A DNA stretch of 38,360 nucleotides. Source: Pseudomonas sp. BN417 (GTDB taxonomy: Bacteria > Pseudomonadota > Gammaproteobacteria > Pseudomonadales > Pseudomonadaceae). The notes below the pieces were generated by a model. That model made no database searches, had not been told where the DNA came from, and saw only the letters and a program-made list of their open reading frames with translations. Location of the stretch: assembly GCF_029871205.1 (NCBI RefSeq), contig NZ_SSOJ01000073.1, forward strand, positions 1 through 38,360, given 5' to 3'. The translations under genes and the position numbers were made by a program. Shown here one piece after another: positions 1-38,360 of the stretch (its first letter is position 1; each line of letters opens with the position of its first letter).

Positions 1-966
1 CTGATAGGGTGTCTGCGTCTTGAGCACACCATAGGCAATCTGCAGCAGCTTGCGCATGGCCGCGCCCAGGGCGCTCATCTTGGCTTTCCCGCGTGCCAGC
101 AGACGCTGGTAAAGCGCTTTGACCGTGGGATTGTGCTGTTTGGCCACAATGGCCCCCATGTAGAGCTTGGCCCGCAGCCGAGGCTGCCCCGCTTTGGTCA
201 AGCGTGGTTTGCCTTTTACCGACGTCCCCGAGTCCCAGGGGCGTGGAACCAGGCCCGCATAGGCCGCGCATTGTCGGGCACAGCCAAAGTCGCGGCTGTG
301 CAGAAACGCCAGCAGGTGGCGGGAAAGGACATCCCCGATGCCCTGGATGCTCCGCAGCAGCTCCCGGTTGCGTTTGAGCTGGTCGTGCCGGTCGATGTGG
401 TCGTCGATCTCCTGCTTCAGGCGTTCGGCCTCCTGACGCAGGGCACTGAGCATCGTATCGATGGAGGCCACTACGCTGAGGCTGGCCTGACTGACCTCGG
501 CTTTTTCCCGCCGGTTCAGTTCGCGCTGGAGGTCCTCCTGCAACGCCTCATACCGCACGATCATCGCTTTCAGCTCGCGGATCTCCCGCGCCTCCGGCAA
601 CCAGCGTCGGGCCTTTTGGGTCGCGCCAAAACGGGCGAGCACCAGGCTGTCCTGCTTGTCCGTCTTACCGCGAATACCCAGGCTGCGCGCATATTCGCGG
701 ACTTGCGCCGGGTTCAGGACGAAGACCTGAACGCCACGGTCGTGCAGGTAATACGCCAAGGATTCGTGGTAGACCCCGGTGGCCTCAAGGAACACCTTCA
801 GTTCCCCGGCGGCAACGCCACTGTGGGTGCAGCACCACTCGATCAAGGCGGCAAAGCCGTCTACTTGATTGGTAAATACCTTGGTCTTGACCTTCAGACT
901 GTCCGGGTCGCGTAACCACAGACAGTCGAGCTTTTGCTTGCTGACATCGATTCCAATAACCGCCAT
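1..966 (-). CDS. IS110-family transposase (DEDD recombinase), 3' end outside the window
   Basis: It catalyses RNA-guided transposition of its own element. The frame reads 322 codons from the ATG at 966 to the window edge without a stop. The N-terminal RuvC-like DEDD domain shows the start MAVIGIDVSK (Asp7), FLEATG (Glu61) and GKTDKQD (Asp103/Asp106). These spacings closely match the IS621 transposase as I remember it. The C-terminal Tnp domain has the GIGD helix-hairpin segment near residue 209, then AAYAGLVP and the SGTSVKG segment near 246-252, where IS621 carries its catalytic serine. The last residues read KLLQIAYGVLK, as at the end of IS621-type proteins, so probably fewer than about 15 codons are missing. 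The frame is open throughout with all key residues present, so it looks functional. No ribosome-binding site is convincing, as is usual in the family. Confidence 0.92.
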   Translation of the reverse strand, partial: MAVIGIDVSKQKLDCLWLRDPDSLKVKTKVFTNQVDGFAALIEWCCTHSGVAAGELKVFLEATGVYHESLAYYLHDRGVQVFVLNPAQVREYARSLGIRGKTDKQDSLVLARFGATQKARRWLPEAREIRELKAMIVRYEALQEDLQRELNRREKAEVSQASLSVVASIDTMLSALRQEAERLKQEIDDHIDRHDQLKRNRELLRSIQGIGDVLSRHLLAFLHSRDFGCARQCAAYAGLVPRPWDSGTSVKGKPRLTKAGQPRLRAKLYMGAIVAKQHNPTVKALYQRLLARGKAKMSALGAAMRKLLQIAYGVLKTQTPYQ

Positions 967-987
967 CTCTCGATCCTTGCCTTGTTC

Positions 988-1140
988 ATGCAGCCTCACT
1001 CCGGTGGAGGGGCTTGGATACCATTCAGGAGTTGGAGAAGAGGGCCGGGAGCACAATCTACGAAACAGAGTCGAGCTCTCAGGATGGGAACGGCTTTCCC
1101 GGCCCTGGGCAGTGAGGTAGCTAACCTCATTGCCCTGGAG
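988..1140 (-). ncRNA. Candidate bridge RNA in the leader of the IS110 element
   Basis: IS110-group elements encode a guide (bridge) RNA in the non-coding end upstream of the transposase. Read on the minus strand, this leader folds into three hairpins in the expected order. A 12-bp stem with one mismatch and a 5-nt loop is formed by 1107-1118 with 1124-1135. A larger hairpin is closed by a perfect 10-bp stem, 1041-1050 with 1097-1106 (AGGGCCGGGA on the plus strand), around a 46-nt interior. A shorter hairpin lies at 992-1014 (AGCC...GGCT). This matches the 5' stem-loop, target-binding loop and donor-binding loop plan. The ends are estimates, and loop assignments need the missing element end. 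Confidence 0.5.
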
Positions 1141-1183
1141 AGATACAAGGATGGGTGGAGCCTGCGATACCCATCGATCCGAC

Positions 1184-1942
1184 TCAGATGGTGGCGAAGT
1201 AGTACACCGTCATCCCCGCACCCACCGCGATCACCAGCCAGCGCAACCAGCGGCTCGGCAGGCGCCGGGCCAGTGCGCCGCCGCAGTAACCGCCGCAACT
1301 GGCGGCGGCGAGCAGTACCGCCAGTTCGGCCCAGCTCACCCGGCCGGCCGCCACGAAGGTCACCACCGCCACGCTGTAGATGGTGCTGGAGAGCAGGTTC
1401 TTCAGGGCGTTGGCGCGTAGCAGCGGATGGCCTTCGATGGAGAAGGCAGCCAGTTGCAGGATGCCCATGCCGGCACCGAAGTAGCCGCCATAGATGGCCA
1501 CCAGGCTATGCGCCAGGTGGCTGCCGGGGCCGTGGGGCGGAAGCGTGCCGGCCTCGTGCTGGCGGTTGATCAGCTTGCTCAGCCAGGGGCTGGCGGCGAA
1601 CAACAGCGTAGCGGCCAGCAGCAGCCAGGGGATCAGCCGGCGGAAGGTCTCGTCACCGCCGGCGAGCAGCAACAGGCCGCCGCCCAGGCCGCCCAGCAGG
1701 GACACCAGCACCAGTGGGATCACATAGCGCCCCAGCGGGCGCAGCTGGTCGCGCGCGGCCCAACTGGCGGCGAGGCTGGCCGGCCACAGGGCGACGGCAT
1801 TGGTGGCGTTGGCGGTCACCGGCGGCAGGCCGCTGGCGAGCAGGGCAGGGAAGGAGAAGAAGGTGCCGCCGCCGGCGAGGGCGTTCATGCCGCCGGCGGC
1901 GAAGCCGGCGAGCAGGAGAAGGAGGACGTCGTGGAGGCTCAT
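1184..1942 (-). CDS. TSUP-family (TauE/SafE) membrane transporter
   Basis: This is a 252-residue inner-membrane permease of the sulfite exporter TauE/SafE (TSUP) family, which moves small sulfur- or carbon-containing anions; the substrate is not known. The N-terminus has the family hallmark GMNALAGGGTFFSFPAL (about residues 18-34), and the second half repeats it as YGGYFGAGMGI. Around eight hydrophobic segments are visible. The ATG at 1942 is chosen because the family starts immediately before this first helix. The frame stays open upstream to 2200, but that part has no membrane or family character. The gene stops directly beside the IS110 element, which may have displaced its terminator. Confidence 0.85.
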   Translation of the reverse strand: MSLHDVLLLLLAGFAAGGMNALAGGGTFFSFPALLASGLPPVTANATNAVALWPASLAASWAARDQLRPLGRYVIPLVLVSLLGGLGGGLLLLAGGDETFRRLIPWLLLAATLLFAASPWLSKLINRQHEAGTLPPHGPGSHLAHSLVAIYGGYFGAGMGILQLAAFSIEGHPLLRANALKNLLSSTIYSVAVVTFVAAGRVSWAELAVLLAAASCGGYCGGALARRLPSRWLRWLVIAVGAGMTVYYFATI

Positions 1943-2251
1943 GGTCGGGCGCGCAAAAGCCCGAAGGTTAACGCTGGGGGCAGGCGGTGGCAAAGGCTCG
2001 CCGAACGGTAGGCCGCCTGGCTGCACGCCGACCAGTGAGCCAAATCGCTGATGGGCGGGAGCACGCCTTTTCGCCAGTGACAGTATGCTTTCATCAACTC
2101 GTATGGGGCGGGGGTAGTAAACCGCACGGAAGCCCACTCCACATGTCTTCCCGGGCAGTAACAGCGGAAGGCGGAAAGGGTCGATCCAGCAAGGTTTCAA
2201 CGTTAGCGTCAGGCCGGAAATGAGTTCAGCAGTACTCGTTTCCGGCTTCTT
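1943..2251. other. Intergenic region with one strong hairpin
   Basis: No convincing gene is present on either strand; the short open frames have no recognisable features. The region must hold the promoter of the TSUP gene. Near its right edge is a terminator-like hairpin, listed separately. Confidence 0.6.
2213..2246 (-). terminator. Probable terminator of the lipoprotein gene
   Basis: A 13-bp stem (2213-2225 with 2234-2246, one mismatch or wobble) with an 8-nt loop lies six bases beyond the stop of the lipoprotein gene. In the minus direction no clear U-tract follows. In the plus direction the downstream sequence is T-rich and the mismatch becomes a G-U pair. Confidence 0.5.
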
Positions 2252-2686
2252 TCATTTCCCGTCCGGACTGTCGGTGAGCAGGGCGAAGCCTTCGCGGTTG
2301 TCGCTGACGATGCGGAAATGTTCGCTCTGGCCAGGCTCCACATGGGCAGCCTTCTCGCGCCGCAAGCGGCCTTTGGAGCAGAGGGTGTCGTCCGTTTCGT
2401 CGATGCCGATTCCGATGATGCGATCGCCCGACGGCACCTGGAAGCTGGCCTCCTCGCCTATGCCGATGCGTGCGGCCAGTTGGCGATCCACATGCACGGC
2501 GATGTAGCAGCCGCTGCCGAGCCCGCCCATGTCGCGGTTCACCACTATCTGGCCACCTCCTTCCACCGGTTCCTGGAACGCCAGCAGGCGGTCGGCGGGC
2601 ACCTGGGTGACTTGCCCCGGATCCGAGCGGTAGGACGAGCAGCCGGCGAGCAGGAGCAGAGAAAGAGCGGCACAGATCAGACGCAT
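2252..2686 (-). CDS. Small lipoprotein of unknown function
   Basis: The 144-residue protein starts with a lipoprotein signal (MRLICAALSLLLLAGC, lipobox LAGC, predicted lipidation at Cys16). The following Ser-Ser suggests transport to the outer membrane under the Lol avoidance rule (no Asp at +2). The mature part is hydrophilic with alternating beta-strand-like stretches and two further cysteines (in GSGCYIA and DTLCSK) that could form a disulfide. The start has a strong AAGGAGG ribosome-binding site. I do not recognise the domain. It resembles the many small periplasm-facing conserved lipoproteins of Pseudomonas, and nothing in the neighbourhood suggests a pathway. Confidence 0.8.
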   Translation of the reverse strand: MRLICAALSLLLLAGCSSYRSDPGQVTQVPADRLLAFQEPVEGGGQIVVNRDMGGLGSGCYIAVHVDRQLAARIGIGEEASFQVPSGDRIIGIGIDETDDTLCSKGRLRREKAAHVEPGQSEHFRIVSDNREGFALLTDSPDGK

Positions 2687-2792
2687 GGAGGCCCTCCTTG
2701 GGCGGGATGAGCGAAAGGTGCTGCTGGAACTCTAGTGGATGGGGTGGGGATTGCCATGGGGATGGGCGGGGAATGGCCGAACCGGCTTCCCA

Positions 2793-3743
2793 CTATCCTC
2801 GCCTGAACACCAGTGCTTTCAATCCGGCGTCCGGATCGATATCGGCAAACTCCGGCGGGTTCTCCAGGCGCTGCTCGAACTTCAGCTCTGGCGCTTCCTC
2901 CGCCATCCCCTGAATCAGGAAGTCCGGCCCAATGCCCGGATCGTTCACGCAGGCCAGCACCACGCCCCGTCCGGTGAGCAGTTCGGGCAGGCGGCGGAGG
3001 ATCTTCTGGTAGTCGCGGGTCAGGGCGAAGCTGCCCTTCTGGAAGGAGGGCGGGTCGATGATCACCAGGTCAAAGGGGCCGAGCTTCTTCACCTTGCCCC
3101 AGGACTTGAACAGCTCGTGGCCGAGAAAACTCACCCGGCCAAGGTCATGGCCGTTGAGCCGGTGGTTGTCGCGGCCGCGGCTGAGGGCCGAGCTGGCCAT
3201 GTCCAGGTTCACCACATGCTCTGCGCCGCCTTGGATGGCGGCCACCGAGAAGCCGCAGGTGTAGGCGAAGAGGTTGAGCACCCGCTTGCCCTGCGCATTC
3301 GCGCGGACCCAGTCGCGGCCGTAGCGCATATCGAGGAACAGGCCGTTGTTCTGCTTCTTGCCCAGGTCCAGCTTGAAGCGCAGTCCGCCCTCGCTGATCA
3401 GCCACTCGTCCACCGGCTCGCCCCACACCAGCTCGACGGTGCTGTCCAGCAGATAGCGGTGCTGCAGCAGCAGGGTCTGTGCCTTGCTGCTGCGCCAGGC
3501 CGGCGAGTCTGCCAGGGCCGCGAGCATGGCCTTCAGCGCGGCCAACTCGGCTTCACCCGGTTCGCGGAACAAGGACACCAGCAACACGCCCTGCAACCAG
3601 TCGGCGGTGACCTGCTCCAGCCCCGGCCAGCGCTGCCCACGGCCGTGAAACAGGCGGCGGGTCTCGTTCGGCAGGTCGTGCAGGGCGGCAGTCAGTTGCT
3701 GTTCGAGGGTGGCGATGGCGTCGAGGTTCATGGCGGCGGTCAT
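2793..3743 (-). CDS. Class I SAM-dependent methyltransferase, RlmI/RlmK-like
   Basis: This is a 316-residue Rossmann-fold methyltransferase of the group that includes the 23S rRNA methyltransferases RlmI and RlmKL. Motif I is VLNLFAYTCGFS (about 155-166), the acidic motif II is VVNLDMA (178-184), and motif IV is DPPSF (230-234), where many nucleic-acid methyltransferases have NPPY or DPP. RlmI-type enzymes carry an N-terminal PUA domain; here the first 100 residues are helical and contain no PUA signature. The target, likely RNA, cannot be read from sequence. The start is ATG at 3743 (MTAAMN) or the second Met at 3731. It is a single gene flanked by a terminator on its 5' side. Confidence 0.8.
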   Translation of the reverse strand: MTAAMNLDAIATLEQQLTAALHDLPNETRRLFHGRGQRWPGLEQVTADWLQGVLLVSLFREPGEAELAALKAMLAALADSPAWRSSKAQTLLLQHRYLLDSTVELVWGEPVDEWLISEGGLRFKLDLGKKQNNGLFLDMRYGRDWVRANAQGKRVLNLFAYTCGFSVAAIQGGAEHVVNLDMASSALSRGRDNHRLNGHDLGRVSFLGHELFKSWGKVKKLGPFDLVIIDPPSFQKGSFALTRDYQKILRRLPELLTGRGVVLACVNDPGIGPDFLIQGMAEEAPELKFEQRLENPPEFADIDPDAGLKALVFRRG

Positions 3744-3776
3744 GTCTGCGGGGCGCGCATTCTACCGCCGTTCGCC

Positions 3777-3815
3777 GCCGCGAAAAGCCCGGACCCGATG
3801 CCTGGGCCTTTCGCA
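3777..3815. terminator. Bidirectional hairpin terminator
   Basis: The sequence GCGAAAAGCCCGG, an 8-nt loop and its near-complement CCTGGGCCTTTCGC form an A-rich/T-rich flanked stem. This is a typical bidirectional rho-independent shape. It lies just downstream of the 23-residue miniprotein gene on the minus strand. Confidence 0.7.
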
Positions 3816-3823
3816 TTTTCGCC

Positions 3824-3895
3824 TTACCAGAAGAGCGCGATGAGGATGATGATCGGGATAGGTACACCGATGAGCCAGAGCAGGACGGAGCGCAT
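3824..3895 (-). CDS. 23-residue single-span membrane miniprotein
   Basis: The frame reads MRSVLLWLIG VPIPIIILIA LFW with a stop at 3824-3826. It is an almost uniformly hydrophobic peptide with an N-terminal Arg and a central PIPIIILIAL core, which suggests one membrane span. A weak purine-rich site (AAGGGTG) lies 11 bases upstream of the ATG, and the hairpin terminator follows within 10 bases, so this is a compact transcription unit of its own. I have the impression that similar peptides recur in pseudomonads, but this is from memory. The function is unknown. Such peptides often modulate membrane complexes or belong to stress responses, but nothing here shows which. Confidence 0.6.
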   Translation of the reverse strand: MRSVLLWLIGVPIPIIILIALFW

Positions 3896-4014
3896 CTTGA
3901 TCACCCTTGGAATGGCCGGGATGTGCAATGAACCCGGCCGCGTGTCGAGATGCGATTCATGACGCGGCCGGGGCAAGGAATCAGGCCTGGCTCAGATCAT
4001 CCCCGAGACCTGGC
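3896..4014. other. Short intergenic region, promoter of the miniprotein
   Basis: No gene is seen. On the minus strand it connects the stop of the YfeH-type transporter with the start of the miniprotein. Confidence 0.4.
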
Positions 4015-5010
4015 TCATGCTTCACTCGGGGAAATGAGGGGTGTTAACTCCGGTCTTTCTGCATAGCGCTGTGCCAGGACGGCGCAGACCATGAGCTGGA
4101 TCTGATGGAACAGCATCAGCGGAAGAATGAGCAGGCCGATGCTGCTGCCGGCGAACAGCACCTGCGCCATGGGGACTCCGGTGGCCAGGCTCTTCTTCGA
4201 GCCGCAGAAGAGGATGGTGATGCGGTCTTCCAGGTTGAAGCCCAGCCATTTGCCCAGCAGATGGGCGGCCAGCAGCGCCAGGGCCAGCAGCAGGCAGCAG
4301 CCGGCCACGACGCCCAGCAGCTTCAGGGTTGGGACCTGCTGCCAGAGTCCGCCGATCACGGCGGCGCTGAACGCGGTGTAGACCACCAGCAGGATGCTTC
4401 CCTGGTCGACGTTCTTCAGCCAACCCTTGTTACGGTTCACCCAGTCACCGATCCAGCGGCGGGCGATCTGGCCGGCGATGAAGGGCAGCAACAGTTGGAT
4501 GCTGATCTTGCGGATGGCCTCGACCGTCGAACCGCCGTCGCCGTGAACGCCCATCAGTAGGGCGACCAGCACCGGTGTGATGAAGATGCCCAGCAGGCTG
4601 GAGGCGGCGGCACTGCAGATCGCCGCCGGGATATTGCCCCGGGCCAGTGAGGTGAAGGCGATGGCCGATTGCACGGTGGCGGGCAGGGCGCAGACGTAGA
4701 GGAAGCCGGTATAGAGATCAGGCCCTACCATCGGCATCAGCACCGGTTTCAGGGCGAGCCCGAGCAGCGGGAACAGGCCGAAGGTGCAGATGAATACCAG
4801 CAGGTGCAGGCGCCAATGGCCGGCGCCGGCGATCACGGCGTCGCGAGACAGTTTGGCGCCATGCAGGAAGAAGAGCAGGCCGATGGCAATGTTGGTGATC
4901 CAGCTGAAGGCGACGGCCACCTGGCCCTGCGCGGGCAGCAGGGTGGCGGTAGCGACGACGGTGATCAGCGTCAGCGTGAAGTTGTCTGGCAGCAAGCGTG
5001 AGCGGGCCAT
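4015..5010 (-). CDS. Bile acid:sodium symporter-family transporter, YfeH type
   Basis: This 331-residue inner-membrane protein has about ten hydrophobic segments and belongs to the SBF-like (YfeH) branch of the bile acid/sodium symporter fold. Recognisable segments are the start RSRLLPDNFTLTLITVVATA, FFLHGAKLSRDAV (about 47-59), ALPATVQSAIAFTSLARGN (about 109-127) and CGSKKSLATGVPMA (about 270-283), the last two being the crossover-helix motifs of the family. The substrate is unknown; organic anions or acids are likely. The gene is divergent from the AraC-family regulator at 5094, with 83 bases between the starts, so that regulator is the likely controller. Confidence 0.85.
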   Translation of the reverse strand: MARSRLLPDNFTLTLITVVATATLLPAQGQVAVAFSWITNIAIGLLFFLHGAKLSRDAVIAGAGHWRLHLLVFICTFGLFPLLGLALKPVLMPMVGPDLYTGFLYVCALPATVQSAIAFTSLARGNIPAAICSAAASSLLGIFITPVLVALLMGVHGDGGSTVEAIRKISIQLLLPFIAGQIARRWIGDWVNRNKGWLKNVDQGSILLVVYTAFSAAVIGGLWQQVPTLKLLGVVAGCCLLLALALLAAHLLGKWLGFNLEDRITILFCGSKKSLATGVPMAQVLFAGSSIGLLILPLMLFHQIQLMVCAVLAQRYAERPELTPLISPSEA

Positions 5011-5093
5011 GGCGTGAATCCAGTTGTTGTCATTGAGGCACGGGCTACTCTAGCCTTGGCCAAACATGCCGACTAACGCGATAGGGGCAAGAA
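5011..5093. promoter_or_regulatory. Divergent promoter region between the yfeH-type transporter and its AraC regulator
   Basis: Only 83 bases separate the two starts, so promoters and the operator must lie here. An AGGGG element 5' of the AraC start (around 5083-5088) serves as its ribosome-binding site. No clear inverted repeat is visible. Confidence 0.4.
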
Positions 5094-5885
5094 ATGCCTG
5101 CAAACGGACAGGGCCGGTGGCGCGAGCGTCAGGTACCGCAACTGCAACAACTGCCCCGCCCGCTGTTTGCCCGCAATGAATCGCTGGTGAACGCTGTGGG
5201 AACGCCGCGCCACACCCATGCCTGGGTGCAGCTTTCCTACGCCATTCGCGGCGTGCTGCATGTCCACACCGCAGAAGGCAGTTTCGTGGCGCCCCCGCAG
5301 CGCGCGGTCTGGATACCGGCGGGGACGGAACACGAGGTATTCAGCTCCCCCCATACCGAGATGCGCAGTCTTTACCTGGATGACGTTGCCACGGGCAGCG
5401 GGCTGAGCGGTTGCCGGGTCATCGAGATCGACACCCTCACGCGGGAACTGATCCGGCGCTTCTGCGAGCTGCCGGTGGAATATGACGAGAAGGGTCCGGA
5501 CGGTCGCCTGGCCCAGGTGCTGCTCGATCAGTTGCTGGTGGCCCGCGAGGTCAGCCTGTCCTTGCCCCTTCCCAGTGATCCGCGACTGCTCCGGTTGTGC
5601 CGAGGCCTGCAGGAAGCCCCCGATGATTCCCGTACCCTCCTGCAGTGGAGCGAGGACCTCGGCGCCTCGGAGAAAACCCTGAGGCGACTGTTCCTGCGCG
5701 AAACCGGCCTGACCTTCCGCGCCTGGCGCCAACGTCTGCGCCTGCTCGGATCGCTGGACGCCCTGGAGCGGGGTCAACGCGTGACGGACGTCGCCCTCGG
5801 TTGTGGCTACGACTCCACTTCTGCCTTCATCGCCGCGTTCCGACAGCACTTCGGCGTGACGCCGGGGGACTTCTTTCAGCCGTAG
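5094..5885 (+). CDS. AraC-family transcriptional regulator with N-terminal cupin
   Basis: This 263-residue protein has a cupin-type sensing domain (about 30-100; metal-site-like motif PRHTHAWVQLSY and later IPAGTEHEVF) and a C-terminal double helix-turn-helix (about 165-260; TLLQWSEDLGASEKTLRRLF and ALGCGYDSTSAFIAAFRQHFGVTPGDFF). This is the NimR/YdeO-like layout, in which the cupin senses a small molecule and the AraC part binds DNA. It is divergent from the YfeH-type transporter, so local control of that exporter or importer is the simplest role. The effector is unknown. All residues expected for the fold are present and the frame is intact. Confidence 0.88.
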   Translation: MPANGQGRWRERQVPQLQQLPRPLFARNESLVNAVGTPRHTHAWVQLSYAIRGVLHVHTAEGSFVAPPQRAVWIPAGTEHEVFSSPHTEMRSLYLDDVATGSGLSGCRVIEIDTLTRELIRRFCELPVEYDEKGPDGRLAQVLLDQLLVAREVSLSLPLPSDPRLLRLCRGLQEAPDDSRTLLQWSEDLGASEKTLRRLFLRETGLTFRAWRQRLRLLGSLDALERGQRVTDVALGCGYDSTSAFIAAFRQHFGVTPGDFFQP

Positions 5886-6011
5886 CCTGAGGCGCCCACG
5901 GCGGCGAGCGCTGTCGCTGACATCGCTCCGCTTGAGGCCCCAGGCGTTCAATTCCCATATGGGGCAAGAATGAGCCATGTGCTGAATAGCCCTGTCTTCA
6001 AGACATTCAGG

Positions 6012-6035
6012 CAATAAAAAAGCCGGCTTGTGGCC
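6012..6035 (+). repeat. Left 24-bp direct repeat (putative attL core)
   Basis: It is identical over 24 bases to 9092-9115. It begins CAATAAAAAAGCCGG. At this left copy the terminator hairpin is incomplete, whereas at the right copy the complementary half follows. Confidence 0.65.
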
Positions 6036-6079
6036 TGCCTTGTTTTCGATAGAGGCCGCGCAGAATGAGGGTGTTGGCT

Positions 6080-6170
6080 GCTTGGTGTTCGTTGTTCCCC
6101 CATCTGTTCCCCCATTTTTTCTCCGCGTGATGCGTTCAGCGGTATCTTGCAGATGATCGGCGGCAGGGGC
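6080..6170 (-). pseudogene. Possible 3' remnant of a tyrosine integrase
   Basis: On the minus strand one frame reads APAADHLQDTAERITRR just before the 12-bp repeats. This resembles the tail that follows the catalytic Tyr in many tyrosine recombinases (YAHLxPxHLxxA). Upstream of about 6170 the similarity stops. The match is short and may be chance. Confidence 0.25.
6092..6115 (+). repeat. Left pair of 12-bp repeats (putative integrase arm sites)
   Basis: These are two adjacent copies of YTGTTCCCCCAT with a period of 12, followed by a T-run. The right end of the segment carries the same arrangement in the same orientation. Confidence 0.55.
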
Positions 6171-6345
6171 AGATAACTGTCCAATCTTGCTGCCTGACCC
6201 ACGTTTGCTGAGAGTTTGCCGATCAGATACCGGCCCGGATCACGCCGCCGCAGCGCAGCGGGGCCTGCGTACCTCAGTGACCTACAGCAAGATGCCCAGT
6301 GGCATGCAACTCGGCAGGATCGCCGTACTACTGACCATCGGCCAG

Positions 6346-6456
6346 GTCCGTCCGCCACGAATTGAAACCTTGCCGCTCGAACACGTGGCGAAGGCTCATG
6401 ATCTGCTCGAAAGTGGCAATGCCAAGGTAATGCTGGTGCTGCAGATCGCGGGCTGA
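6346..6456 (+). pseudogene. C-terminal fragment of a zinc-type (MDR) alcohol dehydrogenase
   Basis: The frame VRPPRIETLPLEHVAKAHDL followed by LESGNAKVMLVLQI matches the last beta-alpha unit of medium-chain dehydrogenases, where the consensus is roughly RP.IE.FPL..v.eA...L.sGkarfRvVL. The open frame continues upstream to 6187 without similarity to the family, so about 300 residues of the enzyme are missing. Confidence 0.6.
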
Positions 6457-6466
6457 CCCGATTAAT

Positions 6467-6480
6467 CATTGGCGCCAATG
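6467..6480. promoter_or_regulatory. 14-bp perfect palindrome upstream of the flavin oxidoreductase
   Basis: CATTGGCGCCAATG is fully self-complementary. It sits 133 bases before the ATG at 6613 and could be an operator for a dimeric regulator. No regulator gene remains in the segment. Confidence 0.35.
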
Positions 6481-6560
6481 ACCCGCTTTTGCGTTCACCG
6501 TACCGACGCCTAGTTCTATCGGACGATGTTGCTGTCGGGAGGGAGGAAGAACAATCCGGA

Positions 6561-6576
6561 GTTCCTGAGCAGGAAC
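6561..6576. promoter_or_regulatory. 16-bp palindrome near the flavin oxidoreductase start
   Basis: GTTCCTG and CAGGAAC form a perfect 7-bp inverted repeat with a 2-base centre, 36 bases before the ATG. The position fits an operator or a leader hairpin. Confidence 0.35.
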
Positions 6577-6612
6577 CGCTGCACTGACAATTAGAACAAC
6601 AAAGGGTTAGCC

Positions 6613-7854
6613 ATGCAGAACAACAACGTTCAGGCCATTGCGCCATCCCCCTTCAGCCCGCTGACCATCGGCCCGCTGACACTGCGCAACCGTTTCATCA
6701 AGTCCGCCACCAACGAGGGCATGTCCCCCAGCGGCATTCCGAGCAAACAGCTGGCCAAGTTCCATGGCGACATCGCTGCCGGTGGCGTGGGCATGACCAC
6801 ACTGGCCTACTGTGCCGTCAGCCCGGATGGCTGCACGCTGCCGAACCAGATCGTCCTCGACCGGGATAGCCTTGCGCACCTGCGCGTGCTCACCGACGCC
6901 GTGCACCGCCATGGCGCCGCGGCTTCGGCACAGATCACCCACGGCGGCTGCTTCACCTTCCTGCCGCCGCGGCAGACCGCGCGCCCGCTGTCCGCCAGCG
7001 GCGGCTTCAACAAGGTCGGCATCCTCAGCGGCATGTTCCGCAAGCAGGCGATGACCGAGGTCGACATGCTGCGGGTCGCCGACGAGTTCGTGCGCGGCGC
7101 GCGGCTGGTTCGCGAGGCCGGCTTCGATGCGGTTGAACTGCACATGGGCCACGGCTATCTGCTCAGCCAGTTCATCTCGCCGTTGTACAACAAGCGCCGC
7201 GACCAGTATGGCGGCAGCCTGGACAATCGCCTGCGCTTCCCCAGCCTGGTGCTGCGCAAGGTGCTCGATGCAGTGGGCAAGGACCTGGCGGTGGTGTGCA
7301 AGTTCAGCATCACCGAGGGCGTGCGGGCCGGCAATACCGCCGAGGACGGCGCCGCCATCGCCCGTATCCTCGAGCGTGAGGGCGCACACCTGCTGGTGTT
7401 GAGCGCGGGGATGAACGTCGAGTCGACGACCACCATGTTCGGCTCCACCTTTCCCAAGGAAAACCGTGTCACCGCCCGCAACCCGATCATCGCCGCCGGC
7501 ATGTTCATCCAGAGCCTCACCGAACCCAAGGTAGAGTTCCGCGAGCTGTACCTGCTCGAGCATGCCCGCAAGATCCGGGCGGCAGTGAAGATGCCGCTGG
7601 CCTACCTGGGCGGGGCCAAGAGCCTGGCCGGGATCGAGCGGCTGATGGCCGAGGGCTTCGATGCCGTGACCATGGGGCGCGTGCTGATCGCCGAGCACGA
7701 CTATGTCAACAAGCTGCAGTCGGGTATCAGTCGCGACTCGATCTGTACCGCCTGCAATCGCTGCGTGGCGATGATGTACACCCCGGGCGGCACCTCCTGC
7801 GTGCTGGGGCAACCCGGTGATCCGCAGCTCAACAGCAAGGGCGCCGCGTCCTGA
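6613..7854 (+). CDS. NADH:flavin oxidoreductase (Old Yellow Enzyme / dienoyl-CoA reductase-type FMN domain)
   Basis: This 413-residue TIM-barrel flavoenzyme reduces activated C=C bonds using FMN. Family features are the N-terminal FSPLTIGPLTLRNRFIKSAT, the barrel motif ELHMGHGYLLSQFISPLYNK (about 177-196) with NKRRDQYGG, and the phosphate-binding end AEGFDAVTMGRVLIAE. The C-terminus has the cysteine set C378, C381, C384, C396, which in 2,4-dienoyl-CoA reductases binds a 4Fe-4S cluster. The FAD/NAD domain that normally follows is absent: the protein stops at residue 413, against about 670 in the full enzyme. It is followed 38 bases later by an SDR gene, so the pair is probably one operon for enone or steroid-like substrates. 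Confidence 0.85.
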   Translation: MQNNNVQAIAPSPFSPLTIGPLTLRNRFIKSATNEGMSPSGIPSKQLAKFHGDIAAGGVGMTTLAYCAVSPDGCTLPNQIVLDRDSLAHLRVLTDAVHRHGAAASAQITHGGCFTFLPPRQTARPLSASGGFNKVGILSGMFRKQAMTEVDMLRVADEFVRGARLVREAGFDAVELHMGHGYLLSQFISPLYNKRRDQYGGSLDNRLRFPSLVLRKVLDAVGKDLAVVCKFSITEGVRAGNTAEDGAAIARILEREGAHLLVLSAGMNVESTTTMFGSTFPKENRVTARNPIIAAGMFIQSLTEPKVEFRELYLLEHARKIRAAVKMPLAYLGGAKSLAGIERLMAEGFDAVTMGRVLIAEHDYVNKLQSGISRDSICTACNRCVAMMYTPGGTSCVLGQPGDPQLNSKGAAS

Positions 7855-7892
7855 TTCCGGGCGCGCACTTTCCCATAGCCAGGAGTAAACCA

Positions 7893-8666
7893 ATGCCTAC
7901 TACTTTGATAACCGGTTCCGCGTCGGGAATCGGCGCTGCTACCCGTCAGTTGCTCCAGTCCGCCGGACATGAGGTCGTGGGTGTGGATTTGCGCAATGCC
8001 GACATCAACGGCGATCTATCCAGTCCCGAGGGGCGCCAGCAAGTATTGGAGGCGCTGCATGAGCGCCTGGGCGGTCGTCTCGACAGCATGGTGCTGTGCG
8101 CCGGTCTGGGACCGCAGGTGAAACCGGAGAGCCTGATCAGCTCGGTCAACTATTTTGGCGCCGTGGAACTGCTCGACGGCCTGCTGCCGCTGCTGCGTGG
8201 CGGCCAGTCGCCGGCAGTGGTGGTGATCTCCTCCACCGCCTCGGTGGCTATCGACTGGGAGACCAATCCGCTGGCAGCGGCCTTCGAGGACGGCGATGAG
8301 GTGAAGGTCAGCGAGGGAGTGATGGCCGCTGGCGACCAGGCCGGCTACCTGGCCTATTCGGCCTCGAAGAATGCCTTGACCGTGGCGGTGCGCCGCCGCG
8401 TGCGGGCGTGGGGTCAGGCCGGCGTGCGCCTCAACAGCATCGCCCCGGGGGCCACCCAAACGCCTCTGCTGCAGGCCGGCATGCAGGATGAGCGCTTCAG
8501 CCAGGCGATCCACGACTATGTCTCACCGCTGGGGCGCAATGCAGAGCCGAGCGAAATAGCTGCGGCGGCAGCCTTCCTGCTCAGCCCGCAAGCCAGCTTC
8601 ATTCATGGAGCCCAGCTGTTCGTCGATGGCGGCATCGACGCCCAGACCCGGCCAACGCGGTTCTGA
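7893..8666 (+). CDS. hsdA: Short-chain dehydrogenase, 3-alpha-hydroxysteroid dehydrogenase-like
   Basis: This 257-residue classical SDR has GSASGIGAATR (8-18) as the nucleotide-binding loop, LCAGLG as the NAG-type motif, Asn86, Ser114, Tyr155 and Lys159 as the catalytic set, and IAPGATQTPLLQAG as the PG loop. Length, residue numbers and long identical stretches (ENALTVAVR-like SKNALTVAVR, C-terminal HGAQ...DGGIDA) closely follow the Comamonas testosteroni 3-alpha-hydroxysteroid dehydrogenase/carbonyl reductase as I remember it. A clear AGGAG site precedes the ATG. Its partner is the upstream flavin reductase. Its substrate could be a steroid, a cyclic ketone or a xenobiotic carbonyl. The gene symbol is by similarity only. 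Confidence 0.85.
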   Translation: MPTTLITGSASGIGAATRQLLQSAGHEVVGVDLRNADINGDLSSPEGRQQVLEALHERLGGRLDSMVLCAGLGPQVKPESLISSVNYFGAVELLDGLLPLLRGGQSPAVVVISSTASVAIDWETNPLAAAFEDGDEVKVSEGVMAAGDQAGYLAYSASKNALTVAVRRRVRAWGQAGVRLNSIAPGATQTPLLQAGMQDERFSQAIHDYVSPLGRNAEPSEIAAAAAFLLSPQASFIHGAQLFVDGGIDAQTRPTRF

Positions 8667-8676
8667 GCCCTGGCGG

Positions 8677-8793
8677 ATGGGGCTTCGGTGCGCAGTGGCG
8701 GTCAAGTATCTGGCCAGGGAACTCGGACAATACGGTATCCGCGCCAACAGCATCTATATGGGCTGGGTGTGAGGGGCAACGGTGCAAGGCTAG
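8677..8793 (+). pseudogene. Internal fragment of a second SDR, with an in-frame TGA
   Basis: The frame reads CAVAVKYLARELGQYGIRAN then SIYMGWV, a stop (TGA at 8770), then GATVQG and TAG. It matches the segment after the catalytic Lys in SDRs (LA.ELG..GIRvNsi.pGw). In related SDRs the residue after GWV/GWI is often Trp, so the TGA probably arose from TGG. Everything before and after is missing. Confidence 0.6.
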
Positions 8794-8943
8794 CCCCATC
8801 TCCCGGCGCTTGCCGTTGAGCTGAAAGCGCAGCACCCATGACTTGCGCCCGGTGGCCTTCACCACAAGGCGCAGACCGTCGCCATCTTCGTAGGTGACAG
8901 GCTCGGACAGGTTCTCGACTTTTTGGGGGTTCAGCTTGCCCAT
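8790..8943 (-). pseudogene. N-terminal remnant of a P4-type (DUF4102) integrase
   Basis: From the ATG at 8943 the minus strand encodes MGKLNPQKVENLSEPVTYED and continues GDGLRLVVKATGRKSWVLRF to KRREMGL. This is the beta-rich N-terminal arm-binding domain (DUF4102) of P4-like tyrosine recombinases (consensus DGDGLyL.V...G.KsW..Ry...Gk...mgLG). After about 51 residues the similarity ends at the junction with the SDR fragment. The catalytic domain is missing. Confidence 0.7.
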
Positions 8944-8963
8944 GCTCTGCTCCGTCTCGCTGC

Positions 8964-8987
8964 TTGTTCCCCCACTTGTTCCCCCAC
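8964..8987 (+). repeat. Right pair of 12-bp repeats (putative integrase arm sites)
   Basis: These are two adjacent copies of TTGTTCCCCCAC with a period of 12, 20 bases upstream of the integrase start (minus strand). They mirror the left pair in composition and orientation. Confidence 0.6.
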
Positions 8988-9091
8988 TTTTTCGCGGCAA
9001 GGGGCATGACGGGGCGAACACCTGCGGACAATTACTAGGCTGAAAGCCGCGTGGAATCTAGGCCTTGCGGAAGGTTGCGAAAATCTGCGGA

Positions 9092-9115
9092 CAATAAAAA
9101 AGCCGGCTTGTGGCC
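9092..9115 (+). repeat. Right 24-bp direct repeat (putative attR core)
   Basis: It is identical to 6012-6035. The six bases that follow complete a hairpin (AAAGCCGGC...GCCGGCTTT), a standard bidirectional terminator for the hydrolase operon on the minus strand. Confidence 0.65.
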
Positions 9116-9122
9116 GGCTTTC
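9098..9122. terminator. Hairpin terminator overlapping the right repeat
   Basis: AAAGCCGGC, a short TTGTG loop and GCCGGCTTT form a perfect stem with an A-run on one side and T-run on the other. It lies about 155 bases downstream of the hydrolase stop on the minus strand. Confidence 0.65.
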
Positions 9123-9276
9123 ATTGGGTGGCCAGGGCTCATTTTTGGTAAGCGCCGGCCGCCTTGAGAAGTCTGCGAGCATCAGGACCATGGCCCTGGC
9201 TGCGGGCGCGAACTCTAACAAATTCATACCCATACCGCCACTTCTAAACGTACTTGGCTTGGCCCCGGGCCTTGCC

Positions 9277-10104
9277 TCAGTGGCGGGCCATTTCGGCAAG
9301 GGAACCCAGCAGCACACCGTCCGCCCGTGCCAGATCCTCCAGTACGGAGAAATGCGTGCAGTCCGGCACGTGGACCAGCGAAGCGGTTTGACCGGAGACC
9401 TTGCACGCCAGTGCATATTCATCCGCGTGGCGGACGAGTTCCGGCAATTCGGCGGCGCCCACGGCAACCAGGGTTGGCGCGCCCGCGCCGATGTGGTGCA
9501 GCGGGCTGTAGGCCTGGATCTCCTGCGCGGTGAGGCGCAGCTTCTCGTCGAGCCAGGACAGGCTGATTGGCTCCAGGTCCACCAGCGGGCTGATCGGCAG
9601 GGCGGTACTCACTACCGGGTGGGCGCGATGCTGGGCTGTCAGATGGCCGCCGGCCGAGTGCCCACTGAGCACCAAAGGACGGCCTGCGCTGCCCAGGTGA
9701 TCGCGGTCTGCAGCGAGGTGGTCGAGCAGGTTGCCGATTTCGCCGACGATCTGGCTCATGGAGGCTTCCGGCGCCAGGGTGTATTCCGCCAGGACGACGT
9801 TGAAGCCGCTGGCGAGTGGTCCGCTGGCGATGAAGGCGAAATCCTCCTTGGTGCAGTTCTGCCAGTAGCCTCCATGGATGAATACGAAGGTGGGGGCATC
9901 GGTCTTGCCGCAGGGAATCCAGTCATAGCGCTCCCTGGGGCGTTCGCCGTAACGCAGGTCGCGCCGGCAGGGCGTGCTGGCGTAGAGCAGCGCGCTGCGG
10001 GACTGGAAGTCGGCCAGGATGGCGGGGAAGTCCGCGACCGCTGCGGTGTTGTCGTAGGCCGCATCGAGCGTTGCGCGGTCCATGCCGCGATAGAGTGTGG
10101 TCAT
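9277..10104 (-). CDS. Alpha/beta hydrolase (kynurenine formamidase/BD-FAE-like esterase)
   Basis: This is a 275-residue soluble hydrolase. HGGYW (77-81) is the oxyanion motif typical of arylformamidases and HGG-type esterases. GHSAGG (nucleophile Ser150) and the late His in [10 protein letters not shown] give the catalytic set. The N-terminal part (about 1-70) resembles the cap region of N-formylkynurenine formamidase-like proteins. It is the last gene of an operon that starts with an aldehyde dehydrogenase and a zinc alcohol dehydrogenase (gap 22 bases), so it probably cleaves an ester or formyl ester whose alcohol is then oxidised. A tryptophan-pathway role is less likely as no kyn genes are near. 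Confidence 0.82.
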
Positions 10105-10126
10105 TTTCAGGTCCTGATGAGGGTGT

Positions 10127-11266
10127 TCAGTGGGCGGATCGATGGCCGTCCATGAGCAGGATCGGCTTCAGGGTCACGCCTGCCTCGCTGTCCGCAGCGG
10201 CCTGGTTGATCGCGTCGAAGGGGTAGAACTTCACCAGCCGGTCGAAGGCGAAACGGCCCTGCATGTGCAACTCAACCAGTTCCGGGATGAATTTGCGCGG
10301 CACGCTGTCGCCCTCGCAGATGCCGCGAATGCTCTTGCCGGCGATCATCAGGTCGTTGAGGTCGAATGCGGCCTGGGTGCCTTGCGGCGATGCGCCCACG
10401 ACGCCCAGTACGCCCAGCGAGGCCAGGGCTGATACGCCCTGGGCCAGGATGGTCGGGCGCCCGGTCGACTCGAGCGCGAAATCCGCGCCGCCGCCGGTGA
10501 TTTCACGGATGGCCTCGACCCAGTCGGGCTCCCGGCTGTCGAGCGCATGTGTGGCGCCGATTTCCAGGGCCAGTTCCAGGCGGCCGGGAACCCGGTCGAC
10601 GGCGATTATGGTCGCGGCACCGGCCAGCCTGGCCGCCAGCACGGCCGACAGCCCGACCGCACCGGCGCCCAGGGCGAGGAAGCGGCTGCCGGGGGACACC
10701 TTGAGTGAGTTGATGACCGCCCCGGCGCCGGTCTGTATGCCGCAACCGAGTGGCCCCAGCAGTTCGAGGGGCGCGTCCTTCGACACCTTGATGGCGTTGT
10801 TTTCACGGCTCAGGGCGAGTGTCGCGAAGGAGGACTGGGCGAAGAAATGGTCGTGCAGGGGCTCGCCGTTGGCGTCGATGATGGCGCAGTTGCCGTACGG
10901 GTCGGCCCCGCCGAAGTTATGGGCGTAGAAGTCGCTGCAGTAGGAGGTATGTCCGGCGCTGCAGGGCAGGCAATGTCCGCAGTGGCCGTAAGTCAGCACC
11001 ACGTGGTCGCCGACGGCGAGCGAGCTTACTTGCGGACCTATGGCTTCGACTATGCCGGCCCCTTCGTGCCCCAGCACCGCCGGCAGGGGCACGGGGTAGT
11101 ACTGGTCGCGGATGATCAGGTCGGTATGGCAGAGGCCGCTGGCGACGATGCGCACCAGTACTTCGTCGCCCTGCGGAGCTCGCAGGCGGGCGGCCTCGAG
11201 CCGGAACGGCTCGCCCTTGGCGCGGGTGACGGCGGCGAGGATGTCGTGGAATTCAGGTTTGTTCAT
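10127..11266 (-). CDS. Zinc-dependent alcohol dehydrogenase (aryl/terpenoid alcohol dehydrogenase type)
   Basis: This 379-residue medium-chain dehydrogenase oxidises an alcohol to an aldehyde with NAD. The catalytic zinc ligands are Cys46, His67 (GHEGAG) and Cys175 ([12 protein letters not shown]). The structural zinc ligands are Cys96, Cys99, Cys102 and Cys110. The Rossmann motif is [20 protein letters not shown] followed by the acidic end AVDR, which favours NAD. The arrangement is that of benzyl alcohol (XylB/AreB) and geraniol dehydrogenases. The ATG at 11266 has an AGGAGA site and fits the family N-terminus; the longer open frame to 11320 adds a Pro/Ala-rich stretch that is probably not translated. 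It is the middle gene of the operon. Confidence 0.87.
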
Positions 11267-11316
11267 GGATCGTCTCCTGGCCGGCGCCGCTGGCGGCGGC
11301 GCCGGGGAATCGAAGG

Positions 11317-12786
11317 TCAACCCAGGTACCAGGGTTCGATCACGCGGTTGCGGACGGTGATCGACTTCACCCGCGAGTAGAGATTCAGGGTTTCACGGCC
11401 GTGTTCGATGCCGATGCCGCTTTCCTTGACCCCACCGAAGGGCACGCCGCTGCTGAGGTTGAAGTACTGGTTGATCCAGACCGATCCGGCTTCCAGTGCA
11501 TCGGCGGTACGCATCGCGTTTTCCAGGTCGGCGGTATAAAGACCGGCGGCGAGCCCATAGGGGACGCCGTTGGCTTCTTTCAGCATCTGCTGGTAATCGC
11601 TCCAGCGGATGATGCTGAGTACCGGCCCGAAGATTTCCTCCTGGGCTACGCGCATGCCGTGGCGGACCTCCAGCAGGGTCGGCTGGATGAAGTAGCCGGC
11701 CTCGCAGCCCGCGACGGGCTCTCGTTCGCCCCCGAAGAGGACCTTGGCCCCTTCCTCCTTGCCAATGCCGATGTACTCCAGCACCCGTTTCCCTTGCTTG
11801 GCGGATACCAGGCAGCTCAGGTGCACCGATTCGTCCAGCGGATTGCCGACCTTCAGGCGGGAAGCGGCGCTGGCGAGCTTGTCCACGAAGGGCGCGTAGA
11901 GGTCGTCGTGAACGAACAGGCGGGTGCCGGCCAGGCAGGACTGGCCATTGCAGTACATGGCGGCGAACAGGGCGTTATCCACCACCGCGTCGAGGTCATC
12001 GGCGTCCGGGAACACGATGTTGGGGCTCTTGCCGCCCAGCTCCAGGGACACCGGCACCAGCCGCTCGGCACCGGCGTGGGCGATGATGCGGCCGACTTCG
12101 GGGCTGCCGGTGAAGGCCAGCTTGGCCACCTGCGGGTGGGCGGTCAGGGCGGCGCCCACTTCCTCGCCGAAGCCCGGCACCACGTTGATGACCCCAGGCG
12201 GGAAGATGCCGCCGGCGATCTCGGCGAACTCCAGGGTGGACAGCGAGGCGTTCTCGTCGGGCTTGAGGACCAGGGTATTGCCCGCCGCCAGTGCCGGCGC
12301 CACCTTGAGAGCGACCATCAGCGCCGGCACGTTCCACGGGATGATCTGCCCGACCACGCCTATGGGTTCGCGTTTGACCATCAGGTAGCCGTCCGGGATC
12401 GGTCGCCCGTAGCCCTCGTGAGTCAGGATCGCGCCGGCGAAATAGCGGTACTGGGCGATGGCTTTCTGGTGGTCCAGGCGGGTCTCGGCGATGCGCCGGC
12501 CAATGTCCAGGGCGTCGATCAGCGCCAGGCGCGGGAGCTCCTTCTCCAGGGCGTCGGCGAGTCGGTTCAGCAAGGCGGCGCGTTCTTCGTAGCTCGTGGC
12601 CTTCCAGCCAGGCAGGGCCCGTTGCGCGGCCTGGACCGCCGTGGCGACGTCGGCGGCATCGCAGCGGGCGATGTCGGCGAGATGCGCACCCGTGGCGGGG
12701 TTGGTGGCGGCGAACACCGCTCCGTGGGACGGAACGAATCCACCGTTGATGTAGGCCGTATAGTTTTTCTTGAGTGAAGGTTTCAT
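11317..12786 (-). CDS. NAD(P)-dependent aldehyde dehydrogenase
   Basis: This 489-residue ALDH-superfamily enzyme oxidises an aldehyde to an acid. It shows PWNVPALM (150-157), the [10 protein letters not shown] glutamate (Glu249) and the catalytic cysteine Cys284 in NGQSCLAGTR, followed by EEIFGPVLSI and PFGGVKESG. It is the first gene of the alcohol-oxidation operon, with 50 bases to the alcohol dehydrogenase. An in-frame TTG four codons upstream is possible, but the ATG at 12786 fits the family better. Substrate preference (aromatic, betaine or terpenoid aldehyde) cannot be read; the neighbours suggest the product of the alcohol dehydrogenase. Confidence 0.88.
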   Translation of the reverse strand: MKPSLKKNYTAYINGGFVPSHGAVFAATNPATGAHLADIARCDAADVATAVQAAQRALPGWKATSYEERAALLNRLADALEKELPRLALIDALDIGRRIAETRLDHQKAIAQYRYFAGAILTHEGYGRPIPDGYLMVKREPIGVVGQIIPWNVPALMVALKVAPALAAGNTLVLKPDENASLSTLEFAEIAGGIFPPGVINVVPGFGEEVGAALTAHPQVAKLAFTGSPEVGRIIAHAGAERLVPVSLELGGKSPNIVFPDADDLDAVVDNALFAAMYCNGQSCLAGTRLFVHDDLYAPFVDKLASAASRLKVGNPLDESVHLSCLVSAKQGKRVLEYIGIGKEEGAKVLFGGEREPVAGCEAGYFIQPTLLEVRHGMRVAQEEIFGPVLSIIRWSDYQQMLKEANGVPYGLAAGLYTADLENAMRTADALEAGSVWINQYFNLSSGVPFGGVKESGIGIEHGRETLNLYSRVKSITVRNRVIEPWYLG

Positions 12787-12932
12787 GGTTCTACGCAAGG
12801 CTCCATCGGTAGGCGACAGGGCCCCATGGTCGGCCGGGCGTCAGCGGGCCGGCTATCTATCGGGCGCCATCCGCATCGGAAACGCGCCCTTTTTCGACAG
12901 GCCCGATCCTCGCGCCATGGAGGAAGCAGAAC
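12787..12932. promoter_or_regulatory. Divergent promoter region of the aldehyde dehydrogenase operon and its AraC regulator
   Basis: There are 146 bases between the two starts. An imperfect inverted repeat, GGCCGG with a 10-base spacer and GCCGGC (around 12833-12855), could be an operator. A GGAGG site precedes the GTG of the regulator. Confidence 0.35.
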
Positions 12933-13961
12933 GTGAACACCTCGTTTTCCCATCTCGGCCCGCCATCCACGTCGTCAGGCTCGTCGCTGCTCCATGGCGA
13001 CATCCCGCGCAGCGCGCTGGTGTTCGAATCCACGGACCTGGAGCGCGCCCGTGAAGAAGTCGGCCGGGTGTTTTGTCCCTACCGCTTCCACGCGACCCGC
13101 CAGCGTCGTTGGCCCGCCAGCATGTCCCGGCTGCAGGGCGAGAGCGTCGCGCTGTCCTGGTTCACCTACGGGGCGGACATCTCGATCGAGCCGGAGGTTT
13201 TCGGGGACTTCGTCCTGGTGCTCACCACGCTGGCGGGGCGTGCGGATATTCGCAGCGGAAGCCTCGAGCTCATGGGGAAGGCCGGCTCGACCGTGGTCAT
13301 CGCCCAGGATGCGCAATCGAGCTACCGCTACAGCCTGGACAACGTGCAGATGGGCGTACGCATCGATGCGCGACGGGTCGATGAGTTCTGGCGGCGTCTG
13401 TCCGGGCGGTCGCTGCCGGGAGGACTGTCCTCCTGGGTGCTGGATGCGCCGGGGCAGCGCGATCGCTGGCTGGCCTCCGTGGAGATGCTCCGGCAACTGC
13501 TGCACCCCGATACGCCGCAGACTTTGAGGGCGATGCTGCTACCGCGTGCGGAAGAACTGCTGATCATGAACCTGGTCGCGGACCGGTTGGCCGGGCTGCC
13601 TGGAACGGCCAGCCCTATCGCCCCGGCCTGCCTGAGGCGCGCCAAGGCCTTCATCGATGAACAGGCCGGGCAGCCGCTGACGCTTGCGGCGATCGCCGCC
13701 GCGGCCCATTGCAGTATCCGGACCCTGCAGAGGGCCTTTCACCAATGGCGCGCTATCGGGGTGATGCGCTACGTGAAGGAGGTCCGCCTGCAGCGGGTGA
13801 GGGAGGCGCTTCTCGAACCGGAGGAGACGGCATCGATCACCGAGCTCGCCTCGCGTTGGGGCTTCGCCCATCTCGGGCAGTTCGCCGTGGACTATCGGAA
13901 GGCATTTGGCGAGCGGCCGTCGGATACCCGGCGGCGGGTAGGAGGGGGAGTCGTGCCCTGA
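12933..13961 (+). CDS. AraC-family regulator, probable activator of the divergent alcohol-oxidation operon
   Basis: The 342-residue protein starts with GTG after a GAGGAAG site. The N-terminal part (about 30-210) is an AraC-binding-2-type domain, as in regulators of aromatic catabolism such as FeaR/AndR. The C-terminal double helix-turn-helix (about 235-335) contains LTLAAIAAAAHCSIRTLQRA and SITELASRWGFAHLGQFAVD followed by YRKAFGERPSDTRR. The divergent position next to the aldehyde/alcohol dehydrogenase operon makes it the natural controller. The inducer is unknown; aromatic alcohols or acids are a guess from family precedent. Confidence 0.85.
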   Translation: MNTSFSHLGPPSTSSGSSLLHGDIPRSALVFESTDLERAREEVGRVFCPYRFHATRQRRWPASMSRLQGESVALSWFTYGADISIEPEVFGDFVLVLTTLAGRADIRSGSLELMGKAGSTVVIAQDAQSSYRYSLDNVQMGVRIDARRVDEFWRRLSGRSLPGGLSSWVLDAPGQRDRWLASVEMLRQLLHPDTPQTLRAMLLPRAEELLIMNLVADRLAGLPGTASPIAPACLRRAKAFIDEQAGQPLTLAAIAAAAHCSIRTLQRAFHQWRAIGVMRYVKEVRLQRVREALLEPEETASITELASRWGFAHLGQFAVDYRKAFGERPSDTRRRVGGGVVP

Positions 13962-13965
13962 AACG

Positions 13966-13997
13966 ACAACGCCCGTATCGATCGATACGGGCGTTGT
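13966..13997. terminator. Shared bidirectional terminator, perfect 32-bp palindrome
   Basis: The two 16-base halves (starting ACAACGCCCGTATCGA) are exactly complementary. It lies 4 bases after the AraC gene and 22 bases beyond the stop of ppa, so it can end both converging transcripts. There is no long T-run. Confidence 0.7.
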
Positions 13998-14019
13998 CTG
14001 CAGGACGGAATCGCGGGTC

Positions 14020-14547
14020 TTACTTCTGGTAAGCCGCAACCGCCTTGGTGATTTCAGCGCGGGCTTCGTCAGCGTTGCCCCAGCCTTCTACTTTTACCCA
14101 CTTGCCTTTTTCGAGGTCCTTGTAGTTCTCGAAGAAGTGCTTGATCTGCTCCAGGAGCAGGGCCGGCAGGTCGGTGTATTCCTTCACGTCCTTGTAGAGG
14201 ACGGACAGCTTGTCGTGGGGCACGGCCACCAGCTTGGCGTCGCCGCCGGCTTCGTCGGTCATGTGCAGGACGCCGACCGGACGGGCGCGGATCACGGCAC
14301 CCGGAGCGACCGGGTAGGGGGTGACGACCAGCACGTCCAGGGGATCGCCGTCGTCAGCCAGGGTGTTGGGGATGTAACCGTAGTTGGCCGGGTAGAACAT
14401 CGGGGTGGCCATGAAGCGGTCGACGAACAGGCAGTCGCTGTCCTTGTCGATTTCGTACTTGATCGGCGCATGGTTGGCCGGAATCTCGATCGCGACGTAG
14501 ATGTCGTTCGGCAGGTCTTTGCCAGCCGGGATCTTGCTGTAGCTCAT
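14020..14547 (-). CDS. ppa: Inorganic pyrophosphatase
   Basis: This is a 175-residue family I soluble pyrophosphatase, which hydrolyses PPi to two phosphates in the cytoplasm and drives biosynthetic reactions. The signature D-G-D-P-L-D is at 66-71, preceded by [12 protein letters not shown], and the active-site residues of E. coli Ppa (Glu21, Lys30, Asp66, Asp68, Asp71) are present at nearly the same positions. Its length is typical (E. coli 176). It is followed by the palindromic terminator and preceded on the same strand by the mtfA-like gene. Its intact state and position mark the start of the conserved Pseudomonas backbone in this window. Confidence 0.97.
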
Positions 14548-14625
14548 GGTCGACTCCCAAGGGTTGGGCCAAAAAAGTGGGCGCGATTATAGGCACATTC
14601 CTGCACCGATGCCACGCCGTTCTGT

Positions 14626-15444
14626 TCATCCATTAGTCGCGTCCCGATAGGCCGGATGGATTTCCTGCAGGCGCTTCAGCCGGCTCAGCGGATCCTGGCG
14701 ATAGAAGGCCTGGAGCTGGCGGTAGACGGCGGGGAAGGCCTGGTCCAGCAGGTCCGGGGCGGTGAAGAAGTATTCGCTGGTGACGGCGAAGAACTCCGCC
14801 GGGTCTTCGGCGGCGTAGGGGTCGATGGGCGTTTCGGCGTCGGGGTCGCGGTCGAGCTGGGCATTCAGCTCATCGAAGGCGGTCTGCATGGCCAGGGCCC
14901 AGTCGGACTGGCGCATGTCGCGGTGCAAGGGCGGCAGGCCGTTGGGGCTGCCGCTGAGCATGTCGAGCTTGTGCGCCAGCTCGTGGATCACCAGGTTGTA
15001 GCCGTCCCAGCCGCCGCTGGACTGCACGCCGGGCCAGGCGAGGATGACCGGGCCGAACTGCCAGGACTCGCCGCTGCGCTCGTCGTCGAATTCGTGCTCC
15101 ACGCCGCTGGCGTCGCGGTGGCGCTGAGGGCTGACGAAGTCGTCCGGGTAGAGGATCAGCTCGTGGAAGCCCTGGTACCAGTTGAGGTCCGGCAGGTGCA
15201 GCAGGGGCAGCTGCGCCTGGGCGGCGAGCAGCAGGCGGTCCTCGCCGGAGAGCTGGACGCCGCGCAGGGCGGTGAGGTGCTTGTCGTTCAGGAAGAGCAC
15301 GCTGCGCTCACGCAGGCGCTGGTCCTCGGCCTCGTCCAGGCCGTCGAGTATCGGCAGGCGCCGGCGCACGGCCGCCCACTGCTGCGGGTCGACCGGGTTG
15401 CGGGCGAGGATGCGCCGGCGGCGCCAGTTGCGGTAGGACCACAT
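14626..15444 (-). CDS. mtfA: Zinc-dependent peptidase, MtfA family
   Basis: This is a 272-residue M90-family metallopeptidase. HELAHKLD (154-161) is the zinc motif with Glu155 catalytic, and the downstream EFFAVTSEYFF supplies the third ligand. In E. coli, MtfA binds the repressor Mlc and thereby affects ptsG. Pseudomonads lack that glucose system, so the physiological substrate here is open. The start at 15444 (MWSYRNWRRRR) matches the family; the longer frame to 15510 would overlap dedA. Only 10 bases separate it from the dedA stop, so the two are cotranscribed, and ppa follows after 78 bases. Confidence 0.88.
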   Translation of the reverse strand: MWSYRNWRRRRILARNPVDPQQWAAVRRRLPILDGLDEAEDQRLRERSVLFLNDKHLTALRGVQLSGEDRLLLAAQAQLPLLHLPDLNWYQGFHELILYPDDFVSPQRHRDASGVEHEFDDERSGESWQFGPVILAWPGVQSSGGWDGYNLVIHELAHKLDMLSGSPNGLPPLHRDMRQSDWALAMQTAFDELNAQLDRDPDAETPIDPYAAEDPAEFFAVTSEYFFTAPDLLDQAFPAVYRQLQAFYRQDPLSRLKRLQEIHPAYRDATNG

Positions 15445-15454
15445 GGGCCGACGG

Positions 15455-16114
15455 TCAGCTCGATTGTTCGGCGCCCTTGCCGGCTTGCCGAAAGTGGCGG
15501 CGCGCCACACTGATCAGCATCGGCAGCATGGAGATGCCGATGATCGCGATCACCATCAATGACAGGTTCTGCTTGATGAACGGCACGTTGCCGAAGAAGT
15601 AGCCCAGGGTCACCAGGCCGCCCACCCAGAGGATGGTGCCCAGCACGCTGAAGGCGAGGAAGCGCGGGTAGGGCATCCGCCCCACGCCCGCGACGAAGGG
15701 GGCGAAGGTCCGCACGATGGGCAGGAAGCGGGCCAATGTCACGGTCTTGCCGCCGTGGCGGTCGTAGAACTCGTGGGTGCGCTGCAGGTAGTCGCGGCGG
15801 AAGATCTTCGACTGGGGATTGCTGAACAGGCGTTCGCCCGCCGTTCGCCCGATCACGTAGTTGAGGCTGTCGCCGCTGATAGCCGCGACCATCAGCAGGC
15901 CGCCGAGCAGCCAGGGGTCCATGGCGCCGCCGGCGGAGACCGCACCGGCGATGAACAGCAGGGAGTCGCCGGGGAGGAAGGGCGTCACCACCAGGCCGGT
16001 CTCGCAGAAGATGACCAGGAAAAGGATGGCGTAGATCCAGGTTCCGTAGTTGGAGACCAGCAGGTTGAGGTATTGGTCCAGGTGGAGAATGAGGTCGATC
16101 GGGTTGAAATCCAT
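15455..16114 (-). CDS. DedA-family membrane protein
   Basis: This 219-residue integral membrane protein belongs to the DedA/VTT family, whose members recycle lipid carriers such as undecaprenyl phosphate and phospholipids across the inner membrane. Features are [19 protein letters not shown] (about 36-54), [10 protein letters not shown] and the re-entrant motif [20 protein letters not shown] then [16 protein letters not shown], containing the two functional Arg and the Glu/Asp residues of the family. Four to five membrane spans are visible. It is upstream of mtfA in the same operon. Confidence 0.9.
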
Positions 16115-16266
16115 GAGACGCCTTGTGAAGTGCGGAGGCGGGCGGAGGCCGTGATGGACGCATTATAGGGGCAAGTCCCGGGGCCACGGCGAGCAGTTGC
16201 GCAAATGGTGAACGGCATGAAGGCTGCAACTGTTTCCATTGATTTCCCGGATCTGGATGCTCGCCC
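16115..16266. promoter_or_regulatory. Divergent promoter region between dedA and the pseudokinase gene
   Basis: There are 152 bases between opposite starts, which must hold both promoters. No operator-like symmetry stands out. Confidence 0.35.
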
Positions 16267-17853
16267 ATGCCCTTGCAGCTACTGGAACACCCCGCCCTGA
16301 GCCTGGCCCAGGGGCACGGCCTGGACCTGCCCAGCCAGGCGGCTCGGGCTCGTGCGACCTGGGTGGCGGGACGCCAGGGCCGCCCGCCGTTGCTGCTGGT
16401 GGCCCTGCTCTGGGGGCGCTCCTGCACCAACGTGGTGCAAATGCTGGGGCATTATCTGGACGCGCTTTTTGCCGACTATGCCTGCACCCCCGAGGGTTGG
16501 AGCGAGGCCCAGGCGGCGCGGCAGGTGCTGGCGGCGCTCAACCTGCAGCTGTTCCGCCGTCGCCAGGCCGGTGAGAGCGTTCCCGAGCTGAGCGCCGGCC
16601 TGCTGCTGGTGCAGGACGGCGAGGCGCAGTTCTTCCAGGCCGGTGCGGTCGGCCTGGTGCGCTTCCAGGGCGAGGCGTCGCACGCCCTGGTGGGGCGCGA
16701 CAATCCCCTGGGCGGTCAGGCTGAGCTGGCGCTGATCCAGCACAGCCTGCCGCTGACACCCAACCAGCCCCTGCTGCTGGCGCCCCAGCCATTGCTGGAA
16801 GTGGCCGACCTGCCGGGCCTGCGTGAAGCCTGCGCCAACCTGCAGCCTGGCCAGTTGGGAGGCCTTCTGGAGCCTCTACTGAGCGCGCCCGGCGCCGCCG
16901 CCCTGGTGCTGCCGGGGGAGCCCCATTGCCTGCCACCTTCCGCTCCCGCTGGCCATTGGCCGAGGCTGGAAGGCGCCGCGCCGGGTACCCAGGTCGATGG
17001 CTGGACCCTGCTCGAAGCCTGCGACTACGGACCTCCCGGCCGACTGTTCCGGGCCCGGGAGGATGGCCGCGAGGCCTTGCTCTGGTTGGCCGAGGGCGAT
17101 GCCGACGAAGCCTTCTGGCAGCGCGAGTGGGTGCTGCGGCGCAGCCCGGTGACGACATTGCCCCAGGTGCTTTCGCCGCGCCAATGCCGCCGGCATGCCT
17201 TTCTGTTGTTCGCCCTGCCGCCTGCCGGGGTAGAGAGCCTGGCGAGGCGGATGGAAGGCGGCAGGCGGCTATCCGCCGAAGACACCATGGGCTTGCTGGT
17301 GCAACTGATCGAGGCCATTCGGTCACTGCAACGGCGCGGGACGCAGGGGCTCTGGCTGAGTCCTCGGCAGATATTGCTGGACGAGCGCGGCCGCCTGCTG
17401 CTGTTGCCGGAGTTCGCCGCGATCCTGCCAGGCGTGGCGCGTCAGGCCGCGCCTTCCCAGGCGGTGCCGCTGGCGCCGGAACTGCGCCATGGCCGCGCGC
17501 TGGACGGTGGCGCCGACCAGTTCGCCCTGGCCGCGCTGGCCTACTGGCTGCTCAGCGGCCAGTGGCCGGAAGTGGCGCGCCCGGAGGGCGGCCAGGCCAG
17601 TCGCTACGTACCCCTGGCGGGTATCGTCCCAGGGATGCCGGAAGGTTGGGACGGGGTGTTGGCCAAGGCCCTGGCGCCGCAGCCACGGGCGCGCTTCGAG
17701 GCCCTGTCGGAATTCCAGCTGGCACTGGAGCGGCCCCTGCAACAGGCGCGCAGGCAAAAACCGGCGACCAGGCGCGGCAGGTCGTTGCAAGTCGCCCTGC
17801 TGGTGTTGCTGGGCTTGCCGCTGCTGTTGGGGCTCTGGCTGGGCCTGGTCTAG
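16267..17853 (+). CDS. PP2C-like/protein-kinase-like fusion, both halves apparently inactive, C-terminal membrane anchor
   Basis: The 528-residue layout follows the Pseudomonas bifunctional Ser/Thr phosphatase-kinase proteins: a PP2C-like half (about 1-220), a kinase-like half (about 240-490) and one C-terminal helix (about 508-527, LQVALLVLLGLPLLLGLWLG). Key residues are gone in both. In the phosphatase half the usual DG, GD and SDG metal-site motifs are replaced (ALLWG near 46-50, QAGAVGLVRF near 124-133, LLLAPQPL near 169-176). In the kinase half the HRDxKPEN loop reads LWLSPRQILLD (362-372) and DFG reads PEF (381-383). It is probably a scaffold or sensor. The family assignment rests on layout and weak motif alignment. 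Confidence 0.6.
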   Translation: MPLQLLEHPALSLAQGHGLDLPSQAARARATWVAGRQGRPPLLLVALLWGRSCTNVVQMLGHYLDALFADYACTPEGWSEAQAARQVLAALNLQLFRRRQAGESVPELSAGLLLVQDGEAQFFQAGAVGLVRFQGEASHALVGRDNPLGGQAELALIQHSLPLTPNQPLLLAPQPLLEVADLPGLREACANLQPGQLGGLLEPLLSAPGAAALVLPGEPHCLPPSAPAGHWPRLEGAAPGTQVDGWTLLEACDYGPPGRLFRAREDGREALLWLAEGDADEAFWQREWVLRRSPVTTLPQVLSPRQCRRHAFLLFALPPAGVESLARRMEGGRRLSAEDTMGLLVQLIEAIRSLQRRGTQGLWLSPRQILLDERGRLLLLPEFAAILPGVARQAAPSQAVPLAPELRHGRALDGGADQFALAALAYWLLSGQWPEVARPEGGQASRYVPLAGIVPGMPEGWDGVLAKALAPQPRARFEALSEFQLALERPLQQARRQKPATRRGRSLQVALLVLLGLPLLLGLWLGLV

Positions 17854-17858
17854 GAAAG

Positions 17859-17882
17859 AGCCCGGCCCCTGGGGGCCGGGCT
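17859..17882. terminator. GC-rich hairpin between converging genes
   Basis: AGCCCGGCCCC and GGGGCCGGGCT form a perfect 11-bp stem. It stands between the pseudokinase gene and the converging GNAT gene. It lacks a T-run in either direction. Confidence 0.5.
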
Positions 17883-17894
17883 GGAGGACAGGCT

Positions 17895-18350
17895 TCAGTC
17901 GCTGTTGATCGGCAGGATGTAGTTCTTGAACTCGGTGTCTTCGTGGAAGCCGATGGACTCGTACACCTTGTGCGCCACTTCGTTGCTCACGCTGGTGGAG
18001 ACGCGCATGCGCACGGCATTGGTTTCCCGGGCCATCTTCTTCGCCGTCTGCAGCAGGCGGTCGGCCACCAGCTGGCGGCGGGCGTCTTCGGCGACGTAGA
18101 TGTCGTTGAGGATCCAGACGCGCTTCAAGGCCAGCGAAGAGAAGCTCGGGTAGAGCTGGCAGAAGCCCAGCAGACGATCGTCCTCATCCGCGAGGGCGAG
18201 GTAGATCACCGATTCCTGGCGGCTCAGACGCTTCTCCAGGAACTTTCTCGAGGACTCCGGAAACGGCAGTTCACCATAGAACTCACGGTACTTCACGAAC
18301 AGCGGCGTAAGCAGGTCCAGGTGCTCCAGGGTGGCTTGGACGATGCGCAT
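17895..18350 (-). CDS. GNAT-family acetyltransferase
   Basis: This 151-residue protein has the GNAT fold: an N-terminal beta-alpha unit (MRIVQATLEHLDLLTPLF), WILNDIYVAEDARRQLVADR LL as motif A (acetyl-CoA pyrophosphate loop, about 79-100; the usual Q/RxxGxG/A is here R-R-Q-L-V-A) and the final YESIGFHEDTEFKNY. The start at 18350 is chosen because the family begins here; the open frame to 18665 runs into the divergent gene. The substrate is unknown; amines or amino acids are typical. In P. aeruginosa a GNAT gene sits in the same place beside the ethanolamine genes. Confidence 0.82.
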   Translation of the reverse strand: MRIVQATLEHLDLLTPLFVKYREFYGELPFPESSRKFLEKRLSRQESVIYLALADEDDRLLGFCQLYPSFSSLALKRVWILNDIYVAEDARRQLVADRLLQTAKKMARETNAVRMRVSTSVSNEVAHKVYESIGFHEDTEFKNYILPINSD

Positions 18351-18465
18351 GATGGGCCTCGGTATCTGTGGATGGGGCTTGATTGACAATGCAGATGCTG
18401 TGCCAGCCAACGGCGTCGATCCTGCACCACAATTTATTGAAAGCGCAATCCAAGCAAGCGTTTGA

Positions 18466-20679
18466 ATGGTTGACGCCAAAGAACCGCAGGCGCTGAGCAA
18501 AACGCCGGTCGGACCGGTCCAAGCTTCATCAACGCCCGCCACGGAGGGATGCACCGTGATTCGCTGCCCGCTTGAACAGGCCGTCGACCAGGTGCTGGAG
18601 CGCATCGACGGGCCCATTCGCCTTGGCATCCCGCTCGGGCTCGGCAAGCCGAACCGTTTCGTCAACGCGCTCTACCGGCGCATCAAGGCGTTGCCCGAGC
18701 GGCAGCTGACGATCTACACCGGCCTGTCCCTGGCCAAACCCCAGCCCGGCAGCGAACTTGAACAGCGCTTCAGCGGCCCCTTCCTGCGGCGGGTCTATGG
18801 CGACTACCTGGAGCTGGACTACCTGAGCGACCTGCGCTGCGGCGAACTGCCGGCGAACGTGCAGGTGGAGGAGTTCTACCTGCAGCCGGCCAGCCAGCTG
18901 GACAACCCGCTGGCCCAGCAGCACTACGTCAGCCTCAACTACAGCCAGGTGGCCCGCGACCTGCAGCGCAAGGGCATCAACCTGGTGGCCCAGCTGGTAG
19001 CCAGCCGCGCGGAAACCCCGGGGCTGTTCAGCCTGAGCTGCAATCCGGACATCACCCTCGACCTGCTGCCGGGCCTGCGCCAGCGGCGGGCCGCCGGGGA
19101 GAGCATCCTGCTGGTGGCCCAGGTACATGCCGACCTGCCCTACATGCTGGGGCCGGCCGAGGTGGAGGCCGACACCTTCGACCTGATGCTGGAGAAGGTG
19201 GAGCGCAGCCGCCTGTTCTCCACCCCGAACATGCCGGTCAGCCTGCAGGACCACGCCATAGGCCTGCTCGCCAGCACCCTGGTGCGCGACGGTGGCACCT
19301 TGCAGGTGGGCATAGGCGCCATGGCCGATGGCCTGACCGCCGCGCTGCTCGCCCGCCAGGCCGACAACCCCGGCTACCGGGCACTGCTGGAGGCCATGGG
19401 GGTGCCGCAGCGCTGGGGTGGGCTGATCGACCGGGAAGGCGGCCTGGCACCCTTCGCCAGCGGGCTCTATGCCAACAGCGAGATGTTCATGCTCGGCCTG
19501 CTGGTGTTGCTGGAGGCGGGCATCGTGCGGCGCCCGGTGCATGACGACATCGAGCTGCAGCGCCTGGCCGATGCCGGGGTGCTGGATGGCGACGGCGCCA
19601 TCGCCAGCCTGGACGCCCTGGCCGAGCAGCTGCCGCGGGGCCTGGATACCGAAGGCCTGGCCTGGCTGCAGCGCCGGGGCCTGCTGGACGAGTGCATTCG
19701 TTTCGAGGAAGGGCGGCTGCGCCTGCCGGATTGCCACAGCATCGCCTGCGATATCCGTCACCCGGCACTGCAGCCGTACTTGGGGAGGGCCGAGGCGGGT
19801 GTGTTGGTGCACAGCGGTTTTTTCCTCGGGCCGCAAGTCTTCTACGAGCGCTTGCGCACCCTGCGCGAGGAGCAGCGTCGGCGCATTTCGATGACCGCCA
19901 TCAGCTTCGTCAACCGCCTCCACGGCGACGAAGAACTCAAGCGTCTGCAACGGCGCGACGCCCGTTTCGTCAACAGCTGCTTTACGGTCACCCTGCTGGG
20001 TGCCGGCGTCGCCGACCAGTTGGAGGACGGCCGCGTGCTCAGCGGCGTCGGCGGCCAGTACGACTTCGTCGCCCAGGCCCACGAGCTGGAAGGCGCACGT
20101 TCGATCCTGATGCTGCGCAGCTGGCGCGAGTCGGGCGGCGAGGCCAGTTCCAACATCGTCTGGGACTACGGCCACACCACCATTCCCCGGCACCTGCGCG
20201 ACATTGTGGTGACCGAGTACGGCATCGCCGACCTGCGCGGCAAGAACGACGCCGAGGTGATCGAGGCCATGCTGCGCATCGCCGATTCGCGCTTCCAGGA
20301 TGGGCTGATCGCCGAGGCGCAGTTGGCCGGCAAGTTGCCCGAGGACTTCGTGCTGGACCCGGTCTGGCGGCAGAACACGCCGTGGCGGCTGGTGGCATTG
20401 CGCGGCGAGTATCCGCAGCTGTTCGTCGAGTACCCGCTGGGCTGCGACTTCACCCCGGTGGAGCAGGATCTGTTGCGGGCCCTGCGCTGGCTGAAAAGCA
20501 AGCTGAAGCTCGGCGAGATCCTCGACCTGGGCATGGCGGCGCTGTTCGACCTGCCGGACCCGGCGGCCTACGCCGAGCACCTGGAGCGGATGGGGCTGCT
20601 CGCACCGACGGGCCTGCGCGAGCAGCTTTACCAGAAATTGGTATTGGCCGGCCTCAAGGCCACCGCGGCGAGCGGGTGA
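18466..20679 (+). CDS. Acetyl-CoA hydrolase/CoA-transferase family protein
   Basis: This 737-residue protein has a C-terminal half (about 440-640) carrying the acetyl-CoA hydrolase/transferase C domain: SMTAISFVNRLHG, LLGAGVADQLEDGRVLSGVG with GQYDFV, and VVTEYGIADLRGKNDAEVIE, in which the Glu is the catalytic residue of class I CoA-transferases. The N-terminal half is a diverged first domain. In the ethanolamine setting it could move CoA between acetyl-CoA and acetate or another acid. It is divergent from the GNAT gene and converges on the porin with 18 bases between stops. The assignment is firm at the level of fold, not of substrate. Confidence 0.8.
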   Translation: MVDAKEPQALSKTPVGPVQASSTPATEGCTVIRCPLEQAVDQVLERIDGPIRLGIPLGLGKPNRFVNALYRRIKALPERQLTIYTGLSLAKPQPGSELEQRFSGPFLRRVYGDYLELDYLSDLRCGELPANVQVEEFYLQPASQLDNPLAQQHYVSLNYSQVARDLQRKGINLVAQLVASRAETPGLFSLSCNPDITLDLLPGLRQRRAAGESILLVAQVHADLPYMLGPAEVEADTFDLMLEKVERSRLFSTPNMPVSLQDHAIGLLASTLVRDGGTLQVGIGAMADGLTAALLARQADNPGYRALLEAMGVPQRWGGLIDREGGLAPFASGLYANSEMFMLGLLVLLEAGIVRRPVHDDIELQRLADAGVLDGDGAIASLDALAEQLPRGLDTEGLAWLQRRGLLDECIRFEEGRLRLPDCHSIACDIRHPALQPYLGRAEAGVLVHSGFFLGPQVFYERLRTLREEQRRRISMTAISFVNRLHGDEELKRLQRRDARFVNSCFTVTLLGAGVADQLEDGRVLSGVGGQYDFVAQAHELEGARSILMLRSWRESGGEASSNIVWDYGHTTIPRHLRDIVVTEYGIADLRGKNDAEVIEAMLRIADSRFQDGLIAEAQLAGKLPEDFVLDPVWRQNTPWRLVALRGEYPQLFVEYPLGCDFTPVEQDLLRALRWLKSKLKLGEILDLGMAALFDLPDPAAYAEHLERMGLLAPTGLREQLYQKLVLAGLKATAASG

Positions 20680-20697
20680 CCCGGAGGCGGGAAGGCA

Positions 20698-21954
20698 TCA
20701 GAGGATGCTGAGGGGGTACTCGATGAAGGCGCGGACTTCGTTGAGGTCCGGGCCCACCTGGTTGTCGGCGCGGTAGATGGAGTTACGCAGCTTGAAGGAC
20801 AGGTCCTTGGCCGGGCCGTCCTGCACCACGTACTTGAACTGGTTGAAGATCTCCCGCTCGGTGCCATCGGTCTTGCCACCGGCGACTATGTCGGTGCCGC
20901 GCACGTAGGCGAACTTGTAGCTCAGGCCCGGCACGCCGTAGGTGCTGAAGTCCAGCTCGTAGCTGGCCTGCCAGGAGCGCTCGTCTTCCAGGTTGAAGTC
21001 CGAGTAGTAGGAGTTGGCCACGTAGATGGTGCTGCCGCCATCGCCGAAGTCGTAGGCGTAGCCGGCATCGCCGGTATTGCGCTGGTGGGCAATGATGAAC
21101 GCGTGGGCGCCGATGCTGTACTTGGCCGCCAGGCTCCACAGGGTGTTCTTGTCGTCCTGGCCGTCGCCGCCGAAGGCCAGGGCCGCGACCGAGCCGTCGT
21201 CGTACTTGGTGCGGTAGATGTTGAAGTCGAAGTTCAGCGCCTGCTCGTCGTTGAACGGAATGTTGTAGTTCAGGTTGGCGTAGTACTTCTTGTACATGTC
21301 CTCCACGTCCGAGTGGTAGAGGGACAGGCTGAAGTCGTCGGTGACGGTGTAGCTGCCGCCCACCACGTCAATGCTTTTCAGATGGTTGGGATCGCGTGCC
21401 GGGTCGCCCATCGGGCTGTCGCCGGTGAAGTGGCCGGCGTTCAGTTCCAGGCCCTCGATTTCCTTGCTGGTCACCAGGGTGCCGGTGAAGGCCTGGGGCA
21501 GCAGGCGGCTGTCGTCATGGGCCAGCACGGGCAGGGAAGGGAATTGGTTGCCGTACTTGAGCACGGTGTTGGAAACGCGCAGCTTGAGCACGCCGCCGGC
21601 TTCGGAGAGGTCATCCACCGGGTGGCCGTCGCTGTCGGTGTCGAAGAAGGCGGTGTAGTTGCGGCCGCGGCCGCTGTCCAGCTTCACGCCCAGCAGGCCG
21701 TAGGCGTCGAAGCCGAAGCCGACGGTGCCCTGGGTGAAGCCCGACTCGAAGGTGCCGATGAAGCCCTGGCCCCAGACCTTGGCGTCGCTGGTGTGGTCCT
21801 TGAAGTCGCGGTTGAAGTAGGCGTTGCGCAGCAGCAGGGTGGCGCTGGCGTCTTCGATGAAGCCCTTGGATTCGGACTGCTCGCTGGCCATGACGGGCAG
21901 GCTGACGGCGGCGGAAACCGCCAGCGCCAGTGCGCTAAGAGGGTTGAGTTGCAT
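20698..21954 (-). CDS. OprD-family outer membrane porin
   Basis: This 418-residue porin has a signal peptide (MQLNPLSALALAVSAAVSLP then VMA, cleavage before SEQSESKG) and the OprD-family start GFIEDASATLLLRNAYFNRDF. It also carries GQGFIGTFESGFTQGTVGFG, LRVSNTVLKYGNQ and a C-terminal FIEYPLSIL that is the last beta strand. OprD channels take up amino acids, peptides or carboxylates. The ATG at 21954 has a CAGGAGC site. It lies downstream of eutC on the same strand after 214 bases that contain a terminator, so it probably has its own promoter. Uptake of ethanolamine-related or carboxylate substrates is inference from position. Confidence 0.9.
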   Translation of the reverse strand: MQLNPLSALALAVSAAVSLPVMASEQSESKGFIEDASATLLLRNAYFNRDFKDHTSDAKVWGQGFIGTFESGFTQGTVGFGFDAYGLLGVKLDSGRGRNYTAFFDTDSDGHPVDDLSEAGGVLKLRVSNTVLKYGNQFPSLPVLAHDDSRLLPQAFTGTLVTSKEIEGLELNAGHFTGDSPMGDPARDPNHLKSIDVVGGSYTVTDDFSLSLYHSDVEDMYKKYYANLNYNIPFNDEQALNFDFNIYRTKYDDGSVAALAFGGDGQDDKNTLWSLAAKYSIGAHAFIIAHQRNTGDAGYAYDFGDGGSTIYVANSYYSDFNLEDERSWQASYELDFSTYGVPGLSYKFAYVRGTDIVAGGKTDGTEREIFNQFKYVVQDGPAKDLSFKLRNSIYRADNQVGPDLNEVRAFIEYPLSIL

Positions 21955-22168
21955 CACGGGTGCTCCTGATGGTGTTCGAGGCATTCGCCTTCCTGGGCGG
22001 AATTGTCTTTATCCAGCCGACATTCCGTTGTCGCGCACGCCGTAATGACAGTCGGTCTAGAGCGGTCGCGCGCATGGCGCGAGCGATTTTCCCCCGATCC
22101 GGCTGCACTGTTCCAGCCCAGAACTCCGAAGTCCTTGCTCGATCCTCCGAAAATGCGCCACTGGCGCC
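21955..22168. promoter_or_regulatory. Promoter region of the OprD porin with eutC terminator
   Basis: The first part after the eutC stop is a hairpin GCGCC-AGT-GGCGC (22155-22167) followed on the minus strand by ATTTTC, a likely terminator. The remaining 190 bases carry no gene and must contain the porin promoter. Confidence 0.5.
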
Positions 22169-23002
22169 TCAATGATGGTCGCTAGCCAGCAGGAAATTGC
22201 CCGCCAGGGCGCGGTCGGGTTCACCGGACAGCGAGGGCACCTCGGCCTCGTCCTTCAGATTGACCCCGGACAGTTGGCGCCGGCAGGCCTCGCGCATCAG
22301 GTAGAGCAGGCGATGGGCTGCCATGCCGTAGCTCAGGCCTTCGAGGCGCACGTTGGAGATGCAGTTGCGGTAGGCGTCGGTCAGGCCCACGCGTGGCGCA
22401 TAGGTGAAGTAGAGGCCGAGGCTGTCGGGCGAGCTGAGGCCCGGGCGCTCGCCGATCAGGATCACCACCATCTTCGCGCCCAGCAGTTCCGCCACTTCAT
22501 CCGCCACCGCGACGCGGCCCTGCTGCACCAGTACCACGGGCGAGAGCGACCAGCCCTCGGCCAGGGCCTGCTCTTCCATGCGCTCAAGGAAGGGCAGGCT
22601 GTGGCGTTGCACCGCGAGGGCGGAGAGGCCGTCGGCCACCACCACCGCCAGGTCGTAACCAGCAGGGTTGGCCTGGGCGTGCTGGAGCAGTTTTTCCCTG
22701 GATGCGGCATCCAGGCGTCGGCCCAGGTCCGGGCGCTGCAGGTAGGTGTCGCGGTCCGCGGCGGCGCTGTGCAGCAGCAGGGTGTCGCGGCCGCGTTCGG
22801 TCAGATTCGCGGTCAGGCCGGCATGGTCGAAAGGCAGGTGCACTGCATCCCGCGCCTGGGCGTGGGCGTACTGGAAGTTCAGTTGCGCGGCGGTGGGCAG
22901 GCTGGTACCGGCGCGGCCCAGGGCAATGCGTGCGGGCGTCAGGCGGCGCAGCTCTTCCCAGGGATTGGCGGTGTGGCCGGTGAACTGGCGTGGGGTCTTC
23001 AT
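22169..23002 (-). CDS. eutC: Ethanolamine ammonia-lyase small subunit
   Basis: This is a 277-residue light subunit of the adenosylcobalamin-dependent lyase that converts ethanolamine to acetaldehyde and ammonia. Characteristic stretches are [20 protein letters not shown] (about 26-45), [10 protein letters not shown], the VVADGLSA segment (about 121-128) and [18 protein letters not shown] (about 206-223), with the C-terminal [22 protein letters not shown] site precedes the ATG, and the gene follows eutB with a 17-base gap, so the subunits are translated from one message. No microcompartment genes are present, which fits the Pseudomonas type of soluble pathway. Confidence 0.96.
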
Positions 23003-23019
23003 CCGTCTCTCCTCGGAAT

Positions 23020-24414
23020 TCAGGCGAGTCGCGCGATGGCCTGGCGAAAGGCCGGCGGCAGTTGGTCGCCGAGCAGCACCCGGCCGTCGCTCTGCACCAG
23101 GATACCCATGCGCTCCAACCAGGCCTCGAATTCGGGGGCGGGCTTCAGGCCCAGGCTCTGGCGGGCGTAGAGGGCATCGTGGAAGGAGGTGGTCTGGTAG
23201 TTGAGCATCACGTCGTCGGAACCGGGAATGCCCATGATGAAGTTGATGCCGGCCACCCCGAGCAGGGTCAGCAGCATGTCCATGTCGTCCTGGTCGGCCT
23301 CGGCGTGGTTGGTGTAGCAGATGTCGCAGCCCATGGGCACGCCCAGCAGCTTGGCGCAGAAGTGGTCCTCCAGCCCGGCGCGGATGATCTGCTTGCCGTT
23401 GTAGAGGTACTCGGGGCCGATGAAACCCACCACCGTGTTGACCAGGAAAGGGTTGAAGTGCCGGGCCACGGCATAGGCGCGGGTCTCGCAGGTTTGCTGG
23501 TCGACGCCGTGGTGGGCGTTGGCCGACAGCGCGCTGCCCTGGCCGGTCTCGAAGTACATCAGGTTGTTGCCCAGAGTGCCGCGCTTTTGCGACAGGCCGG
23601 CCTCGTAACCTTCCTGGAGAATCTTGAGGCTGATGCCGAAGCTGGCGTTGGCGGCCTCGGTGCCGGCGATGGACTGGAACACCAGGTCCAGCGGCACGCC
23701 ACGCTCGATGGCGGCGATGGAGGTGGTGACGTGGGTCAGCACGCAGGCCTGGGTGGGGATTTCGTAGCGCTGGATGATGGCGTCAAGCATCTCCAGCATG
23801 GCGCAGATGGAGGAGATGCTGTCGGTGGCCGGGTTGATCCCGAGCATGGCGTCGCCATTGCCGTAGAGCAGGCCGTCGAGGATGCTCGCGGCGATGCCTG
23901 CGGGGTCGTCCGTGGGGTGGTTGGGCTGCAGCCGGGTGGAGAGCCGGCCGCGCAGCCCCATGGTGTTGCGGAAGCGGGTGACCACGCGGATCTTCTGCGC
24001 CACCAGCACCAGGTCCTGCACGCGCATGATCTTCGACACGGCGGCGGCCATTTCCGGCGTCAGGCCGGGGGCGAGGGCGCGCAGGGCGGCTTCGTCGGCG
24101 TGCTCGCTGAGCAGCCAGTCGCGCAGGCCGCCCACCGTCAGGTGGCTGACCGGGGCGAAGGCGGCGCGGTCGTGGCTGTCGATGATCAGGCGGGTGACTT
24201 CGTCCTCCTCGTAGGGGATCAGCGCCTCGTCGAGGAAGTGCTTGAGGGGGATGTCCGCCAGGGCCATCTGCGCGGCGACGCGCTCGCCATCGCTGGCCGC
24301 GGCGACGCCGGCCAGGTAGTCGCCGGACCGCGCCGGACTGGCCTTGGCCATGACTTCCTTGAGGCTGTCGAAGCGCCAGGTCTCGCCTCCGACCATATGG
24401 GAAAAACTACTCAC
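23020..24414 (-). CDS. eutB: Ethanolamine ammonia-lyase large subunit
   Basis: This is the 464-residue catalytic subunit, a TIM barrel that with EutC and adenosylcobalamin removes ammonia from ethanolamine. Diagnostic segments are [20 protein letters not shown] (about 147-166), [37 protein letters not shown] and [20 protein letters not shown], and [19 protein letters not shown] (about 359-377). The start is GTG at 24414 with AAGGAGAG upstream; it matches the usual MSSFSH-like N-terminus. Its length is close to the usual about 453-464. It lies downstream of the permease with an intercistronic hairpin between. Confidence 0.97.
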
Positions 24415-24434
24415 TCGAAGCTCTCCTTGGTAGG

Positions 24435-24461
24435 GCGCCCCGCCTTGTCTCGGCGGGGCGC
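24435..24461 (-). promoter_or_regulatory. Intercistronic hairpin between the ethanolamine permease and eutB
   Basis: A perfect 10-bp stem (GCGCCCCGCC with GGCGGGGCGC) and a 7-nt loop sits between the permease stop and the eutB ribosome-binding site. Without a following T-run it is more likely an mRNA-stability or processing element than a full terminator. Confidence 0.5.
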
Positions 24462-24469
24462 AACTTGCT

Positions 24470-25840
24470 TCAGGCGCGATTCAGCAGGGCATCGGCCGGT
24501 GCACTGGCGCGATGGTGGGCGGTGAACTGGAAGTAGATGTAACCGGCCACCATGAAGCCAAGGAAAATCAAACCGATCAAGGTATTGAACCAGGCCATGG
24601 CCAGCAGGCAGACCACCGCGAGGATCAGCGCAATGGCCGGCACCACCGGATAGCCCGGCGCGCGGAAGCTGCGCTCCAGGTTCGGCTCGCTGACACGCAG
24701 CTTGAACAGGCTGAGCATACTGATGATGTACATGACGATGGCGCCGAACACACTCATGGTGATCATCGCCGCCGTCAGGCTCATGCCTTGCAGGTTCACC
24801 AGGCCATCGCTGTAGATGGCGGCGATGCCGATCACGCCGCCGGCGATGATGGCGCGGTGCGGGGTCTGGAAGCGCGACAGCTTTGCCAGGCCGCGCGGCA
24901 GGTAGCCGGCGCGGGCCAGGGCGAAGAACTGCCGCGAGTAGCCGAGGATGATGCCGTGGAAGCTGGCCACCAGGCCGAACAGGCCGATCCACACCAGCAT
25001 GTGCATCCAGGTCGAGTCGTTGCCGACCACGGCTTTCATCGCCTGGGGCAGCGGGTCATTGATTCCGGAAAGCTGGCGCCAGTCGCCAACGCCGCCGGCC
25101 ATGATCATCACACCGATGGCGAGGAACACCAGGGTGAGGATGCCGGCGATGTAGGCGCGCGGGATGGTGCGTTTCGGGTCCTTGGCTTCTTCCGCCGCCA
25201 TGGCCGCACCTTCGATCGCGAGGAAGAACCAGATGGCGAACGGAATGGCGGCGAAGATGCCGGAGATCGCCGTGCCATTGAACTCGTTGGAGCCGGCCCA
25301 GCCATTGACCACGAAGTTGCTGAAGCTGAAGCCCGGCGCCACCACGCCCATGAACACCAGCAGTTCGGCCACGGCCAGGATGGTCACCACCAACTCGAAG
25401 GCGGCGGCGATGCTGACGCCGAGGATGTTCAGGGTCATGAACACGAAGTAGGCGCCCACGGCGGCGTGCCTCGGGTCCAGCTCCGGGTACTGCACGTTGA
25501 GGTAGGCGCCGATGGCCATGGCGATGGCCGGCGGGGCGAAGACGAACTCGATCAGGGTGGCGATCCCGGCGATCAGCCCGCCCTTCTCACCGAAGGCGCG
25601 GCGGCTGTAGGCGAAGGGGCCGCCGGCATGGGGAATGGCGGTGGTCAGTTCGGTGAAGCTGAAGATGAAGCAGGTGTACATGGTCGCCACCAGCAGCGCG
25701 GTGACCAGGAAGCCGAGGGTGCCGGCGGCGCCCCAGCCATAGCTCCAGCCGAAGTATTCGCCGGAGATCACCAGGCCTACGGCGATGCCCCAGAGATGCA
25801 AGGTGCCCAGTGTTGGTTTTAGTTGTTGTGTCGTGCTCAT
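24470..25840 (-). CDS. eat: Ethanolamine permease (APC superfamily)
   Basis: This 456-residue inner-membrane transporter has about twelve spans. The start is TLHLWGIAVGLVISGEYFGW, containing the substrate-site glycine/glutamate region typical of ethanolamine permeases. Later segments are AIPHAGGPFAYSRRAFGE (about 68-85), IPFAIWFFLAIEGAAMAAEE (about 197-216) and FHGIILGYSRQFFALARAGY. It imports ethanolamine for the downstream lyase. The ATG at 25840 has a GAGGAG site. In the remembered P. aeruginosa order this gene directly follows exaC; here 9.8 kb of other genes lie between, so a local promoter in 25841-26028 must be used or readthrough is lost. Confidence 0.92.
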   Translation of the reverse strand: MSTTQQLKPTLGTLHLWGIAVGLVISGEYFGWSYGWGAAGTLGFLVTALLVATMYTCFIFSFTELTTAIPHAGGPFAYSRRAFGEKGGLIAGIATLIEFVFAPPAIAMAIGAYLNVQYPELDPRHAAVGAYFVFMTLNILGVSIAAAFELVVTILAVAELLVFMGVVAPGFSFSNFVVNGWAGSNEFNGTAISGIFAAIPFAIWFFLAIEGAAMAAEEAKDPKRTIPRAYIAGILTLVFLAIGVMIMAGGVGDWRQLSGINDPLPQAMKAVVGNDSTWMHMLVWIGLFGLVASFHGIILGYSRQFFALARAGYLPRGLAKLSRFQTPHRAIIAGGVIGIAAIYSDGLVNLQGMSLTAAMITMSVFGAIVMYIISMLSLFKLRVSEPNLERSFRAPGYPVVPAIALILAVVCLLAMAWFNTLIGLIFLGFMVAGYIYFQFTAHHRASAPADALLNRA

Positions 25841-26028
25841 CGGGACTCCTCGCCCAAAGGGGCGGTGTTGGTGGATGACCTGGTCCGATCTTATCCAGCG
25901 TCCCTCCCCAGGACTTGACCCTGGACGGTCGTGTGCGGCCTGTGCGGTCAAGTCGCGCGGCACTGTTATCTATCAGGCCTTGTCCTGTGCCTATGACGAA
26001 TGTCGGGCAAGGGGCGCCATGGCCTGAG
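25841..26028. promoter_or_regulatory. Junction between the ethanolamine genes and the PLP cluster
   Basis: There are 188 bases without a gene. I searched the minus strand for a GG-N10-GC sigma-54 pattern and found none, unlike upstream of exaC. It must contain the permease promoter if the gene is expressed independently, and the 3' end of the mocR transcript. Confidence 0.4.
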
Positions 26029-27531
26029 CTACTTGCGGGTTAGGGCGTTGGCCAGGCGCAGCATCGCCGCTTCTATCTCATGGGCGGTCAGGGACGAGTA
26101 GCCCAGCAACCAGCCTTGTTTCTTTTCCGCGCCGGCGTACAGCCGGCTCAGCCCCGGCAGTTGCACGCCGGCGCTGGCGGCCTGGCGGATCGTCTGTTCT
26201 TCCGACCAACCGTCGGCCAGAAAGCAGGGAATCTGCAGCCCACCTTGTGGGCGCAGCGCCGTGACGATGCCCTCCAGGTGTTTGGTGATGGCGTCGAGCA
26301 TGATCGAGCGGCGCCCGGCATAGAGCTTGCGCATGGCTCGCACGTGTGAGTTGTAGTGCCCATCTTCCATGAAGCGCGCCAGGGTCAATTGGAGGATCTG
26401 CGGCGTATGCCCGTCCATGATGCTACGTGCAAAGGTGAAGGGTTTGATCAACTCGTAGGGCAGGACCATATAGCCCATGCGCAGGCCCGGGTAGAGGGTC
26501 TTGCTGAAGGTGCCCAGATAGATTGTCCGCTGGTACTTGTCCAAACCCTGGACGCAGGCAGTCGGCAGGCCGTCGTAGTGGAATTCGCTGTCGTAGTCGT
26601 CCTCGATGATCCACTTGCCACGCTCGGCGGCCCAGTTGATCAGTTCGAAGCGCCGCTCCAGATGTAAGGTTGCGCCCGTGGGGTACTGGTGCGACGGCGT
26701 TACATACACGCAATTGGCGCCGCTGCGGTCGGTCGACAGCAGGTCGGTGCGGATTCCCAGGGCATCCACATTGATGGGCACGACCTTGGTCTCGGCGGTC
26801 TCGAACGATTTTCTGGCTCCGAAGTAGCCGGGGTTTTCCAGCAGAATCGGCTTGCCAGCGTCCACCAGTAGCTGGGCACAGAGAAATAGTGCCTGACGGG
26901 TACTGCTCAGCACCAGGATCTGGTCGGGGGAACACTTGGCCCCACGCTCCAGGTTCAGGTAGGTGGCAATGGCCTTGCGCAGCGGCTCGGCGCCTTGGGG
27001 GTCGCCATGCAACAGTACATTGGCGCGGTAGTCCTTCATGGCCTGGCGCTGCAAGCGCTCCCAGACATCGGTGGGGAAGGTGCGGGTTTCCGGGAGGCCC
27101 GTGGCAAAGGCCTTGATCACCTGCTGGTCGCTGACGCCGCCACTGTCAAAGATCATCTGCCCGCGGCGGCTCAAGCCCGGCCCGGGTGAAGCAAGCACAT
27201 TGCGCCGGCTGCCTGGCGGGTTCATGCGCCGGCGCGTTGCGCCACGCAGCTCGGTGCCCACCGTTTCCGACACATAGCTGCCTGAGCCTTTGCGGCGCAC
27301 GATGAAGCCGTCCCGGTGCAGTTGCACGTAGGCGTTCTCCACGGTGTCGCGGGCAACCCCCAGCGACTTGGCCAGGGCGCGGGTGGCTGGCAGCTTGAGG
27401 CCCGGGTCAAGGGCACCGTCGAGGATCAGCACCCGCAGGGCGCGCTGGATCCGTTGGTGCAGGTCGAGCAGCTGGAACTCGGCATCGTTAAGCCGGATTT
27501 TCAGTGTTTCGAGCTCGAAGGTCTTTGCCAT
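26029..27531 (-). CDS. MocR-family regulator (GntR helix-turn-helix fused to aminotransferase fold), PdxR-like
   Basis: This 500-residue protein has a winged helix-turn-helix at about 25-95 (LKLPATRALAKSLGVARDTV then AYVQLHRDGFIVRRKGSGSY). A fold-type I aminotransferase domain follows (about 130-500), with the PLP-binding Lys near 344 in TFSKTLYPGLRMGY, Asn/Asp sites in YVTPSHQYPTG and the catalytic-like Asp in IIEDDYDSEFHYDG. MocR proteins sense PLP or PLP adducts of amino compounds. It is divergent from serC-like, with 133 bases between, and its cluster is made of PLP-family enzymes, which supports a PdxR-type role. The ATG at 27531 is preferred over the open frame to 27585, as family N-termini begin just before this point. 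Confidence 0.88.
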   Translation of the reverse strand: MAKTFELETLKIRLNDAEFQLLDLHQRIQRALRVLILDGALDPGLKLPATRALAKSLGVARDTVENAYVQLHRDGFIVRRKGSGSYVSETVGTELRGATRRRMNPPGSRRNVLASPGPGLSRRGQMIFDSGGVSDQQVIKAFATGLPETRTFPTDVWERLQRQAMKDYRANVLLHGDPQGAEPLRKAIATYLNLERGAKCSPDQILVLSSTRQALFLCAQLLVDAGKPILLENPGYFGARKSFETAETKVVPINVDALGIRTDLLSTDRSGANCVYVTPSHQYPTGATLHLERRFELINWAAERGKWIIEDDYDSEFHYDGLPTACVQGLDKYQRTIYLGTFSKTLYPGLRMGYMVLPYELIKPFTFARSIMDGHTPQILQLTLARFMEDGHYNSHVRAMRKLYAGRRSIMLDAITKHLEGIVTALRPQGGLQIPCFLADGWSEEQTIRQAASAGVQLPGLSRLYAGAEKKQGWLLGYSSLTAHEIEAAMLRLANALTRK

Positions 27532-27664
27532 GTGGTCTGCCCTGATCGCACAAAATGGCCTGCAACGGCAGGCCAGTCTATCCATAGACTCTGTTCGTCG
27601 CCAATGCGTTCTCGCGCGGCGCTCTTATGCCGTAATGGCGCGATTGATCAGGGTTGATAACGGT
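27532..27664. promoter_or_regulatory. Divergent promoter region mocR / serC-like with two palindromes
   Basis: Two adjacent perfect inverted repeats are visible: TGGCCTGC-AACG-GCAGGCCA (27556-27575) and AGTCTAT-CC-ATAGACT (27575-27590). A further pair CCCTGATC (27540-27547) and GATCAGGG (27646-27653) brackets the region. The motif GTGGTCTG (27532-27539) next to the mocR start recurs in the serC-transporter gap. These are candidate operators; which are used is unknown. Confidence 0.5.
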
Positions 27665-28747
27665 ATGGCAAGGTCTCACAACTTCAGCGCAGGCCCCACC
27701 GCGCTGCCTCTCGAAGTACTTCAGCAAGCCCATGAAGAGTTCTTCGACTTCGCTGGCACCGGCATGTCGGTGATGGAAATCAGTCATCGCTCCGAGGTGT
27801 TCATGGAGCTCGGCCATCAGGCCGAACAGGACCTGCGGGCAATTTTGCAGGTGCCCAGCCAATACAAGGTCCTGTTCGTTCAGGGCGGCGCTTCGATGCA
27901 GTTCGCCCAGGTGCCGATGAACCTGCTGGGCGACAAAGGCACGGCCGACTACCTGCATACTGGGTTGTGGTCGGGCAAGGCCATCCAGGCCGCCCAGCGC
28001 TACTGTGACGTGCGTGTTGCGGCCAGCAGCAAGGCTTCGGGTTTCGATCGCATCCCGTGCGCGGCCGACTACAACCTCAACCCCAATGCCGCCTACCTGC
28101 ACTACACCGAAAACGAAACCGTGCACGGCGCTCAGTTCGCCGACGTGCCGGACGCTTGCGTGCCCTTGGTATGCGATGCCTGTTCGAGCCTGCTGTCCAA
28201 GCCCATCGATGTTGCCAGGCATGGCCTGATCTACGCTGCGGCGCAGAAGAACATGGGCGCGGCGGGTTTGACCGTGGTGATCGTCGATGAGGCGTTGCTC
28301 GGCCGCGCCCTGGCGCTGACACCGGAGATTCTCGACTATGCGAGGATCGCCAAGGCCGAGTCGATGCTCAATACGCCGTCGACGTTCCCCTGGTACCTCA
28401 CTGGCCTGACCCTGAAGTGGGTGCTGCGACGCGGCGGCATCGCCAGTATCCACCAGCTCAACCAGACCAAGGCCGAGCTGCTCTACCGCACCATCGACGA
28501 CAGCGGCGGTTTCTACCGCAACCGTGTGGAGGCGCCGTTTCGTTCGATCAACAACGTACCCTTCGTGCTCGCCGACCCGGCGCTGGAGCCGGCCTTCCTG
28601 CGCCTGGCCGAACAGTCCGGGCTCATGGGGCTCAAGGGGCATGCCTCGGTCGGCGGCGTCAGGGCCAGCCTCTACAACGCGGTGACGCTGCAAGCGGTGC
28701 AGGCCCTGAGTGACTTCATGAAGGACTTCGCCCAGGTACACGGTTAG
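27665..28747 (+). CDS. serC: Phosphoserine aminotransferase-family protein with altered phosphate site
   Basis: The 360-residue fold-type I enzyme aligns with E. coli SerC nearly without gaps: NFSAGPTALP, SVMEISHRS (His41, Arg42), Trp102, PLP-Lys195 in AAAQKNMGAAG, and GGVRASLYNAV (Arg333, alpha-carboxylate site). SerC uses glutamate to aminate 3-phosphohydroxypyruvate. Here the KGHR segment that contacts the substrate phosphate in SerC reads KGHA (Ala327), removing one of its basic residues, so a non-phosphorylated or otherwise different substrate is possible. The start at 27665 matches the SerC N-terminus; an in-frame ATG at 27635 would add ten residues. A housekeeping serC is expected elsewhere in a Pseudomonas genome (near pheA). 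Confidence 0.85.
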   Translation: MARSHNFSAGPTALPLEVLQQAHEEFFDFAGTGMSVMEISHRSEVFMELGHQAEQDLRAILQVPSQYKVLFVQGGASMQFAQVPMNLLGDKGTADYLHTGLWSGKAIQAAQRYCDVRVAASSKASGFDRIPCAADYNLNPNAAYLHYTENETVHGAQFADVPDACVPLVCDACSSLLSKPIDVARHGLIYAAAQKNMGAAGLTVVIVDEALLGRALALTPEILDYARIAKAESMLNTPSTFPWYLTGLTLKWVLRRGGIASIHQLNQTKAELLYRTIDDSGGFYRNRVEAPFRSINNVPFVLADPALEPAFLRLAEQSGLMGLKGHASVGGVRASLYNAVTLQAVQALSDFMKDFAQVHG

Positions 28748-28875
28748 GCCGGAGTGGTCCAGTAAGTGGTCTGGTCATTAAGGCGAAAGTGTAGGGGCTA
28801 GACAAGCCATTGCGGCTCTATAAGTCAGCTTCCACCTGGGGCCGTGCACCCCGCTTTGCAAGGAGCAAGCAAACC
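28748..28875. promoter_or_regulatory. Gap between serC-like and the transporter, probable internal promoter
   Basis: There are 128 bases that are long for an intercistronic gap in this cluster. It holds the tandem AGTGGTCY repeats and an AAGGAGC ribosome-binding site at its end. Confidence 0.45.
28753..28776 (+). promoter_or_regulatory. Tandem AGTGGTCY repeats, candidate MocR/PdxR operator
   Basis: AGTGGTCC (28753-28760) and AGTGGTCT (28765-28772) are direct repeats with a 12-base period. They lie just after the serC-like stop and about 100 bases before the transporter start. From memory, PdxR operators in actinobacteria contain AAAGTGGTCTA-like motifs, and MocR proteins usually bind direct repeats. 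A related GTGGTCTG occurs at 27532. Confidence 0.45.
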
Positions 28876-30123
28876 ATGTCTTCTTCAGCACCCAGAGCCT
28901 CTCTGCACCTGAGCGATTTGACTCATCCGATCGTCGCCGGGCTGATTTCGGTCATCGTCAACTATGGCGGTACCTTCATTCTGGTGTTTCAGGCCGCCAA
29001 GGTGGCAGGGTTGAGCCCAGAACTCACGGCCTCGTGGGTATGGTCGGTGTCGATTGGCGTGGGCGTTACCGGGTTGCTCCTCAGCTGGATTTCCCGCGAG
29101 CCGATCATTACCGCCTGGTCGACTCCCGCAGCGGCATTTCTGGTGGTCGCCCTTGCCACCACGCCCTACGCAGAAGCGGTCGGCGCTTACCTGATCTCCG
29201 CTGCGGCGTTCGTGTTACTGGGTTTGTCCGGCTATTTCGAGAAGGTCATCCGACTGATCCCATCCGGGGTGTCCGCCGGGCTGCTCGCCGGCATCCTGCT
29301 GCAGTTTGGCATTGGCGCCTTTGGCGGCGTGAGCATCGACCCGCTGCTGGGCGGCCTGCTGATTGTCGCCTACGTGGTGCTCAAGCGATTTACCGCGCGC
29401 TATGCCGTGGTCGGCATCCTGGTATTGGGCGTGGCCTTCTTGCTGACCCAGGGGCGGGTGGATCTGTCAGGGTTGCAGCTGCAGTTGGCCGCGCCGGTGT
29501 TCACTATGCCGGTGTTCTCGCTAAATGCCTTGCTCAGCGTTGCGTTGCCACTCTTTCTGATTACCCTGACCGGCCAGTACATGCCGGGCATGCTGGTGCT
29601 GCGTAACGACGGCTTCCGCACCAGTGCCAACCCGATCGTCACGGTCACCGGCCTTGGTTCGTTGTTGATGGCCCCGTTCGGCTCCCACGCATTCAATATC
29701 GCCGCGATTACCGCCGCGATCTGTACCGGCAAGGAAGCCCACGAAGAACCTTCCAAACGTTGGATAGCCGGGATTGCCGCGGGGGTGTTCTACATCCTGG
29801 TGGGGATCTTCGGTGTGACCCTGGCCGCAGTGTTCATGGCCTTCCCGGCAACATTCATCACCACCCTGGCCGGGCTGGCTCTGCTGGGCACTATAGGCGG
29901 TAGCCTGGCCAGTGCCATGGCGGATGCCAAGTCCCGCGAGGCTTCACTGATCACCTTCCTGGCCGCCGCCGCCAATATCACCTTGTTCGGTATCGGTGGG
30001 GCGTTCTGGGGGCTGCTGATCGGCCTGCTGGCCTATGCCGTGCTCAACGGTCGCCTGCCACGTCGTCAGCCTGCCACTAACGTCGCCGATGCGACTGCCC
30101 GCAAAGGAGCCACCAACGGATGA
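28876..30123 (+). CDS. BenE/YdcO-family transporter
   Basis: This 415-residue inner-membrane protein has about twelve hydrophobic spans. BenE-family features are the start LTHPIVAGLISVIVNYGGTF, PIITAWSTPAAAFLV (about 72-86), KVIRLIPSGVSAGLLAGILL (about 119-138), TGQYMPGMLVLRNDGF and GSHAFNIAAITAAICTGKEA (about 272-291). Family members carry benzoate or related compounds with protons; YdcO of E. coli has no confirmed substrate. Here it probably moves the substrate or product of the PLP enzymes, and benzoate itself is not suggested by the neighbours. The yggS-like gene begins inside its stop codon (ATGA overlap), so the two are translationally coupled. Confidence 0.85.
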   Translation: MSSSAPRASLHLSDLTHPIVAGLISVIVNYGGTFILVFQAAKVAGLSPELTASWVWSVSIGVGVTGLLLSWISREPIITAWSTPAAAFLVVALATTPYAEAVGAYLISAAAFVLLGLSGYFEKVIRLIPSGVSAGLLAGILLQFGIGAFGGVSIDPLLGGLLIVAYVVLKRFTARYAVVGILVLGVAFLLTQGRVDLSGLQLQLAAPVFTMPVFSLNALLSVALPLFLITLTGQYMPGMLVLRNDGFRTSANPIVTVTGLGSLLMAPFGSHAFNIAAITAAICTGKEAHEEPSKRWIAGIAAGVFYILVGIFGVTLAAVFMAFPATFITTLAGLALLGTIGGSLASAMADAKSREASLITFLAAAANITLFGIGGAFWGLLIGLLAYAVLNGRLPRRQPATNVADATARKGATNG

Positions 30124-30974
30124 GCAGCCTTCTCGAACAGGCCGCCCCCCAGACCCTGCACGAGCGGCACGGGCGTTACCCGCAAGCCAATAGCGTCGAG
30201 GACTTTCGCCGCAACCTGTCCGCCGTCCAGCAGCGTATCGCCGATGCTTGTCGGCGCGTCGGTCGCGACCCGGCGAGCGTGCGTCTGTTGCCGGTGAGCA
30301 AAACCTTTGACGAAGCCCGCTTGCGCCTGGCCTACGCTGCCGGCTGTCGGCTGCTGGGCGAGAACAGGGTGCAGGATGCCCAGCGCAAAGCGCACGCCAT
30401 GGCCGATCTGAGCGACCTGCGCTGGTCGGTCATCGGTCACCTGCAGACCAACAAGGCCAAGCAGGTGGCGCGCTTTGCTTCCGAGTTTCAGGCTCTGGAC
30501 AGCCTGCGCGTGGCCGAGGCGCTGGACCGCCGCCTTCAAGCCGAAGGCCGGCAACTGGATGCGTTCGTCCAGGTAAACACTTCCGGCGAGGCCAGCAAGT
30601 ACGGTCTGGCTCCCGAGCACGTTGCCGGATTCCTGCAGGCGCTGCCCGCGTTCAGCGCGCTGCGCGTGCGTGGCCTGATGACCCTGGCGTTGTTCTCTGC
30701 CGATGTCGCCCGGGTGCGCCCCTGTTTCGTGCTGCTGCGTGAGCTGCGCGAGCGCCTGCGCCAGCATGCACCGGCCGCAATCAGCCTGGACGAGCTGTCG
30801 ATGGGCATGTCCGGTGATTTCGAGGTCGCCATTGAAGAGGGCGCCACCGTCGTGCGCGTTGGTCAGGCCATCTTTGGCGCCCGGGCCATGCCCGATGCCT
30901 ATTACTGGCCTACGGCGGATGCCTCTCCCGCCAGAGATGAGCAACCACCATCAACAATCCATGAATGCTTTTGA
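30120..30974 (+). CDS. YggS/PLPBP-family PLP homeostasis protein
   Basis: This 284-residue fold-type III PLP carrier of the YggS (PLPHP/PROSC) family manages free PLP and amino/keto-acid balance and is not an enzyme. Motifs are LLPVSK (PLP Lys61), LLGENRVQDAQRKA, WSVIGHLQTNKAKQV, and LDELSMGMSGDFEVAIEEGA followed by TVVRVGQAIFGAR. E. coli YggS has 234 residues. The extra length here is an N-terminal extension of about 25 residues and a C-terminal tail of about 25. It overlaps the transporter stop by 4 bases. A yggS gene in an inducible PLP-enzyme cluster, away from pilT/proC where pseudomonads normally keep it, suggests local demand for PLP handling. Confidence 0.88.
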   Translation: MSSLLEQAAPQTLHERHGRYPQANSVEDFRRNLSAVQQRIADACRRVGRDPASVRLLPVSKTFDEARLRLAYAAGCRLLGENRVQDAQRKAHAMADLSDLRWSVIGHLQTNKAKQVARFASEFQALDSLRVAEALDRRLQAEGRQLDAFVQVNTSGEASKYGLAPEHVAGFLQALPAFSALRVRGLMTLALFSADVARVRPCFVLLRELRERLRQHAPAAISLDELSMGMSGDFEVAIEEGATVVRVGQAIFGARAMPDAYYWPTADASPARDEQPPSTIHECF

Positions 30975-30999
30975 TCCGTGACCTACTGGAAGGAATGCC

Positions 31000-32172
31000 G
31001 TGACCTCATCACCCTCGTACCTCATGCAGACCTATGCACGTCAGCCTGTCTCGTTCGCCCGAGGCGAGGGCGCGCGCCTGTGGGACACGCAAGGGGTCGA
31101 GTATCTGGACGCAATCGCCGGCGTGGCGGTAACCAGTCTGGGTCATGCCAACCCCGAGATCGCCGCGGCCATTGCCGACCAGGCCGGCCAATTGCTGCAC
31201 ACCACCAACATGTTCCGTATCCCGTGGCAGGAGCAACTGGGCCAGCGACTGTGCGGTCTCTCGGGCATGAAGCGAGCATTCTTCTGCAACTCGGGCGCCG
31301 AGGCCAACGAGGCCGCGCTCAAGCTGGCCCGCTTGCACGCCAACGCCAGGCAGGTCGCCCAGCCTCAGATCCTGGTGACGGAAAACAGTTTTCACGGACG
31401 TACCCTCGCGACCCTGGCCGCCACCGGCAACCCGGCTGTACGGCGCGGTTTCGAACCCTTGATGCCGGGCTTTTTGCGGGTGCCCTACAACGACATCGAA
31501 GCCGTGCGCAACGCCGCCGCGCAGTCACCCGACATCGTCGCCGTGCTGGTCGAGCCGGTGCAGGGCGAGGGCGGGGTGCACCCGGCATCCGCCGCTTACT
31601 TGCAGGCTTTGCGTCAACTGTGCAACCAGCACGACTGGTTGCTGATGACCGATGAAGTGCAGACCGGCATGGGACGCACCGGCGAGTGGTTCGGCTTCCA
31701 GCATGCCGGGATCGTGCCTGACGTGATGACCTTGGCCAAGGCCCTGGGCAATGGCTTCCCGATCGGGGCTTGCCTGGCGCGTGACAAGGCGGCCGAGCTG
31801 TTTTCCCCGGGCCACCATGCCTCGACCTTCGGAGGCAATCCGCTGGCCTGCCGGGTTGGCTGCACGGTGCTCAACATCATGGAGCGAGAGCGCAGCCCGC
31901 AACGTGCCGCCAGCCTCGGCCGGCGCCTGCTGGCAGGCTTGCAGGAAGCCCTCGGCAACCATCCCGAAGTGCTTGCGGTGCGCGGCCTGGGCCTGATGGT
32001 CGGAATTGAGCTGAACCGCAACTGCGTTGAGCTGGTCGGCCGTGCAAGGGACGAACAGCGACTGTTGGTCACCGTCACCCGCGGCACCACTGTTCGCCTG
32101 CTGCCGCCGCTGATTTGCGATGAAGCGCAGATCGACGACATCGTCGAGCGCATCACCCGGTTGCTGGCGTAG
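31000..32172 (+). CDS. argD: Class III aminotransferase, acetylornithine aminotransferase (ArgD) type
   Basis: This 390-residue fold-type I enzyme shows [18 protein letters not shown] (94-111), [26 protein letters not shown] (184-196), [12 protein letters not shown] (217-228; Asp218 binds the pyridine nitrogen) and [13 protein letters not shown] with PLP-Lys247. It transfers the amino group between an omega-amino compound such as N-acetylornithine and 2-oxoglutarate. The sequence follows the ArgD branch closely, though with few arginine genes nearby it may act on another omega-amino acid. The start is GTG at 31000 with AAGGA upstream; an ATG at 31024 is an alternative. It is the fourth gene of the plus-strand cluster, 25 bases after yggS-like. 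The symbol marks the family, not a proven role. Confidence 0.87.
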
Positions 32173-32218
32173 CTGGCACTGGCAGCAAGGTAATTTCCCC
32201 ACTACAGGACCTATCGTC

Positions 32219-33484
32219 ATGTACGACTCATCCCTGAGCCTCAACGATTTCGATGCCGAGCTGTGCGAGGCCATTCGCGGCGAAGAACACCGCCAGGAAG
32301 ATCACGTCGAGCTCATCGCCTCTGAGAACTACGCCAGTCCCCTGGTCATGAAAGTGCAGAACTCGGTGTTCACCAACAAGTACGCCGAAGGCTATCCGGG
32401 CAAGCGCTACTACAGCGGTTGCGAGTATGTCGACGTGGCTGAGCGCCTGGCTATCGAACGGGTCAAGCAGCTGTTTGACTGCGACTATGCCAACGTTCAA
32501 CCGCATGCCGGCGCCCAGGCCAACGCTGCCGTATTCCTGGCACTGATCAACCCCGGTGATACTGTGATGGGCATGAACCTTGCCCAGGGCGGCCACCTTA
32601 CCCATGGCAACCCGTCCAACTTCTCTGGCCGCCACTACAAGATCGTCCCCTACGGCCTCGACCCCGAGACTGGGCTGATCAACTACGACGAGATGGAGCG
32701 CATTGCCCTAGAGACCCGACCGAAGATGCTTATCGGCGGTTTTTCGGCTTACTCGCGTTACAAGGACTGGGCACGCATGCGCGCCATCGCCGACAAGATC
32801 GGGGCCATCTTCTGGGTCGACATGGCCCACGTCGCCGGCCTGGTGGCGGCGGGCGAGTACCCGAATCCTCTGCCGCACGCCCATGTCGTCACCAGTACCA
32901 CCCACAAAACGCTGCGCGGTCCACGCGGTGGGCTGATCCTGGCCACGGGCCAAGACGAGACCTTCTACAAGCAGCTCGATTCGGCGGTGTTCCCAGGGGT
33001 CCAGGGCGGCCCGCTGATGCACCAGATCGCTGCTAAGGCGGTGGCCTTCAAGGAAGCCCTGGCGCCAGCGTTCAAGACCTACCAGCAGCAGACAGTGGTC
33101 AACGCCAGGGCCATGGCGGCGGTGCTGCAAAAGCGCGGTTACAAGATTGTCTCCGGTGGTACCGACAACCACATGATGCTCATAGACCTTTCCGACAAGC
33201 CATACACCGGCAAGGAAGCCGATGCGGCGCTGAGCAACGCCTGCATCACCGCCAACAAGAACTCGGTGCCCAACGACCCGCGTTCGCCATTCGTGACGTC
33301 CGGCTTGCGCATCGGCACCCCGGCGGTGACCACTCGCGGCTTTGGCGTGGACGATTGCGAGCAGTTGACAGGCTGGCTGTGCGACGTGCTGGATGTCCTG
33401 GAGTCGGGTGGCAGCGAGCAGGTGACGCAACAGGTGCGTGAACAGGTAGCGGCGCTGTGCCGCCGCCATCCGGTATACCGTTGA
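32219..33484 (+). CDS. glyA: Serine hydroxymethyltransferase
   Basis: This 421-residue fold-type I enzyme interconverts serine and glycine with tetrahydrofolate, and can cleave other beta-hydroxy amino acids. It shows [29 protein letters not shown] with the ring-stacking His126, [18 protein letters not shown], and PLP-Lys230 in [14 protein letters not shown]. Two serines that border the PLP phosphate in E. coli GlyA (Ser97 and Ser99) are both Ala here (HAGAQAN), and Gly in YYGG is Ser66. Whether this weakens PLP binding is untested. The ATG at 32219 gives the usual GlyA length (E. coli 417); the longer frame overlaps the argD-like gene. It ends the cluster. The housekeeping glyA copy should lie elsewhere. 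Confidence 0.93.
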
Positions 33485-33684
33485 CTCGTTATCCCTCGGG
33501 TGCGGCTTATTGCCGGCCCAGAGGCTGTCTGCGAGCAGTGTGGAAACAGCAGCTTCCAGGAGGCATTTACCGACGTGGATACGCCAACCACATTTGCCAC
33601 CCAGTCTTATGCCGTTGCTACGCAACTGCTGTGTGAACAGGAACTGGATGCTGGGATGGATAGAATAAAACCGGACTGATTGGC

Positions 33685-33985
33685 AGGCATCAGCCCGGAG
33701 CAACCGCTGCATCCCACCCTGAGCCTGGCTCTGACCAATTAGCGCCAGTTGCTGGAAGACGCCGCGCGTCGGTCCGGCTGCGACAACTTCGGGCTGCGCT
33801 ATGGGCAACATCCAGTCCCGCGACCAGGAGTTGCTCGGCTACGTCGGGCTGTTCTCGAGCACCCTGGAGAAGGCGCGGAAGAACTTCGCGACCACCTTCC
33901 CCTAACACCAGCACGGCACACTGATTCGCCTGATGAATTGCGGTTGGTGCTTCCGCTTCGATTTCCAGTTGCGCCACATTGCGCG
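33685..33985 (+). pseudogene. Broken partial copy of the downstream AraC-family regulator gene
   Basis: The stretch aligns with 34372-34665 of the intact gene, about 75-80 percent identical by eye. It reads ISPEQPLHPTLSLALTN, a stop (TAG), RQLLEDAARRSGCDNFGLRY with a frame change after GQ, then LLGYVGLFSSTLEKARKNFA and a further stop. Only the segment corresponding to residues about 50-148 remains. This is a degenerate paralogue, possibly from a tandem duplication or a replaced ancestral copy. Confidence 0.8.
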
Positions 33986-33990
33986 ATCTG

Positions 33991-34020
33991 ACTCCCCCTC
34001 CCACCGGGAGAGGGGGAGAA
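33991..34020. repeat. C-rich/G-rich hairpin
   Basis: CTCCCCCTCCC, a short ACC loop and GGGAGAGGGGGAG form a strong stem with a small bulge, a REP-like or terminator-like structure directly after the pseudogene. Confidence 0.5.
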
Positions 34021-34170
34021 CGAGTGTCGCGCCGTGCCCATCCCCAGACTGTTACCCATCACCCCACCGGCCCCGCCCCGGCACGGGGCACGGCTCGATG
34101 GCGTGCACGCAGATGGCTCGGAAATCCCCTATTCATGGGCGCTCTGACCCGTATTCGCGCGGCCGCTCAA

Positions 34171-34188
34171 GGGGCATGGGTTTTGCTT
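34171..34188 (+). promoter_or_regulatory. Sigma-54-like promoter of the AraC-family regulator
   Basis: The sequence GGCATGGGTTTTGC has GG at 34173-34174 and GC at 34185-34186 separated by ten bases, with TTGC at the -12 element. This fits the sigma-54 consensus. The ATG follows about 38 bases after the -12 element. Confidence 0.45.
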
Positions 34189-34223
34189 GAATGCGTGATC
34201 AAAAAAAGACTCGGTAGCCCGTG

Positions 34224-35276
34224 ATGAACCAGCCCCTGTTTTCCAGTGTCGGCCTGCAGGCACCTGCGGTGAACAACGTCGGCGTGCTGTCGGCGGCTGC
34301 CAGCGGCCTCGATCGCTTCATCACCGACCAGGGCGGCGACCTGGACCTGGTCTTCGGCCGTGCCGGCATCGACCCGGAGCAGTTGCTCCACCCCACGCTG
34401 AGCCTGGCCCTGCCCAACTACTGCCAGGTGCTGGAGGAAGCCGCCCGGCAATCGGGCTGCGACAACTTCGGTCTGCGCTATGGCCAGCAGTTCCAGCCCC
34501 GCGCGCTGGGTCTGCTGGGTTACGTCGGACTCTGCTCGGACACCCTGGAAGAGGCACTGAAGAACTTCGCCGCCGCCTTTCCCTATCACCAGCACAGCAC
34601 GTTAATCCGCCTGGTGGATTGCGGCGAGTGCTACCGCTTCGACTACCAGGTCCGCCACGGCGCCATCCTCGACCGCCGCCAGGACGCCGAGCTGACCATG
34701 GGCATGGCATTCAACCTGATGCGCCATGTCCTGGGTGCCGAGTGGACGCCGCGCGCGGTGGCCTTCGAACACGAGCGCCCCGAGGGCTGGCAGGAGCACG
34801 GCCAGGCCTTCGGCGCGCCGGTGCAGTTCGGCCGGCCCTGCAACTTCCTGCTGGTTCCCAAGGGCGATGTGCACGGCAAGGCCATGCCGGAACGCGATCC
34901 TAACCTGCTGTTCCTGGTCCAGGACGTGATCCGCAGGCTGGGGGAGCAGGACATGCGACCGAGCCTGCTGGAAGAGGCGGGCACCCAGATCCGCCTCGCC
35001 CTGGCCCTGGGCGAGCCCAGCCTGGAGCAGATCGCCGAGCGCCTGGAGCTGACCCCGGCGGGATTGCAGCGCCGCCTGCGCGAGGAGAACCTCAGCTTCA
35101 GCCAGCTGGTGGAACAGACCCGCCGCGAGCTGGCGCTGCACTACCTGCGCCAGCGCCAGCGGCCGATTTCCGAACTGGCGCCCCTGCTCGGCTACTCCGA
35201 AACCAGCGCCTTCTCCCGCGCCTTCCGCCGCTGGTTCGGGGTGAGCCCGAGGCAGTGGCGGGGTGACGAGCGCTGA
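34224..35276 (+). CDS. AraC-family regulator with OruR/QhpR-type ligand domain
   Basis: This 350-residue protein has an arabinose-binding-like N-terminal domain of the OruR/ArgR branch (about 1-215; ASGLDRFITDQGGD, HPTLSLALPNYCQVLEEAAR, GLLGYVGLCSDTLEEALKNF) and a single C-terminal AraC helix-turn-helix pair (about 250-345; SLEQIAERLELTPAGLQRRL and ISELAPLLGYSETSAFSRAF then RRWFGVSPRQWR). Related proteins control ornithine or amine catabolism; QhpR for amine dehydrogenase is one I recall as similar. It stands between the PLP cluster and exaC, so amine metabolism fits. A GTG one codon upstream (34221) is possible. A degenerate copy lies just upstream. Confidence 0.85.
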   Translation: MNQPLFSSVGLQAPAVNNVGVLSAAASGLDRFITDQGGDLDLVFGRAGIDPEQLLHPTLSLALPNYCQVLEEAARQSGCDNFGLRYGQQFQPRALGLLGYVGLCSDTLEEALKNFAAAFPYHQHSTLIRLVDCGECYRFDYQVRHGAILDRRQDAELTMGMAFNLMRHVLGAEWTPRAVAFEHERPEGWQEHGQAFGAPVQFGRPCNFLLVPKGDVHGKAMPERDPNLLFLVQDVIRRLGEQDMRPSLLEEAGTQIRLALALGEPSLEQIAERLELTPAGLQRRLREENLSFSQLVEQTRRELALHYLRQRQRPISELAPLLGYSETSAFSRAFRRWFGVSPRQWRGDER

Positions 35277-35293
35277 TCCCTGGGATAACCCCC

Positions 35294-35333
35294 TGTAGGA
35301 GCGAATTCATTCGCGAATAAATTCGCTCCTACA
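35294..35333. repeat. REP-like palindrome
   Basis: TGTAGGAGCGAAT and ATTCGCTCCTACA form a perfect 13-bp stem around a loop that itself contains ATTCGCGAAT. This is the common GTAGGAGCGAATTC extragenic palindrome type of pseudomonads. Confidence 0.7.
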
Positions 35334-35459
35334 AACGCATGTCCCACCAATCGGTAGCCCGGATGAAGCCCGGGGAAATCCAATCGCTTGCGCAGGAGTC
35401 CCCTGCAAGGCTCGGGGGCAGACCTTCGGCCTGCTCAGCGAATGAATTCGCCCCCCCCA

Positions 35460-35510
35460 GGGTTCGAGTCCCGCCGTGGGCCGCAAGTGTTTCCAGGCTG
35501 CGGCTTTTTT
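35460..35510 (+). other. tRNA-like T-arm scrap followed by a terminator
   Basis: GGGTTCGAGTCCC (35460-35472) has the TTCGA loop and flanking stem of a tRNA T-arm, but the sequence upstream cannot form the rest of a tRNA. A hairpin GCCGCA...TGCGGC with six T follows at 35480-35510. It may be the 3' end of a lost tRNA gene. Confidence 0.4.
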
Positions 35511-35606
35511 GTGGGGGCGATTTCAATCGCTGACCGGTCCGCAGGACCGGCTTTCGGACTTGCCGGGGGACGCTGCGCATCCCTTCGCGAATGAATTCGC
35601 TCCCAC
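35511..35606. repeat. Composite REP-like palindrome
   Basis: The outer arms GTGGGGGCGA (35511-35520) and TCGCTCCCAC (35597-35606) pair with one wobble. An inner perfect hairpin CCGGTCC-GCA-GGACCGG lies at 35534-35550. Confidence 0.6.
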
Positions 35607-35632
35607 AAGTAATGGCAGTCATCCAGACAACA

Positions 35633-35658
35633 AAAAACGCGGCCGAGGCCGCGTTTTT
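35633..35658. terminator. Bidirectional terminator downstream of exaC
   Basis: AAAAACGCGGCC and GGCCGCGTTTTT form a perfect 12-bp stem with A- and T-runs, 17 bases beyond the exaC stop on the minus strand. Confidence 0.85.
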
Positions 35659-35674
35659 CGTTACCAGGCGTGGA

Positions 35675-37195
<1,521 letters not shown>

Positions 37196-37542
37196 GGTGT
37201 TTCTCCTGGCTCTTGTGTTTGTTGGAGAGAACGCTTGCCTGCTCGCGAGATCGTGAACAGGCTCTCGGTGGCGTTTGTATCTCCTGAGCAAGGCCTGGGC
37301 CAAAGTGCCAGGAGTGCCGTGCCAGAGCGGTTCTCCGCTATATGATGCGGGCGGCCCGCGGTGGGCTGTCGCAAGGCCGGTACAAACCAGGGTGACACTT
37401 TGTCACGCAAATGGCACAGCGGGTGACCGGCGGGTCAGCGGGCCATTGCAAAGGACTGCACGCTGGGGGATGCTGCGGCGATGCGGGTGCCGCGCCACGG
37501 CCCGGGCTGCCTCCCGGAGGCCCGCACTGGAGAAGAACAACA
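37196..37542. promoter_or_regulatory. Divergent promoter region of exaC and the sigma-54 activator gene
   Basis: There are 347 bases without a gene. It contains the sigma-54-like site for exaC, and room beyond it (37305-37450) for upstream activator sites. GGTGACACTTTGTCAC at 37391-37406 contains GTGACA and TGTCAC halves (GTGACAC-TT-TGTCAC-like symmetry), a plausible activator site. A GGAGAAG ribosome-binding site precedes the activator start. Confidence 0.5.
37286..37303 (-). promoter_or_regulatory. Sigma-54-like promoter of exaC
   Basis: Read on the minus strand the site is TTGGCCCAGGCCTTGCT, with GG and GC separated by ten bases and TTGC at -12. The predicted transcription start leaves about 80 bases of leader before the exaC ATG. 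Confidence 0.55.
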
Positions 37543-38360
37543 ATGCAGAACCCTCACAGCCGTCACGCCCAACAGGTGCTGACCCTGGCACAGGGCAAGG
37601 CGCAGGCCAGCGGGCCGGCTGCCGACCCTTCGATCGCCCGTTCCTGGCTGCGCTGCCTGGAGGATTACCACCTCGACCCGGCTTTGCCGGTGGCGCCGAC
37701 GGTGCTGGAGCACGGGCGCATGCTTGAATGCCGCGAGCGCATGCAGCAAGTGCTGGAGATCGCCAGCGGCGAGATGAACAACCTCTACCGGCAGCTCTCC
37801 GGAGCCGGGCACGCGGTGCTGCTCACCGACGCCCGCGGCGTCATCCTCAACTGCGTCACCGCCCATGCCGAGCGGCCGACTTTCGAACGCGCCGGGCTCT
37901 GGCTCGGCGCCGACTGGAGCGAGTCCAGCGAAGGCACCAACGGCATCGGCACCTGCGTGGTGGAGCGTCAGGCGCTGACCATCCACCAGGACGAACACTT
38001 CCGCAGCCGTCACACCGGCCTCACCTGTTCCGCCAGCCCGGTGTTCGATCCCCAGGGCGACCTGATGGCGGTGCTCGACGTGTCCTCCGCGCGGCATGAC
38101 ATGTCGCGCCAGAGCCAGTTCCACACCATGGCGTTGGTCAACCTCTCGGCCAAGATGATCGAGAGCTGCTACTTCCTGCGCCGCTTCGAAGGCGAATGGC
38201 TGCTGCGTTTCCACCTGCAGGCCGAGTACGTCGGCCTGTTCAGCGAAGGGCTGCTGGCCTTCGACGGCGAAGGGCGCATTCGTGCAGTCAACCAGAGCGC
38301 GATCAACCTGCTCGGCTGCTTCCGCGAGCAGTTGCTCGGCCAGCCGGTGGAAGCCTTCTT
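37543..38360 (+). CDS. Sigma-54-dependent activator of the AcoR/EatR type, N-terminal part
   Basis: The frame is open for 272 codons to the window end. After a helical start with DPSIARSWLRCLEDYHLDP (about 28-46, typical of AcoR-type regulators), a GAF-like domain spans about 75-205 with SESSEGTNGIGTCVVERQAL and HTGLTCSASPVFDPQGDLMA. A PAS domain then begins (about 235; GLLAFDGEGRIRAVNQSAIN). The AAA+ and Fis domains lie beyond the window. It is divergent from exaC, and in P. aeruginosa the equivalent gene (EatR, from memory) activates ethanolamine use. The effector is presumably ethanolamine or acetaldehyde. Confidence 0.88.
   Translation, partial: MQNPHSRHAQQVLTLAQGKAQASGPAADPSIARSWLRCLEDYHLDPALPVAPTVLEHGRMLECRERMQQVLEIASGEMNNLYRQLSGAGHAVLLTDARGVILNCVTAHAERPTFERAGLWLGADWSESSEGTNGIGTCVVERQALTIHQDEHFRSRHTGLTCSASPVFDPQGDLMAVLDVSSARHDMSRQSQFHTMALVNLSAKMIESCYFLRRFEGEWLLRFHLQAEYVGLFSEGLLAFDGEGRIRAVNQSAINLLGCFREQLLGQPVEAF

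Follow-up and report, generated by a model that had tools for sequence, protein, structure and literature searches.

Results and discussion

Six clustered genes, five of them for PLP-binding families

The window, by which we mean the whole analysed stretch of 38,360 nucleotides, carries six genes at 26029-33484, with a MocR gene divergent from SerC-, BenE-, YggS-, ArgD- and GlyA-family genes (Table 1). All are present on the strands given by an initial annotation made from the DNA letters, which had also placed five of the six proteins, all but BenE, in families that bind PLP. With a score above the curated family cut-off as the basis for assignment, this description holds for 6/6 proteins, and MocR is of PdxR type by its NF052282 score. 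The YggS start overlaps the BenE end by 4 bases. GlyA aligns along its whole length with solved SHMT chains; among solved structures BenE found a single, chance-level match (E 0.59). None of the six was identified by family models as a gene of PLP synthesis or salvage (pdxST, pdxK, pdxU).

Table 1. Genes, operator-like sites and borders of the locus (positions in the window).
Feature	Position	Strand	Basis
Inserted segment with cluster, between eat and AraC gene	25975..34047	.	Congener alignment; borders approximate
MocR regulator, DnfR type	26029..27531	-	NF052282 426 bits (cut-off 320); 81-82% identity to Alcaligenes MocR
Operator-like GTGGTCTG, touches MocR start codon	27532..27539	+	Conserved in relatives
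Operator-like inverted repeat TGGCCTGC-N4-GCAGGCCA, between MocR and SerC	27556..27575	.	TGGYCTG before SerC in relatives
SerC-like transaminase, DnfT1 type	27665..28747	+	NF003764 480 bits (253); clade with dnf-locus SerC-like proteins
Operator-like AAGTGGTCTGG before BenE	28764..28774	+	TGGYCTG before BenE in relatives
BenE-family transporter	28876..30123	+	TIGR00843 387 bits (203); PF03594
YggS-type PLP-binding protein, cluster subfamily	30120..30974	+	TIGR00044 185 bits (106); own branch
ArgD-family transaminase, GTG start	31000..32172	+	TIGR00707 473 bits (410); clade
GlyA, serine hydroxymethyltransferase (SHMT)	32219..33484	+	NF000586 (SHMT) 631 bits (335); clade
Decayed fragment of second AraC gene, right end of insertion	33683..33977	+	78% identity to intact AraC, 34221-35276

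The cluster occupies an insertion

Alignment with congeners breaks off after 25974 and resumes from about 34048, marking an insertion of ~8 kb whose left border differs with the congener genome used for comparison. The cluster is absent from the eat-AraC site in 16/16 congeners that have eat, and in 13 congeners eat and AraC are adjacent, ~0.3 kb apart. GC content is 63.1% over 26001-34000 (mean of eight 1-kb segments) and higher in the flanks, at 66.0% (18001-26000) and 65.7% (34001-38000). The lower GC content that had been judged by eye is thereby confirmed, and the transfer suggested from it is borne out by the empty sites in congeners: as far as genome comparison tells, the cluster is horizontally acquired. 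A function tied to the flanking ethanolamine genes was rejected, as the congeners that keep eat lack the cluster there.

Several relatives of the cluster adjoin dnfABC

The six-gene neighbourhood proved common rather than unique. Many Pseudomonas, Halopseudomonas pelagia and an Accumulibacter bin share the gene set with its order unchanged, a recurrence that argues against chance grouping. Among the 65 loci that we mapped, five being second copies of named contigs, 11 distinct Pseudomonadaceae loci (L007, L010-L014, L017, L021, L027, L029 and L091) carry the six genes beside T2 (SHMT), DnfA, DnfB and DnfC; SerC is broken into two pieces in L029. In three Alcaligenes loci (L031, L032, L039), the MocR that adjoins dnfABC shares 81-82% identity with that of the cluster.

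The named genes of the Dirammox cluster include dnfT1, R and T2 (SerC-like, MocR-type and SHMT), and E. coli with dnfABC alone makes hydroxylamine and N2 (PMC9136411, in part). The dnf cluster is controlled by dnfR, and a dnfR mutant is devoid of hydroxylamine production (PMC9355588, in part). Compared with the dnfT1RT2ABCD cluster of Alcaligenes, the BN417 cluster has in common the DnfR-type MocR, a SerC-like DnfT1 (56-57% identity), an adjoining GlyA (79%) and the operator motif, whereas T2, DnfA, DnfB, DnfC and DnfD are missing and BenE, YggS and ArgD are extra. The initial annotation had recognised no pathway in this collection of genes. This is half right, given the names that dnfT1, R and T2 already bear and the published assignment of MocR regulons with BenE, GlyA, ArgD and COG325 to PLP metabolism (PMC5320631, in part).

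Neither dnfABC nor T2 nor DnfD has a match within the window, and a search of this genome with the L007 protein did not find DnfA; the absence of dnfABC means that the cluster is not itself a dnf cluster. Across the host family, DnfA-type genes were found in 8/398 genomes, 7 of which also hold the DnfR module, present in 26/398 overall (Fisher p 1.7e-8, uncorrected for kinship). A second DnfA type, on separate contigs or at a distance of 0.78 Mb, coincides with the module in 4/5 cases (p 4e-5, likewise uncorrected). At the five second-type DnfA loci no TGGYCTG-type operator stands in front of DnfA, and in the stretch read at two of them (L151, L155) no PLP genes were seen. The second dnf-type locus L152 holds pyridoxal kinase, ArgD, PtsJ-type regulators and a YiiM-like MOSC gene. 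No BenE was seen in the stretch examined of the Alcaligenes dnf loci.

Gene content in the 26 host-family loci is roughly nested, being retained in the order MocR (26), BenE (23 and one broken), GlyA/YggS (12 and 11), SerC/ArgD (7 each) and dnf (T2/DnfC/ABM 4, DnfA/DnfB/MFS 3). DnfA is missing nearby in 23 of them. About half keep MocR and BenE only, hence the enzyme set is not seen in the majority of carriers.

A candidate operator common to first genes

One candidate operator motif, TGGYCTG, is common to the upstream regions of MocR, SerC, BenE and the dnf operons. Counted without the same-contig loci L095, L101, L102, L110 and L112 and without matches below the set identities, thereby omitting Achromobacter BenE (68-69%) and a sister group of MocR-BenE pairs (66-71%), it lies within 140 bp before SerC in 32/33 loci and within 170 bp before BenE in 40/41. 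By the same count it precedes MocR in 45/49 loci (blind to a site touching the start codon), MFS-dnf in 9/10 and T2 in 14/19, and is much rarer before internal genes (YggS 10/29, ArgD 8/21, GlyA 3/29, DnfB 0/10). Within the window, GTGGTCTG has 4 matches against 1.46 expected, a number reached by 7/100 shuffles; two of the four sit in named promoters. The exact AAGTGGTCTGG was not enriched genome-wide (5 sites, and 3 with the pattern reversed), so that no wider regulon emerged by exact operator. The two-part BenE operator pattern has a spacing of 11 in the window.

The cluster enzymes are separate from housekeeping copies

Further copies of each enzyme family lie elsewhere in the genome, and the possibility that the cluster holds the sole copies was therefore rejected. 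The initial annotation had proposed to check for separate clades; in our trees, rooted on an arbitrary outside sequence, the cluster enzymes do branch apart from the housekeeping copies, with few comparison sequences (5 for ArgD, 7 for YggS). Identical sequences were collapsed, and matches under set lengths or with internal stops were dropped (e.g. the SerC fragments in L029 and L033). Eight control YggS loci were hand-picked, two of them shorter than the others (14.3 and 6.8 kb).

The SerC-like protein falls into one clade with its Alcaligenes counterparts (support 0.984). At position 327 a basic residue (Arg or Lys) is found in 24/24 other SerC proteins and in 0/31 of this clade. The missing residue probably binds phosphate, and its loss makes it unlikely that the SerC-like enzyme is just a spare SerC. 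GlyA and ArgD differ at many fixed positions from just 3 and 5 comparison sequences, respectively, a comparison in which no resistance residues were singled out.

Probable protection against hydroxylamine, and alternative readings

We favor, at a probability of roughly 0.57, the reading that the cluster is a stand-alone acquired protection against hydroxylamine or like carbonyl-reactive amines and corresponds to the immunity half of dnf loci. This is based on the DnfR-type regulator, the enzymes' own clades, the operator in common with the dnf operons of producers and the failure to find DnfA. Gene linkage indicates hydroxylamine as the candidate poison, rather than cycloserine, canaline or vinylglycine. 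Spare PLP enzymes plus a transporter directed against a PLP poison had been one hypothesis of the initial annotation, and it is the best supported, with the amendments that hydroxylamine is the poison indicated and that the SerC-like enzyme seems to be no plain spare. Heterotrophic ammonia oxidisers make hydroxylamine, which inhibits neighbours, and hydroxylamine-containing Alcaligenes inhibits 33/40 strains including nine Pseudomonas (PMC9355588, in part). With PLP, substituted hydroxylamines give stable oximes (PMC11557217, in part).

As a MocR protein, DnfR has a PLP-binding fold and might sense the loss or modification of PLP (as PLP oxime) upon hydroxylamine entry; it would then switch on two transcription units. 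GlyA and ArgD would replace enzymes of serine/glycine and arginine metabolism that the poison has disabled, YggS would handle free PLP, and the SerC-like enzyme may have drifted to another substrate. BenE could export the poison or its adduct, or import B6 vitamers.

Self-resistance by duplicated targets is familiar from producers, where extra divergent copies of metabolic enzymes adjoin the poison genes. The BN417 cluster resembles such systems in its extra divergent enzyme copies and differs in comprising several enzymes with one cofactor, as would match a cofactor poison.

The foremost alternative is PdxR-type PLP homeostasis without any poison, which the initial annotation had named as conditional supply of PLP enzymes: MocR would sense low PLP and call up BenE as B6 transporter, YggS as PLP-handling protein and PLP enzymes. 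Suvorova and Rodionov 2016 interpret such MocR regulons as PLP metabolism, listing ArgD, GlyA, COG325 (YggS-type), COG2258, BenE as 'putative pyridoxine transporter' and acetyltransferases (PMC5320631, in part); acetyltransferases, amidotransferase and COG2258 are also seen in relatives of our cluster, and the MocR score exceeds the PdxR model cut-off. The main text of that work is without the word 'hydroxylamine', a named SerC or a dnfABC link. We consider homeostasis unlikely in view of the linkage of cluster relatives to dnfABC with a common operator and because the six genes include none for making or salvaging PLP. Moreover, plasmids repeatedly carry extra TrpAB, GlyA, ArgD and SerC (see below), which would be of no help in cofactor shortage.

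The cluster might instead counter some other PLP-directed antimetabolite, be it cycloserine, canaline, vinylglycine, hydrazine or an unknown product derived from dnf, in which case dnfABC would be one source of several. An enzyme set of this kind would suit PLP poisons generally, and related loci repeatedly hold genes for glutamine amidotransferase, GNAT, MFS and ABM-domain proteins. However, dnfABC is the sole producing gene set found in linkage, and the presence of YiiM-like and NTP-pyrophosphatase genes suggests the chemistry of N-hydroxylation, which makes this explanation quite improbable. We give little credence to another hypothesis of the initial annotation, BenE-mediated import of an unusual beta-hydroxy or omega-amino acid followed by transamination and GlyA cleavage. 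The probable loss of phosphate binding in the SerC-like clade hints at a new substrate, and BenE relatives are described as importers, by family name only, but the enzymes are lost while MocR and BenE persist, the gene set is not repeatedly accompanied by a dehydrogenase or any further catabolic step, and the TrpAB of plasmid sets is biosynthetic. That the genes are leftover working parts of hydroxylamine or N2 production is very unlikely: dnfT1 and dnfT2 do belong to the dnf cluster, but dnfABC alone suffices for both products in E. coli (PMC9136411, in part), the six genes are open here without dnfABC, and MocR and BenE persist in most loci without it.

Related islands on conjugative plasmids

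Hydroxylamine protection, if true, would assign a function to dnfT1, dnfT2 and dnfD; PMC9136411 and PMC9355588 state none for them in the parts consulted. Some predicted PLP regulons would become stress defence, and the cluster would mark exposure to biological hydroxylamine. Such a defence would counter a cofactor poison by replacing several enzymes together, and it would be mobile, aimed at a naturally produced chemical weapon and so far overlooked. The literature searched, with that on DnfR partly covered, yielded no dedicated hydroxylamine resistance.

A broader proposal is tentative, and we place it somewhat short of even odds: the cluster may belong to a mobile class of hydroxylamine-immunity islands across Proteobacteria and Actinobacteria, including conjugative plasmids, that combine MocR-controlled sets for PLP enzymes and PLP supply with BenE, in some cases with enzymes for N-hydroxylated purines, as the counter to a hydroxylamine weapon. 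It would include dnfT1, dnfT2, dnfD and many predicted 'PdxR' regulons. Some relatives add NTP-pyrophosphatase or YiiM-like genes, the latter scoring under the curated YiiM cut-off (177 and 181 against 294 bits); on a Prescottella plasmid, PLP genes are interspersed with one for a non-canonical purine NTP pyrophosphatase. YiiM and RdgB-type enzymes are described, in sources seen in part, as protecting against N-hydroxylated purines.

The plasmid neighbourhoods examined comprise those of 5/25 BenE records and another eight among 21 YggS records. On the viewed plasmids MocR is 50-54% identical to the cluster MocR, so that it is at most a putative DnfR. Cluster-type SerC was not found among 35 plasmid records, all below 60% identity. 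The conjugative plasmids pBYT1-1 and pKAZ5 carry related B6-gene islands, with BenE (86-88%), YggS (73-75%), ArgD (75%) and GlyA (84-88%) close to the cluster proteins. They differ in MocR (52-53%) and in adding TrpAB, pyridoxal kinase, a further SerC, GNAT and amidotransferase. The pKAZ5 SerC, unlike the SerC-like enzyme of the cluster, keeps the basic residue.

The cluster lies in an insertion within an ethanolamine locus

Window annotation and family models bore out all six genes named in the initial annotation, and its estimate of a lower GC content also held, the cluster lying about 3 points below its flanks. The window is one entire contig of the assembly. Of 18 genomes in the genus, 17 have the ethanolamine permease gene eat; among the 16 that remain besides the window's own, it stands divergent from an AraC gene at about 0.3 kb in 13 and adjoins exaC in 3. 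None of these 16 congeners carries the cluster at the eat site, so that the transfer first suggested can now be described as an insertion of about 8 kb between eat and the AraC gene. A remnant of a second AraC gene at its right end may have arrived with the cluster from a donor having a similar ethanolamine locus. The ethanolamine locus, divided by the cluster in the window, is unbroken in 13 congeners.

Positions and gene content of features in the window and at related loci
Feature	Sequence	Position	Content
Ethanolamine locus, left part	window	22169-25846	eutC, eutB, eat
Insertion	window	roughly 25975-34047	
Decayed N-terminal piece of second AraC gene	window	33683-33977	78% identical to intact gene
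Intact local AraC gene	window	34221-35276	
Ethanolamine locus, right part	window	34221-37198	AraC gene, exaC
Second dnf-type locus	L152	6584-18318	DnfA, DnfB, DnfC, adjoining YiiM-like MOSC gene; lone ccoN, pyridoxal kinase, ArgD (69%), alanine transaminase
Island of pBYT1-1 and pKAZ5	L168 (also L169, L173)	5741-22018 (L168)	MocR, BenE, YggS, amidotransferase, pyridoxal kinase, ArgD, TrpB, TrpA, GlyA
Prescottella plasmid	L176	1-12275	GlyA, TrpB, IlvA, purine NTP pyrophosphatase, three class I or III transaminases, PfkB kinase, GNAT, SerC
Rhodococcus plasmid			BenE (45%), MazG, two transaminases, GlyA, MocR
Agrobacterium plasmid			MocR, amidotransferase, GlyA, pyridoxal kinase
Rahnella, Lelliottia plasmids			beside YggS: PtsJ, amidotransferase, kinase
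Bosea plasmid			beside YggS: MocR

Relatives of the cluster are linked to dnf genes

A genome scan for SerC-like proteins, with that of the window as query, yielded 52 loci, and the window proteins were mapped on these and on the family loci. The six-gene neighbourhood, initially noted in the window only, recurs in many Pseudomonas as well as in Halopseudomonas pelagia (locus L009) and an Accumulibacter bin (L037); Achromobacter, Alcaligenes, Marinobacterium and Xenophilus have variants. At one such locus, L007, MocR is convergent with a second SHMT (T2), and past T2 the other strand carries an MFS gene, an AurF-type diiron N-oxygenase, a 2Fe-2S reductase, a glutamine amidotransferase and an ABM-domain protein. 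The six genes accompany T2, DnfA, DnfB and DnfC at 11 distinct loci (L007, L010-L014, L017, L021, L027, L029, L091), the MFS gene being missing in two of them and SerC broken in one; at locus L182, which belongs to a different family, dnfABC and T2 accompany MocR, BenE, YggS, ArgD and GlyA, and SerC is absent. Judged by sequence, the cluster regulator is of the DnfR type. In E. coli, dnfABC by itself yields hydroxylamine and N2 (PMC9136411). PMC9355588 and PMC12575085 describe DnfR as a MocR protein controlling the dnf cluster, and PMC11440038 places dnfABC homologues in Pseudomonas cedrina and other genera. The window holds no dnfABC, and its genome gave no match to DnfA. In the Achromobacter variants (L016, L022-L024, L026), MocR is flanked by SerC on one side and by BenE with T2 on the other, with the cluster-type YggS about 6-9 kb off, adjoining a DnfC-like amidotransferase.

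A shared motif precedes the transcription units

In most relatives, an inverted repeat of TGGYCTG lies between MocR and the next gene. The Alcaligenes repeat in this gap is perfect (TGGTCTGAC-TA-GTCAGACCA). The sequence AAGTGGTCTG, or one much like it, also precedes BenE, T2 and the MFS-dnf operon. With either strand scored, TGGYCTG was found before the first genes of transcription units (BenE 40/41, SerC 32/33, MocR 45/49, MFS 9/10) and before T2 in 14 of 19 cases, all five misses being Achromobacter, where T2 follows BenE. It was much rarer before internal genes (YggS 10/29, ArgD 8/21, GlyA 3/29, DnfB 0/10). We predict that TGGYCTG is an operator common to the cluster and the dnf operons. 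Exact copies of AAGTGGTCTGG were not enriched in the window's genome.

Genes are lost unevenly, and DnfA co-occurs with the DnfR module

The window MocR, at an identity of at least 77%, was found among 18 genus genomes only in the window's own, one further genome holding a 71% relative, and in 26 of 398 family genomes. Seven more family genomes carry a relative at 67-71%; the remaining matches are at most 54% identical. Full genes at the 26 family loci number 26 for MocR, 23 for BenE (plus one broken), 12 for GlyA, 11 for YggS, 7 each for SerC and ArgD, 4 each for T2, DnfC and ABM, and 3 each for DnfA, DnfB and MFS. Eight loci (L093, L097, L100, L104, L105, L108, L109, L110) hold remnants of at least one gene, some very short. 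Retention forms a loss series of roughly, not strictly, nested order, the exceptions being SerC without ArgD (L101), ArgD without SerC (L107) and GlyA without YggS (L104). MocR and BenE occur together in 6 of the 7 loci of the 67-71% sister group. In a sister group of MocR-BenE pairs (L117-L122, MocR 66-69% identical to the window's), the gene order differs and no set of PLP enzymes lies close by.

Eight of the 398 family genomes have a DnfA-type gene, three within full clusters and five as a second type (62-67%) located elsewhere (L151-L155). The DnfR module is present in 7 of the 8 (Fisher p 1.7e-8, kinship ignored) and in 4 of the 5 with the second type (p 4e-5, kinship likewise ignored), there on another contig or, in one closed genome, 0.78 Mb distant. 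At L152 the MOSC gene has YiiM as its best match (177 bits, under the YiiM cut-off of 294), and of two PtsJ-type MocR genes one scores over and one under the PtsJ cut-off. L153 matches L152 gene by gene, L154 has a YiiM-like gene and ArgD (59%), and the stretches read at L151 and L155 contain no PLP genes.

Related gene sets on plasmids

Of 25 plasmid records matching BenE, 20 do so at 80-90% identity (Ensifer, Azospirillum, Shinella and Pseudomonas among them). The island-bearing pBYT1-1 and pKAZ5 are both typed conjugative, and the pKAZ5 island additionally has SerC and an annotated HisC; the Ensifer plasmid viewed has MocR and BenE only. Because the plasmid MocR proteins are 50-54% identical to that of the window, we class them by sequence as relatives that need not be DnfR. 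Cluster-type YggS occurs in 21 plasmid records, and PLP or B6 genes lie beside it in 6 of eight further records viewed; the neighbourhoods viewed on the Paracoccus and Rhizobium plasmids have none. The Prescottella plasmid is actinobacterial, and its PLP enzymes form a run. In a phylum sample, 12 of 397 other genomes carry cluster-type YggS (at least 54%); it adjoins a MocR or PtsJ gene in 9 of the 12, versus none of eight hand-picked housekeeping YggS control loci.

An immunity module is the favoured reading

The added genes would be what a cell needs to withstand a poison with two effects, attack on PLP and hydroxylation of purines. The only producing gene set found in linkage is the hydroxylamine-making dnfABC, and PMC9355588 reports that the hydroxylamine of Alcaligenes was inhibitory to 33 of 40 strains. 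Because the added genes fit such a poison, the linked producers make hydroxylamine and so many strains are inhibited by it, we favour the cluster as an immunity module. Its chief rival explains the genes by PLP metabolism, as in PMC5320631, which also names cytochrome oxidases and threonine dehydratase as targets of MocR regulators; such genes are likewise seen in L152 and L176. This explanation may be the same thing viewed without the poison. The dnf cluster, PdxR-type regulons and YiiM and NTPase defences are each known already. We found no published link between them in a search that was thin on subscription journals, and the link may partly be in print already.

The cluster enzymes branch apart from other copies

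The window's genome has three further GlyA-like genes (66-67% identity), one further SerC (53%), one further YggS (41%) and three further ArgD-family genes (39-42%, E at most 1e-60). As the initial annotation had considered, the cluster enzymes form clades of their own in trees of SerC (31 of 55 sequences, support 0.984), GlyA (35 of 62, 0.937), ArgD (25 of 30, 0.967) and YggS (47 of 54, 0.892), the comparison sets for ArgD (5) and YggS (7) being small. Visual inspection showed what we take to be the PLP lysine motifs in each of the five PLP proteins, and GlyA aligns over its full length with solved SHMT chains. Lysine 195 of SerC is retained in all 31 cluster-type and all 24 other sequences. 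In 30 of 31 members of the SerC-like clade Cys replaces Ser at 173, and in 30 of 31 Asn replaces Met at 296. Position 327, which in SerC presumably binds the substrate phosphate, is basic in none of the 31, in contrast to Arg or Lys in 24 of 24 others.
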